From the NCBI GenBank assembly GCA_029834535.1, contig JAQMWT010000564.1, positions 1 through 64,000 of the forward strand: a stretch of DNA of 64,000 nucleotides, read 5' to 3'. The number at the start of each line of letters is the position of its first letter. Position 1 is the stretch's first letter. Below, one piece after another: positions 1 to 64,000 of this stretch. The stretch comes from Chrysophaeum taylorii (taxonomy: Eukaryota; Sar; Pelagophyceae; Pelagomonadales; Pelagomonadaceae). Made by a program: the position numbers and the translations under genes. The notes beneath the pieces were generated by a model that was given only the letters and a program-made list of their open reading frames with translations, made no database searches and was not told where the DNA came from.

Positions 1-290
1 TTAGGCGGCATTAGCATCTTTCGAATGTTGAGAGCAGAGGAGCAGATGCGATGCTGGCGGCGTGGCCCTGGTGCAGAGCGCTGACACTGATGAGGAACAT
101 CAAGGTGCTGGACATGTTGGCTGTGGCGTGAGCCGTGGATTGCTCCTGCTGGTATTTCCAGTTGCGACCATACTCTGATGCGATAATGCGTCTGTGAAGA
201 GTTTTCCATCGTCAACACGCTTTCACGATACGATAGAGTTGATCCTCAGGGATGCGGAATCCACGTTCGTCCTTGAGATATGCTTTGAGC

Positions 291-1990
291 TTATCGCTCT
301 GGTTGCGATGCACGAGAACTGGAGTAAAACCTGAATCGTCGAGAACAACGAACAACCTCTAGGCGATCTTTTCGTTTAGGCATCGGAATGCTACCATCCG
401 GCGGAGGTGGCCGGTTGAGGAACGAAAAATCCTGTTCAGGTGTCGCGTCGCTGACGGGACTTGAATCAGCAGCGGGAGTTGGATCCGGTTCTTGGTGTTC
501 GTCGTCATCGCTAGGTTTATCAGCGTGCTTGTCTTCGTGAGTCTCGCCCTCATTTTGCGATTCCTGTCTAACTTCCGGCATTTGCTGTTCGCTTATAGCT
601 GGTAGCTGGTCCTCTTGTGTTGCCTTTGTTGGAATCTGTGCGAGTGCTTTGATCCGTTCGATCTCCTTGTTACGGTTGACTGGCATGTCTGCGTCGACAT
701 GAAAGTCGTTAGAGGTGACGATTTTCCCATATCGCCCTTGATGTACAAGCAAGATAGAGCTGTGAACATCTCGAATAAATCGGTCCGTTCCGGGGAGGTT
801 CGGGAGATAGTTGTTACTATGAAAGTAAGAGGCGGAGACGCTGGAGGGTTCCAGCTTGTGACTTTGAGGGTAGACAAAAGTGACAGGTTCGCCAAAGGGG
901 AGAAGCTTCAAGAGCGGTGCCATGGGTGACATGATACGCCGGGGAACGGTGCATGTCATGTTTGTGCGCGAGGGCAGTCCATGAGAGCGCTGGTTGTCGG
1001 CTTGGATCTTATGCAGGAGAGCAAATGGGTGATAATACTCAGCGGCAATAGACTTTCCTTCGATGCGTACACTGCGAAGGTCGAGGAGACGAACCACGGT
1101 GCCTCGGGTGTTTTCCTTGATAATGTTTTCAGCAAAGTTCCGCTGGTGGAGGTGGCGACCAAGGATTTGGAATCGGAGACCAAGCTGCACCTTGAGGGGG
1201 TGGAAAGCTTCAGAGCGGAAAGTTGAGAATGCATCAGACGATATGATCTTCACATTGACATCGAATTCGACTTTAATCACATTGACCACATAGAGGATGC
1301 CGGCCAGAACATCCTGTGCGTCTAATTTCCGCAGGAAATAGACCCATTTGTGTGCTGACATAATACACACAAAGTGCATGATGTAGCGAAATCCGCCGTA
1401 GCACTTGCGGATGCTCGGGTATTATACATCCATGTGGAGGTGTTGGCCAGGAGCATAGGCCAGTTCATCCTTGGACCAGGAATTGTTCTTGTGACTGAAG
1501 CTTACATGCGATTGGCAGCGCTTGCATTCACTGCAGTCTTGCAGATACCGATCATCACCTGGGCGGAGATTCGTTACATTAGCGGCAATCGTGCGGCGAA
1601 GAATCTCGGGTTGCTGGTGGTGTATGCGGTGCCAGCGAGTGACCAAAAGCACTCTTTTGGCGTGCTGAATGGTGCCGGGCTGGTGCAAGGGAGGCAGAGC
1701 AGCAGTCGAAGCGCTGGGGGGGCTGGGTCGCTTGTCGACTCGGATTTTAGCAACGGTTGCCTCGGCAAGAAGCGTCTCGAGGTTTGTCGATTTGCTTGGT
1801 TTGCGGATCGCATCATGGTGAGCATCTGCAACGGCATTGAAGAGGGAGGTGAGGTTCAGGTCTTCCTCTGCTAAGAGACGGCTGGAGATGCTCATGAAGA
1901 ATTTTGCAACTTGGTTGATGTCACCGGGGCTGGGGATGCCATTGCGTATTGTTGCCCATTCGATGTGAAAGTTCACGTGGTGGTGCGATT
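291..1990 (-). pseudogene. pre-integrase zinc domain and integrase of element I
   Basis: From 1990 down, the frame carries a copia-type zinc-binding segment (WHRIHH followed by CSECKRC, near 1640-1520), then HLHMDV, the start of the integrase core with the first catalytic Asp. A single in-frame TAA at 1422-1424 interrupts the core; the same frame then continues with RYIMHFVCIMSAHKWVYFL-like sequence. The second Asp is in IISSDAF and the Glu in HQRNFAENI, giving a D, D, E arrangement. The C-terminal part becomes acidic and proline-rich after about 650. The frame is the same one used by the C-terminal half of the upstream methyltransferase, so both belonged to one pol polyprotein. Integrase assignment rests on the D-D-E pattern and flanking motifs; no RT is inside the window. 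Confidence 0.72.
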
Positions 1991-1999
1991 CGTGGAATG

Positions 2000-3640
2000 C
2001 GAGGACAGCGCTGTACTTTGCCTGCAGCATGTGGTGCGGGACGGCGTTGGCCAGTGCCTTGAACGCGAAGTACGGCGGGTGCTGTTTGAACAGTCGGAGC
2101 AGTTCCGGGTCCGAGTGGTGTCCAAACTTTGCGATTTCGTTGAGGGTCGCATAGCGGATGTGGTCTGGAGAGATCAGCAGCAGCAGGCGTTGGTAGCTCG
2201 TGTTGGTGGGGTACGAGCCAGTGACCGAGTAGCACTTGGTGCTCTTCTGAAGCGTGTCTCCGATGTGGCCGACATAGTCCGCGTACGTGGGACGTGCTTT
2301 GGACATAATGAGTCCCTTGGGTCATCGAGAGCAATTCGCCTTGTGAGTCGATCGCGGCAAAGCCAGGATGCGAACGATTCATATAGTGGACCCAAGTGGA
2401 CGGGCGCGAACAGCTGTGAGCGGCGGCCAAGGAGGTGGTGTAAGCGACGACCAGAAAGGCGGTGCCCTTGGGAACATCCAGGGAAAAGGAGTGCGTTGGG
2501 GAGAAGACTGCGGGTTGATGGGAACAGTCCAAAATTTGAGGGGCCTGGAATGTAGTGTGAGGGAGGCGCGCGATAAGTATCCACATGCAACTGCAGGAGC
2601 GGCGGTGCCGGTGATGGCTCCGTCCAAATGGTAAGCACATTGAGACTCGGAGGCATGAAAACTGCGGATGGTGTTCCAAGCGGCGAGAGTGGGGTGTTGC
2701 GACAAATGGTTGTGCAGGAGTGTGAAAACCAGGAGGTGGGATATGGACGCCATTGCGGCGTAGGGGGTGCCGTCGGCATCTAGACCGAGCTCCGTGAAGG
2801 ACTTGGTGAGACGTGCGAGCATTTGGCAGATGCGGGCATTCTCGGAAATCGAGAGTTTCGAGGCGTTGGCGGGCTTGTAGGAGTAGGTGGCCTTGTGCTG
2901 GTAGTAGTCCAATGTGGAGCGGGGCACTGTACCACGAAGGGCGGGTTTGGCGATCCAGAGATCGTCAGGGATGGTGTGACTGGGGTCCAGGAGAGGAACC
3001 ATGCTCGGAGGCGAGGTTAACCAAGGAGAGGCGGTTTTCTCGAGGTTGTAGCCGGTGAGCGGGTGCCGGGCATACACAGCGAGATAGCGTGTCTTGCTGA
3101 TGACGTCACCAAAAGCAGAGGCATTGTAGACGCCGGAGTGGCGGAAGTAGCCTAAGCGCTGGTAACCTTTGGCGAGTTGAGCATACTCGTGGTGAGTTCG
3201 TGGGTTGGGAGGTACGTTCTCGACAATGGCATAGGCCGGGAGCGTGCAACAACGAAGCGGATTTGTTCTTTGACGGAAAGGTCGGCGGTGACCGGAGTGG
3301 CATAGCCGTCGTATTCTTTCATTACACTCGGATGTTGGCAGGGCAGTGTAAAAGCTGCCAGGTCGAATGTAGGGAGTCGTATTTTGCCGGTTTGGAGTGC
3401 GGCATTGAGTTTTCTGAGGTCCGCATAGTGCTGGGCGTGCGGGAAGAGTTGTTGCGCACGGGTGCGCAGGATATCGTTGATTTCGCAGGTGACCACGACA
3501 GTAAGGCGTTTGTCGAATCGTTTGCGAAAGGTGTCGAAACCTTCCTGGTGAAGTCCACCTGCAACAATGGCTGTTTTGAGCAGAGGGACTGGTGTTTGCA
3601 CGGAGAGGTCTGCTGAGCCATTGAAGGCGTAGTGGACGAC
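2000..3640 (-). pseudogene. C5-cytosine DNA methyltransferase domain inside pol of element I
   Basis: Ordered C5-MTase motifs are readable: a motif I-like GGLHQEGFDTF (3559-3527), motif II TCEIND (about 3490-3473), motif IV FTLPCQ with the catalytic Cys (3349-3335), motif VI AIVENVP (ENV at 3221-3213), motif VIII YQRLGY...VYNASAFG (about 3150-3085), motif IX RYATLNEIAKFG (2156-2121) and motif X ALANAVP (2057-2037). Such enzymes transfer a methyl group from SAM to cytosine C5. The segment between VIII and IX (the target-recognition region) is long, over 250 residues, and contains a second motif IX-like stretch. Lesions: one frameshift between motifs IV and VI, and TGA stops at 2379-2381 and 2322-2324. 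From motif VI on it shares one frame with the integrase. Motif I and the PQ of motif VIII are degraded, so this copy is probably inactive. Confidence 0.8.
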
Positions 3641-3842
3641 AGGATGTTCGAGGTTGAGCAGTTCGCTGAGATATAGAGAATGGTTCTGTAACTTAGCGAA
3701 ATCGAGCATGTGCGATTGTGAGCGTGTCTTTGCGACATGCTGTGTGATGTGTGCAAGCTCGTCATTGAGTGACATTCGTTTTCTTGCGTGGAAACTGAGC
3801 ATAGTGGCGAATGTTTGCTTTGGCTGGGATGGCAGGGACAAC

Positions 3843-3932
3843 AGGCCGTTTGGTTTGCGAGTGGCGAGTACGACGGCGGTCTTTCCTAGGCCGTTTGGTT
3901 TGCGAGTGGCGAGTACGACGGCGGTCTTTCCT
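3843..3932 (-). repeat. 45-bp perfect tandem duplication in element I pol
   Basis: Two adjacent 45-bp copies (3843-3887 and 3888-3932) are identical. On the minus strand they encode the same 15 residues (LGKTAVVLATRKPNG) twice in frame, between the protease end and the methyltransferase. A recent slip duplication is the simplest reading. Confidence 0.9.
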
Positions 3933-3972
3933 AGAAGTGTTGCATAATCGTGGGGGTCTGAGGTTGAGGACT

Positions 3973-4503
3973 TTAGAAGCTCATAGAGGTAGCGCTCGTG
4001 GGGCAGTGGCGGATCTGTTGCTTGTACATGTAGAGCTTTGAGCTGAGATGTTGCGATAACCTGAACACCTTGCCCGAATTGCGGGACGACCATAAATACG
4101 AGACATAAAGCGTAACCGGTTTTGTCTTTTGTATCCTTTGAAGAGAGACCTGCAGCCTGCAGATACAACGGTTTAACACCGATGAAGTGGCTGGTGAGGG
4201 TGCCTCGTCCCATATGAATGGTGTGTTCGGAATTCGGCGTATGGTCTCAGGGACAAAGTTTTGAATTGTGCGCGTAAAGCAAAAAGATGCGCCACCGTCA
4301 ATCAATGAGGTTTCGGTGCCGGGTCCATTGCATCCGTGCAGCGAGTTAGTCTTCTTTGAGGTCTTTCCTGGAGTGTAATTTGGCACAAAGAAATCTGCGA
4401 CTTTGGGCGAGATAGTTGATGGGGTCGGGAAATTCGTCATTTTGAGGTTTGGTGCCTGATGGAGTAAGGTGTGGTTGGCGCCACAGGCGTCGTAGGCAAC
4501 CAT
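3973..4503 (-). pseudogene. aspartic protease region of element I
   Basis: The 176-codon minus-strand frame contains ETSLIDGGASFCF near its middle, with the presumed catalytic Asp at 4299-4297. This matches the D-[ST]-G-A signature of retroelement proteases with Gly in place of Ser/Thr. A neighbouring frame (from 4213) continues with VFMVVPQFGQGVQVIATSQL, resembling the copia protease C-terminus (VxYVPxLxxNLLSxxQL). The two halves are in different frames, so at least one frameshift lies near 4220. It sits between gag and the methyltransferase, as expected. DGG instead of DSG/DTG may reflect decay. Confidence 0.6.
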
Positions 4504-6013
4504 CAGCGAAAAAGCCGACTCTGGCGGAGAGCACGCATGTAGTCACTGTGACGTTTTGCGAAGTCTTCGGCGGAGTCTGCTTCATCATTGGTTTCGGGAA
4601 TGGTGTCGTCGTAGAGGTCTAGCTGACCGTTGTCGTCATATAAACCGAGGTGTCCTTTGTCGTCTTGTTCATCGGTGTCGGCTTCGCCCTCATCAGGTGG
4701 ATTGTCCTGGGGATCGGACGTTAACATCTGGAGGAATTCGGCGGCGTCGTTTTAGTATCTCGTCGGAGATGGTGGTGATGAGGTTGATTAGCTTGTTCAT
4801 TCGCCCGGAGCTGGACGTATGTTGGACCGGCTTGGCTAAGATTCCGTGTGGTTTGGAGCTTGCGACGGACTTCACGAAGGGGGACTTTGAAGAGCTGGTC
4901 AGGAGTAGATGGTTTTGGTGGATGAGGTTGTGTGGGGAAAGTGACCTTGCGAAGATGCGGGTGCTCGCGTTTGTCAGGGGTGACAGGAGGAGCGCGGGGA
5001 CGGTGCTTGTTCTTCGGTGGGGTGACAGGGGTGGCCTTGGGCTTAGGACTGTCATTGATGTCGTTGTAAGACGGGGAGCGAGGATTAGGAGGCTTTTTGC
5101 TTGGAGGGGGCTTCTTGAGGTGCCGCGAAATTTGCTTCTTGCGGTAGGCATGGAGGTGGTGAATGAGGTCATTGTCTTCCTCTTGATCAAGGTTGGCGTC
5201 CGTGAGAAAAACAGCGACGGGGTCGGTGTCTTCAACGGGGTCCGGTGGGGTGTCGTCTTCAGAGGGAGAGGTGTCATCATCGTCTTCGGTGAGGTGGAGA
5301 CCATGACGGCGGGAGCGAAAGCGGGGGTTGTCTTTGTCCTTTGTTGGCAGACGACCAAAGTCCGTAACGAAGCGCAAAGGCTTGAAGTTGAGAGTTGGGT
5401 GAGGCTTGAGGTGAGCCCAAAAGTTGCGCTCAAACGTCGAAATGACGGTGATGCGAGCGATGAGCTTAGGAAGGTGGTGGATGGCTTCCTTGTCTTCGTC
5501 GAGTAATAGCGAGTCGTTGGGATTGCGCAGACAGTTAGCAAGACGTGCAAAGCCTTTGATGTGTGTTTGGGCGCGGGAGTCAAGCAAGCTTGGGGGGTAC
5601 TTGAAGCGAAGAATTTGGTGAATTTCTTCGAGGATCTTGTCGTCGGGAAGTTGGAGAGAAGCTTCGGTGGTTATCTGGCGCAGTTGTTGCTGGACATGAC
5701 GCATGTAGTCGATGTAGTGAGCAGGCTCATTCATGTATTTCGGGGTTGAACGGCGTGTCCAGAAAGCCATTATATACACAATGCGCATGATGGATGTGGT
5801 TCTGGCCCGTGTGCTTGTCGAGTGCTAGGCGAACTTGAAGCACAAATTCGAGTCCTATCGGGTAGGAGGATCCGAGTGCATCGATTTCGTCGTATGCTGG
5901 GTGCTTGACGGAGTCGCTACCGGCATGTAGGAAACGGCGAAATAGGGGGTGTATGGTCTCGCGGAGATATACGATGAAGTCGGCTTCTTTTCCTTGGAGA
6001 TGGGGTTGAGTGA
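4503..6013 (-). pseudogene. gag, C-terminal two thirds (element I)
   Basis: A reading frame from the Helitron junction at 6013 continues through a 355-codon open frame (5788-4721). The segment with YIDYMRHVQQQLRQI and LPDDKILEEIHQIL is clearly homologous to the gag frame at 17555-18163 (YFDYMPHLEQQL, LSDEEILKTIHKIL). It is followed by a Lys/Pro/Arg-rich stretch and an acidic tail (about 4727-4510) before the protease. No zinc knuckle is seen. The upstream part of the same gag lies beyond the Helitron at 8224-8987. A one-base frame difference exists across the Helitron junction. Confidence 0.65.
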
Positions 6014-6047
6014 TCCTTACTACTAATCGACAGATGTTTGTCTGTCT

Positions 6048-6193
6048 GTCTGTTTGTCTTTAAATGTCGACTGCTAAGAGGGGGGTGTGTGTGGGGAGCA
6101 TGAAGGATGTGGGTGGGTCTGTCTGTTTGTCTTTAAATGTCGACTGCTAAGAGGGGGGTGTATGTGGGGAGCATGAAGGATGTGGGTGGGTTT
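6048..6193 (+). repeat. 73-bp tandem duplication near the Helitron A 5' end
   Basis: Two copies of a 73-bp unit (from 6048 and from 6121) differ by very few bases. The unit starts in a TGTC/TTTG microsatellite and ends with GGATGTGGGTGGG. It is absent from Helitrons B and C, so it arose in this copy. Confidence 0.85.
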
Positions 6194-6252
6194 GTGGGGT
6201 TTGTTCCTCGATTTAGGGTAAGGATCAGGTAGGCCCGCGAGCCAGGCAGGCA

Positions 6253-6867
6253 TTGATCCTCCAGGCCGTCTACGGCGACCTCGCAGACTGTTTCCACGAC
6301 CCACGGCGGCTCTTTCAGCGCGCCATTCTCACGCCCCGTCGAAACGATGTTGTCGATGCTGTCAACGCGCGCATGACCGCGGCCTTTTTTTCCCGGAGAC
6401 GAGGCGTCGGAGTTCTTTTCGGCCGACTAGGTTGGGTCGGAAGACGACGCCTCGCTCTCAATAGTCGAGTTTTGAACTCCCTGACAACCAACGGCATGCT
6501 GACTTTGATCGCGAGCTTAAACTCTTCGCAACCTCGACCCGTCGCACGGCCACTGCAACGGTACCAGATACATGATCGATCGTGTCGTTGTCACCGAGGC
6601 TCCTCCAACCTGTATCCCTTAAGGCCCGCCGACGCCAAACGATCACCAAGAGCCAGGGCCAGACGCCCCGCGAGGTCGGCGTCCTCTTGGCGAAGCCCGT
6701 CTTCTGCCACGTCCAGCTCGACGTGGCTCTCTGTCGATCGGCAACCCCGAGGATATCCTCTTCTTGGTCGACGACTCCACCCTACTCCACACGTGCTCCG
6801 CAATACCGATAAGCCCCCTCCCGGCGTCTACGCGCGCACTGTAAGTGAACTTACTGGGACCAGGTGA
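6253..6867 (+). pseudogene. PIF1-type helicase C-terminal fragment in Helitron A
   Basis: The open frame begins with LQAVYGDLADCFHDPRRLFQ and AILTPRRNDVVDAVNARM, the region that follows the core motifs in Helitron PIF1 helicases. A second frame (about 6640-6740) gives SQGQTPREVGVLLAKPVF and HVQLDVALCRS, matching helicase motifs V and VI (normally KSQGQT and QLYVALSR). The N-terminal helicase half with Walker A and B, and any Rep domain, are missing. At least one frameshift separates the two parts. The same fragment occurs at 7257-7871 and 42061-42655, so it is the fixed payload of this small family. Confidence 0.75.
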
Positions 6868-6959
6868 ACTTACTGGGGTTTGAGATTGGGACTAGGTGAA
6901 TATAGTAACCAGGTGAACTTACTGGGACCAGGTGAACTTACTGGGGGTTTTAGAGTAAA

Positions 6960-7994
6960 CAAGTGCAGGCCAGTAAGTTCACCTACTCCCAATCTCTAAC
7001 CCCAGTAAGTTCACCTGGTCCCAGTAAGTTTCATATAAGTTCACCTGGTCAGTAAGTTCACCTAGCTCACACCAACAACTCCTTTGAGCTCGTCGCTCTC
7101 GCCTCCGCCAATCTAAGCTGCTTTGATCCGCACGCGCCGCCAACCTTTGAGTTTACTCTAAAAACCCTTTACTCTAAAAACCCCAGTATGTTCACCTGGT
7201 CCCAGTTTCACCTGGTCACTCAGTTCACCTAGTCCCAATCTCTAACCCCAGTAAGTTCACGTGGTCCCAGTAAGTTCACCTATAGTGCGCGTGTAGACGC
7301 CGGGAGGGGGCTTATCGGTATTGCGCAGCACGTGTGGGGTAGGGTGGAGTCGTCGACCCAGATGAGTATATCCTCGGGGATGCCGATCGACAGAGAGCCA
7401 CGTAGAGCTGGACGTGGCAGAAGACGGGCTTGGGAAAGAGGACGCCGACCTCGCGGGGCGTCTGGCCCTGGCTCTTGTTGATCGTTTGGCGTAGGCGGGC
7501 CTTAAGGGATACAGGTTGGAGGAGCCTCGGTGACAACGACACGATCGATCATGTATCTGGTACCGTTGCAGTGGCCGTGCGACGGGTCGAGGTTGCGAAG
7601 AGTTTAAGCTCGCGATCAAAGTCAGCATGCCGTTGGTTGTCAGGGAGTTCAAAACTCGACTATTGAGAGCGAGGCGTCGTCTTCCGACCCAACCTAGTCG
7701 GCCGAAAAGAACTCCGACGCCTCGTCTCCGGGAAAAAAAGGCCGCGGTCATGCGCGCGTTGACAGCATCGACAACATCGTTTCGACGGGGCGTGAGAATG
7801 GCGCGCTGAAAGAGCCGCCGCGGGTCGTGGAAATAGTCTGCGAGGTCGCCGTAGACGGCTTGGAGGATCACTGTCTGGCTCTCGCGCCTACCTGGTCCTT
7901 ACTCTCGGGCCTACCTGACCCTTACCCTAAATCGAGGGACAGACAGACAAACAGACAAACAAACAAACAAACATCTGTCGATTAGTAGTTAAGA
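6960..7994 (-). mobile_element. Helitron B, inserted in reverse inside Helitron A
   Basis: Read on the minus strand it starts TCTTAACTACTAATCGA at 7994 and ends CCTGCACTTG at 6960, 1035 bp in all. The surrounding copy A reads TTTTAGAGTAAA before it and CTCAAAGG after it, exactly the joined sequence found uninterrupted in Helitron C (about 42778-42798). The insertion therefore added no bases and made no target duplication, the expected outcome of Helitron insertion. This gives the ends of the family to the base. Confidence 0.85.
7257..7871 (-). pseudogene. PIF1-type helicase C-terminal fragment in Helitron B
   Basis: Nearly identical on the minus strand to the fragment at 6253-6867, including AILTPRRNDVVDAVNARM and, in another frame, INKSQGQTPREVGVLFPKPV followed by HVQLYVALCRS. 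Motif V (KSQGQT) is better kept here than in copy A. Only the C-terminal third of a PIF1 helicase is present, without Walker motifs, so the element depended on proteins from another Helitron. Confidence 0.78.
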
Positions 7995-8223
7995 CTCAAA
8001 GGTTAGCGGCGTGTGCGGATCAAAGCAGCTTATATTGGCGGAGGCGAGAGCGACGAGCTCGAAGGAGTGGTGTGAGCACGAGTAGGTTTACGCCGAACTT
8101 AATGGGGTTAGAGATTTTGACTAGGTGAACTTACTGACCAGGTGAACTTACTGGGACCAGGTGACCAGGTGAACTTACTGGGGTTAGAGATTGGGACTAG
8201 GTGAACTTACTGGCCTGCACTTG

Positions 8224-8520
8224 TCGGATATAACTTGCCCTTTCGTCATATCGGTCGGGTCCTTGTCTTTGGCTTTGAGTTCTTGGGGCTTTGGCTCGTA
8301 GACGTTGTCCAGGAAGTGCTTGCCGAACTTGCGGTAGACACCCTTGTAGTAGACGTAACGGCCTTGGGAATCTGGCGTGTTCCCGGTGGTAGAGTGGTTG
8401 TCGGGGTCCTTGTCGTATTCGTCGATACAGTGGCTTAGGGGGGCGTCAGCGAGATCATTAGATCCCCGCAGGACGGATTCCCACGTGTAGCAGCCCTGTA
8501 TGAAGTACTGAGTTATACCT
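8224..8520 (-). pseudogene. gag middle segment (element I), upstream of the Helitron
   Basis: On the minus strand an open segment encodes sequence such as DLADAPLSHCIDEYDKDP and GRYVYYKGVYRKFGKHFLDN, ending at the Helitron A junction. It links the N-terminal gag frame (8987-8523) with the rest of gag beyond 6013. The homologous gag at 17555-18163 lacks this part, so that copy has an internal deletion. No named domain is recognised; a capsid-like role is inferred from position only. Confidence 0.5.
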
Positions 8521-8522
8521 GT

Positions 8523-8987
8523 CTAAGGCACCCGGTGTTCGACGAACAATTGCATGACGCGAAACGAAAGCATATGGGGTGTGACTTGAGCGTTGTCCAT
8601 TGACTTGAGGACGGCGCTGGGTGGGTCACTAAAGGTGTTAACCTTTGACTTGGGATCTCGTTGAGCCGGAGTGGGAGGCGGAGCCGCAGCAGCGACGGCA
8701 GGTGGTGGTGCTTGCGTTGCTTGGGCGGTCAACGCGTTGAATTGAGCATTGAATTGTGCCATCAAGCGGGCTTCTTGGTCTTGCATCTCTTGTTTATGCC
8801 GAGCTTCGTACGCTTGAGCTTGTTGTTGCATGTCTCTTTGGTACTTGGCTTCTAAGCGAGCTTCTTGTTCTCTTATCTCCTTTTGGAGTTCTTGATTGGT
8901 TGGCATTTTGCTTGGGTTCAGGAACGTCAGTGAGCGGGGCTTGTCTGGGAATCCTGAGGCTCTGCTGATACCGGGACTGGTGCCCAA
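8523..8987 (-). pseudogene. gag N-terminal region with coiled coil (element I)
   Basis: The 154-codon frame starts a few bases inside the LTR boundary. It contains a Gln/Glu/Arg-rich coiled-coil stretch (NQELQKEIREQEARLEAKYQ and repeats of EARxxxQMQxQ type), then an Ala/Pro/Gln-rich linker, then PPSAVLKSMDNAQVTPHML. The last part aligns with LPSPILQALKNAQLTPQML in the gag at 17555-18163, which identifies the family. The frame ends at a TAA at 8523; homologous gag sequence continues just downstream in another frame. Confidence 0.6.
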
Positions 8988-8991
8988 TACC

Positions 8992-9187
8992 TAGAGAACA
9001 GTAATCACAACTGTGTTACCCTTCAGCAGAGCGTGAGAACAGTGGTAGTCTGTCCTCGAATCTGTCTCTTAATCGAGGACAGCCGGTGTGAACAACACAG
9101 TGTTTTCTTAAATCAAAAGGTGGCAAGGTTAAGAGAACTAACCCTATAATAGGGGGTACTAACCGTAATTCAGATTTTCTATCTCTA
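8992..9187 (-). repeat. 5' LTR of element I (alpha family)
   Basis: This 196-bp sequence, read on the minus strand from TAGAGATAGAAAAT to TTACTGTTCTCTA, recurs at 17210-17387 and 60464-60647. It lies directly upstream of gag. After the LTR end comes GGTATTGGGCACCAGTCC, similar to GGTTTGGACCCAGTCC after the second copy and probably a primer-binding site. The ends are TAGAGA...TCTCTA rather than TG...CA. The outer flank is a SINE cut off in its 3' tail. Confidence 0.75.
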
Positions 9188-9520
9188 GCCAGGCCGGACC
9201 GGCAGGAGCCGGTACGGGATCTCAGAGCGAAATCACGCAGCTGGGGCAGAGACGAAGGGCGAGGAGTGTTGATGGCGGACCGCCACTGCACACGGTCTTG
9301 TGCGAGGTCGTGCAAAAACGTCGCAGGCCGCGAACGTGTTGGTCCACGAACAATCGACCTGTCCGTCGCGTTCTGCTCAACCGCGCGAACCCCATCCCAG
9401 CGCGGACTTTCCGGTTGCTAACCGGCCAGCCCGGGAGGCGAGCAGGCACCGTCTCACTCCGGGACGGCCGGGGCCGCCGCAGGGAGCAAGCGTGGTAGGC
9501 GCCGTCCTCCATCGCAACCA
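9188..9520 (-). mobile_element. SINE-like retroposon, subfamily R2, tail truncated
   Basis: Closely similar to 37256-37637. It shares the head GGTTGCGATGGAGGACGG and the last part before the tail (GGAGCC...CCGGCC) with subfamily R1 copies, but has a different middle. The expected tail of CTTCAGACC and (CTAA)n is missing because the LTR of element I starts at that point; the LTR element therefore landed in this SINE. Confidence 0.65.
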
Positions 9521-9618
9521 GACAGTTAGCGATCGCAGGGTTGGTGACTCTATGCCACTTGGGGTTAGTGAAGTAGAGGGATTGGGTGCAGACTCAGACA
9601 ATTGGTCTGCCCCCTACT

Positions 9619-10780
9619 TTAACGACGTTGCGGTCGAAAGCAGATGTATATCAACGTTCCGAACAATATCTTCGGCATAGGAAAGTTGATCGTTAAGGCG
9701 GAGAAAGTCGGCTCGTCGGAGGTAGAAGTAGCGATGATGTCAGCAGATTGCAGCAAAGTTTCAAACAACTTGTTGATCTTATCTTGGAGTTGGGCTGTGG
9801 TTGCACTTTGGGTAGTATGCTTAGACAATTCGCGAAATTGATCTTCAAGGGCATGCATAGTGTGCTTTGTACGATCCAATAACTTCATATCTGATCGGGA
9901 TGGTCTGTCAAAAGTGCGCGCATACACAGGTCGGTCATTAGATTGGCCAGTGCTGCGAGCTCTGGTGACATAAGAGTCGCCAGAACGGTAATACCTAAGA
10001 TCATGAGGAGAAAAGGGCTGGCTAGCATCCTTCGAATTACGAGGGCGTCGTGCGTTAAATCGGGTTCGACTGTTGTCCATTAGTTGGAGTGGTAAGCGAC
10101 GCGAAAACGTTAGCAACATGCGCTAGTTCTGTGTCAGTGTTATCCAGAAGTTGAGACAGTAGCAATTTGGGTTTTTGGTGGGTGGATAACCCTTCAACAT
10201 AAGGAATCCAATAAACTGGTGGTTCAAGGCCTCTTTTATCGCTTGCGGTATTGGACACGGAGTTGTAAAGATCCAAAGCGAACTCAAGGGCACACTCGGT
10301 TCGCTCTTCACTTTCGGCTCCCGATCAGGTTCAGGATCCGGCGGAACGTCCAGTTTTGGTTGTCGGGGAGGGGGCAGCAGAAGAAGTATGAGCCGCCCCC
10401 GGCGCATCTGTTTGAAGCGGAAGCAAAGGTACTTCTGGCGGTTTCCATTTGGTGAGATCCTGGAGATCATCTCTTGACACCCGCTTGACGACACGGGTAC
10501 GCGCATTCAACGGCGGGACCTGTACGTGACGTAGGGTGGTGTCGGTAATTCGCAGATACTGCTTAGAGGGTCGATCTGTAGGGCTCAGCGCGGTCGGCAG
10601 GACTTCGCCACGTTGGCGGAAACCTCTGGTCACGGAGTTGTGCAGATCGAGCGCTAAAATCGCAAGAGTGTATGGGGGCACGACGGACGCCAAGTGCTTG
10701 AACGAGTCTGTCCTAGACAAGCCAGCCCAATCATAGTCAAGCGGAATCGTGAGCAACTCTGCGGTCATTCTGAGAGTCAA
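9619..10780 (-). pseudogene. gag-like frames of unknown family
   Basis: Three partly overlapping minus-strand frames (10780-10331, 10276-10055, 10119-9619) appear to be one broken protein. Readable parts are DLHNSVTRGFRQRGEVLPTA, TDTTLRHVQVPPLNARTRVV and a coiled-coil segment HALEDQFRELSKHTTQSATT, followed by an amphipathic KINKLFETLLQSADII. An Arg-rich stretch (RTRFNARRPRNSK) precedes the coil. Part of it (10655-10440) has a diverged copy at 17209-16990. It follows the methyltransferase of element II on the same strand and may be its downstream pol or a separate gag. I do not recognise a domain. Confidence 0.4.
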
Positions 10781-10810
10781 AGGCGGAGTGTCCGAACGGT
10801 GCGGTCCTAG

Positions 10811-11917
10811 TCAAAGAGGAACTCGCGTAACGGTGTAAGCCGTATCCGTTGCTTCTCGGGACGAGCCTAAATTGTTCAGCTGGAGCAGGTTTCGTTCATC
10901 TTCGTAACCTACGGCTGCAGCAAATTTTTGTTGCATATTTGCGCAAGTTTTTGGAGCTTCTTGCAGGTGCAGCGGGTGACTGGAGACCAACAACCGCACG
11001 CGACAGCTCATCAAATTGGGCGTAATGTCGTGAAAATTGACGACGTACACGTAGGGGTGTAAACGCGCAATGTAAGAAATAATCGAAGCTTCTTGTTCAA
11101 TCAGCCACATCATGAAGCCAGCCATTTTGCACAGCTTCATCGTCCAATGAGTGGCCGAAACTCCCTTGCCGACATCTCTGGACGTCAAATTGCAGAGTGC
11201 TGAATGAACGCAGGGCGGGGGCGCGATGCACATCGACGATGACCATTCCGCTTCGGGCAAATAGGCCTTTGTCAATCGAAGGGTCGTTGAGTAGCGTCCG
11301 CCGAGCGTGTGCTGAACCACAGGCACCATCGGAGAATTCTTATGATGGATCTTACTGGCAGCTGCGGAAGAGGCAAGAGCGAGGACGACTCGAAACGACG
11401 TCCCGCACAACTCGTTCGCTCGTTGCAGCCCTAAAGTGCTGCCTCCGGCGCCGCTGAATAGCATCACAACCTTGCGATACGTGACCGGCAGCCATTGGGT
11501 TTTTTCAAATCTTCGGCAAATCTCGCCTTCTGTAGCCTCTCGGCATTTCTTTTCTTCTTCGTCGGATCGTCGGTCGAAATCGTCGTTGCCAAGCGATCTT
11601 TGACGGGAGGTCACGTCCTTTTCGGCGGAGTGGGCCGTATTTAGTACCGAGCTCAAAAGCATCGGTGAGGGGGCCGCGTGACATTGCGTCATATGGCTTG
11701 CGACCGAAACAGTAAACGACAGGCTTGCCTTATCGTAAGTTGCTTCACAGTCCTTCGTTGATCCTTCAACCGTAGAGACGTTAAACTCGGCCTCGTGACG
11801 AATAATATCACCGAGGGCGAGCACTTCCCCTTGAGAGTAATCACGGTCGGCACATCTTGTGTGGATGAAATCGCTACGCGAGCGGCGGACTTGTCGTGAT
11901 CCTCGCGAGAGGAACAC
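10811..11917 (-). pseudogene. second C5-cytosine DNA methyltransferase domain (element II)
   Basis: The 368-codon frame has a charged N-terminal part, then VVMLFSGAGGSTLGLQRANE (motif I, SAM binding, 11467-11408), a motif II-like VVLALASS with the usual acidic residue lost, SAAASKIHHKNSPMVPVVQH, and MCIAPPPCVHSALCNLTSRD (motif IV with the catalytic Cys, about 11227-11170). WLIEQEASIISYIARLHPYV and VVNFHDITPN then occupy the place of motif VI. The C-terminal part is short, without a clear motif IX or X. It differs strongly from the enzyme at 2000-3640 (PPC without Q, different spacing), so it is a separate lineage. The frame overlaps the protease frame by about 230 bp with a shift. Confidence 0.72.
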
Positions 11918-12981
11918 ATTCCATCGACTACCCCGAGTTGCTCGTATCCAGAGGATGTAGCAACAAAAACTTGCCCGTCTTTCAAGGGCTCTGAAAGGGT
12001 GACTGGTGCGCTGTAAGTGCGTCCAGGCTCAACCTTCATCGTGCGCGCAGCGTAGGCAGCCACTTCATGGGCAGCGCTGCTCGAAACTTGAGAAGGCGCA
12101 ACGGTCGAGACTCCCCAGGTCGTCGAGGCTACCGCTCGTTCCGGCGGTGGACGCTGGAGGTCTCTAATCGTGCACAAGCGAGCGAAAACTCGACCCTCGA
12201 CCGTATTCATGCTCTGCCTCACCGCGGGGTGCTGGTGACCGTAAATCGGAACTACCACGGGGTTGCGCTCATAAGTTGATCTGAACGTCAGGACAGGGGA
12301 ATCGACTCGTCGATCCTGCACCTTTAGCCACTTGCGCCCATATGCGACTTGCGTGCGGTGAAACGCAATGCGATTGTGCGGGTAATCCACCACGGCTCCC
12401 AGCACTCGAATATCGCGCGCTCCCAATAAAAATAAATGATTCGCATCAGCCACGATGGCAACCACCGGGACTGCAGCGTCGTCCGCAAGAGCAGTTCATA
12501 GCGCGACCCATTTGTGAATAGTCGTCGTATTCAATGACCCATACAGGGTGCGCTCGAATGGGAGTTCGCCTTGTTCGAAGATTTTCTTATCCTCCGCCAG
12601 CTTGGCGACCATCTCGCGGCAAATATAGGAGACATCAGCCTTTCCATCAACACCAATGGTCGTTGCGAACTTCGGAACGTCTCGTCTTTTATGAATAAGT
12701 CCAACCATGAACGTCAGCGTGCCAGTGTCCAGACAACCGATGGTAACGAGGTCTTCTTCGATCGTTTTCCCATCGCGCGGCGACAGAGCGGTATGACGGC
12801 ATCGCCCCTTCGGATCCGCGTTGCCCGGCATCTGCATCGTTACAGCTGCCATCTCGTGCATCGCGCGTCTCGCCTCTGAATCTTCAGCGGCGCGCAGCAG
12901 CATCTTTGTCTGATGGCTCTCTCTCTTTTTTGGTCGCGAACTCGGGTGGGCTCGGCACCTCGGCGGCTTCCTCATATCCAA
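11689..12981 (-). pseudogene. aspartic protease of element II, with one in-frame stop
   Basis: Two frames, 12981-12496 and 12465-11689, are in the same phase, separated by a single TGA at 12496-12498. The first contains TTIGVDGKADVSYICREMV (12660-12610), resembling the protease signature IDTGADVSYI with the DTG altered to DGK. The second begins with VVAIVADANHLFLLGARDIR then VLGAVVDY, matching the LLGxDxLxxLGxxID block that closes Ty3/retroviral proteases. Further down, Arg/Val-rich sequence leads into the methyltransferase. The changed active site and the stop suggest decay, though read-through of the lone TGA cannot be excluded. Confidence 0.6.
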
Positions 12982-14937
12982 GTTTCGCTGATGCCTCGGG
13001 GTTCTCCCATATGGCGTTCACTTCATCTTCCCACGACACTTCCATCGACTTGTCCCCGGGTCGTCGATCTCCACTTCCTATTCCAGTTTGGTCTCGGTTC
13101 GTCGCAGCATCTTCGCTGCAGCTCAGCGATCGACTCCTTCTTTGCTCGGGCGGTTTCTTCAGCAGGAAGCTCTGAGCCTTCGTCCACAATTGCTGAAAGC
13201 TCCACGTCGTCTTATTTCCGCGAACGCTGTCTGACTTCATCCAGCTCACGTATCCATCATTCGTGCCCTTCTCAGCTTCATCGGCGCCTCGACTGTCCTC
13301 ATCGGTCTCCGGCAGCGAGTTCTGACACTTCTCAATCGGAGGCACATTCACTTCCTCCTTTGTTTCATCGGACGTTTCTTGCAATCGCTCGTCCGTCAAG
13401 TTGGGCATTTCTGCCCATTTCTCCTCAATCGGTGCATCTGTGGTCTGATCTGCCGTGACCAAAACCGTTTCGGGGGGGACACAGGAAAAGAAGACGTCGT
13501 CCCCGACGTCAACTCGGTTGGCATGACGTCGTCGATTTGATCGTCATTGGATGACGCACACTTCGATAGAATAGATGACACTGAATTATGAGGCGCTGGT
13601 TCGTCATCCGCCGAGTATGAGTGTTCCCAGTGGCGCGGAGATTCCAAAGCTTCGATTGACATTGCTTCCACGTACTGTGTGGAAGGCCGCCGAACGATCC
13701 GAGTGTCGGTGGTAGTTTCCTCCGGTTGCAAACGATGGCTGCTCGTCACTGCGGCATCGGCAACATCATCGGACGGTTGGCCGGAGCGTGGCTTCGGGTA
13801 CTTTATAACTCCCAATGGTTACTGCGCTTCGCACGGGGTTTGGAAAGCAAAAGTGGCGCTCGAATAACCCGAATTTTCTTGGTATCGGCCTCCGTCGTAT
13901 TCGTCGTCGCGCGATCGGCGTCGTCTGTGCTGGCGCGAACTTCGACTGGGGCTCTTGTTATCTTTGTCTCTCTCAGGTGTCAGTTCGGCAGGGCCCAGTA
14001 CCTCTGGAGCGGCTTCGTCCCTGTAAACGACAGGTGCTCCCAAGTCTATCCGAACTGCTTCGATCGTCTCGTCTATCGAAACGTCGACACATACATCACC
14101 TTCTTGCCAAAACTCCGACCAATCGTAAATTAACTCTCCGTCGGCGAATAAACCCATGCCTCGGGGTCGAAATCGCACTTCTTTCCGCTCAGACGGTTTC
14201 TTCCTTAGGAAACAGTGAGCTCGCATCCTTATCTTCTGTACGCTCAACTTCCTCTTATCCGTGCTGATCCTCCCATCCAAATTCGATTCTAGGCGGCAGC
14301 TACTCTCACCCCTCATAGTCTGTTCGGGATCTTGCTTTATCACACAGCCATCATCATATGCAGGCTGCAATTATTCGAACTCGTCGTTTGTGAGTAACAC
14401 GCCAGAGCTTTTACAGAGCACCAAAGGCGGTTCATGCATTATAAGGTTCTTTACCTCTTCAGATTTCGTATTCATTTTTTTCGGCCACTTCGCTGGGCCT
14501 ATCATCAGCCCCATCGCTTAAAATGTCGGCAATGGCCTCGTCACACAAAATGTCTGCACACAAAGCGTCTTCTATCGGCAAAAAGAACAAAATGTGTGCA
14601 ATCGGTTCGTCGGGGGCCCTGCAAAAGAAGAAGGCGTCGTCCCCGACGTCACATCCTTCAAGAAAGGGCCATCAGAGGGCACGTGACGTTCGATGGGCGT
14701 GTAAAAAGGTGCGCGCTTGTAATTCGAGATAATCCTCTGCGACCCATCGTCGATCGATTGGGGAGACGAAGTGTCATCCACCTGAATGTCCGGAGGTAGA
14801 CTCATAGCATCGAGCGTAGCAGCGGCGGGTCCATTCCTTTGGTCGTCATCGGCTGCACGGGGCTCGTAAGTCGAATTCAAACAAAACTCCGGCGCGTCGT
14901 CAAAAAAAAAAGGCTGTGTTAGCTGACGACGAATCAT
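12884..14937 (-). pseudogene. gag C-terminal charged linker (element II)
   Basis: Frames at 14937-14572, 14370-13819, 13815-13396 and 13462-12884 form one long, acidic, Ser/Glu/Arg-rich region between gag and protease. A short motif repeats: KKPSERKEVRFRPRG at about 14190 and LLKKPPEQRRSRSL at about 13140. An Arg-rich patch (SRQHRRRRSRDDEYDGG) is present near 13900. No folded domain is recognised. Excision of the SINE at 15064-15235 joins its start to the upstream gag frame. At least three frameshifts are needed to connect the parts. Confidence 0.45.
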
Positions 14938-15063
14938 ATCGTGCCACAGAAGGCGACACCGGGTCAGAAGCGATTGTTTGCTTCGGCCCGTAGTTTAACG
15001 ACGCTTCGGTTAGATTCTCCGATCCTGTGGGGACTTCGGTTTGGGTGTCCTTATTCGATTTGG

Positions 15064-15235
15064 TTGTCAGTCACATCGCGGTCTCCTCGTCGCATGGCGA
15101 CAAGCTTGATGGTCACTTTCCGCCGACCGACCTTTCGGCGCTCCTCGTCTACAGGCCCGTGATTCCGGGCTGGCTCCTGTCGGTCCGGCCTGGCTCCCAT
15201 GCTCGGGAGAGGTCTGAAGTTAGTTAGTTAGTTAG
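15064..15235 (+). mobile_element. SINE-like retroposon R1, 5'-truncated, with 13-bp target duplication
   Basis: The 172-bp insert is the 3' half of the R1 family and ends in (TTAG)n. It is flanked by perfect copies of TTATTCGATTTGG at 15051-15063 and 15236-15248. Removing the insert and one copy restores the minus-strand gag frame of element II (...QPKSN then KDTQTEVPTG). 5' truncation plus a 13-bp duplication is typical of target-primed reverse transcription. Confidence 0.9.
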
Positions 15236-16262
15236 TTATTCGATTTGGGTTGGTCTTGCCCGTAGTCTAACGACGTTTCGGTCGGGTCAGAGGCCAGTAG
15301 GAACTGCTGCTGATGGGGGGTTGCGCAATCAGCGCTCGAATGACCGGAGTGGCCGCCGCAGTCGTAAGCGCATCGGCGACCGTAAAATCGACACACCCTA
15401 TTGGGGTCGTAATCGGCGTCCGCGTAGTCAGTCCGCTCGGCTTGTTTATCGTCCCCACAGCGGCGGGAACGCGCGGGTTTTGTAGATTCATGCCTTTCAT
15501 CGCCTCTTTGCGAATGAAAGAGTCGACCTCCATTATCACGCGGTCGGTTCGGTTTCGGAGTCGCCGGTGATCGCGTTCTGCGGTAATTCTGTTCTTCCAG
15601 CGACGTCGTAGAATCATCTGCCCAATGCACATGTCGCCCTCCAGTCTTCTTCGGCATCGGGCTTTGGGTGGTCTTCCATAATTTCCGGATCGACCCCTCT
15701 CTCGTAGTTTCCGCTCTACGCTCCGGTACGGTCCGCCCCGCGGGTGATCGGTGCTCCCGATCCGCACTGTTGGAACGTCTCACGTTTATTCTCGCTTCCA
15801 TCGACCCTCGTTCTCTTCGCAGCTGTCGAGTCTTCTCTCGTAGTGCTTGCGACTTGGCACGGTCTCCGCGAAGCTCGTCTTCGAGCTCTCGCTGCTCTTG
15901 TTGACGTATATGTTCTCGCCTTTCTTCGGCTTCTTCTACTTGTCGTTGAAACTCGGCGGCCAAGCGCTCTCTCTCGCGCTTCGTTTCCTCGAGCTTGCTC
16001 GGAACCACGTTATTGTGTCCGACTCTTTACTGCTCAGAGGGCTTTCACCACGTGCGGGTGTTGATGCCACCGGCCCGTAGTTTAACGACGACGCGGTCGC
16101 ATGTGACGGTGAGAAAATTAATTTTGCTCTCTCTTGTACAGGTAATTCGTCCGCGTCGACGTCTTCGTCGCCGCTGTCGCGTCTCTCCACGCGGCCCACT
16201 TCTTCGGCCACCGGATGCGCCGGAGGTTGTTCTTCTTCATGCTCGTCAGCTTCCTCCTTCAT
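15232..16262 (-). pseudogene. gag N-terminal and coiled-coil region with zinc-knuckle-like motif (element II)
   Basis: Two overlapping minus-strand frames. The first (16262-15936) is acidic (KEEADEHEEEQPP, DEDVDADELP) and matches the start of the gag at 22400-21792. The second (16008-15232) begins with a long charged coiled coil (KLEETKRERERLAAEFQRQV), then a basic region and a Cys/His cluster CRFYGRRCAYDCGGHSGH near 15390, possibly a degenerate zinc knuckle. A motif of the type TExSLxYG recurs (SSLNYGP, TSLDYGQ, ASLNYGP). The reading frame runs into the SINE at 15235. gag proteins form the particle that packages element RNA. Confidence 0.55.
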
Positions 16263-16659
16263 GTCGATGATGAATCTCTAAGTCCAGTTAGGATTCGCTC
16301 ACTCGTCGTAGCACACGTCCTCGGTATTGACGTGATCCTCCGCTGCCCAATCCAAATCTGGGAACAGCGGTTGCGGAACTCTTATCCGCTCGGTACTCCT
16401 TTGATACCGTGTGGGTGGCGATCCCACTCGCAAACAGCTTCCGCCGTTCAGCTACAAAATCCCGGGATTCGCGCTGCGATTTCCGACTCGCGCGTGTTCG
16501 CCGTCTTTCGGGACGCACGAACTAAATAAATCTCACGTGGGAATTTCCAACGCAGACGGCCTTCCGGAGTCGGCACGCTTGATCAGGGCGTGGACGCGGC
16601 CCCGGACCGTTTAGTAGTAGTGCAACGCGGGCACTCGTTCGTCGGCGACCGGTATAGTC

Positions 16660-16994
16660 GCACGATCGTATATCCTCCACCACTTGTCGCGGCGTAAAAC
16701 GAAAAAAGGTTCCCGACCCTGGGGGACACTGGGGTACTCACCAGCACGCCGGAGCTCTCTCTACACTCAAGGTAGGCTCGGGCTTGGGGCCGGCTACGCG
16801 ACGCCACAAACTTGTTCACGCTCGCCTAGCCTCTCGACTCGAGGCTGGCAGTTGCTATATGACAACAAGATACTCTTGACAGAGTAGAATGACCTCACTT
16901 GACATCACAAGATAAATGGGAAAAGGCGTCCCGTCGAACGGGCGCAAGCCTTGAAAAGTGGGGTAAGCCTTAGGAAGCAGGAGTTGCCGTCACA
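16660..16994 (-). repeat. LTR of element II (beta family)
   Basis: Read on the minus strand it starts TGTGACGGCAACTCC at 16994 and shares blocks with 22795-23119 and 63190-63519: the CCCGT(C/T)GAACGGG palindrome, AAGCCTTA, and a segment with GAGTACCCC. It is the most diverged of the three. The inner boundary near 16660 is approximate because conserved leader sequence continues into 16300-16620. It abuts the frame at 16990-17209. Confidence 0.6.
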
Positions 16995-17253
16995 GTTTCC
17001 ATTTGGTGCGATCATCGAGATCAGTCGCTGACACCCATTTGACGATACGTGTGCGCGTGTTGAACTGTGGAATCTGTACGTGACGAAGGGTGGTGTCAGC
17101 GATTCGCAGGTAGTGCTCCAAGGGTCGATCTACAGGGCTCAGCGCGGTCGGCAAGACTTCGCCACTTTGACGGGAATCTTTGGTCACGGAGCTATGCAGT
17201 AGAGATAGAAAATCCCATTTAGGGTTAGTAATCCCCCCCCTACTCACACCCAC
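16990..17253 (-). pseudogene. fragment homologous to the frame at 10440-10655
   Basis: The peptide TDSRQSGEVLPTALSPVDRP-like, ADTTLRHVQIPQFNTRTRIV and DRTKWKL matches DTTLRHVQVPPLNARTRVV and LTKWK in the 10331-10780 frame. On the right it is cut at 17209/17210 by the LTR of element IV, and on the left it ends at the beta LTR start. It is a remnant of the same unknown coding family, caught between two LTR insertions. Confidence 0.5.
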
Positions 17254-17387
17254 ACACCTAAGTCACCAATAATCGCTGTGTCCAACACCGCGCCGTTCTC
17301 TGTGTCTCGTTAGAGACAGGGCGTAAGACCGGCACTAAAGCTGCCATCATTCTCTACCAGGGGCACAGTGATTTTTACTGTTCTCTA
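17210..17387 (+). repeat. LTR of element IV (alpha family)
   Basis: This 178-bp copy, TAGAGATAGAAAAT to TTTACTGTTCTCTA, matches 60464-60647 closely (shared CATCATTCTCTACCAGGGGC) and the minus-strand copy at 8992-9187 more weakly. GGTTTGGACCCAGTCCGGTA follows immediately and is the likely primer-binding region. Confidence 0.75.
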
Positions 17388-17554
17388 GGTTTGGACCCAG
17401 TCCGGTACTGGTAGAGGAACGTCAATCCGTAAAGACATCGATCTCGATCGACGTCTCAGACAAAGACACCGGATTTCCAGATAGAGCAATCTCCCGAAAT
17501 TCCCGAAGTTTCCAGGACCGTAGCCAAGTCTCATCACTTGCTACTGGTGAAAAC

Positions 17555-18163
17555 ATGAGAAAACAACTTGCAAAAAGCAACCCCAACAACATGGCGACTC
17601 ATGACCCCAATGTCACGAGCCTGGAATTCGCGAAGCAATTCGCTACCACAACCGTTCACGCGGACACCCCCCTTCAAAGACAAAGTCAACAAGACGTCGC
17701 TTACGAGCTCCCCAGCCCTATCCTTCAGGCGTTGAAAAACGCTCAACTCACCCCACAGATGCTCGCCCACTACATCTTCAATACGTACCAAGACAAACCA
17801 CATCAAAGAGCATATTCTCTGGCTCGTTACTTCGACTATATGCCGCATCTCGAACAGCAGCTCTCACAGTCCACAGCCTACACCTCTATACACCTCAGCG
17901 ATGAAGAGATACTCAAAACTATCCACAAAATACTGCTCTCACGTAATACGCCTAGCATCGTCACCGCCCGGTTCATCACCTGGCCAACGTACCGAAAGCC
18001 TGATACATACACAGAGGCACTCATTCGTCTCGGCGACTGCCTCCGTACCCCTTACGCGTATCACCTTCTTGTCTACGACAAAGCAGCGATCAACGATCTC
18101 AACAAGCTGGCCAAAGGACCCACTCCATATCCGCCACGGGGTTATCGCACTGGCACAATGTGA
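17555..18163 (+). CDS. gag of element IV
   Basis: The 202-residue frame starts at ATG 17555, about 170 bp after the LTR. SPILQALKNAQLTPQMLAHY matches the end of the N-terminal gag frame of element I. YFDYMPHLEQQLSQS, LSDEEILKTIHKILL and EALIRLGDCLRTPYAYHLLV match the segment of element I gag near 5700-5480. The roughly 120 residues present between these blocks in element I are absent here, so this is an internally deleted gag. The end at 18163 is probably a frameshift, as related Pro-rich sequence follows. It encodes a presumed capsid-like RNA-packaging protein; no zinc knuckle is seen. Confidence 0.55.
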   Translation: MRKQLAKSNPNNMATHDPNVTSLEFAKQFATTTVHADTPLQRQSQQDVAYELPSPILQALKNAQLTPQMLAHYIFNTYQDKPHQRAYSLARYFDYMPHLEQQLSQSTAYTSIHLSDEEILKTIHKILLSRNTPSIVTARFITWPTYRKPDTYTEALIRLGDCLRTPYAYHLLVYDKAAINDLNKLAKGPTPYPPRGYRTGTM

Positions 18164-19194
18164 AGCTACACGAAGAACTCGCCTGCGAGCCTTTCTGCAT
18201 TGTGCCCCTCACTCGCATCCCAAACCTTCAACAACACCTCTATCATCTTAAACTCGTCCCGATCAAGAAAGACCGCCTCCGTCTCCGATGCCAAGACCCA
18301 ACGCCGCCGTCATCCCACGTCAACGTCCGGTCTTCCCCAACCACCCCAGCCGTTCTTACGGCCACCCCCCCCAAGCAAACTTCTCTCGACGTTGCGACCC
18401 AAGACCCGATCATCTCGATGGTCACCCCACCTCCCACTGTCCAGCACGTTCTCGAACATGGACAACACCCACCTTCAGCCATCCACCCCGCTGGATGTCA
18501 AACATCCCACGTCAAAGTCTCGGCCCCCACAGCCGTCACTCCAGACCCCGGTATAGCCAAAGTTACTCCACAACCTGGTACACCCCACCTTTACGATGAC
18601 ACTCCACCTTATTCGACAATCGCGCCAACGATGTCGAATACCCCACCACCAAGACCGACTTTCATACCCCCTTTCACTCCCCCCACTCCACCGGAGCCAC
18701 CACCTCCTTCCCCGGAGCCTCCCTTCCCACTCTCGGCGACTCCCCCTTCACCATTTCTTCAAGTTCCCCAACATCCTCGACACCGACTCGCCGCAACACC
18801 CATTCCCTTCCCGACGATCATGCCACCTACGGCTACGACGGCCCCGGCACTTCCATTCCTACCCAAGCCCCTTCCGTGGCTCAAGCTCCTGCCGCCCCAT
18901 CATCGGACCCTCCTGTCCGATCTTCATCACCTTTCGAAAGTCGCTGTCCCCCCGATTTTCACCTCCACCCGCGTGATTGCGCACTCCACGGCTACGACCC
19001 TTCTCCCGTCACCACCCAAGCATCACTCAACCTTCCTTCTCCAAGTTCCAATGCACCTCCGTCCGCGCTCCAACAAGAGCTGGCCGCCACACAAGTTGCA
19101 CTCGACTCCCACACCGCAGAGTTGGCAGCAACCAAGACAGCGCTCACCGTCAAGGACGACGCTTTGTCCTCCACAACCGCCAAACTCATCATAG
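18160..19194 (+). pseudogene. Pro/Thr-rich low-complexity frame (element IV)
   Basis: A 344-codon open frame dominated by Pro, Thr, His and Ser (FIPPFTPPTPPEPPPPSPEP and similar). The strand is C-rich and almost free of stops in several frames, so openness here is weak evidence of coding. It sits where a gag linker would be expected. No domain is recognised. Confidence 0.3.
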
Positions 19195-19682
19195 CCGACG
19201 CTGCTTTAGCCTCCGCCACCGCCAAGCTCGCCACCCAAGCCGACGAACTGGTCTCCACCCACGCTGAACTCCATCTCAAGAACACCCAGCTCAAGGCACT
19301 CAAAACTGCCCACGCTGACATCCACAACTCCCACAACGAAACCCACGCCGCCGTCCACACCATCCTTGCCTCATTGGATACCACCAACTCCACTTCGGAT
19401 GCTGCTTTGCATCTCTCACCTCTCCCCACTACCCATCACCTCCCTTTATCCCCTTCCGAACACACCTTCCCCGATGCCTCTCTCCCGCTCCTACCCGCGT
19501 CCCATCACCATCTCCACGGCTGCCCCGGACCCGGTTCTCCTGGTTCACCACACATCCAACACCGGCGACCGTACCCCCGCCACCGGCGATGTTCTCCACG
19601 TGCAGAGCGAAAGCAAGAAGCAAGACAACGTAGATCAAGAGCCGACAACCTCCGAATTATCAACAGACAGCTCTCTCCCTGA
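18876..19682 (+). CDS. coiled-coil repeat protein segment (element IV)
   Basis: The 268-codon frame contains heptad-like repeats: LQQELAATQVALDSHTAELA, ATKTALTVKDDALSSTTAKL, ASATAKLATQADELVSTHAE and LHLKNTQLKALKTAHADI. These predict a long parallel coiled coil of Ala/Leu type. A second copy of the same segment, with a few changes, is at 52215-52439, so it is part of a dispersed family. The Pro-rich start and His/Arg-rich end are probably not the native ends. It may be the self-association region of a gag-like protein; this is inferred from position only. Confidence 0.5.
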   Translation: MAQAPAAPSSDPPVRSSSPFESRCPPDFHLHPRDCALHGYDPSPVTTQASLNLPSPSSNAPPSALQQELAATQVALDSHTAELAATKTALTVKDDALSSTTAKLIIADAALASATAKLATQADELVSTHAELHLKNTQLKALKTAHADIHNSHNETHAAVHTILASLDTTNSTSDAALHLSPLPTTHHLPLSPSEHTFPDASLPLLPASHHHLHGCPGPGSPGSPHIQHRRPYPRHRRCSPRAERKQEARQRRSRADNLRIINRQLSP

Positions 19683-20213
19683 TGGTCATGATCACCATCA
19701 TGCTGCCATGACATGCACAAGGGCTTCTTCTCTCTTCGGGCACAACGGCCCAGGAAGCAGCCTTGCCGACGGAACGCCAAGCCACCTCGTTCCCACGGTC
19801 GACAAGTCAACGAACAAGACACTTCGAGATGCTCCCGAGTATTACGCCTACATCGACTATGGCAACCACACTCAAGGGTCAATGGCCCCGCCGTCTTCAA
19901 TGCCCCAGGCAACAGAGCCGCAGGCTACTGACGACATCCTCTTGGATTCCGCCCCCTGGTCTGATGCGCATAGTGAAGAAGCAAGTCCAACTTCACTAGT
20001 CTCGAAGATGGTCTCCCCGACCATCCCCGATCAACCACCTGATCCATGCGCCATCAGCAATGCCCCCGCTATGTCGCATCCACAGGGACAAGACACGCCG
20101 TCGACGGTCCCACGGTCACCATACTCGCAGGAACTCACCGCACCTGCGGGTAACAGCTCAGATTCAGCAGGTACCCCCGCCTTGTTCGATATCTCTCGAT
20201 CAGTCATTCCCGG
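19683..20213 (+). other. end of element IV, no recognisable gene
   Basis: Open plus-strand sequence of the same composition as upstream, rich in Ser, Thr, Pro and His codons, without recognisable motifs. The frame runs past 20213 only because it reads the gag of element III backwards. Confidence 0.4.
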
Positions 20214-20825
20214 TCACTTCAAAGCTGGTTCCACCTCGCTGTCTTGTCTCTCCGCAGACAGGCACGCACTGCCGCTCACCGGCGCCCCCTGCTGCACCCA
20301 CCATCCGCCTTCTTTGATACCTCTGACCTCGCTCACCATGGTCGCCATTGTGGTTCCAAGCTCGGTGAGGGCCGTTTGGATTTCATTAGTAGGCTCCGAT
20401 CCGCGCGTGGCGTGCGCATTAGATGCATCATCACGCTTCTCCCAATCGGAACGCGATATGGGTTGCTTCTTATGTTTCCGAATGCGATTCCACATCGCAC
20501 AGTGATAACGGTCCGGATCGCGGTTGCAAACCACGCGATTTCCGTGTTCATCTTCATCATGGGTGGACCAGAAGAATCCGCACTCCTTGCACGTCTTCTT
20601 GCACCACCAAGAAGGATCTCTTAAGATCAGCGGAACCGTATTCCCAGACGTTTTATCCGCATCTTGCTTAGCTTGTTGATCGGAAGTCATAGCTCGACCT
20701 CCCCGCGCTCGCGGCGGTTTATTTGATTTCGGATTGGGAGGTCCTTGGTCCTTCTCCTCCTCCATCAACTTTCGAAAGTCGTTCTCGAGTCGCGCAATAA
20801 GCGCCACCATTGACTTAAAAGTCAA
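20214..20825 (-). pseudogene. gag C-terminal region with Cys/His cluster (element III)
   Basis: The 203-codon frame starts MTFKSMVALIARLENDFRKL with a short coiled coil, then a basic Pro/Arg/Gly patch (KSNKPPRARGGRAM). WWCKKTCKECGFFWSTHDED and VVCNRDPDRYHCAMWNRI follow, giving a C-x3-C-x2-C...H...C...H-C pattern near 20600-20480 that could bind zinc. The frame ends around 20214 at the junction with element IV. It continues the gag from the other side of the SINE at 20838-21116. Nucleocapsid-like RNA binding is inferred. Confidence 0.5.
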
Positions 20826-20837
20826 GTAACTATCCGG

Positions 20838-21116
20838 CGTAGGTTGGCACCTATTCGCCTCCCGGGCGGGCCGGTTGGCAGCCGGAACGTTCGCAGTGGG
20901 ACGGGGTATGGCCGGGGGGCGCAGACGGAAGGTTATCGACGAGTTGGTTGTCAGTCACATCGCGGTCTCCTCGTCGCATGGCGACAAGCTTGATGATCAC
21001 TCTCCGCCGACCCACCTTTCGGCGCCCCTCGTCTACAGGCCCGTGATTCCGGACTGGCTCCTGTCGGTCCGGCCTGGCTCCCATGCTCGGGAGAGGTCTG
21101 AAGTTAGTTAGTTAGT
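20838..21116 (+). mobile_element. SINE-like retroposon R1 with 11-bp target duplication
   Basis: The 279-bp copy starts at the CGTAGGTTGGCACC block (5'-truncated compared with 48030-48392) and ends in (TTAG)n. TAACTATCCGG flanks it at 20827-20837 and 21117-21127. It interrupts the gag of element III between the capsid-like and Cys/His parts. Confidence 0.9.
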
Positions 21117-21119
21117 TAA

Positions 21120-21734
21120 CTATCCGGATGTCCGCTCCTCATAGTCCGCACACGGGTCCGTAGCTCCTTGGACGCCAAACCACTGATAAGTGTCGAGGAT
21201 ATCAACGTCATCCATCGTGCGGCTGGACGCGGTACAAAAGGCCAAAGCCTCACTCTGATATTTGGTACAATACGTTTGTACGTGCCGCTCCCCAGACTTC
21301 TTCGGAACTGAAGCCTGAGTGACCTTCCGCAGCCTATCGAGCAGCTCCTGCTGCGTGCTCGGAGGTCGGCAAGTTGATCTAAAATAATCCACAATTTTAT
21401 CGCAATACGTCTTATTAAGACGACGGATGCGACGAATCGAGGCTCCATGCTCTTCGTCATCAGCATCCAATTTCAAATAAAACGACGGACCGTGCGGTAG
21501 CTCATCGCAGAGCTCCTCGTATTTCCGCCAATGTTCCTCAAAAACTGGTGCAACGGTATCGCGTAGGTGCACCGGTAATAGGTAACGTAATTTCTCGACC
21601 GAGTAATGGTCATCTGCTAAAGTATGCATCACCGCTGCCGAATCCAGATTGAACTGCCGTTGATCTCGGTCGTCGATGACGAGTTTGAAGTTGTCAGGCT
21701 TCAAACTGGAAGTGGGGCGACGAGATCGGCTCAA
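21120..21734 (-). pseudogene. gag capsid-like region (element III)
   Basis: A 204-codon frame with alternating acidic and basic helices: KLVIDDRDQRQFNLDSAAVM, LRYLLPVHLRDTVAPVFEEH and RRIRRLNKTYCDKIVDYFRS. LLDRLRKVTQASVPKKSGER aligns with LWKTTQSPMPKKTGGR in the gag of element II, confirming the family. It stops inside the target duplication of the SINE; gag sequence resumes on the other side of the SINE in a different phase. Helical content and position suggest capsid. Confidence 0.5.
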
Positions 21735-21791
21735 GTTGGCCTTCTCGAAGGCGTCCGCAGCCGTCTGCGATAATCCCCGTGATAATCCCCG

Positions 21792-22400
21792 TCAAACTTT
21801 CGTACCTTCATCCTCAGTTTCCGCCCTACCCTCAGTCTCCGTATCGACTCGGGTCGGAGGTTCATCCCCCGTTTCAGTGTTCCTTTCCGGTTCAGGCCGC
21901 ATCACGGGCGTTTCCGGTTCGGGTCGACTCACGGGTCGTTCGCGGCTACTCCCACGACGCGTACGTTTGGCTAACAATTCATCTCGCTCACGACGAAGTC
22001 GTTCAGCCTCTTCACGTAGGGTCTTCGTAGTCTCGATCTCTTGCTGCAATGCGTCATTCAGCATGTCAGCTTCTCGTCGAGCCGCTTCCTCGTTCGCTTC
22101 AGCCCTTTCACGGGCAAATCGCTCAGCTTGTCGTTCATTTTCGCGACATCTCCGCTCGAGGTCTTCACGAAGTCGACTTCGGGCTGCGGATCCGCGCTCG
22201 ATCGTAACACGCTCGCCACGGTCCGGGGTCGTTGGACTCAACGGCGAAAAAATTGCAGTATCCGGAGGCACGCCAGGGGGCAAGTCAGCAACGTCGACTG
22301 CCTCGGCCTCTCTTAATTCACCTTCCTCTCGGCCTATCTCAGGGGCGGCGGGAAGCACTGGAGGAGATTCTTCCTCACGCACGTCTGCGTCTGTATCCAT
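21792..22400 (-). CDS. gag N-terminal coiled-coil frame (element III)
   Basis: A 202-codon frame starting MDTDADVREEESPPVLPAAP. The acidic start matches the gag start of element II at 16262. Residues about 75-145 form a strong charged coiled coil (LREDLERRCRENERQAERFA, REEAERLRRERDELLAKRTR), followed by repeated Pro-Glu-rich segments (RPEPETPVMRPEPER). It ends at a TGA near 21792, and capsid-like sequence follows in another frame. About 400 bp of leader separate it from the LTR. Confidence 0.55.
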   Translation of the reverse strand: MDTDADVREEESPPVLPAAPEIGREEGELREAEAVDVADLPPGVPPDTAIFSPLSPTTPDRGERVTIERGSAARSRLREDLERRCRENERQAERFARERAEANEEAARREADMLNDALQQEIETTKTLREEAERLRRERDELLAKRTRRGSSRERPVSRPEPETPVMRPEPERNTETGDEPPTRVDTETEGRAETEDEGTKV

Positions 22401-22794
22401 ACTGTATCAATGTCGACGAGGAATCTCGAAACACGTCCGGATCCGATGACTCGAAGTAATGAACGTTGATCACGACAACGCTGTCTGTCGCTGTAAAAAC
22501 AGCACTCACGGAATTCCGATCCGCTGGCAATCCAAAATGCCCGTGGGTAGCGATCCCACTCGCCAACAGCTTCCGCCGTTCAGCTATACCAACATCAATT
22601 CCCGGGTGAATGCGCTGCGATTTCCAACTCGCGCGCGTGTTCGTCGTCTCTCGGGACGCACGAACAAAACAAAGTTTCAACGCAAACCGGTCCACTGGAA
22701 CTCCGCGTGCTTGATCAGGGCACACGTGCAAATCCGGACCACGTAATACAATACGTACGGCGGCACTCGTTGGTCGGCGACCGATATAGTCGCA

Positions 22795-23119
22795 CGATCT
22801 CGTATCCTCCACCACGTATGGCGGCACAGAAAAACCACTCCCGGGTGACAAAGGGGGTACTCACCGACTCGTCCTAGACCCCACTGAACGAGGAAAACAC
22901 GGACTCGGGGTCGGATATGCTCGCCACACACCTTCTCACGCTCACCAAGCCTCTCAACAAGATGGAGAGATGGTATATGATAGCAAGAATGCTGCAAGAA
23001 TGCTTCTCACAAGGGAGCGGTATGATGTCACTAGGAAAGTAGGAAAAGGCGTCCCGTTGAACGGGTTTCGAGCCTCGAGAAGGGAGGGTAAGCCTTAGCG
23101 GTCAGGAGTTGCCGCCACA
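22795..23119 (-). repeat. 5' LTR of element III (beta family)
   Basis: Read on the minus strand it starts TGTGGCGGCAACTCCTGACC at 23119. It is very similar to 63190-63519 and more distant from 16660-16994. It lies upstream of the gag at 22400. The inner end is approximate. The outer side abuts a decayed copia copy, suggesting insertion into it. Confidence 0.7.
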
Positions 23120-23121
23120 TC

Positions 23122-23802
23122 TTGTACCTGATCCGACGTACCCTCGGGCGTGTCCTCGCATTTGACTACCTGCATCGTGCTTCACGACTTACTGGCTTTG
23201 TTTTGTCGTCTCGCGTTTCGTACCGACGAATGTGGTTGTACCCTCGAGAAGTTCAAAAACAAACAATACATGCATGCACGACCACTACCGTCGCGCTATC
23301 CGCCGCGTCATCAGCCTCAACCCCGACTTCGGACTCTTGCAAACCGACCTACCCAAGACGCTCGCCTTTCCCAAAAACCTGGCTCTACTCGATTCCGACG
23401 CAATACCCAATGTCATTTTGGCGGCCGCGAGGATCACTTTAAGAGGGAATGCCGAAAGTTTCAAAGTTCCTAGCTATTCAACTACAACGCCCTACCCACC
23501 ATCGCCGTTCTTCTCAACAGCGCAACAATTCCAATGACTCCAAGAACACCCAACAACACCAACCCACCAAAACCAACACCACCAAAACTACCTTTTCTGC
23601 CCCTATGCCTACTCCAACCTTGACTCATTCTAGCTCCACTCCGCCGCTTTTCTTAATACCACCTTTTACACCCCCTTCACCGCCTTCTCCGGCCACACCC
23701 AACGTCTCACATCCACCTCCCAATACTCTGTCTTATCATATTTGCCGCCTTTCTGAAAATCGAGATAATTCAAAGTCAAAGTGCTTACCGCCGATCGTCT
23801 GA
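23122..23802 (+). pseudogene. copia gag remnant with degenerate zinc knuckle
   Basis: Several short frames give CHFGGREDHFKRECRKF, a CCHC knuckle with the second Cys changed to Gly, and then Pro/Thr-rich sequence ending in LIPPFTPPSPPSP. This matches the layout of the gag at 43450-43950 in the better copy. Frameshifts are frequent. Confidence 0.5.
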
Positions 23803-23838
23803 CGCAAGCAAATCAACAATCCCCTTTTTTTTAGCCTT

Positions 23839-24032
23839 TTCGTTGATCCACTCCTCGTTGTGTATTTTGAGTTCGCCTCGTTCTGTATTTTCACCTATTC
23901 GTTGATCCACTCCTCGATGTGTGTTTTGAGCTATTCGTTGATCCACTCCCCGTTGTGCATTTTCAGCTATTCGTTGATCCATTCCTCGTTATATATTTTC
24001 AGCTATTCGGCGATCCACTCCTCGTTGTGCTT
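23839..24032 (+). repeat. minisatellite, about 40-bp unit, five copies
   Basis: The unit contains TTCGTTGATCCACTCCTCG followed by TTGTGxxTTTTxAGCTA. Copies vary by point changes. Because the unit length is often a multiple of three, the minus strand shows a repeated peptide (VDQRIxENxxRG), which is probably incidental. Confidence 0.8.
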
Positions 24033-24585
24033 ATCGGTTTTCGTAAAACCAGCGAATCATGTTCCATCGCGCATTTCACCCGACACAACTAAGCTGTGCC
24101 TGTCAATTTTTCGCGTGCGCAACTTTCGTGCTTCCTATGTGGTTGGATCGCTCATCTTCGGGATTCTGGACCGACGCTTCTTTGCTGTGTGACTCGGCTT
24201 CTTCATCTCCGGTATCAACACAATGTTGTGGTTAGCCTTCGCGCACTATCTGCATTTCGCCGATTTTCTGCTACAATTCGGTTTGCTATCGAAGTGAATT
24301 CCGTGCTCAGCACCCGCGACGCTATCTGCAACGTTCTTACGTGTCACCGCTGTTTTGCCACTATCGCCAACTTCTACTGAAGTCTACTCGAGTATGTCGA
24401 GCAAAGATCGCCGCTTGCTCCTCAAAAGCTGGCCCATATGGAAACTTCGTTATTGAGAAAGCGAAAAATGGCCGCTTTCTTATCTGCCACAGCAGGCTGG
24501 CATACAGCAGCCTGGTCTACCCGTGTTCGTTCCTTACAACGCTGGCGCGTCATAAGTCTTCCATCTTCGCGTAAAGGACGCGGTC

Positions 24586-25818
24586 GTGAACATGGCAACT
24601 TGCTCGCGCCACAACGACCAAACACCAACGTTCGCATCAAACCTGTTTACGCCTGTTTTTGATTCTGTCGACTCCGACCATCGTCATAACCTGGTCACCA
24701 TGCAACATATCTGCCAGCGTTCTCATCAGACGTCTGGTACACCGCCGTCAGATATACCAGCCTGTGTTCCCGCTATCTTTGCCCCCGCTGCGATTCTCAG
24801 TGGCAACAATCGCCTAACGCAAGTCTTACCAGGCACCTTTGTCGCTATTGTTCTTCAGACCTCGATTTTGGTGACAGTTTCGCTTAGCTGCCCCATTTTC
24901 GAGTTGTTCTTCCACTCTTGCCCGATTTTCACCTGTTCTTCCGCTGTTGCCCCCTTGTCCCCTGTGTTTGACGAGAATGCGCCAGTTTCACTGGGACTGA
25001 TCACCCCATCACGTGAGCCGACCCATTATCCGAGCTCAAATCAGAAGAAACCAACAAACCCTGCAAAAAAAAGTCAAAGTCGAGCAAAGCAGAGCCGACA
25101 ACAGAACCCAAACCCTCCTGAGAAAAGTGCAAAACAAAGTCGACCAAAACAGAGCCGACAAAGCAAAGTCGACCGTCAAGTCGACAAAAACATCAACAAT
25201 ACTAGCGTTTTGCCACAACGCAAGAAGGCACTGTACGCAAAGTCTATGCGTCAATCCCCTGTCGAATCTGTGTCATCTTGTCATTCCCTGTATGTCAATT
25301 ATGCTAGCTTTCGTTTGTTAGTCCATTATGTTTTCCTTCCCCTCTGTATCGCACACTCCTTTGTTCATCCCCAATATGTCGAGGCACGTCGTGTCCTATA
25401 TTCAGCAACTGAAGAAGCACCTCAATTAGCCAAAGAATATCATATATGTACTTTGAAGTGGGTCCTCCGAAGAACTACGAATCTGGTCGCTTCATGTCCT
25501 ACAGTCGCCAATATTGTCACTATACGCTTTTTCCTCACTTTTATTGCCGTTCACGACAGGGATTTACACAAGTTAGACGTCAGCTCTGCTTTCATACAAG
25601 CACCAATCGCAGAAGATATCTATGTCTGGCCACCCGAAAACCCAAATATGGCTCTACGCTCCTTTACAAACTACGCCGCTCTTGGTGCGACTGCAAACAA
25701 GCTCGTCGAAACTGATGTGTTTACTTGGAGCGCTTCCTTGTCAATGATTGTGGTTTCGTCCGCGGATCTGGTGACACTTGCAGCTACGAACTCTTGCTTA
25801 ATTCCACTGTCGTACTGA
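24586..25818 (+). pseudogene. copia integrase/reverse transcriptase remnant
   Basis: A 410-codon stretch is open but collapsed compared with the better copy. PAAILSGNN matches the integrase end (PAAILTGDK). SAVAPLSPVFDENAPVSLGL and VESVSSCHSLYV follow, then RT parts ICTLKWVLRR, FLTFIAVHDRDLHKLDVSSA and FIQAPIAEDIYVWPPE. The RT block between LRR and IVTIRFF, including the segment ARLVVRGY of the other copy, is deleted. The catalytic YVDD-like site is absent. A Lys/Gln/Ser-rich insertion (KKSQSRAKQSRQQ) lies at about 25060-25200. Confidence 0.65.
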
Positions 25819-26054
25819 AGCCCACCATTCCCTTCGGCTTCGTGCTCGTTATCTCACCTCGTGGTTTATCATGGCACCTCCAGTCATATTATGACGCAGT
25901 ATTCAATAATATTGCCCCTCCTGACGTACTTCCACCTCGACGCTTCTCCTCTTTCTTTTGGCACCTGGTACTTGCCCTTTTTTTCCCCCTTTTTCTTTCT
26001 TTTCCAGCACCTGGCACTTACCCCCTTTTCCTTTTCTTTCTTTTCCAGCACCTG

Positions 26055-26149
26055 TGTGAGGAAGCTATGTCACTTGCCCCTGCACCACGTATCGAGTATC
26101 CCTACGTCATTCCCTCATCGCCAGTCTAACCCCCATTCCTGTTGTCACA
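26055..26149 (+). repeat. 3' LTR of the decayed copia copy
   Basis: This 95-bp sequence from TGTGAGGAAGCTATG to GTTGTCACA matches the 96-bp LTRs at 41554-41649 and 47857-47952 with a few changes. It follows the same pyrimidine-rich stretch and CAGCACCTG seen before the 3' LTR of the better copy. Confidence 0.85.
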
Positions 26150-26297
26150 CAAACAATGAAATTGGCCAAATTAGGACCGGCGCGGCAGGGCTTTGGTTAA
26201 AAGAAAACAAATGGAAGTTAGAAAGGGGAGGGGGGGGGGGCGAGGAGGGCCAAAGGAGCTTGACGTGAAGCAAGAAAATACGGAAGAAGACGTCAAG

Positions 26298-26520
<223 letters not shown>

Positions 26521-26581
26521 GTAGAGAGAGACGCATATTGAATTTCGTAGGCACGGACTAAGTCAAGGAGTAGTACGAGAA

Positions 26582-27709
26582 ATGAAAGGGATGATTCTGG
26601 AAGTTCGTCGGGAAGAAATGAGTTTTGTAAAGATATTGCAAAGAATGGAAAAAAGCAGATTGTGTAGGTTTGGAAGTGCGAATATGGTGAATGTGACGAA
26701 GAGGGATGCGGAGAGGGCTGCGCCGCAAGTAACGCCGAAGAAGATGGCGAAGCGGTGCGTAGAAAGCGGTGAGAGCGTCATCAAGATGGTGGTGGCGAGG
26801 AAGGAGCTGAGGGGTGATATGCGCCTCGCCGTGTTGTTCGTCGGTTTCGCGCACGATAGTAAGCTGAACGAGTGTGCGAAGCGCGTGTTTGGGAAGTACG
26901 AGGTGTGGGGTGGCGGCGACTTGAAGAGTGGCCATCGCGAGGGGAACGTGTTCCTGCGAGCGAGGAAGGCGACGTTGCAGTATTCTGCGGAATATGTGGC
27001 GTGGAAGGGAGACGCGAAGTTTGATGCGGTGTGTCGGAGAGCCGGAGAGTTGCTCGATATGAAGAAGGCGTTGCAGCTCGAGTTGCATGCGGCGGGGTTT
27101 TTCGACGAGGTGCGGGAGGCCGTGGAGGAGTTTGCTGGACAGACGAAGTCGCGGTTGGAGCTCGTGGACAATGGCGAGTTCGTGCTCGGAGGGGCGACGG
27201 GTTTTCGGTTGGGGTCGTGCGCGCCAGGGTCGTTCACGATGACGCGCCTTGTGAAGGACGACGGTAAGGGTTTTGAAGCTGTGGCGGTCACCGTGGAAGG
27301 GAAGGTTTGGTGTGTGTCGAAGCAGGTGAATGATGCGATTCCGGGGGATGTTGTTGGGACCGACGTGCCGCACTGCCCGGAGCTCGTCTGGGTTTACAAT
27401 AACAGGCCGTTTCACTTCGGCGTTCTGCCGCCAAGGGTGGCAGGGAAGTTCCGCGCAGCCATGAAGGGCGTTGGCTTCGAGTTCGAGGAGGACAAGTCCC
27501 AGGAGGTTCAAGATGGAGTTGAACGGCGAAGGAGACTGGATTTGTTACTGCTGCTATTGGATTTTTGTTCCCTGCTTTGCCCCTGCTTGCGCGCGCGTTT
27601 CTGTATTTTTTTTTGTTTTGTGTTTCGGTTCGTGGCAGTACGACGTAACGAGAGTTATGAAGTATTGACGTGGACACGAGTGGGGGCGAGCGAGAGGGGT
27701 GGGGCGTGA
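26582..27709 (+). CDS. unrecognised protein on the opposite strand at the Helitron 3' side
   Basis: A 375-codon frame; the first 310 residues have a normal soluble-protein composition (ELRGDMRLAVLFVGFAHDSK, KRVFGKYEVWGGGDLKSGHR, AGELLDMKKALQLELHAAGF). The last 60 residues become Leu/Cys/Phe-rich and are probably not native. The antisense frame over the same stretch is Pro/His/Leu-rich and looks like a shadow. It is convergent with the PIF1 gene of the neighbouring Helitron, so it may be cargo or a second Helitron gene. I recognise no domain. Splitting into VTVEGKVWCVSKQVNDAIPG and VGTDVPHCPELVWVYNNRPF suggests a beta-rich C-terminal part. Confidence 0.45.
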   Translation: MKGMILEVRREEMSFVKILQRMEKSRLCRFGSANMVNVTKRDAERAAPQVTPKKMAKRCVESGESVIKMVVARKELRGDMRLAVLFVGFAHDSKLNECAKRVFGKYEVWGGGDLKSGHREGNVFLRARKATLQYSAEYVAWKGDAKFDAVCRRAGELLDMKKALQLELHAAGFFDEVREAVEEFAGQTKSRLELVDNGEFVLGGATGFRLGSCAPGSFTMTRLVKDDGKGFEAVAVTVEGKVWCVSKQVNDAIPGDVVGTDVPHCPELVWVYNNRPFHFGVLPPRVAGKFRAAMKGVGFEFEEDKSQEVQDGVERRRRLDLLLLLLDFCSLLCPCLRARFCIFFCFVFRFVAVRRNESYEVLTWTRVGASERGGA

Positions 27710-30700
27710 TTGGTGTCGGTTCGTGGCAGCGTGGGAGGGAGGATTGGTGCGGGTGCGGGTGTGGTTTTCTGTCTCGTTTTTCGAGGCGTGTTGTGGGGTC
27801 GGGGGTCGCGTCGTTTGGCATGGCGTTTTTTTTCGGCTTCGAGGTCCGCGACGCGGCAGGCGTAGGCGTCGCTCGCTTTTTCGGGGTTCCAGCAGCGGTT
27901 GCTGTCGTAGCCGTGGAGCCACGCGTGGAGGTGCGCGTTGTGGCGAAGCTCGACGAGCGCGTCGATTGCGCGGTCGTCTTTCATCAAGAAGCGGAGGCCG
28001 GCGCGTGTGGTCACGCGGGAGACGAGGACGTAGAAGGCCACGAGTGTCATCCACGGGAGTTTTTTGCGGTGTGGGAGGTTGATGACGAGGCGCGGGAGCG
28101 TGCGACCTTGCAGCTTGTAGTCTGCGAGGGCGAAAGCGAGCATGTGCGTGTGGCACCTGGCTTTTGGGGTTGCCTCGATGTTGTTTGCGGCCGCCGTCTT
28201 CGAGTAGAGGTCGACCTGGACTGGTTTTTTGCCGACGAGGAAGGGCACTACCTGGCCGTCGGCGTCGTCGAGGACGGGGCCGTGGGGGGGTCTGAGGGTG
28301 GTGTCGTTGTTGTTGGCTATGAAGCCGGTGCCCAAGTCGTCTTCGTAGTCTGGGAGCGGGATGCCGTGCCACGAGGGACGAGGGGGGGAGGCGGGCGGCG
28401 TCGAGGTGGGGGGAGCGTCGTTGTCGGTTTGCGTCCGTGCTCTCGCGACCTTGCTTCCGACGTGAACCATGAAGGCGACCGGCGGTTCGTCGAGTTTGAC
28501 GATGGTGAAGCCGCCGTGGGCGTAGGCGCGTTCGAGGGCGTCGGGGATCGTGTCGTCGGCGAAGGAGAGTGCCTCGAGAAGACCTGGGGTGCCGTTGACG
28601 ACGCGCCTCTTTGATTTGAAGGTGAAGGTGACGGTGATCAAAACGGGCGCGCCTTCGACGAAGTACCCCCAGAGCACCGGCTCGGCGTCGTATATGACGT
28701 CGTCGTCCTCGACGTTGGCGAGGACGCCGTCGAAATCGAGTGGGAGCCGCCATTTGACTAGGGGGAGCCCGCAGAAAGCGGCGAATTTGTGGAGGAAGTC
28801 GATGTTGATGGTGTCTCGCTCGGCGTGGTTTAAGACGCCGACGGGGGCGAAAGCCCAGCGCGCTCGGACGTGTCGTCGGCGGAGAGCGTTGGGATGCTGT
28901 CGACGAATGCGCGGGGTATCGGGGCTGTGCTCGTGGTACCGCGCATGGCGAGCATCGCGTCGATGAAGGGTGGGTCGTGGACGGCGCGCATGATGCGCGT
29001 GAGCTCGAAGACGGGGGCCGCCGCGAGTATGCGGAGGCCGGCGCTCGTTGCGTGTCGCGACGTTTCCATGGTCGACGAGGGCGCGAGGGCCCGGTTGACC
29101 ATGGTTTTGTACCAATCCTCTCCTGCGCGCGGGCGGTGGTGAAGATCGAGGAGCAGGTTCGTCGTCGGGGGCGACGCGGCGCACCTCCGGGCATGGGCTC
29201 CTGGAAATTGTCGCCGGCGAGGAGCACGGGGATGCCCCCGAAGGGGACGTCCCACGCTCCGGTGAGCGCGCGGGCGCAGGCGTCGACGTGGCCGATGAGG
29301 GCCGCGTCGACGAAGGAGATCTCGTCGATGACGAGGCCGGCGATGTCGTCGTAGGTGACGCCGCAGAGGGCTTGGAACTTGGTTCTGGCCTCGTGTTGTT
29401 TGCTGCCGGTGAAGGACGAGCGGTCGGGCACATGGCGAGGGCGGGCGATGCCTAGGTCGAAGAGCGAGAGGAGCGTGGCCGCGCCGAAGGCTGCGGCCGA
29501 CACGCCCGTGTACCCCGTGCAGACGATGTGGCCGAGGCCTTCTTCGACGGCTCTTCTGGAGGATTCGATGACGGCGGATTTGCCCGTGCCGCCGGCGCCC
29601 ATGAGCAAGGTGACGAGGCTGAGGTCGTTGTGCTTCACGATCGTCGCCGCCTCTCGTAGCGTGTACTTGTCGCGCAGCCCCGTTTCGCTAACGCGCAGAC
29701 ACGTGTACCAGTAGCGGCCGACGATGCGCTGTTCTGGATTGAGCGGGGCGCTGCAGCGCGTGCTGTTTGCGGCGTCCTCGCGCCACGCGCGCGAGAGCTC
29801 GTGCCAGCGGGCGTCGTCGATTTCGGCGAACTGCGCCGGCGTGGCGATGTTGGCGATGATGGTGGCGGCCGTGGACGCGACGTCGTCCCCGAGGCGTGGT
29901 GTCGCGCCGCCGCCGACGCCGCGGAGGGCGGTGGTGGCGTCGCCGGGGCGGATTCGCGGTTTGGGCGGGATTGGGGCGCACATCGCGCGCGCGGCTTCCT
30001 CGGGGTTCTTTGCGTAGGTGTGTTTGGCGAAGGTGCGCCGCGAGGCGGCGAGAGCTGCGAGAGGCCACGCGGCGGTGGCGCGCGCGGCGCGGTCGCTCGC
30101 GGTGCAGTCGCCCGCGAGGGCCGCGCGTTGCGTTGCGGCGAGCGAGAGCGGCGCGCGAGGGATCGTTGCGGCGAGGGTGGCGAAGAACGCGTCGAGGTCG
30201 ACGGCGCGTTGGAGTCTCGTGGCCATGCCCGGCGCGTTGGCCATCTTTTCGCGGTGCGCCTGCGCTTTGTTAATCGTGGCGGCGCCGTCGTGGTTGACGT
30301 CGGTGTTGGACGCGAAGTTTGCCGTCGGAGCGGCTCCGGGATGGTCGGCCCAGAGCGTGCGTTGGCGCCCGCGATGGGCTCGGGGGAGGCGTGGCGATGT
30401 TCCGGTCGAGTCGGCGCCGCCGTCGCGCAGTGTGTTGATGGCGTGGATGCGGCCGGCGGCGACGGCGCGGCGCGTGGCGAGGCGTCGGCGACGTTCGTTT
30501 TCTTCACTGGGTGCGGAAGGCGATTCGTCGGGCTCGCGGTCCTCGAAGAGGCATGCCGTGTCCTGCAAGTGGGCGTAGTAGTCGTCGAACGCGTCGAGGG
30601 TGAGGTCGGGCGCGGCGTAGTCCTCGTGGTAAATCCACGGGGCGAACCATGCCGACGCGTAGAAGGCCCACCTTCGTCGGCTCTCGGGGTTGGTGCGATC

Positions 30701-31633
30701 TAGGGTTGGCGGTGCGTGGCCGGCGAGCTTGACGACGGCGCTCTTGCTTTTTCGGATGAACCAGTGGGAGGCGGCGAGGGGATGGCCGCGACGGAGCTCG
30801 AAGCGGCCGTTGGGCGGCCGGCCGGGGCGTCGTTTGCGTCGTGCCGTCGTCGCTGTCGACGCGGAGTGCGCTGTGTGGGCGTCGTTGGCGGCGTTGTCGT
30901 CGCCGTCGGCGTCCTCGGTATCGTCCGCTGCGGTGGTCAAGAGGAGAGGGTTGTCGGCGCTCGGGTGGTTCGTCTGCTTGCGTCGTTTTTCGAGGTCGAA
31001 CATCGCGTGGAATTCGAGTGCGGTCAGATACGCGAGGCGCGCGTCGCGGTAGGCGTACGTTTCGGCGTCCGTTTTGTGGATGGGCACGTAGATGCCGGTA
31101 GCGGGGTCGCGCATCCGGTACGTCTTGGAGCATCGGAAGGTCGTTGGAAGAGGATCGTCGCCGGCGGCGGCGCGCGTGAGGGCTGTCAAAGTCGCGTCGG
31201 GGGCGACGTCGTCGGCGGTGGCGGACGCGTCGTTTTCGGCATCGGCCGCGCGTTTTTCTTCGTCGTTGTCGGGATTGGCGACGTAGGCCGCTTCGGCGGC
31301 GGCGTAGGTTTGCGCGATGGCGGCGTCGGCGGGGCGGTCGTCGTCGTCGTCGTTGTTGGCGTGGCTCGAGGCGAGTGCGGCGGCCGCGGCTTTCGCAATC
31401 AAGGCGACGCGGACGTGGTCCCAGGGCGATCGGAAGATAAACGTCTCCGAAGCGAAAGACGACGCCTGTTGGAGGAGGATCGCGGCGCAAACCGACACCG
31501 GCATTACGTCTCGGCGGCGTTCGCGAGGCGTTGCGCGAGGTGTTGCGCGAAGCGCTCCGGCGTTCCGCTGTTCGCCGCCGTCGATTTGTGGGTCCGGACG
31601 TTCTCGTAGGCGTCGACGACGAGGCTCGCGCAA
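27655..31633 (-). pseudogene. PIF1-family helicase of the large Helitron
   Basis: Walker A is LLMGAGGTGKSAVIESS (about 29617-29570), Walker B is LVIDEISFVDAALIGHVDAC (about 29335-29280), and a motif III region reads FGGIPVLLAGDNFQEPMPGG. The frame then shifts (near 29190 and 28860): the middle part continues as LDLHHRPRAGEDWYKTMVNR, and the C-terminal part as ADYKLQGRTLPRLVINLP (motif V) and YVLVSRVTTRAGLRFL (motif VI). A roughly 600-residue N-terminal extension is rich in Ala, Asp and Arg. The enzyme unwinds DNA during rolling-circle transposition. Two frameshifts, or very short introns, interrupt it. Confidence 0.8.
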
Positions 31634-33384
31634 ATCTTGATTTCGTCGCCTTCCTTGGTCATGTATTTGAGGAGGTAGACGCCGACGGCTTTACCGCTCG
31701 TGCCCACACCGACGAGATACGGCACCGCGTTGCACCCCGCGAGGCCGCTGACGACGTCGTTTGCGTCGACTTGGTAGCCGTTATTGCACAAGAAGGCGAC
31801 GTTGACGAGGGCGTCGAGAAGCGCGCGCAAGTCGCGGACGTCTTTCGGGTTCTCGAGATCGGCTTTGGCGAGCTCGTCGAGGCGCGAAGCGAGCAGTTCG
31901 TGGCCGGGCGTCTTGGCGATCTCGGATAAGTCCTGGCCGTCGGCGAGAAGCATGCGGAGAAGCGCGCGGCGGTCCGCGTCGCCCTGGGGCGTGTCGTCGA
32001 AGTTGAGCCTGCCGTGGTGGCGAGCGGAGATCGCCGCGAGGAGCGCGCACGTGGGCGCGGACGACGGCGTGTCTTCCTCGACGGCGAGATCGAGGCGGCG
32101 GCGCTTCAAATCGAAGACGAGGACGCGCGGGTCTTTGACCTCGAAACTCGGCTGGCCCCTGGTCGCGGCGGGTTTGGGGTCGATGGTCGCGCGGACGCGG
32201 CCGTCGCCTACGTCGTCGCGTTTAATGCGGTGAGGTCGCGGCGCCGCGCGTCGGCTCGGCGGTCGATGTGACGCGGCCTGGTGAGTTCGCAGATGCGGCA
32301 CGCGATGCGGAGATCGTCGTGGTCGTCGTCGTCTTCGAGGTTCTCCATGAGGACGCGGCCCTCGTCGTCGCACGGCAAGTCTTCCGTCTGGCGGAACATC
32401 GTCGAGGCGTTGTTGTGGCTGCATTTGCAATGGAGGCGACATCCAGTCTTGCCGGCGGCGCCCTTTGTGCGCGTTTGGTGGTGGTGTTTGTCGTGGTTGT
32501 TTCGGTTGGTCCGCGTGAGGAGGGCGCTCTGCTTGAAAGCTGCGGGATCGTTGGGGATGGCGGCGGCGGCATCGCGGCGTGCTGCGAGCCGTAGAGCTGT
32601 GCGCGCCTCCGAGCCCGCGTGGAGCGCGAGCGGGAGCTCGCCCGAGACGTGCTTGTCGATGGCCGCGCAGAGGGCGGCGCGAAGGTCGTCGTGCTCGACG
32701 ACGTCGGCGATAAAAGCTGGAGTTGCGCCGCCGAAGAGTTTCATGTGGGAATGCAGCGAGTCGCGCTGGTTGGTCTCGCAGACGCCGAAGGCCCCGGCGA
32801 GGCGACCGAAAACGCCCTTGGGGCGGTGGCGAATGGGGAAATCGGCCTTGTCGTTGCCAGAAGGAACGGCAAGAACGTCCTCGACGACGAGGCGGAGGAG
32901 GAAGTCGAAGAGGAGTGCGCAGGAGACGGGGTTGTGTGCAGCTCGTTCTCGGATGGCGGTTTCCGTCATGTGGGTCTCGCGAACATGCCGGTCCGAGTCT
33001 TGCGACGCGCGCACCTGCGTAACGAAGACGTCGTCGTAGTCGGGCGCGTCCGAGGAAGGCAAGCGCTGGTAGCCGCGCCAGGGAAACATGAGGCGAGCGG
33101 CGACGAGGTTGTGGACGTCGTCCGGCGCGATCGTAAAGAAGTAGGAGGCGGCGCCGTAGTGACGAAGCGTCGCGAGGAGCGTCGTCATGTCGGCACGCCG
33201 CTGGGAGCCGGACCACGGTTGCTCGGAGGAGCCGAGGTGGACGAACTTCATGACTCTCGGGACGAGGTTGGCGGAATCTTGGCTGTCGGGGTTGGCGGCC
33301 ATCGCGCGGAGCTTGTCCCAGAACGAGGGGTCGGAAACAATGGCTTGTGGCCTTCGAACTGGTCCGACTTGACGCGGCCCGCAA
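31504..33384 (-). pseudogene. Rep (HUH endonuclease) region of the large Helitron
   Basis: SYFFTIAPDDVHNLVAARLM corresponds to the first Rep motif (FFTxSPxD). QRDSLHSHMKLFGG holds the HxH metal-binding motif (about 32770-32735), where most Helitrons have RGxxHxH. VYLLKYMTKE (about 31682-31655) is the third motif with two Tyr four residues apart, the expected catalytic tyrosines. A Cys/His-rich segment (TGCRLHCKCSHN) lies between. The protein nicks and joins DNA at the element ends. The frame is long and open from about 33350 to 32208 and again to 31504, with a shift between. Confidence 0.8.
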
Positions 33385-34018
33385 AGCCGCGGTTTATTGC
33401 GTGTCTCTTGATCGAATTGGCCGCGTAAGCGAGAAAGGAAAGATCGCGAGCGAAGCGGCCATCGGCGAAGAGGACCATGTGCCGATACGTGCCTCGGGGA
33501 ATACACTTGCCGCGGGGGAGGCCGCGTCCCCGCGGGAACAAGTGGGGCCACGCGCCGATGTATAAGTCGGGCGCGGACGCGTAGTCGTCGATCGGTGTGT
33601 CCGTACGGACGAGGGAAATCGACGGAGTAGGAGCGGCCGCGGGTGCGGCCGTCGCAGGCGCGGGAGGACCGGCACCTGGTATGGTGGGCATATCTGTGAC
33701 GTCTGCGCGAATATCTTCGTTGTCTGCGGCGTCCTCGGCGGGTTGGTCGTTGTCTACGTCGGGCGGGGTTTCGACCGTTGTGGTAACCGTCTTGATGATG
33801 GACCGGGCGACAGAACCCATGGTTTCTTGCGACGCCGGGAAAACGCCGACGTGCGACATTCCGGCGAGCGAGCGTCGTCGCTGGCGCTCGGCATTTTCCG
33901 GCGTCGCGCGCACGTCGGCGTCGTCGTCGTCCTCGAAGGTGGCGACGACGATGGCCGAGTTGTCGTCTGGAGCCTCGTCGGTGTCGTCGTTTTGGTTCTG
34001 GTGGACGGGGTCGTGCAC
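33248..34018 (-). pseudogene. Helitron-like N domain
   Basis: DLYIGAWPHLFPRGRGLPRG, GTYRHMVLFADGRFARDLSF and LAYAANSIKRHAINRG match the domain that precedes Rep in Helitron RepHel proteins (FPxLFPxG...yxrxLLxyxdrRFxxdxxF). The first 130 residues are acidic and Ala/Thr-rich. It is in the same phase as the upstream frame at 34879-34106, with two adjacent TGA codons between, and shifts before Rep. Confidence 0.65.
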
Positions 34019-34105
34019 GTTCGGGAACGATGGCTTTTCCGAGGGTGGTCTTTCGAGATCGTTGTCGTAGTTGTTTAGATGGCTGCCGTTGTCGTTTTGG
34101 GCTCA

Positions 34106-34879
34106 TCACATTATCTCGTAACGTTCGCTCGTCGTGCCGGACAAGAGCAGATGCGGGGCTTCGGCCTCGAGACGCTCGTGCCAATAAAGAGCACTATCGA
34201 GGTCCGTTCCTTCGCGCGGAATGGGCACATCGCGGTCGAGATTTTCTTTTGTAGGGAAGTCCGAGGTGTCGTCGGCATCGTCCATATCGTAGTCCGTCTT
34301 CGAATCATCGTCGTCGTCGCGTGCCGACGCACGAACTTGCGCGACGTCTGTTGCCGCCGCGGCGTCCTCGGCTTGGTCGTTGTTGGCGATGTGCACGGAA
34401 TTTTCGACGACGTGGCGCTCGATAGCGTTGAGGTTGTCCGCGGTGTCCTTCGTGGTTAGTTTTTTGAACGTGGCCTCGTATTTGCGGCAAAAAGTGTTCC
34501 AGTCGAGCGACGCGCCCGCGAAGGTTTCGCTTCGAGTCTCGTGGACGTGAATTGGGCCGGGGGCGCACGCGAGAATGTTGAGCCAGTTGAAGACGACCCA
34601 AGGACGAAGAGTAAGGTCGGTCAACTGGAGCGCCTTGCGTTCTAACTCGCCGCGCTTGCCAACTTTGGGCCCGACGACGTACATCGCGATGTACTTGAGC
34701 GCGGCGAGGACCGCCGCCTCGGAGAAAGCGAGGGTCGTGTTTTTAGTAACGGCGCGCTGGCCGAAAACGATGCCGTGGCCTCGCATGCGCACGTGGCGCG
34801 ACGTTTTGGATTTCCAACGCACCACGAGCTTTGTGAGCACCACGCAGACGCGGTGCGTCGCGAGCGGGAGGGCCTCCAA
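34106..34879 (-). pseudogene. DUF6570-like region of the Helitron protein
   Basis: A 257-codon frame beginning at a PATHRVCVVLTKLV-like segment. RHVRMRGHGIVFGQRAVTKN, VLAALKYIAMYVVGPKVGKR and LQLTDLTLRPWVVFNWLNIL are typical of the segment between the N-terminal Cys cluster and the Helitron-like N domain. The second half is acidic (DDDDDSKTDYDMDDADD). The assignment to DUF6570 is from general similarity of order and motifs. Confidence 0.5.
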
Positions 34880-34899
34880 CTGTGTCGGCCAGAACCGCG

Positions 34900-36715
34900 G
34901 GAGCTGGAAGTCGAAATCGAACGTGCGCGAGCTGTCGCGTAGACGAACGTCGCGGAGCCGAAGCCGACCAAAATCGTTGCCACTGGCGATGGCGTGGACG
35001 GGGGCGTCCTAGAAGTCGTTGTAGCGGTTGTGGAGGCAGCGCGAGCACAAGTACGTGTGTTCGTCGCCGTCAGGCTTCTTAAAACGGCTTCTGGGAGGAG
35101 GTGGAGGTAACGAGGGTCGCCATCTTGGCCACGAGCATCGTAGTAGTTCTGGAAGTGAGCAGCGGAGACGAGGGCAACGTGGCAGGATGGCCCTTTTTCT
35201 TCTTTAAACACGATCTGAAATTCGCGCGCGCGACGTTGTTCGAACGCGAGGAAGGCATTCGCGACGTCGAGCGTTGCCGCGTCGTTCGGATCGAACTTGT
35301 CTTTGTCGAGTTCATCGACGCGAGAGCCGTCGGAGAACTCGAGCCATTCGAAATTGTCGTCCGGGATGTCTTTGAGCCTTAGTGTCGCGCCCCCAAAATC
35401 CGTAGGATCGCGGCGTGCGCACGCTCCGCAGACGTTGTCGTGGATTTTTTTAGAACGCGCCATCCCGCGAAGCCTCGCAGCTTCGGTTTCGTTCGCGTCG
35501 ACGTCAATAAACTCTTTGATGTCTCGGTGAGCGTCTTGTTTGCAGCGAGTGAATGCTGCTAATTTGTGTGAATTATGCGGGTCGTGGACACAGGATTCTC
35601 GTAGTGTTGCGAGGCGCATCGAATTCCTCGTAATTACTCGCGGGGCGAGACTCGTAGAAGTGCGAGAGATTCGCGGGGTCCGCCTCCAAATCACGATTGC
35701 GCGCGTTCGTACCCAACATGCGACGCCAGCGCATAGTCGCCTTTTTCCACGACGTCCACGTGCCGTCCCACGTGTCGCCGGTGACGCGCGAATACCAAAG
35801 ATGATGTTCGTGAACGTTGGCGCGCTTGAATTGAGGCGGCAAATTGTGCGGAGCGTCCTCAATTGCAATCGAGTTCGACTGAAGATCGTCCCGACGATCT
35901 TGGCAGTGCGTTGCTATTACTTCGGCGCTGTGCGAATCTCTTAGATTTTGCGACAAATAGGCGGTTTCCTCATCGTCGAGAGCGCCAAATCTTCTTGCGT
36001 CCTCCGCGACGTACTCGAGGAATTCGTCCATACGTTCGCGACGAAGACGACGCATGCGCGCACGCTGCGCTTCGCGCTCGCAGCCCAACGCCAAGATTGC
36101 AGACTCCGTAGCAGCATAAGCTTGTTTCTTTGTAGCATCGCGCACTCGTTCCTGACTTCGACGGTTGGCCTCGCGTTCCCGTTCACATTGCAAGATCGCA
36201 GCCTCGTCTCGAGCTCGTACAGCTTCCCTGCGACTCTCGCGGCATACGGCGTGGCGCAGACGATCAGCCTCGCGTTGGTCCTCGAGCACCCGCATCGCGT
36301 CCTCGTCGCCGACTTGTGCTTCTTCTAAGCGCGCATGACGCCGCTGCTGGTTGCGCAGACGATCAGCCTCGCGTTGGTCCTCGAGCGCGCGCATCGCGTC
36401 CTCGTCGCCGCCTTGTGCTTCTTCTAAGCGCTCATCACGCCGCTGCTGGTGACTACGACGATTGCCCTCGCGTTCACGCTCAAGTAGCATCGCCACATCC
36501 TCCTCTCCGGCAACCGCGGCTTGGCGACGAGCGGCGCGCTTCCACGCACGAACGGTGCGACTGTATATTTTCACGTCGCCATTCCACACCTGGGCGAGAA
36601 CAGTGGAATACCATTTTCTTTTCAAAGCATTTTGCGCGTCTTTCTTCTTCCCGCGTAAATCCGGCGGCGGGCATCGCCGAGCGGTATGCACGAAATCCGG
36701 CGTTTCGTGCACCAT
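34900..36715 (-). pseudogene. N-terminal region of the Helitron protein with 29-residue repeats
   Basis: The 380-codon frame (36715-35573) carries three tandem copies of a 29-residue charged unit (RRxxRLEEAQxGDEDAMRxL then EDQREADRLR, about 36470-36240) and then a related Arg/Glu-rich helix, a probable long coiled coil or single helix. The next part, in another phase (about 35600-34990), has a Cys motif (CGACARRDPTDFGGATLRLK) and ends with LCSRCLHNRYN. This Cys-rich layout precedes DUF6570 in many Helitrons. One or two frameshifts are needed to join it to the next segment. Confidence 0.5.
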
Positions 36716-37041
36716 GACATTCCGTGTGCGTTTCGGCTTATCTTTTCGTAATCTTTTTTTCTTGTTCCCTGCATTAGTGCGTTTTCCCTACATTACGGCT
36801 TGTTCTTCTTAATCTTCTTTCGTTTGAACTAAAAAGAAAATACGTAAGACTGACAATACACACAGACAGACAGACAGACAGACAGACGTGACGCACATTG
36901 AACTTCCCCGTTTTTGGCGATCCGTTTAGTATGCAATGTACGGATATACTGAGGTGGCAACGGCGGTTTCGCGCACGCATTAATCACCCGAAGAGCTTTG
37001 GCAAACACCGTCTCTTCGAGAGGGCTAGTTTTTCAACCAAA
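36716..37041. other. no gene; simple-repeat-bearing spacer
   Basis: AT-richer sequence with an (ACAG)n run at about 36861-36888. No coding potential stands out. It probably contains the 5' end of the large Helitron, but TC and TACTA-type ends cannot be fixed by eye. Confidence 0.4.
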
Positions 37042-37113
37042 GGATGATTCTGTTGATGGAATCAACAGCTACAAATCGAATAATCCTGTTGATGGAATCA
37101 ACAGCTACGAATC
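37042..37113 (+). repeat. tandem repeat with two short hairpins
   Basis: A unit of about 36 bp occurs twice (TCTGTTGATGGAATCAACAG and CCTGTTGATGGAATCAACAG, each followed by CTACxAATCGAATAAT). Within each unit TGTTGAT and ATCAACA can pair around GGA. A CGTC/GACC-rich run follows to about 37170. Confidence 0.8.
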
Positions 37114-37180
37114 GAATAATCCGTCCGACGACCGTCCGACCGTCCGACCGTCCGTCCGTCCGTCCGACCAGTATAGAAAA

Positions 37181-37216
37181 ATTAAATAGTCATGTTGGGT
37201 TGAAGCTTAAATTAAA
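37181..37216 (+). repeat. minisatellite unit and target site of the Mutator-like element
   Basis: A roughly 30-bp unit starting ATTAAATAGTCATG and ending GAAGCTT is present here, and a second unit can be assembled from 48017-48029 plus the inverted segment end at 49197-49170. The transposon inserted at the start of the second unit, duplicating TAAATTAAA (37208-37216 and 48014-48022). Confidence 0.7.
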
Positions 37217-37255
37217 GGGTAAATGTCTCGTCGCTGGTTCTTGAGGTCACATCAC
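37217..37255 (+). repeat. left terminal inverted repeat of the Mutator-like element
   Basis: Matches the reverse complement of 47974-48012 at 35 of 39 positions. The four differences cluster at positions 12-17. Confidence 0.85.
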
Positions 37256-37637
37256 TAACTAACTAACTAACTTCAGACCTCTCCCGAGCATGGGAGCCAG
37301 GGACCGGCAGGACCCGATCCGGAATCACAGAGGAAAATCACGCAGTTGGGGCAGAGGCGAGGGACGAGGACTCGTTGATGACGGACCGCCACTGCGTGCG
37401 GTCTTGTGCGAGGTCGTGCAAAAGCGTCGCAGGCCGCGGACGTGTTGGTCCACGAACAATCGACCTGTCCGTCGCGTTCTGCCCAACCGAGCGAACCCCA
37501 TCCCAGCGCGGACTTTCCGGGTGCTAACCGGCCAGCCGGGGAGGCGAGCAGGCACCGTCTCACCGGGACGGCCGGGGCCGCCGCAGGGAGCAAGCGTGTT
37601 AGGCGCCGTCCTCCATCGCAACCAACGGCTGGCGTGT
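37256..37637 (-). mobile_element. SINE-like retroposon, subfamily R2
   Basis: The (CTAA)n tail is at the left, followed by CTTCAGACCTCTCCCGAGCA; the head GTTGCGATGGAGGACGG ends near 37620. It shares head and tail with R1 but has a different middle of about 230 bp, the same as at 9188-9520. It is inserted right at the inner edge of the left TIR. Only a very short duplication (TGAT) can be seen. Confidence 0.75.
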
Positions 37638-37659
37638 TACCCAAAAAAGTGATCACTCG

Positions 37660-37850
37660 TACCCTAGGCGAATCGCTGGTACCCCATTTATGCTTAGGTC
37701 ACATCACCCGTACGCTAGGGACACATCACTCGTTCCCCGTCTCGCGGGCTCACAGGTACTAGTGATGTGTCCCGAACTGGTGCATAGTAACGAGTGATAT
37801 GACCCATATTAGAAAAACGGTACAAGTGATGTGAGCAAGAAGGAACAGTT
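37660..37850. repeat. left subterminal array of AGTGATGTGACC-type units
   Basis: Six or more degenerate copies in both orientations (GGTCACATCAC, ACACATCACT, AGTGATGTGTCC, GAGTGATATGACC, AAGTGATGTGAG). The same unit lines the right side at 41280-41553 and 47953-47990. They may be transposase-binding sites. Confidence 0.7.
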
Positions 37851-37994
37851 GATCGAATAGTTCAAATCAGAATTACGCCGGCAGTTTCGTATCAGTGCAC
37901 CGTTGCCAGCGGTCATGCAGACGGGGGTGAGTGAGAGACGCGCGCTTTCTGCAGGTGCCGGTCCCGCCGGATCTTGGACGGTCGGTAGACTCTC

Positions 37995-39527
37995 GTGAGG
38001 ATGTCGGCGTCTCAGGAGAGCGTCGATAACCTAATGAACATCTCGGACACATTCAGAGAATACGCAGAAGTTTTCGCGACTCAAATTGAAAGCCCAGCTT
38101 CCGACGACGACGAGGAGGATGGAGGGCCCGAGGATGCGCTGCGGGGCGGGGGCGCTGAAGGAGTCTCGGCGACGGAGCGCAAGGCGGTGCGTCGAAAGGC
38201 CAGGACCGAGGCCATCAAAGCCGAGAACGCCCGCTACGAGGGCTTGAACCAGCCGATGCCGTGAAAACTAGCGCAAATCCCGCACGACGAGAAGCTCGAT
38301 GTCGGCAAAGTGTACCCGAGTCGGGCCCACGCATAACTTCAAGCGACTGAGTTGGCTCCGAGGGACAGCAAGGTCCTGCTCGCGAATGGCCCACCGGTTC
38401 AAAGGCTCGCCTCGGGTATTAACATGAAGCCGACGAAGAACGGAAGTAGGCTTGCACTGCGCTGTGGTGGGTGCGATAGTTTATTCGTTATCATGACGCG
38501 CACGGACTGCGAGAGTTGGGTTCTCCAGTATGCCCAGGATCATGATATCAATTGCTCAAATCAACGGTCGATGACTCTCTCGTCACGCCATCCGCGGAAT
38601 GGCGGGCCTTCGAACGACCATCGAAAGCAACGCGCCTACACCGCGCAGCAGCTGCTTCCAGATATTCTATCCGCTATGCTACACGACCCCAAAAAGAAGA
38701 AGAAGCAAGAACGCAAAGCAACGCCGAGCGGATTGGTTTCCATTTTACGCGAGTTTGTTCCTCGGAAAGTAGACATCGAATTCGCGCACCGGCTGCTGAA
38801 ACACACGCGGGTTGTGATATACGGGAAGCCAGAGGATGATGTTAAGGCCATAACTCATATCGAGCAAGCATGTGCTGCTGCTGGCATCCATCTCAAATTT
38901 ATCTGCGTCAACGCAGCGAAGGCGAAGTCAATGCATCTCGAGGCCGAGAAGCTCAAATTCGGGCGGGAACAGGAGCGCCTGATGAAAGGGAGGCTGATCA
39001 AGGAGAAGGCCAAGTTTGATCCTACGACTGTTCCTCTCCAAATGTATGACGACCTGGTCGAGGACATACGATTCGTCATCGGCTACTCGGCATGCTTCCA
39101 ATTCGCATACGAGCTCCTTTCGGATTGCTCGAACGTGAGCTTCGGTGATTTCACCCACACCAAGGCGGGTTGCTTGGGCGGGATCGTCAAGCTGGCATCC
39201 TGCAAAAAGAGCACTACAATCTCTTTTTCTGGCCATTGGCTGACGAGCACGACGGCGACGAAGATGACGACGGCGACGAATATGACAACGTCGACGTGTT
39301 CACTGACGACGAAGAAGGCGATCGCGACGCTCCTCGAGATGGCCCGCCTTCTGACACCCCGGCCACTGCTGGAGACGAACCGTGGCTGGCTGCCCCATCC
39401 GCTGCTGGAGACCAACTGTGGCCACCTGTCGAGGACGAGGTGCTGTGGCCGAGGAGAAGGCTGCGAAAGCACAAGCCGCTATTTTGAAGGAACGCAAGCG
39501 AAGCTTCCGAGACGAAGAAATGTCTGA
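37995..39527 (+). pseudogene. Mutator-like transposase, N-terminal and catalytic start
   Basis: One phase runs from 37995 to 39527 with in-frame stops at 38262-38264 (TGA) and near 38333 (TAA). A zinc-finger-like LRCGGCDSLFVIM...WVLQYAQDHDINC (C-C-H-C) resembles the DNA-binding N-terminus of MULE transposases. GLVSILREFVPRKVDIEFAH and a long charged helix follow, then DLVEDIRFVIGYSACFQFAY and SNVSFGDFTHTKAGCLGGIV, where the Asp of FGDFTH is a candidate first catalytic residue. After about 39180 the phase shifts to HYNLFFWPLADEHDGDEDDD. Family assignment is by layout plus the 9-bp target duplication. Confidence 0.55.
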
Positions 39528-39789
39528 TGAGGAAGCAGCGCCGAATTTGCAGCAACCCCGCGCGTCACAGCAACCCGCCGCGGGTGTCTATGAGCCGATC
39601 TCGAAAGGCACTCGAGGTGCGACTGCCATGGCGATTGCTCGGGACTTTCAGGCTCTTTCATTCGCCCATGAGCAGGAAACCACCCAGTCGCGCTTAGAAC
39701 CAGGCCAAAAGTGCGCAGTTGCTGGGTGCTTCGTGGGACTGCCATCACAGCACACGTGTTCACGCTGCCAGCGGTTTATTCACCTATAA
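39382..39789 (+). pseudogene. transposase C-terminal region with Cys/His cluster
   Basis: The frame encodes an Ala/Lys/Glu-rich helix (AKAQAAILKERKRSFRDEEM), a Gln/Pro linker and a terminal cluster KCAVAGCFVGLPSQHTCSRC followed by QRFIHL and a stop at 39787. The C-x4-C...H-x-C-x2-C-x4-H spacing suggests a zinc finger of the kind found at transposase C-termini. Cys follows just after the stop, so the stop may be secondary. Confidence 0.4.
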
Positions 39790-40149
39790 TGCGCTGCACG
39801 CCCTCAGGGAGTTGATGAAGGCGACCAGCAAAACAACTGCTGGGAACCCAAGTGCAAGCCAATTCGCAAGCCACAGCGCGAGGTGAAACGCCACCGTGGC
39901 AAATAGCTCTTCAGAACCATGCTGCACCCGCCCGTGCCCCCCCGAGGGAAAGGCGCTGTTCATGGTAGTTTCCACTCAGACAAGCTGTGGCGTGCTATTC
40001 TTGCGCATGCAGCCCTCTTTCTTGCTCGTGCGACATGTGACGATCTTTCTTATTCTTGCGCGTGCGACTTTCTTGCGCGTGTCCACCCCATCGCTGTCCG
40101 TTGAGAAGAAATCTCTCCCCAACAACCCTTCTTCTTCCCTTGTCAATAA

Positions 40150-40457
40150 CTAACTAACTAACTAACTTCAGACCTCTCCCGAGCATGGGAGCCAGGCCGG
40201 ACCGACAGGAGCCAGTCCGGAATCACGGGCCTGTAGACGAGGAGCGCCGAAAGGTCGGTCGGCGGAGAGTGACCATCAAGCTTGTCGCCATGCGACGAGG
40301 AGATCGCGATATCACTGACAACCAACTCGTCGATAACCTTCCGTCTTCGCCCCCCGGCCATACACCGTCCCACTGCGAACGTTCCGGCTGCCAACCGGCC
40401 CGCCCGGGAGGCGAATAGGTGCCAACCTACGCCGGGAGGGCGGATGCCCTCGCAAGG
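40150..40457 (-). mobile_element. SINE-like retroposon R1, slightly 5'-truncated
   Basis: The (CTAA)n tail is on the left and the head is cut within CCTTGCGAGGGC. CAATAA flanks it at 40144-40149 and 40458-40463, a short target duplication. It lies in the non-coding right part of the Mutator-like element. Confidence 0.8.
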
Positions 40458-40463
40458 CAATAA

Positions 40464-41553
40464 CCCCTGGATTAACCTTCAAGCACCCACAAGCGCCCTC
40501 CGCCTCTTTGCAGTCGACCTTAAAACCCTCGAGTGCACCTCTTGCACCTCTTAGCAGTCGACCTATGGATCGTGCTTACGCTCATCTTCATAGATTAGCG
40601 CGCCCCGTAGGCACGTAGTTTTACATGTTAAAGCCAGGTGCAGTTCTACGTATCGTCTGTCGTGTGCCTAGGCTAGGGGAACTAACCAGTTCCCTGAATT
40701 CTAACCGACCAGATTCACACGTCGAGGCGGGATAGTTCTTTAGTTCGCTTCCCACTGCATCTCAGAATCCTCTGGAGCATGTGGCAATCCTAAAACCTCG
40801 CATGTCTACCATCACCTGCCTCAGTGCACTTGTATGCTCCCATTCACTCGCACGCATGATTCCCTTTGCTTGCCTCCGGGGAGGCCCCAATTAGCCATTC
40901 AGCCGAAGAAGGGCCTTCACCCGGAAGTTCACCGACGAAAAGCGCCGGGTGACCAGCAATGCCCCGCAGCACTGCCCCAGCCCTAACTTCGAGTATATGG
41001 AAGATGGGGTAGGAACATACTTTTATGGTTCTGGCGAATGGACCGAGCAGAGTCCCGGCGAGGGCCACGGGGCACCGGGGCAGGCCGAGGCTCCGCGTCT
41101 ATTGTCACGGCGCGGCGCAATTGCCCCGAAGAGCAGTCGAGCCTCGCCATGTGCCACAAAATGAAGTACACATCTGCTGGCACGAGCAACTCACCAGGCC
41201 CGGCGGCCGTTCGCAACATCAATTGCGTTGGTAACACAGGCGCGCACCGCCGTGGCCCGTCGGCGGGCATCAAGTTACAAGAAGTATTTGAAATAACCCG
41301 TGACGTGACCATTGCCCATGAAAAATCCTGGTCAACCTTCGGGTTACATCACTGGTTCCACCTTCGGCAAGCATGGTCACATTACTGGTTTCTAAGAACC
41401 AGTGATGTGACCGTTTTTTCGTGTCGCTCCGGAGCTCCGTCCTGGAACGAGTGATGTGACCCGAGAGGACGAGTGATGTGTCCTATTTATTATTAGGGCA
41501 AGTGATGTGGGTAAGGAGTTCCGAGAAATTAAGAGAACCAGTAGAACCGGTGA
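40464..41553. other. non-coding right part of the Mutator-like element
   Basis: No convincing frame. Two short direct repeats around CAGTCGACCT lie near 40500-40560. From about 41280 to 41553 there is the right subterminal array (GTGACGTGACC, CAGTGATGTGACC, GAGTGATGTGACC, GAGTGATGTGTCC, AAGTGATGTGGG). Confidence 0.55.
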
Positions 41554-41649
41554 TGTGCGGAAGCTATGACACTTACCCCTGCACCACGTATCCAGTATCC
41601 CTACGTCATTCCCTTATCGCTAGTCTAACGCCCCATTCCAGTTGTCACA
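41554..41649 (+). repeat. 5' LTR, copia
   Basis: 96 bp, TGTG...CACA. It differs from the 3' LTR at only about three positions, implying a fairly recent insertion. It contains CCCTTATCGCTAGTCTAACG. Confidence 0.92.
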
Positions 41650-41664
41650 TGGCAGCAGGTGTTC
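41650..41664 (+). other. candidate primer-binding site
   Basis: TGGCAGCAGGTGTTC directly follows the 5' LTR. TGG complements the CCA end of a tRNA; the tRNA is not identified. Confidence 0.6.
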
Positions 41665-41750
41665 TCAACGGTCGAGCCTCTGCTCGACTTCGTGGCGACT
41701 CCTCCTCGGCTTCAGTTCATTGCTACGTGTTCGGTTCGTTGTCGTCTAAC

Positions 41751-41936
41751 ATGTCCTCAATCGAAATTAAAGATAGCAAGCTCTCGCAAAAACTTGATGC
41801 CTTCAGCGGTGAGCGACATCTTTTTCACCAATGGACCCGGCGCCTGGAAAACATGATCATTTCCACCGGCGATCGCATTATCTTGACCAACGACGCTTGG
41901 ACTAGCATTTCCGCCTCTGGCTGCTCTGAAGAAGAG
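41751..41936 (+). pseudogene. copia gag N-terminus, interrupted by Helitron C
   Basis: Starts at ATG 41751 (MSSIEIKDSKLSQKLDAFSG), about 100 bp after the LTR. HLFHQWTRRLENMIISTGDR resembles the copia gag N-terminal region (FxxWxxxMExxL). It is cut after codon GAG at 41934-41936. Gag continues in the same phase from 42977 (FGVKQQRWYSALF) once the Helitron is removed. Confidence 0.75.
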
Positions 41937-42976
41937 TCCTTACTACTAATCGACCGATGTTTGTCTGTTTGTCTGTTTGTCTGTTTGTTTGTTTGTTTGT
42001 CCCCCGATTTAGGGTAAGGATCAGGTAGGCGCGAGAGTAAGGATCAGGTAGGCGCGAGAGCCAGACAGTGATCCTCCAATCCGTCTACGGCGACCTCGCA
42101 GACTATTTCCACGACCCGCGGCGGCTCTTTCAGCGCGCCATTCTCACGCCCCGTCGAAACGATGTTGTCGATGCTGACAACGCGCGCATGACCGCGGCCT
42201 TTTTTTCCCGAAGACGAGGCGTCGGAGTTCTTTTCGGCTGACTAGGCTGGGTCGGAAGACGACGCCTCGCTCTTTACAGTAGAGTTTTCAACTCCCTGAC
42301 AACCAACGGGATGCTGACTTTGAGCGCGAGCTTAAGGTCTTCGAAACCTCGACCCGTCGCACGGCCACTGCAACGGTACCAAATACATGATCGATCGTGT
42401 CGTTGTCACCGAGGCTCCTCCAACCTGTATCCCTTAAGGCCCGCCTACGCCAAACGATCAACAAGAGCCAGGGCCAGACGCCCCGCGAGGTCGGCGTCCT
42501 CTTTCCCAAGCCCGTCTTCTGCCACGTCCAGCTCTACGTGGCTCTCTGTCGATCGGCATCCCCGAGGATATACTCATCTGGGTCGACGACTCCACCCTAC
42601 CCCACACGTGCTGCGCAATACCGATAAGCCCCCTCTCGACGTCTACACGCGCACTATAGGTGAACTTACTGGGACCACGTGAACTTACTGGGGTTTGAGA
42701 TTGGGACTAGGTGAACTGAGTGACCAGGTGAAACTGGGACCAGGTGAACATACTGGGGTTTTTAGATTATAGGGATTTTAGAGTAAACTCAAAGGTTGGC
42801 GGCGCGTGCGGATCAAAGCAGCTTAGATTGGCGGAGGCGAGAGCGACGAGCTCAAAGGAGTTGGTGTGAGCTAGGTGAACTTACTGACCAGGTGAACTTA
42901 TATGAAACTTACTGGGACCAGGTGAACTTACTGGGGTTAGAGATTGGGACTCGGTGAACTTACTGGCCTGCACTTG
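41937..42976 (+). mobile_element. Helitron C, inserted in copia gag
   Basis: 1040 bp, TCCTTACTACTAATCGA to CCTGCACTTG, the same family as A and B. The preceding codon GAG and following TTT are in one frame only if exactly this segment is removed, which fixes the ends independently of the A/B nesting. No target duplication. Confidence 0.88.
42061..42655 (+). pseudogene. PIF1-type helicase C-terminal fragment in Helitron C
   Basis: Same payload as at 6253-6867 and 7257-7871. VYGDLADYFHDPRRLFQRAI precedes a stop near 42240; INKSQGQTPREVGVLFPKPV and HVQLYVALCRS appear in another phase near 42460-42560. It lacks Walker motifs. Confidence 0.75.
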
Positions 42977-45307
42977 TTTGGTGTTAAGCAGCAACGTTGG
43001 TACTCTGCACTGTTCATGGCACTTCCCATGCATGATTCTGATCGTGCGGATATCCGTGAAAACCGCGATATGAACTTCACGCGGCTTTACAAGCGCATTA
43101 CCGATGTTCACATGGGCCATGGGGATCGTGTCGCCCAGTCTGCAGTTGCTTCCTTGCATTCCTTGGTATGCAACAATATCGATGAACTTGCGTCTTTTCT
43201 TAACAAGTTCATCACTGGTGTTCAAGTTGCTCGGCATCATCAAGATTCCCCTGACACTCTTGCGTTGCAATTGCTTCAGACGAAAATCCCCGACTCGATC
43301 TTGTCTAAGGATCTCATTGCACTTGACCCTAAACTGCGCACATACGATGGTTTCGTTGATCGCCTCAACAGTAAAGTTTTCGATTATCTTCAGACCAAGT
43401 CTGTGCTTGTCCATGCTACGCTCCGTGAGAGTCCCCGCCATCGTGAACGTTGCAACTTTTGCGGTCGTACCAACCATCCTTCTGATAAATGCCTCCATCG
43501 TCTCAATGCTTTGCGCTCCCAACAACGCTCCAGCCCTCGCCCATCTTTTCGCTCATCTTTCCGTTCCCGGCCTTCGCCTCCATTTCCCCGTGGTTCTTTC
43601 CATCGCAAGCGCCCACGCCCTACTGACCTTTGTCACTTTTATGGTATTCCTGGCCATCACCAGAAGGACTGTCGTAAGCGCCAGCGCTATTTGCTCTCAC
43701 AAGCCGCCGCCCGCCCTCGCCCTCGTCCTCAATACCCACCTCGATCCAACCCCCACTACCCACCTCGACTCAATCCCCAATACCCACCTCGACCCCATCC
43801 ACCATTCTACCAAAACTATCTTTCCGCCCCCATCCCACTCTTGCCCCCATCTCAACCCTCTCCGCCGCTTCTTGCGTTGCCACCCTCCACCACACCCTCT
43901 GTCCCACCTTCCACCGCCATCTCCCCTCCTGACCCATCTCTTTCTGCACCCACCTATCCGTCTTTCAATTACCATCTTCTTTCTATCTCCCCGTCCATTC
44001 ATCAAGTCCCTTCCTCCACCAATGCCCTTACCGCTCTGCTCACCGCTCGTGAGCGCGACTACCTGCACAGCAACAACCTTCGCCTCGTCGTCTACGATAC
44101 CGGCGCAAACGTCAATCTCTTCAATTCTTCTGCTGGTTTTACTGACCTTGACAACACTCAACAGCACTCAATCACTTCTGCTATCGGCACTGGCTCTGTT
44201 TCTGGTTCTGGTAATGCTCACTTAACGTTCCCTTCCATTGGTCCTCTCGATAATCGTGGTCTTCCTTCTCCTCCACCCACTCTTTCCGCCCCTCATGGTA
44301 TCCATGTCGCGTTCCCGCATACCCTCATTTCTCCTGGCCTTGGTGACAAACGGATTTTTTCGGATCATGCCCTTGAGCAAGTTGGTTACGATTGTCATAC
44401 GATTCAGGATGTTGGCCCTACTCATCCGCAACGAATTTTACGTCACCGTCAAACGCATCACGTTATTCCCCTGCTTCGTCGCTGTGGTCTTCTTTTGATC
44501 GTCTGTTGGATCGGCAATACGACCGCTGCGCCCTACGCGGACTTCGTTTCAACTTTTGTGGCATTTTCTTCTTGCCCTCGCGTACATGACCCTTGTGCGT
44601 TTCCCGTTGTGTCTCAACGCACTCAACTTACCTTCGACGTTTGGCATGCTCGTCTTGGTCACTATAGTCCCTCTTATATCCGACGTTTGTCTTCTCTCGC
44701 TGTTGGCGCACCGCTCTTCCCGAGCTCCGCGTCTCTTTCTTTGTGTCCTGCTTGTGCTCTAGGTAAAATGCATGCTGCGCATGTTGACCAACGTAAAGCA
44801 CATGCCTCCACTTCCACCTCGCTTCCTGCCTCCGAGCCTTTGTCTCGTCCACGTGCCGTTGCGAACTATCTTATTATCCACGCCGATCTCATGTTCACAG
44901 GCGTTCCTTCTTTCATTTACCACGACCGTGCCATCCTTACGTTTGTCGATGATCATACGCGCCGCCGCACACGTTACTTTGCCCCACGACACGATGCACT
45001 TCTTACGAACGCTCGTCAACTCGAACTTTTCTGTCTACCGTGGTTCGCCCATTTGGTTATCGCATCGCCCTCATCTACACCGATCGTGACCGCTCTCTTA
45101 TGGGCCAATTCGAAACTTTTTGTCTGGGCAACAACATCGCCCTCAAACGGGCTCCTGCTGCTCAGTCCAAAACTTCACAGGCGCACGCTTTTTCTGGTGT
45201 TGTGGAACGCTCTCATCGCGCAACTGCTGATATTACTCGCACTCTTTTGGTGCATGCGCACCGTCCACCTGATTTTTGGCATTGGGCCATGGAAACGGCT
45301 GACTTAA
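42977..45307 (+). pseudogene. copia gag (rest), protease, pre-integrase and integrase start
   Basis: A single long phase. Gag continues with YSALFMALPMHDSDRADIRE, a CCHC knuckle CNFCGRTNHPSDKC (about 43450) and a second, altered one CHFYGIPGHHQKDC (about 43630). A Pro-rich linker follows, then the protease with VVYDTGANVNLF (Asp near 44096). The pre-integrase zinc domain reads VWHARLGHYS...LCPACALGKMHA (44637-44775). The integrase core starts IIHADLMF with the first catalytic Asp. After about 45035 the phase is lost; the frame to 45307 is out of phase with the real integrase. gag packages RNA, protease processes the polyprotein, and integrase inserts the cDNA. Confidence 0.85.
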
Positions 45308-47676
45308 TCTCTGAGCGCATGCCAAACGCCTCTAACCCTGGTTACATGACGCCATATGAAATGCTACATGAAACTCTCCCCCGTGTCGATTTTCTTCGTG
45401 TTTGGGGCTGTCCTGCTGCAATTCTTACTGGCGACAAATGGCCTACCAAAGCTATAACAGGTATCTTCATTGGGTATCCCTCTGCCGGACCTGGTTATCG
45501 CATATTGCTTCAACGCGCCACTGGTCCCGTCATCCACACTTCGATTGACGTTGTTTTTGACGAAAATTTTGCTATGCGTAAGTCTCTGTCCTCCCACCCC
45601 CTTCCTCCTCCTCTTGTGGATTCTCGTTTTCCTGACTTATTTTATTATGACCCTCGTTTGTCTTCCGCTGTTGCTCCCTTGTCTCCTGTTTTTGATGCTC
45701 AGGAGCCGGCCTTATCGGGACTGATCACCCCAGAAACAATACCACAACCGTCAACGGACAATACGAAACGTGCACCATTACGTCGAGCCAAACGGGGCCG
45801 ACCGCGCAAAGTCGACCAAAGCGCATTACCAACAATAGCCACTCAACCCTCGAACTTTCATTCTGGCGTTTGTCCACAGCGCAATGTCGATTCTGTTTCC
45901 TCCTGTCATAATGTCGATTCTGTTTCCTCCTGTCACTCTTTGTATGTCGCTTATTCTAGCTTTCGTTTGTTAGTTCATTATGTCTTCCTTCCCCTTTGTC
46001 TAGCTCACACCTTTGTTGATCCCCATGCACATGTTCAGTACTCTGCTTCCGAAGAAACCTCTCAGTATTCATACATTGACGATACAAACATTACTTCCAC
46101 CCATTTACGCGAAGCTTTGGCTCAGACAAATCCTGAGCGTCCTGGCTGGTTGCAAGCCATCGCCAAAGAATATCATTCCCTTGGTCAGCTTGGTTGCTGG
46201 GATTTTGTTCGCGTTCCTTCGACTTTTTCTGGCAACATCTGTACCCTCAAGTGGATCCTCCGCAAGAAGTATGACTCTGGCCGCTTCAAGTCGTACAAGG
46301 CTCGCCTCGTTGTCCGCGGTTACATCCAGGTTCACGGCATTGATTATCACGACACCTACTCGCCGGTTGCTAGCATCGTCACAATACGTTTCTTTCTAAC
46401 TTTTGTTGCTGTTCATGACTGGGATTTGCACAAGTTGGACGTCAGCTCCGCTTTTATCCAAGCTCCCATTGACGAAGACATCTATGTCTGGCCACCCGAA
46501 GGCTATGCTCCTCGCCAACCCACCGATGGTTCCAAAATCGTTTACAAGCTCCGTCGCTCTTGGTATGGTTGCAAACAAGCTTGTCGTAATTGGTGGCTTT
46601 ATTTGGAACGCTTCCTTGTCAATGATTGTGGCTTCGTCCGCGGATCTGGTGACACTTGCAATTACAAGCTCGTGCTTAATTCTACCGTTGTCCTACGTCT
46701 CGTTCTTGTCGTTGATGATCTTCTTGTGGCGCACCCTCGTCATTGCCTTGGCCATAACCAAGCCTTCTTCCTCCGTTTCCGAACCTTCACTGACGTCAAC
46801 GAGCTTGATCTAACCACTTACGTTGGTCTTCGCATTACGCGTGACCGCCCTCGACGCACGCTCACTCTTGACCAATCCCATGCTATCCGTGAAATCCTTA
46901 CCGAACATTGCTTCATCAACAGTAAACCCGAACTGACTCCCGCTCCCAAAGGTCGTCATCTTTCTGCGGCTGATTGTCCTGCTCCTGGCTCTCCAGATCA
47001 CATCTTCATGGCGCGCATCCCTTTTCGTCGTATTGTTGGCTGTGTTCTATTTATCTCCATCATGACTCGCCCTGATATCACTTGGTCCGTCAATCATTGT
47101 GCGCGTTTTCCACACAATCCTGGTAAACCCCACTGGCACGCTTTATCCCACACTCTGCGTTATCTCAATGGTTCTCAGGATCTTGCCCTTATTCTTGGTC
47201 GCGATTCTACCCTTCGTCTCTGTGGTTATTCCGACTCCAGCTGGGCCGACGACCCTGATGACCGCCACTCCACTACTGGTTTTTGTTTTCTCCTTGCTGG
47301 CTCTATGATAGCCTACTGCTTCCGCTCGCAGTACCTCCTCGCCCGCTCTTCTTTTGAAGCTGAATTGCTCGCTCTTTACGCCGCTACTGCTGAGCTCTCT
47401 TGGCTTCTTAAACTTTTTGATGACTTTGATCTCCCTCGTCACACGGTCCCAATGTATGTCGATAATAGCACCACCGTCACCCAAGTCCGTCTCTAATGTC
47501 TCACGCGGCGCACCCGCCATATTGATATTCGCTTTTACAGCACCGCCGAATATCATCGCAACCACATCATTGATCTCCAACACATTACTCGCCTTGACAA
47601 CCTTAGTGATATCTTCACCCGCAGTACGGAAGCTCCTTCCTTCCTCCGGCTTCGTGCTCGTTGCCTCACCTCGTGA
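45040..47676 (+). pseudogene. copia integrase end, reverse transcriptase and RNase H
   Basis: The phase from 45040 carries ALIYTDRDRSLMGQFETFC (second Asp) and FSGVVERSHRATADITRTLL (Glu) of integrase. RT follows: ICTLKWILRKKYDSGRFKSY, KARLVVRGY, DLHKLDVSSAFIQAPIDEDI and LVLVVDDLLVA with the catalytic DD near 46712-46717. RNase H reads LCGYSDSSWADDPDDRHSTT and ARSSFEAELLALYAATAELS. A TAA at 47494-47496 stops the frame, but the same phase continues with RRTRHIDIRFYSTAEYHRNH and LDNLSDIFTR to a TGA at 47674-47676, the expected copia C-terminus. One frameshift and one nonsense mutation thus separate this copy from a complete pol. Confidence 0.9.
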
Positions 47677-47756
47677 CTTCGCCCTGATATCTCCTGTCTC
47701 TTTCTGCCACAATGCCTCTACTGACGTCTTCCTTCAAGCGTCTCCTCCGTGAGCGT

Positions 47757-47856
47757 CTCACTTACCCCTTTTTCCTTCTTCCTTTTCTTTCTTTTCCAGC
47801 ACCTGTGTGAGGACCTCACTTACCCCTTTTTCCTTTTCTTTCTTTTCCAGCACCTG
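47757..47856 (+). repeat. pyrimidine-rich tandem duplication before the 3' LTR
   Basis: Two copies of a unit CACTTACCCC(T)n...CTTTTCCAGCACCTGTGTGAG. The second runs into the 3' LTR. A purine tract normally precedes a 3' LTR on the sense strand; here the tract is pyrimidine-rich. Confidence 0.75.
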
Positions 47857-47952
47857 TGTGAGGAAGCTATGACACTTACCCCTGCACCACGCATCCAGTA
47901 TCCCTACGTCCTTCCCTTATCGCTAGTCTAACGCCCCATTCCAGTTGTCACA
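47857..47952 (+). repeat. 3' LTR, copia
   Basis: 96 bp, TGTGAGGAAGC to GTTGTCACA. Followed by AGTGA, matching four of five bases of the left flank. Confidence 0.92.
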
Positions 47953-47973
47953 AGTGATGTACCCTTGGTGCGA

Positions 47974-48012
47974 GTGATGTGACCTCAAGAACCAGTAATG
48001 TGACATTTACCC
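47974..48012 (-). repeat. right terminal inverted repeat of the Mutator-like element
   Basis: Ends GACATTTACCC at 48012; followed by A and the target duplication TAAATTAAA (48014-48022). Confidence 0.85.
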
Positions 48013-48029
48013 ATAAATTAAATAGTCAT

Positions 48030-48392
48030 ACCCTTACCCTGATCGCCGACTGCGGTTGCGATGGAGGACGGTGGCTCATGAATCCTGAGCGAGGGCATCT
48101 GCCCCCCCGGCGTAGGTTGGCACCTATTCGCCTCCCGGGCGGGCCGGTTGGCAGCCGGAACGTTCGCAGTGGGACGGGGTATGGCCGGGGGGCGAAGACG
48201 GAAGGTTATCGACGAGTTGGTTGTCAGTCACATCGCGGTCTCCTCGTCGCATGGCGACAAGCTTGATGGTCACTCTCCGCCGACCGACCTTTCGGCGCTC
48301 CTCGTCGACAGGCCCGTGATTCCGGACTGGCTCCTGTCGGTCCGGCCTGGCTCCCATGCTCGGGAGAGGTCTGAAGTTAGTTAGTTAGTTAG
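48030..48392 (+). mobile_element. SINE-like retroposon R1, full length (copy Y)
   Basis: Head CCCTTACCCTGATCGCCGAC, tail (TTAG)n. TTAAATAGTCAT precedes it (48018-48029), but the matching duplicate is not after it; it is at 49186-49197 beside the other SINE, in inverted orientation. The complete copy is about 360 bp and has no protein-coding frame of note. Confidence 0.88.
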
Positions 48393-49197
48393 TTAAAAGC
48401 CAAAGTTTCGTCAATACTGTGGAAGTTAGAGGAGTAGTGATCAAAGTTGTTGACCAAACTTACAAGGTTATTAATAAAACTTGAAGGGTTGATTGATCAA
48501 ACTTGATGCAACTTCGGAGTGACCAAACTTAACTGATCAAACTTCTATTGAAAGTGACCAAACTTGTGAATTTTCCCTTAAACATACATCAAAATCGAGC
48601 AAACTTGAAAGAAATTGACCAAACTTATTGACCAAACTTGACCGATCCCTTTTTTTTATAGAAACGCATGGACATACATAGACGAACGGAGGAATACTAG
48701 ACGAATGGTGGAACGTTCCATTTCATACTCCGACAATAGTAGACGGACGGTGGAACGTTCCATTTCAATAGTGTTGCGGCCGCGCGGTAGCTTTCAATAG
48801 TGTTGCGGCCGCGCGGTAGCACGACGCTGTCGCGCGCGCTCGCGCTCCTTTTCCTACCGTTGCGGCTGCCCGGTAGCACGACGCTCCGCGCTCGGTCGCG
48901 TTGCTCTTCCTCGTGTTGCGGCCGCGCGGTAGCACGACGCTCTCGCGCTCGGTCGCGCTCCTTTTCCTTGTCTTGCCGCACCACAAGCGATGTCGCTCTT
49001 GGTCCGCGTCGAGGTCGCGGTGCTTCTGCTGCTTCTCAGCTTCGCTCGGGCGGTGCCGCGCAAGCCGCGCGCGTCCCTCGGTGTCGCGGCGCTCTTTAGG
49101 CACGAGACGCCGTGGCTCGTCCCACGAGGCGTCGCCATCATTTCTCCGGGCAAGCACGCAAGATATGCTAAAGCTTCAACCCAACATGACTATTTAA
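48393..49197. other. 805-bp segment inverted by recombination between two SINEs
   Basis: Its left edge carries TTAAAAGCCAAA and its right edge ATGACTATTTAA. Each is the partner of the target duplication on the far side of the other SINE. Turning the segment round gives both SINEs perfect flanking duplications and rebuilds the 30-bp minisatellite unit seen at 37181. It contains TGACCAAACTT-type repeats and a VNTR. Confidence 0.82.
48771..48945 (+). repeat. VNTR with GTTGCGGCCGCGCGGTAGC core
   Basis: Four copies at variable spacing (30-60 bp), one with changes, separated by CGCGCTCGxGCTCCTTTTCC-like sequence. Just before them AGACGGACGGTGGAACGTTC and a close relative also repeat. Apparent frames are by-products of the GC-rich repeat. 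Confidence 0.75.
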
Positions 49198-49570
49198 CTA
49201 ACTAACTAACTAACTTCAGACCTCTCCCGAGCATGGGAGCCAGGCCGGACCGACAGGAGCCAGTCCGGAATCACGGGCCTGTAGACGAGGAGCGCCGAAA
49301 GGTCGGTCGGCGGAGAGTGACCATCAAGCTTGTCGCCATGCGACGTGGAGACCGCGATGTGACTGACAACCAACTCGTCGATAACCTTCCGTCTTCGCCC
49401 CCCGGCCATACCCCGTCCCACTGCGAACGTTCCGGCTGCCAACCGGCCCGCCCGGGAGGCGAATAGGTGCCAACCTACACCGGGAGGGCGGATGCCCTCG
49501 CAAGGCTCAGGATTCATGAGGCACCGTCCTCCATCGCAACCGCAGTCGGCGATCAGGGTAAGGCTTTTAT
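49198..49570 (-). mobile_element. SINE-like retroposon R1, full length (copy X)
   Basis: Inverted relative to copy Y. The tail (CTAA)n is at the left and the head ends near 49563, followed by seven bases not shared with Y. TTTGGCTTTTAA (49571-49582) is the reverse complement of the TTAAAAGCCAAA next to copy Y. Confidence 0.88.
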
Positions 49571-50450
49571 TTTGGCTTTTAAAATCAAACTTAAGAAGGC
49601 TTTTCAAGGGGGCGCGTGAGCGCTTTTGGTGCGAAAAAGCAGTAAAAACGAGAGCTAGGTGCTGCAGCCACGCAGAATCTACCGTGGCGTTACACGCGCG
49701 GCATGGGCATCCTCCCATGACCGCCTTAGAAGGAGATCCATCCTAAGACAGCGCGGCGATACGCAAGGAGAGCGGGCAGCGACGCGCGGCCTCGAGAGCA
49801 GATTCCCACGGCTTGGCGCATTTAAGCTGGGCCCATTCTCGTACCTTCCATCGTTCGTAAAAGCCACCCAAACCGCGACTCACCACGGTGGTGTTGCCGT
49901 GGTCGTAGGTCATTCTTCAGCAACAAGCGGACATCGGACACCAGACTTACATGGTCTGCGTGAGACGGATCACCCCATTCTGCATCCCGAAATCCGAGAG
50001 GGAGCGCGTCTTTGATAATCGACTCGGGGTCGAGAACGCGAAACTCGACGACCTCGAGAAACTGCGCGAGCAACGCCCCTGGAACACCAAAAGATTGTAG
50101 TCCCACACTTGTGCGGGACCGTACAGGACCACGTTCAGGAGTTCCTCACCGTCGCGTACCCGATCCGGAGTTAGCTGTCCAGCTTGATCATGGGACGGCA
50201 ACGCGAGCACGTGCCGTTACGCCAGCATAAAAAACTCGCACGACCGTAAGTGAACACCTCCTTATCCTCCTCCTCCTCGCGCATCTCGACACCCCCGCCC
50301 TGCCGCAAGATCTCCCGCTGCTGCTGCACCGTCGAGCACTATACGAGAAAGTCGGCAAATACAAGCTGCGGCGCGAAGGGATGTCAAGACGTCGACAGGA
50401 AGATCGCTGACACCACCCCTGTCATTCTAACCCAGTCATCAGTACGAGTC
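49571..50450. other. no recognisable gene
   Basis: Mixed-composition sequence with only short frames. A minus-strand peptide LLAQFLEVVEFRVLDPESII (about 50070) and GEELLNVVLYGPAQVWDYNL (about 50150) could be parts of one broken protein, but no family is recognised. Confidence 0.3.
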
Positions 50451-51600
50451 TAAAATATGACAAGTTTGATGTGACTGTTCGAAATTTGATCACACCAAAT
50501 TGAATGCCTCCAAGTTTGACCATACACACGCATCAACATGCGAATACTCGCAGAACAACATCCACAAACAAGGCCTGCGTAAGACAACGCTGATACCACG
50601 CTGTTTCGTCGCCCAAGATTATTCGGATGCGCCTTATTAGCTCGATGTTTATGAGAGACTACAGCGAACGATCCCGGTTCGTCATCTCGTGCCTTTAGCG
50701 GATGACATTGTTGCAGATGTCTATCAAACGCACATGCCGAGAAGAGCCGCCTGACTTGCCCTCCATAAAGCCCTTGATGAGGACAGACACGGCCTCACAG
50801 AAGTGCTTCGCGCGATAGCTGGATCTTTGTCGGCAAGAAGGTTCGGAGCAGGTGTGCCTTTTAGCACACGTGACGGTATTGTCTACTTGCACATCACAAC
50901 GAGCAGCACGCACATAAAAGCTGCATCTTGCATATAGCACTTGAACGACAGCGCTGTCGCGCTGTAGACCATGTTGTACACGCCGTCAACTTGCCGCCCG
51001 TGTCGAACATCGTCTGCTGCAAGTCGGCCTCGAGAACACACATGCTGAACTTGGCATCTTGGTTAGATCGAGTAAAGTGGAGCCTCGTATTTGCGCGCTC
51101 TCAGCTGCGACAGCGTACTCGGCGATCTCTCATAGTCGTTTACCTTCGTCTGGGCACGCGACTTCTTGTTTTCTTTCTCGGCGTCGTGGTCAACCGACGT
51201 CGGCGTGTTACCACCACGCTCCCGCTCGACCTGAGCGAAGCCCGCATCGATACCGTCCTCCTCGTCGTTCGTTTCGAAGTCGAAGGACGCTCCGGAGTCA
51301 CAGCGCGACACGCAGAACCGCTGAAAGCTTGATCACGGCGGGCCTCTTTTTGTCAGCGAACCGTATGTTTGCTCACTAAGAGTGCAAGTTTAGTCAACCA
51401 AGATACGGATTGACCAAACTTAAGTGACCAAGCTTGTTGAGAGTTTACGGTGACCAAACATATATGGTGGTTGGAAACTTGACTTTTCCCTAAAAATAAT
51501 TAAATACTCATATTTGAGGAAAGGTTGAAGAGTTCAGTATGTTTGAGCAAGGGTTGAAAAATTAAATGTTCAATGAAGCTTGAGAGCGTTCAACGGTCCA
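50440..51600 (-). other. possible decayed DNA transposon with TGACCAAACTT repeats
   Basis: TGACCAAACTT-type units occur at 51380-51480 and, in the inverted segment, at 48420-48650, with related words at 50460-50530. Between them minus-strand frames 51311-51063 (acidic, ETNDEEDGIDAGFAQVERER) and 50940-50695 (CAKRHTCSEPSCRQRSSYRA and LIKGFMEGKSGG) are protein-like but short. By analogy with the array at the Mutator-like ends, these may be subterminal repeats of a separate transposon. No transposase is recognised. Confidence 0.3.
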
Positions 51601-51616
51601 AAAATTGTAAGAATCC

Positions 51617-51826
51617 ATGGAACGCCGCGAAGAACTCGCCGTGACGTCTCCGAAAGTAGAACCGATGGAAAGCGCCGAAGAAATGATGGCGACACCTCAG
51701 GAACTCGCGGATGAGCAACGGCGTGTTTCTGGGGAGAATCACCGCGACGTCGACGCGAAGCAAGAACGCGAGCGTAGTGTCGCCGCGATGGCGCAAGACA
51801 AGGAACTTCCCCTCAGTATTATATAA
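51617..51826 (+). CDS. short charged frame, unknown
   Basis: A 69-codon frame (MERREELAVTSPKVEPMESA, then EEMMATPQELADEQRRVSGE). Its EMMATP block and the DVDAKQERER end are echoed on the minus strand near 49140-49000 (EMMATPRGTS, DLDADQERHR), so it is a piece of a repeated element. Function unknown. Confidence 0.3.
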   Translation: MERREELAVTSPKVEPMESAEEMMATPQELADEQRRVSGENHRDVDAKQERERSVAAMAQDKELPLSII

Positions 51827-52214
51827 CCCCTTGCCTCAACGGTCCACGAATTCCAACACACAATGCGTGTCAACGACATACTTGAATTACCGTTGACTCT
51901 CAAATTCCAATTCACAACTCCAACAAGTATTGCACCTTCCCTGACAGTGAACTTTGAAAAGTCACGCCACGACAAGAACATCATGAAGTTCGTCGACACC
52001 TCCCCGAACACAAACGTGTTCGCGACAAAAAAGCGCAAACACAACCACACGCACGCGAAGTATACCGCAGCTGCCGAAGCGCCGAAATACATCCAAAACT
52101 TCGACGCCCACGTCCACATCGTCTACATGGGCTTCGGCCAACGTCACCACCCCTGTATCACCCAACCTCGCCTCTCCAAGTTTCCATGCGCCTTCGTCTG
52201 CGCTCCAACGCGAG

Positions 52215-52439
52215 TTGGCCGCCACACAGGCCGCACTCGACTCCCAAACCGCGGAGTTGGCCGCAACCAAGGCCACGCTCACCCTCAAGGACAGCGCTTT
52301 GGCCTCCACCACCGCCACACTCACCCTCACCGACGCTGCCTTAGCCTCCGCCACCGCCAAGCTCGCCACCCAAGCCGACGAATTGGTCACCACCCACGCT
52401 GAACTCCATCTTAAGGACACCCAGGCTGGGTGTCCTTAA
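52215..52439 (+). pseudogene. coiled-coil fragment, copy of 19060-19290
   Basis: MAATQAALDSQTAELAATKA, TLTLKDSALASTTATLTLTD and AKLATQADELVTTHAELHLK match the coiled-coil frame in element IV with small changes. It is cut off at the centre of the palindrome at 52402-52448. Upstream sequence to about 52130 is also related. Confidence 0.6.
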
Positions 52440-52448
52440 GATGGAGTT
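52402..52448. repeat. perfect 23-bp-arm palindrome
   Basis: The arms 52402-52424 and 52426-52448 are exact reverse complements around a single G at 52425. The left arm is the end of the coiled-coil coding repeat, so the right arm is a fold-back copy of it. Confidence 0.95.
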
Positions 52449-52783
52449 GGAACTAAGTTCCAGCACCTTCGCAAAACCCTCATCGCATTCATTACAACCC
52501 CCAGCATTAGCCCTACGTGGCAAAAATAGTCCTTCCCCTCGCCAAACCCTCGTCGCATTTATTAAACGGATAGCCCCCATCAACAGCCCCAGCGTTAGCC
52601 CTTCTTAATACCCTTGATAGTAAGCAATTCCCCCGGGCTCAGCGCTTCTGGTATACCAAGGGAATATAAATAACTGGGGGGTGAGCGTCCGTGGGAAGCC
52701 AAAAACATGTGATACATCAATAAGGTAGAGGCCCGACGGCGTGAGCTCAAGCTCGCCAGCCTTATAAGATCCGAAGACCGGAG

Positions 52784-53200
52784 TTGTCGCCAGGCCTAGC
52801 CAAGATCCTCGTCTACGTCGTGCACGCGAGTTTGGGGTTATCCGAGCCGATTTGGCCGAGAACGGCCTCGCGGCGGGAACGGTCGGGTCGCGGGTGGTGT
52901 CGCGATCGGCAACGGTGTCACGCTTTCGACAGATCGGGGACTACCGGAGCGGTCACACGTCGCCTTTTCCTTCGGGCAGCTATGGCTACGGGCATCGATC
53001 CATCTTCGTCGGCCCAGAACACCAACCTGGCCGTGTCGAGCATCGGTCAAGCATGTCAGATCACGCCCGCCGCCAAGGCCGAACTCTCCGAGCTGTTTCG
53101 TCAGAAGTTTGATTCGTGGTCATCGACGAACCTCCCCAGGGCCGGCGTTGACACCGAACTCGACGGCCTCATCCGCAAGCACGGCCTCAAGCGTTCTTAG
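52784..53200 (+). CDS. plus-strand frame of the unclassified transposon
   Basis: A 138-codon frame. The C-terminal half looks like a protein (SSIGQACQITPAAKAELSEL, FRQKFDSWSSTNLPRAGVDT); the Arg-rich start is probably not native, and an internal Met at about 52981 (MATGIDPSSSAQNT) is a better start. The stop at 53200 is followed in other phases by DDETDDTDKVLDSLFARLGD. Function unknown. Confidence 0.35.
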   Translation: MSPGLAKILVYVVHASLGLSEPIWPRTASRRERSGRGWCRDRQRCHAFDRSGTTGAVTRRLFLRAAMATGIDPSSSAQNTNLAVSSIGQACQITPAAKAELSELFRQKFDSWSSTNLPRAGVDTELDGLIRKHGLKRS

Positions 53201-53595
53201 GCGTCGAGACAGCTTCTTGCCTACAAGAAGCCGAGGCCCGACATGGTCGCCGTGTCCTTCGATGACGAAACTGACGACACTGACAAGGTCTTGGACAGCC
53301 TTTTCGCCAGGCTCGGTGACGCGGAGTCTGTTGTTGAGGTGGTCCTTGATGGATTCGCTAGCAGCTATTCTGCACCTAGAAGCCTCGTCTGCCCGGCTTC
53401 GCGCCGGGCCTGCGCTCTCCATGTTCGAGGTTATCGTGGCACGCCGCTGATACGATGGTGACCCGACTGACTGCCAAGCGCGTCGAACTCGAGGTGAAAT
53501 TCCGCCGCGATTTTCATCTCTGATTGCATGATCGTCGCGGTACTGCGGTGCAAACTATCCGAGCGCTGCGTTGCTGTTCTCGTTTAGCGCAACAC

Positions 53596-54561
53596 CTATG
53601 AAATCATCACGCGGATGCTTCCCGACCATGGCGCCCGGACCTCGCCGCCGTCACTCCACCAGCTCGCCCAGTCCTCACCGCCGCGCCGTCCCTGTCTGTA
53701 ACCTATGAGGCTGGCGACTCCTGCCAGGACGCACTGGGCGGGCAATGGCAACGTCGGCGCAGGTGGTGTCGGAACAGGGGCAGGGGCTTGAGCGTTGGTC
53801 CTGTTTCGCCACGCCTTGACGAGAGGTCGAGGAAATGGGCACCCGCTCTCGGGTGCGTAGTTCGCCGGTCGCGACACGCCGCCGTCGAGCTGATGGCGAA
53901 GGCGGTGGGCGGAGACGAGGCTCGGGGACGGTACCCAGAGGAATGCAGTGCGGTCGGCGCGACTGCAGCGCATATTCCAGCCAGTCCGTAACGCCGAAGA
54001 GCTAGGCGAGAAGAGCAGATCCATGTCGTCGGCGGTCGCGCCGTCGGCCCCGCGGCGTTGGAATTCTTCGGTCAACGCCTCCGCCGAGTACCACCAGGCT
54101 CGCGCCGAAGCTGGGAGCGCCGTCGCCAGCTGGAAGACTAATGGGCCCTCACGCGACGAGCGAGCTGGACCACGCTCGACACGTGACTCCTCGCCCATGA
54201 CACAAGCACGCAGCTCCGGCAGTTCCTTGTTGCGGATGAGCCAGGCGACCGCGGCGGCGAATTCAGCTGCCGAGCCACACGGGATCTTCGAGTCGACGAG
54301 CTCGAGGAGCTCCCGAAATGCCGGGAGCACGGTTCCGCTCACGTTGTTGTCGAAGCGCAAGACCAAGCTGGTGGCACCCACGTTGAAATGCGCCACGAGC
54401 ATCGCGAGGATAAACTCCCTGTGCTCGACGATCAGGCGGTCGACCTTATACTGGTGCCGCGGCTGGAACGCGTAGGTCATGTTGTCGATGGTGGTAACGT
54501 TGTACATAGTTGTAGACACCATTAAATGATCGATGCGGGATGCTATGTGCGGTAATGTCAC
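53596..54561 (-). CDS. minus-strand 321-codon frame of the unclassified transposon
   Basis: Residues 1-190 are protein-like: MTLPHIASRIDHLMVSTTMY, VDRLIVEHREFILAMLVAHF, FRELLELVDSKIPCGSAAEF, ALTEEFQRRGADGATADDMD. The C-terminal third is Pro/Ala/Trp-rich and may be out of phase. Upstream in another phase there is a Cys pair (GLKCLSCSETQRPTLDSQ, about 54680). No DDE, HUH or recombinase signature is recognised. It could be the transposase or an accessory protein. Confidence 0.4.
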   Translation of the reverse strand: MTLPHIASRIDHLMVSTTMYNVTTIDNMTYAFQPRHQYKVDRLIVEHREFILAMLVAHFNVGATSLVLRFDNNVSGTVLPAFRELLELVDSKIPCGSAAEFAAAVAWLIRNKELPELRACVMGEESRVERGPARSSREGPLVFQLATALPASARAWWYSAEALTEEFQRRGADGATADDMDLLFSPSSSALRTGWNMRCSRADRTAFLWVPSPSLVSAHRLRHQLDGGVSRPANYAPESGCPFPRPLVKAWRNRTNAQAPAPVPTPPAPTLPLPAQCVLAGVASLIGYRQGRRGGEDWASWWSDGGEVRAPWSGSIRVMIS

Positions 54562-55299
54562 GGTGGGTCAGCTCCTGGACGATCGACTTGGAGAACAAGT
54601 TGAAATACCACCAGTCACGCGGTGATGACCTGGGAATCGAGGGTTGGACGTTGGGTCTCAGAACACGACAGGCACTTTAGACCACCAACGTTGCGAGCGA
54701 CCACGAAGTCTCGACCGGCGGCTGGGCCACGAACGACGCCGATGAGCCCGGTGGGCGGGCCATAGCTAGGCCCAAACGAGCACCTTGGACCACGTATGTG
54801 GCCCAATATCGCGACGGCTCGACAAACAAGGCCACGGACAACTATTTGCGGCCGCCACCGGCCGAGGTGGGTCGCTGAGCTCGTTCGAAGAATTGGGGGC
54901 CCTCGGGCACACCATGGAGGTGCTAGAAATGGTCTCCGAACGAAGTGGACACCCATTTCCCGCGGCCCGCGACCCAATACTAGCATCTACAAAAAAGGCA
55001 CCGTTCGACGCCGCGGCTGTTAACTCACCATTCCCGCGTCGTAGCGTCTCCAAACAAGTTGTCGAGGAAGGCCTGGACATCGGTCGAGACATCCCCGTCG
55101 CCCGTGGCCTCCGTCGACCCGGGTGCGCCGACTCCACCGCCGCCGGAGTGGGCCATCAGCGCGCAGATAAGAGCAACTAGGGTTTCAAAAAAGTATCGCT
55201 TATTGATATATCACATGTTTTTGGCTTCCTACGGACGTCCCCCCCCAGTTAATTATATCCCCTTGGGTATACTCCACGAGTCCAGGAGCTTATTACACT

Positions 55300-58200
55300 G
55301 AGGGTAGGCGTCGGTCGCAGCACACGATCACCCGCTCTCCAACTCTCAATCAGTGGACGCACTCCTTTCGGACGCCGACCCTCACGTCTCACCGCGACCA
55401 AGCTTCTGGAAAGCCACCCCCATGGCCGTAGTAACAGACACAGATTTCGAGAGTTACGAACGCTCCGATCAGCCGTAAAATGTGGACGCTTCTATTGCGA
55501 CCACCTCGGTCCTTTATGTCCGCTTACGTAGCTCTCTTCAGGTCGCCAAACGCCTACGCTGCCTCCGGGAAATCGATGTTGCGCTCACAGGAGACCTTCC
55601 CCACGCGGACTGCATCGACTCGCTACACATAAGCCCCAACTGTCAGCACCTTCGTATCACCGAGATTTGCGAAGACCGTCCACAGCCAACTGCCGGCTCC
55701 ACCGCAAACATGCACCCTAGTCACGCACGATGCCTCCCTCAACAGCGTCTTATCGCTCGGCACGTCACTCCTCATTCGAGGACGCATGCCACATGCCCCC
55801 ACCTTCGAATGCACTACACGCCTATGGGCAACCCTGGTCACTACAGCACTCGCTGCTCTGGTCCCCGCATCTCCGTCATTGAGGATGCACCCAGCATGAC
55901 TGACCCTGCCATCGCCCTTGGCTCTACTGCAATCACGTACTATGACCCCAGCGAACTTGCACTCTCCTTCGGCGACCCCCCTTTTCGATCTCGGACACCA
56001 TGCATTCCAGGCCGGATATTCTCCCCCACGGGATCTCAGCTCACGCGCCCATCTGCACTACCTTGCAGACAGGTCAGCCGCGCGCCACACCCATTTTGGC
56101 ACTGATTTCGGAACACTCGCATTACGCGATTTTGCTCTTGGAGCATGACCCGCTTCTCGATGCTCTCCGCGTCACCGCCTTTAACACCAAGACACTCGTC
56201 ATTTCCACCGACGCTCCGCGCCGCCACGTGTCTCACGACCTTCCGATCACCAACATAAGCCGCTCGCGCCTACACCTAGTCGCGCACGCCTTACGAGGGC
56301 GTATTCCAATTGGTGACCTCCGAGGTCTTTCGACGCATTCTCCGACGTCCGACTTTGAACTTACGAGCCACTTTACGGCAATCCCCAATGCCAAGACGTC
56401 TGACGCTGCGCAACCATGTCTCTGGAACTCCCCAGCCACAGAAACTGCCAGACAAGAAAGCACTCAGCTCCCCACAGCTGCTCAACAGCTACTTCTAGTC
56501 TCGCACATAGCAACGACTACTATCTCGCAGTCTCTCTTGGACGACAAGACGAAAGATAAGACCACAACGGCTAGCTACACCAGTCAGCCCATTGATGTAG
56601 CAGACGAGACAATGCAAACCAACTGCACAGCACGGTTCCAGACTAAGCAGACAATGCCCAGGTCCAACGTTCAATCGCTCAACCAAGCGCACGTCCAGTC
56701 ACTCGACCTTGCACTGCTACAGGCTCCTGTCTCATTCATAGCTGATGCACCCCATCCGATGGATCAGTCCTTCAAACATGTCCCGCTCGAAGAAGCACCA
56801 CCGCAGAACGCACAAGTACATCACGAAGATACAGGTAAGCGCACCACGATTGCGCGCACTAGCTCATTGCGCCTATCTGATCACGAGGAGATGAAGCTAC
56901 AGCTTCGCTTGCTCCCTTCGCCTCTGGAAGACAAAGGCCGCCTTCCAGCCTCCCAGGCACCTGACCCGCCCCTGCCGCTGCAATCCGCGCCAGCACAGAC
57001 GATCTCGCCTCCCTGCATGACTGCAGATCAGGCACTAGCCAATGTCAGCACTCGCCAGAGTTATGCGCACCCGCTGGAATCCTGCCAGCACGGCTATCTC
57101 AGCCAGGCAGGTCACTGCACGACCTCGGTCTTTCCTGACACCAGGTCGATGCATCGCCCCTTCGCGACCACTTCATGTCATCTATTGGACGACTATGATC
57201 TCAAGCACGAACTCATCGCACCGATTGAGTCATCTCCGAGCAAGAACCCTATTTTGGATCCAACTCCACCTATCACACAGGAACCTTGGCCACCAGACGC
57301 CACCCATGTGCTCATGGTTTCTCCATTGGTTTCCTCCATGGCTCTTGACTGCAGCAGAGACAAGATGCAACCATCCCATGCGACTATACCCGCATTCTCG
57401 TTTGGGACACAATCAATTCCTTCATGTCAGATGTTTACGCTCGTGGTACCGCCATATACGGCAACGAAGATCAACGTGGATTGCGTTCCACCCTCATCTC
57501 TGAGCGTTACCCCCGACATGCTGCTCCCGGCACCGTTAGCCAGTCCCATCATCTGATTCAGCTCCCATCGCCTTGTATGACGTCATACGTCAGATTCCGA
57601 TTACTGCCCAGACACGGTACAGGCTCCTGCGCACTCGCGACGGCACGCTCGCCGATCCTCACAGTTTAGACTACCCACATAGCGCCGTTTTCATGGTACA
57701 CTCACAGTCAACTGAGATGCACGATCGCTTGATGCACAGTACGATACCCGAACATCTATTGTTTCAGGTTCAACACAACACTGCATTCCCAGTCGCCGCT
57801 TACGCGCCCCCTCCGACCACCGCCCGGTTCTGCGCTCGTTCCGCAACTACGGTCTCTCCGCCTCACAGGCAATTCGAAGATTTCACCAAGTTTAAATTAC
57901 GAGGGCGCATTCGCTTTCCACCACCGACAAGATCTGTTACGACTTGTATCAGTCACGCTTCCTATGGCTACTCTGGCTGCATCGGAACTCACTTCAAGGC
58001 ACGTACTACAGTCTCTCTTCCTAAGGACCTCTGTAACACGACAAGACCGGATGAGCACTCGTCGTTCCTCCCCGCTTCGACGCGACACCCGACGATTCAA
58101 CTCCCGACGATTTGTGATGACACTAAGTTTCGTCATCAATGCAATTCTGAGCCTCCCACGCTCTTCCGTCAGTCTCTTTTCTACTCTTGCAGGTCACACC

Positions 58201-60463
58201 TCTCAAGTTTCAGCTCACTCGACTCCACCCTGTGTGCTGCCATATGCAAATGAAGTTGTGTCATGCCAACGCCACATGTCGCAGTTATCGCCAAACTCGC
58301 GCAACAAATGCCCGCCACTAAATGATAGCCGCACGCAGAGTCCTTTGCTCGCCTCTTGTAACGTCCCTCCCAGCACTATGCTTGACGTTGAAGCTCTGCA
58401 CCTCTATGGTTCGGTTACAGCACGACTTCACGCGACATCCTCGCCCAGTTCTGTCCACGATTCACATCTATCGACATTACTATCAGAATTCTGCTTCGGA
58501 CACAGCTCAGACTGCACTCGCATATTACGCTCTTATGACGCACCCGGCTCGCTCCTCTCCGTCCACACTGTAGGTTACATCTTGCAGAACGCTGAGCCCA
58601 ACCGCTGCCATTGCGATTCGCACCCAGTCGACATTTTCCGTAGCACCCGCGAGGATAACCCCCAATCTCCACAGGTTGGACACGCGCTCTGCTCTCAGCA
58701 TTCAACCGACTGTCGCTGCCGCACACCGCATGCCCCACCCAGTTGTGTTACGAATCAAGGGAAGTCAATTGCCATGCCTGTCTCTTCCTTTATTCCCGCA
58801 CACTCGCTGCCAGCCACAGTCTCGCATGACTCATTCTTATCGGACAGTCCTCGCACTATGCCAGTTGTCTTACATCACATTCACTCTGCAGACATCTCCC
58901 GTCCACAGATTCACCCTCTCTTGAAACATACGCTCCCTCCGCGTGGTATACTGTACAGCTCTCGCATATCGACAACAACCTTCTGTCGAATGTCTCAACT
59001 TTCAGTCACTGCACAATTCACCAGGGATGCACCACGCTCACTCGCGCTTGTACATCAAGGGAAGTTTGATTCTGGTGAAAACGACTCCGGACATGAAATG
59101 AATTCTGGATCAGTCGATTGTCACGACTCAGGATTACTTTGTAGAATAGCACACGAAAGATGCGACTCCGACTATACCTTCGAAGTCAGCTCTCCCCCAG
59201 GCAAGGACAATGTCTTCGCACAGTCCATCGCCTTCAGGCATTTACTCCTGTTGCCCGACTCTTCTGCACAAAGCACCGACTCTTCTGCACAGGACACACG
59301 CCTGCATCCACCATTATACGCGACACACCCGCGAACCTCAGTCTCAGTCAAATCATCTTTTGATGATAGCAAATGGCAACCTCCACCAGACCACAATTCC
59401 AGGTCTACAGTCAAACCTCAGGACTATCGACAAAATTCTAGCATCGCAAAATTATCTTTAGAATTGTTTCATATTTATTGGCCACCCCCAGGCGACTTTA
59501 TCCCGATATCAACGTCACACGATGATTACTCGCACGTTATTTTAGACGCCCAAAGTTTACCTTTAGCTGCCCCACGCTACACTCAGGACGACAGCTTCGA
59601 CACGTACGTGTGACAGGCAATCCTGGTTCTCTCATCTTCCAGGAACAGCTCCGCCTTACTCGCTATCGCAACGACGATTACCATACCATGTCGAAACCGA
59701 TTTGGTTAAATGGACATATCTCTTCATGGGATAACGCTGCCGCTCAGTCACATCGTCGCACCCTTACTAGCCCAACTTTAGTCACAGTAGAATCTCATTC
59801 CTATGGCCACACCCACTATTCGCCTTTCGATCAATCATCGGTCTGCTGTACACTTCACGACTGCCTGACCCATGATCCCTGCCATTGTTATCAGTTAGAC
59901 CACCCGTTCTACTACGAGGATCCCTCAGCCGCTTAGAATTTATCCACCCGCACGCACAGTCGTCCTATATCATACGACACCCACGACTTAATGCATGCGA
60001 CTCTCGTATTCAACGATGACACTAGTACACTCGCTTATTCTTCACGATGTTGTCGTTACAATCCTTCTTTCATCAGTCACTGAACAAGATGATGATCTGA
60101 TCTCTAGTACTGCACTCACCATATTGCAAGATTAGCCCATTTAGCATCTTCTTTCACGTTCCTTCTTCTTTCCGATCGATGCTTTTTCCCTTTTCGATTA
60201 TTCGCCGCCTCCTCTTGCATTCTCATTTTCACTTTGTTTCCCCTTTCAATACACTCCGCGTTCTACTTTGCGCTCTTTCTCCTCTCTCACTTACACTCCC
60301 CTGCTGCTCCGCTCTACTCTATCTCGCTCGTGCACTTCGCACATTTCTCATCACATGCCTCCTCACAAAACACTTCACAACTCAACCTTTCATTGTCTCT
60401 GGCCAGACATTTGTTTTGTTTGCTCCAGATTTCGCTCATCACCGAGTTCAATCTGCGAGGGCG
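55300..60463 (+). other. C-rich region of long open frames upstream of an alpha LTR
   Basis: Frames of 207 (55482-56105), 518 (56000-57556), 226 (57573-58253) and 549 codons (57964-59613) overlap on the plus strand. Peptides are Ser/Thr/His/Pro-rich without known motifs (SEHSHYAILLLEHDPLLDAL, HALRGRIPIGDLRGLSTHSP). The strand is C-rich and G-poor, which lowers stop frequency, so openness alone is weak evidence. Because it ends at an alpha LTR on the same strand it may be the 3' part of an alpha-family element, but no RT or RNase H is visible. 59937-60463 has no frame of interest. Confidence 0.35.
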
Positions 60464-60647
60464 TAGAGATAGAAAATTTGATTTAGCGTTAGTACCCTCC
60501 CTCCTATCACACTCACACCCAATCACAAATAAAATCGCTGTGTCGAACACCGTGCCGCTCTTTGTGTCGTTAGGGATAGGGCGTCAGAGTGGCACTACCA
60601 CTGCCATCATTCTCTACCAGGGGCACAGTGAGTTTTACTGTTCTCTA
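60464..60647 (+). repeat. alpha-family LTR (3' or solo)
   Basis: 184 bp, TAGAGATAGAAAAT to TTTACTGTTCTCTA, closest to 17210-17387. The sequence after it (CAGGGTATCC) lacks the primer-binding-like block seen after the other copies, so it is a 3' or solo LTR. GCGAGGGCG before it could be a short purine tract. Confidence 0.72.
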
Positions 60648-61096
60648 CAGGGTATCCAGGGTGGCCAGTAGACCCAGGCCGCCAGCTCATCCAGCTTACC
60701 CAGGCTATCCAGGGTATCCATGGTGGCATGGTGGTGTAGTGGTTTTCTCTCAGATACCCGCCCCTCTTGGCCGGACCAGAGGCCACAACAAGCCCTTTCA
60801 CCTAGTCCAAACCGCGGGTGAAACCACCACACGCCCGACCTCAGCGTAAACGTTCACGCCATCATGAGATCGGACAATTAAAATGAGGGTAACAGAGTGC
60901 TTCAGATCAAAAAAAGAAACACATTGGAACACATTTGGAAGGAGGTTAGCGTCAGGATTCGTTTCCAAATGTCTTCCAAGTAGGCGGACATTGTCACGCC
61001 GCTTCCCTTTACTGTAGACATTGGAACGAAGTTGGAACGAAATTGGAACGACTTTGGAGGGACGTTGGAGGCCTTGGAAGCGTTAGTTGACAATGA

Positions 61097-61492
61097 GTGC
61101 GCCGCCGGACTCGCCGGCGAGAGCGGCCCAGGACCGCCACGCGTCGCCCGTGCGCCCCGTGGCAGCCGCCGACGGGACCAATAAGTGGGACGGCCGCGAG
61201 AAGGGCCTCGTTGGCGAGGGCGTATTGGGACGACCCGCCCTGCTCGGCCGGGCACGGCGAAAAGGGGCCGGCGTGCGAGAAGATACTGCAACAGATCCTG
61301 TCGGTGCACAGCATGTCGGCCACCCAGAAGCTTGAGCTCGCGACGAAGCAGGCCGACATCGAGGCGAAGAAGGTCGCGGCCGCAAAAAAGGAGGATCGCG
61401 AGGCGAAAATGCAGGAAGCCCAGATCGCTCAGATGAAGGCCAACGCCGATTTCCAGAAGACCACGGCGAAGTTCCTCATGCAGAAGCTCTGA
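61097..61492 (+). pseudogene. helical accessory protein fragment of the Harbinger-like element
   Basis: The last 75 residues (LELATKQADIEAKKVAAAKK, EDREAKMQEAQIAQMKANAD, FQKTTAKFLMQKL and stop at 61492) form a charged helix like the C-terminus of Myb/SANT-type DNA-binding partners encoded by Harbinger elements. No Myb domain is visible upstream; the Arg/Pro-rich start is likely not native. Assigned by context. Confidence 0.4.
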
Positions 61493-61653
61493 GGGGCACC
61501 ACCAGCCTCGCCCAATCTCCGTGCGCACCATGCGCCAACCGCCCCCCCTCGTCGCTTTGCGCCAAACGCGCCCCGAGCCTGCGCTTGGCCTCGTTCCCAG
61601 TGCCCGATCATGCGGATATGCCCCCTCCCCGGCAACTGTCTCTTAACACTTAG

Positions 61654-62010
61654 TCAAAGGTGCCGCGGATGCGGCCCTCGTTCACGCTGAGGTACTCTTC
61701 TTGGTCTGGGACGGAGCATCCGAATGCAATGGCGGTTGCCGTAGAAGCAGCTATGGCAGTTCTTGAGGATGACGGCGGCCTTGCAGTAGAGCGCAACGGG
61801 CCGCTTGCCGGTGATCATCTGCTTCTTGAAGTCGCAGTACGCGAACAGCGAGACCACCCACCGAAAGACCATTCCACCGCGATGCGCGAGGGCTTGGGGA
61901 CGTCGTTGTACTGCTTCTGGATGGGCGTGAGGTGCTTGGCCTTCCACGGGGTCCGGAAGACGTCGCAGCGGGCGTAGCCCATGTCCCCGAAGACGATGAA
62001 GCGAAGAATA
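61654..62010 (-). pseudogene. Harbinger-type DDE transposase, C-terminal part
   Basis: On the minus strand from about 62010: ILRFIVFGDMGYARCDVFRT, QKQYNDVPKPSRIAVEWSFG, then after a one-base shift VVSLFAYCDFKKQMITGKRP and LYCKAAVILKNCHSCFYGN. The pattern GDxGY...YNxxxxxxRxxVExxFG...AxxILxNC is that of the DDE_4 family: Asp in GDMGY and Glu in VEWSFG are the second and third catalytic residues. The first catalytic part is missing. A possible intron boundary lies near 62050 (a pyrimidine run ending in CAG). Confidence 0.65.
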
Positions 62011-62265
62011 TCGTCCTCGTCCTTGGTCGGTCGGGAGAGAGAGAGGTCAGCTGAAACACGTCACACCACGTAAGACGCCCCAGGGTTAGCGAAAAATCAC
62101 GGTTCTTTTTCCAGTTTCCTTCTTTTTTAAATCTGAAGCACTCTAATAGCAAGATTCGCCAAGAAGACAGCAAGAAAACACTACAAATGCCTGGTACATT
62201 GGGCTCAGTGGAATAGCAGGGGAGGGTGTCAAGGTGACCCCCCTCCCACAATTGCAAGGTCAGTA

Positions 62266-62952
62266 CCAGAGCAATAAGCAAGGCAAGAGTCAGACAAGTG
62301 GGGGATTGGGCGTTACCTCCACAGGAGCCCCCTTCTTGAGATGAAGTCGTCATCGACTTCAAGGGTGACGAAGGTCGTGCTCACGAATGGCATGATAAGC
62401 TCGTTCAGCGACACCAGCAGCCTTTGTATTCTGGTCTTAAGCGTCGCTCTTCAGCAGAAGCGGTCGCAAAACAAACATCAGTCTCCTCTAGTTTCCATGG
62501 TGCGGTTTCTCTCGGATAGCAACGGCTATCTCGAACACCAAAACTTTACGTCGAGCAGCAAGATTTGCCGTCTACTGTTCGGCTCGCGCGCTTGACCGGT
62601 GCGACGGACTTTCACGGCACAACGCCTTTTGCCTCGCCAGAGACTATGGTTGGTCTCTCCGGCCTTCTTTCTGCCTCTTTTCGCAGTCTGTGGTCGGTCT
62701 CCTGGGCTCGCTTTTTGTCTTGAGACTCACGAAAATCCGCTCAACGTCCAAGGAGTACTCCGCCGGCCGTTTATTCCGATTCACGTCAAGAGCGTGCAAT
62801 TGCCCTTTCGATCCGTCGGAACCGGATACCAACACGTCGGCTTTGCGATCACTCGACCGCTTCGAACCGACTCGCCGCCGTATACGGGAAATCGATAGTC
62901 CGGTGTGGACTACCGATTCCCGTTTCTGAGACCACTGTTGTGGTAAGTCAGG
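62266..62952. other. no recognisable gene
   Basis: Short frames only on both strands, no motif and no clear repeat. It separates the Harbinger-like element from its MITE. Confidence 0.5.
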
Positions 62953-63185
62953 TACCCGCCCCCTCTTGGCCAGACCAGAGGCCACAACAAGCCCTTTCAC
63001 CCAGCCCAGACCGCGGGTGATACCACCACACGCCCGACCTCAGCGTAAACGCTCACGCCATCACGAGATCGGACAATTAAAATGAGGGTAATAGCAAGAA
63101 GACAGCAAGAAAACAATACAAATGCCTGGTACATTGGGCTCAAGTGGAATAGCGGGTGAGGGTGTCAAGGTGACCCCACCCCCCA
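62953..63185 (-). mobile_element. MITE derived from the Harbinger-like element
   Basis: The first 130 bp match 60771-60895 (GAGGCCACAACAAGCCCTTT, CGGACAATTAAAATGAGGGT) and the rest matches 62141-62265 (GACAGCAAGAAAAC, AATGCCTGGTACATTGGGCT). The roughly 1.25 kb between them in the larger element is missing, so this is an internal-deletion derivative. Confidence 0.75.
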
Positions 63186-63189
63186 CACA

Positions 63190-63519
63190 CACACATATAT
63201 GGCGGCACCGAAAAACCTTCCCGACCCCCGGGTGACAAAGGGGGTACTCACCGACTCGTCCGAGACCTCACTGATCGAGGAAAACACGGACGCGGGGTCG
63301 GATAAGCTCGCCACACACCTTGCTCACGCTCACCAAGCCTCTCAACAAGATGGAGAGATGGTATATGATAGCAAGGAAACTACAAGAATACAGCAAGAAT
63401 GCTTCTCACAAAAGAGAGGTATGATGTCACTAAGAAGATCGGGGAAGGTGTCCCGTTGAACGGGTATCAAGCCTCGAGAGAGGGTGGGTAAGCCTTAGCG
63501 GTCAGGTGTTGCCGCCACA
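63190..63519 (-). repeat. 3' LTR of a beta-family element
   Basis: Read on the minus strand it starts TGTGGCGGCAACACCTGACC at 63519, close to 22795-23119. CCAGGGGAGTCC precedes it and contains a purine-rich run suited to priming. The inner end is replaced by a CA repeat and the MITE. Confidence 0.7.
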
Positions 63520-63549
63520 GGACTCCCCTGGTGAGAACACGAGCTGCCC

Positions 63550-64000
63550 TCAGCGAGTCCGGCGAGAAGCACGAGCCTTGGCTGAATGAGCATCTCGAGA
63601 ACAAATCTTCTTGTAGGCACGTTCAACGACACGTTCAGGAACGCGTCCACCACGCAGAGTGAACTTAGGAATCAACACATCGATCTCATGCGGATCGAAG
63701 TCGGTGACACAAGGAGTGGTACTGTTGTTGACCTTGGTCTTGTCGGTGAAACTGCGACCGTCCACGTCCTTGTATTCCGGCTTAAGCTTGCGAGTAGAGA
63801 GATGTGAAGTAGGCTTGTAATAAGAAACCTTGTCATGGGGACCGAGATCAGCATAGAAATGCAGAGCGACTCGATCATTCACAAAATCATAGGGTTCATA
63901 AACTTCAGCGACATAAATCTTCTTTCGCCAATCGGACCGTTTATTATCCGGAATCCGAAGAATAACGAACTTACTATGCTTGTAATCATCCCGAAAGGTC
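63550..64000 (-). CDS. C-terminal domain of a beta-family polyprotein (partial)
   Basis: Open from the right window edge to a stop about 30 bp before the LTR. SKFVILRIPDNKRSDWRKKI, YVAEVYEPYDFVNDRVALHF and YADLGPHDKVSYYKPTSHLS alternate beta-strand-like and charged segments; FDPHEIDVLIPKFTLRGGRV and PERVVERAYKKI close it. The layout resembles small barrel domains (chromo-, BAH- or Tudor-like) at LTR-retrotransposon polyprotein ends, which can guide integration, but no exact family is recognised. The frame has no internal stop in about 150 codons, so this may be the best-kept copy of the family. Confidence 0.5.
   Translation of the reverse strand, partial: TFRDDYKHSKFVILRIPDNKRSDWRKKIYVAEVYEPYDFVNDRVALHFYADLGPHDKVSYYKPTSHLSTRKLKPEYKDVDGRSFTDKTKVNNSTTPCVTDFDPHEIDVLIPKFTLRGGRVPERVVERAYKKICSRDAHSAKARASRRTR

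Follow-up and report, generated by a model that had tools for sequence, protein, structure and literature searches.

Here we describe Ty1/Copia retrotransposons whose Pol polyprotein contains a C5 cytosine methyltransferase (MTase), fused in frame in the order protease - MTase - integrase - reverse transcriptase (RT) - RNase H. In the RT phylogeny, one well-supported Copia clade bears the domain in every row for which the protease-integrase region is available (21 of 29 rows). The arrangement is paradoxical, with transposons bearing the same kind of enzyme that hosts use to silence transposons. Judging from the sequences, we incline to the view that a clade-wide MTase of the Copia Pol, maintained by selection, would methylate the element's own cDNA or new insertions.

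The element was found in a window of 64,000 nucleotides, bases 1-64000 of contig C564; the genome searched comprises 70.8 Mb in 697 contigs. The window copy is a decayed Copia element on the minus strand that occupies about 9188..1 and continues past the contig start: as the window starts at base 1 of C564, the element exits the contig ahead of its RT. It shares 94.5% DNA identity over 6014..1 with a sister copy, L010 (C96:60459-70083), and blastn aligns L010 959-1674 with window 9188-8443 at 81.8%. The following features were delineated:

8980..9188, minus strand: remnant of the 5' LTR, approximate (LTR of L010, 960-1167)
8226..8658, minus strand: leader and start of gag (L010 1676-2108, 89.6%)
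6015..8225, no strand assigned: insert of about 2.2 kb of other sequence in gag (gap between blastn matches)
4506..6014, minus strand: gag in broken frames (tblastn with the 578-aa gag ORF of L010, 85-96%, four pieces)
4225..4542, minus strand: start of pol with the aspartic protease motif DGGAS (pol residues 1-106, 87.7%)
1932..3586, minus strand: C5 cytosine methyltransferase domain, motifs I-X, in several frames (MTase profile)
3335..3343, minus strand: motif IV, PCQ, with the catalytic Cys (sequence reading and aligned column)
3213..3221, minus strand: motif VI, ENV, with the catalytic Glu (sequence reading and aligned column)
360..1739, minus strand: pre-integrase and integrase (profile of the MTase-to-RT stretch)
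1..359, minus strand: linker past the integrase (weak profile pieces at 53-349; RT expected beyond the contig start)

The integrase region is matched by the MTase-to-RT profile at 1.1e-131 (360-1421) and 2.6e-46 (1425-1739). The two halves of the insert in gag resemble mirror images (ORFs 6217-6867, plus strand, and 7257-7898, minus strand). A conventional Copia element at 42.9-47.7 kb of the window carries gag_pre-integrs and RVT_2; the MTase profile has no match in it. Rfam and tRNA scans of the 64-kb window returned nothing.

An earlier note, made from the letters alone, had placed C5-MTase motifs in order on one strand between protease and integrase, and both the coordinates and the profile matches agree with it. 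On the minus strand PCQ, ENV, motif VIII (SKTR), motif IX and motif X (ANAVP) follow one another to an end at about 1932, and the domain starts at 3586, further up than motif IV; motifs are numbered by the general C5-MTase scheme. An independent MTase profile, for which six Pol proteins of the database were used (P0003, P0004, P0009, P0010, P0020 and P0024) and no sequence of this genome, matches three window ORFs (E 1.1e-18, 6.5e-14 and 8.4e-14), which cover model positions 25-132, 114-243 and 280-396 in the correct order; reversed window ORFs gave no match to it up to E 10. With two genome copies included in the profile, four pieces (1.9e-42, 3.2e-43, 1e-9 and 9.6e-48) span 3586-1932. Recognition by Pfam DNA_methylase, proposed as a check on the same reading, succeeded above cut-off at 57/57 listed genome places but not in the window, where 0/9 ORFs have a relevant Pfam match (DNA_methylase and integrase included). 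The continuous phase noted from motif VI to the integrase is real: ORFs 2379-3692, 1422-2321 and 291-1421 (minus strand) share it, broken by stop codons at 2379, 2322 and 1422. By tblastn, window 2541-2332 aligns in a further, different phase with the sister copy's open frame, so that the stops at 2379 and 2322 fall within or beside a locally out-of-frame stretch. A frameshift near 3240 divides the domain and puts motifs I-V into a separate frame (ORF 3152-4246). That a Copia pol contains a built-in C5 cytosine methyltransferase is confirmed at the level of sequence.

Sister copies preserve the arrangement in open frames. In L010 a single 1952-codon frame holds the protease motif DGGAS (residue 82), the MTase (302-859), rve (1016-1110) and RVT_2 (1686-1933), with Pfam E-values of 1.1e-7 for DNA_methylase (over cut-off), 0.0061 for rve (below cut-off) and 1.6e-38 for RVT_2 (PF07727). 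As rve falls under the Pfam cut-off wherever it is listed, in L010 and in relatives, the integrase reading leans also on alignment; Phage_integrase is absent from the Pfam matches of the 1952-aa Pol up to E 1, and its integrase region is rve-like. The start of the long frame is overlapped by a frame of 578 aa that we take for gag, and the long frame is followed after one in-frame stop by a 296-codon frame read as RNase H. The LTRs of L010 (208 and 196 bp) begin with TAGAGA and end with TCTCTA, differ at 11/196 aligned bases, and are bordered on both outer flanks by CTCAC, a 5-bp target duplication. RVT_2, an integrase ahead of RT, and LTRs with a short target duplication, all present in this sister copy, assign the element to Ty1/Copia. 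A second copy, L011, has a 1868-codon frame with DNA_methylase and RVT_2.

The fusion recurs throughout the genome. A query with the MTase yielded at least 103 matches (97 of 686 candidates scored), including the window copy at C564:2523-3251, and a query with the RT at least 145 (142 of 1389 candidates scored). Among the best 64 of these 145 RT places, 41 are preceded on their own strand by an MTase place: 37 within 6.5 kb, of which 22 at 2.91-2.99 kb, and four further ones paired through the Pfam list. The remaining 23 have no MTase place among the matches listed; three of them were inspected, one having an MTase (77%), one a gag that lies nearer to the RT than in L010, with some 2.3 kb missing, and one no element sequence at all. 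Nine of nine aligned copies, picked for that very match, have DNA_methylase. The expectation that other copies would keep both gene order and phase is borne out by the best-preserved copies: a frame unbroken from protease motif through MTase and integrase region to RT occurs in 2/18 copies examined (1952 and 1868 codons), and order is kept at those 41 of the 64 RT places.

Two ways of explaining the domain away were considered and rejected. One takes it for a host gene; two other loci, C634 and C621, also match PF00145, across almost the full profile, and appear to be stand-alone genes. The C621 gene combines the MTase with an SNF2 domain and is presumably DNMT5-like. The other supposes a chance fusion, with a retrotransposon that landed in or next to a methyltransferase gene of the host, or a false join made during assembly. 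The broken state of the window copy and the blindness of Pfam to its domain could be taken that way, but the recurrent order, the single open frames, the independent-profile matches and the presence of the same fusion in database proteins from other contigs rule it out, leaving it a negligible probability.

Further families in the genome bear the domain in more divergent form. Type B (L031, on C560) shares 24% identity with L010 over the protease-MTase stretch (1e-21), reads ECT for motif IV and EEM for motif VI, and is present in further copies. Type C (L042, on C42) consists of one 1691-codon frame with an MTase profile score of 124.5 bits; it was fetched as an ordinary RVT_2 match, yet bears the MTase, and its MTase part as query returned at least 76 genome matches (71 of 1599 candidates scored). 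In L041, an RVT_2 locus likewise retrieved together with the sequence upstream of it, the MTase is spread over two frames. The MTase profile finds no match in L032 (C445), a relative of type B that was kept out of the tree, where sequence resembling the final part of the MTase region of type B extends from about base 3154 (by eye) with other sequence upstream. Nor does it match L033 (C601), whose clade member is a fragment beside other sequence.

Relatives also occur outside this genome. With the RT portion of L010 as query, a protein search listed 120 of 1312 proteins; their sources are ena and jgi, and they are presumably metagenomic. PF00145 and PF07727 occur together in 7 of the 120 according to precomputed domains, all seven confirmed by our own scans, and the MTase profile detects the domain in 14, with lengths of 1407-3300 aa, six of the 14 having served to build that profile. 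Scored over 123 rows, the profile matches 17 at E<1e-16, of which 8 are themselves part of it and 9 are not; all remaining rows lie above E 1. In P0022 the MTase precedes the protease motif. Protein searches with the MTase only, in which sequence length and word sharing restrict the candidates, found no relatives, and none were found among viral contigs.

To place these elements, an RT tree of 54 rows was built, a row being labelled as MTase-bearing if its protein or locus has the domain (P0006-P0008, four in five of P0025-P0120 and most RT pieces of the genome itself were left out). All 21 MTase rows fall in a single Copia clade of 29 rows with support of 100/100, and none of the 25 rows outside it has an MTase by profile (E above 1). 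The other eight clade rows are P0005, P0011 and P0018, which start nearer to the RT than the position of the MTase in relatives, the fragment L033_504, and L043-L046, for which only the RT was fetched; if these eight unjudged rows are scored as lacking the domain, eight label changes are counted (five forced by starred branches). An MTase tree of 17 domains from the clade, with no outside C5-MTases, agrees with the RT tree in its close groups; its deep branches are unsupported, and the program warns of long branches.

In the MTase tree a long branch parts P0020, P0022 and P0024 from the other 14 domains. There is slightly less than an even chance that the MTases of the clade have more than one origin, with these three HaeIII-like domains acquired, by replacement or by joining, separately from the divergent group to which the window copy belongs. 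The placement of their RTs, nested beside P0013 and P0016 (96/95 in the RT tree, 92/93 in the comparison that yielded the MTase tree), and the position of the P0022 MTase ahead of its protease motif speak for this. Rapid change after a single gain would yield the same picture, however; long branches are flagged by the program, and the tree spans only domains of the clade. The question concerns origin, not function, and is compatible with self-methylation.

Conservation bears on function. The catalytic Cys (motif IV), Glu (VI) and Arg (VIII) are each present in 36/36 scored rows (38 sequences given, of which 3 are pieces of the window copy and 18 close copies, in an alignment fitted to the profile), and the motif IX Glu is kept in 27/28. 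Most of the clade has an atypical motif I, and motif IV takes several forms (PCQ, PCT, PCI, PCE, TCQ, VCY, ECT, ECQ), so the substrate may differ. In family A, that of L010, the interval between motifs VIII and IX reaches roughly 300 residues (471 to 789 in L010 pol). This expansion, together with motifs I and IV that are degenerate in several families (ECT, VCY), would suit a non-catalytic module that binds SAM or DNA, for instance in nucleoprotein assembly or target choice. We judge this quite unlikely, as Cys, Glu and Arg are retained without exception even though only about one residue in four is common to the families. Purifying selection on the MTase across copies, for which the earlier note had proposed a test, was found at a level near that of the RT: pooled dN/dS is 0.147 for the MTase, well under 1 (7 rows, 21 pairs, from 8 of 18 copies after exclusion of L021 because of stops), a value lowered by the picking of rows for open frames. 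It is 0.134 for the MTase core (16 rows), 0.127 for the RT (8 rows) and 0.083 for the integrase (11 rows); the 12 protease rows yielded no pooled figure.

The predicted structure of a related domain, that of P0010 (not the window's own), is of the C5-MTase fold. The model has a pTM of 0.69 and a mean pLDDT of 63.5, being poor at 191-288, and all 50 PDB matches listed by Foldseek are C5-MTases and relatives such as DNMT2 (best E 7.4e-11). A profile of P0024, P0020 and P0010 against the PDB gives M.HaeIII at 2e-12, then M.HhaI and DNMT2 near 2e-5 and DNMT1 at 0.05, and the family A profile a single chain, 8yf3, at E 0.036; neither search retrieves a DNMT3 chain at E<1. The proximity to DNMT2, which methylates tRNA-Asp, raises an alternative in which the enzyme is active on RNA, methylating the tRNA primer or the genomic RNA and thereby aiding priming or RNA stability. 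DNMT2 is among the nearest folds (ranks 2, 5, 6, 9 and others) and profile matches (6fdf, 2e-5; 1g55, 6.6e-5). C-to-T change between copies is barely higher at CpG (0.086 per site) than at CpH (0.077), so that no clear CpG methylation footprint appears, which is compatible with an RNA substrate. Even so, what the profile of those three domains matches best is M.HaeIII, which acts on DNA, and motif IV in the window family is the DNA-type PCQ; we consider RNA an unlikely substrate. Two MTase loci of the host have observed/expected CpG ratios of 1.31 and 1.49; those of 18 element loci are lower, at 0.98-1.13.

We return to methylation of the element's own DNA. From sequence comparisons the MTase appears old, selected and probably active on that DNA, and the catalytic residues kept by open-frame relatives suggest that the elements mark themselves. 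The element protease might free the MTase, or leave it tethered, within the virus-like particle, where it would methylate cytosines of the double-stranded cDNA, or it could act on the new insertion. Self-methylated copies would then arrive already marked, and the marks could quiet them after insertion, at low cost to the host and with long survival; alternatively, marked copies may benefit from resembling methylated host DNA. The DNMT5-like MTase-SNF2 enzyme of the host could maintain such marks through cell division. A bolder version, which we find plausible but somewhat doubtful, is that a deep Copia branch, comprising several families here and others in further assemblies, owns a C5-MTase of non-DNMT3 type that is fixed, essential for replication and marks cDNA, an ancient core part and no recent accessory capture.

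The earlier note had also cited published precedent, which exists, but in other classes. As excerpted here, PMC5890265 describes DNMTs with de novo CG methylation in LINE, DIRS and Gypsy elements, and Copia elements of Symbiodinium without any DNMT domain. By analogy with those classes, a self-methylation function may be envisaged for the present element. Among its closest counterparts in these excerpts is KnitGypsy-Dnmt3 of Klebsormidium nitens, likewise an LTR retrotransposon with a C5-MTase in Pol and key residues kept, intronless and with Ka/Ks under 0.2. It is however a Ty3/Gypsy element, reported from one alga, whereas RVT_2 and an integrase ahead of RT mark the present one as Copia. The KnitGypsy MTase is related to DNMT3; for the present domains, two profile searches of the PDB retrieve no DNMT3 chain at E<1. 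SymbioDIRS-Dnmt3 and SymbioLINE-Dnmt of Symbiodinium, according to the same excerpts, also combine a retroelement MTase with many copies and purifying selection; the former has a tyrosine recombinase and the latter is non-LTR, in contrast to the LTRs, rve-like region and RVT_2 found here. CoDi and other algal Copia elements are of the same type and similarly abundant in algal genomes, but the extracts of PMC3145265 and PMC9998398 mention no MTase domain. A comparable idea, realised with another enzyme, is described in passages of PMC12477816, which report an N4/N6 methyltransferase in a Sola DNA transposon, and a single clause in the excerpt of PMC12344493 names LTR Copia, either a slip or a further finding. 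Among the papers listed by literature searches, we recognised none by title or abstract as describing a C5-MTase within Copia. The bacterial enzymes M.HaeIII and M.HhaI match the related domains in sequence and fold but stand alone, unlike the Pol domain here, whose motif I is atypical and which in family A has an extended interval between motifs VIII and IX.

One MTase-Copia family has roughly a hundred matches or more in this genome, where conventional Copia elements without the domain also occur, and since the MTase is clade-wide, conserved and selected, the benefit of methylation to a retroelement becomes testable in it. DNMTs were known before in LINE, DIRS and Gypsy elements; what appears new is a C5-MTase in Copia, clade-wide. 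Where the published cases, as far as the sources excerpted extend, are separate captures, here the enzyme tracks a whole Copia clade.

Beyond the decayed MTase-bearing Copia element itself (the window copy), the window holds the following features:

6015-8225, within the gag of the window copy: insertion with mirrored halves, recognized from its ORF layout
9269-9550 and 37276-37633: the repeat also found in L031, a type B element (another MTase-bearing Copia family of the same genome)
17765-18109, plus strand: gag-like match (38.8% against L010 gag; L010 is the sister copy)
25504-25644: RT scrap, a profile match
27557-34193, minus strand: Helitron-like element (Helitron_like_N, 3.1e-13; PIF1 helicase, 5.3e-8)
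42941-47700, plus strand: conventional Copia element (gag_pre-integrs, 1.2e-9; RVT_2, 9.8e-35)
55946-58250, plus strand: faint matches to the MTase profile (3.1e-5 and 4.2e-4)

The conventional Copia element shows no MTase match and offers a natural contrast to the window copy. At 55946-58250, a 26% match to residues 432-591 of the MTase-Copia Pol accompanies the faint profile matches; this segment is possibly a remnant of another MTase-Copia family. The gag-like match and the RT scrap are perhaps the remains of a further relative. The Helitron-like element lies in the G+C-rich part of the window.

The insertion in gag looks like an inverted-repeat element: its plus-strand ORF at 6217-6867 and minus-strand ORF at 7257-7898 are nearly identical. 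Simple-repeat-like stretches adjoin it. In L031, ORF 4793-7000 is interrupted around residues 610-736 by a short sequence that recurs dozens of times elsewhere and accounts for 51 of the 62 matches in the type B search; this is an abundant, unrelated repeat that breaks up the type B element.

The two LTRs of L010 (L010 960-1167 and L030 1389-1584) show 11 mismatches over 196 aligned bases (5.6%), which is rather much for a copy with a 1952-codon open frame. Such divergence may be due to template switching or to selection.

Among the database Pol proteins from outside this genome, P0022 (2207 aa) carries its MTase before the protease motif, an order that its sisters P0020 and P0024 do not share and that results from a domain rearrangement or a fresh gain of the MTase domain.
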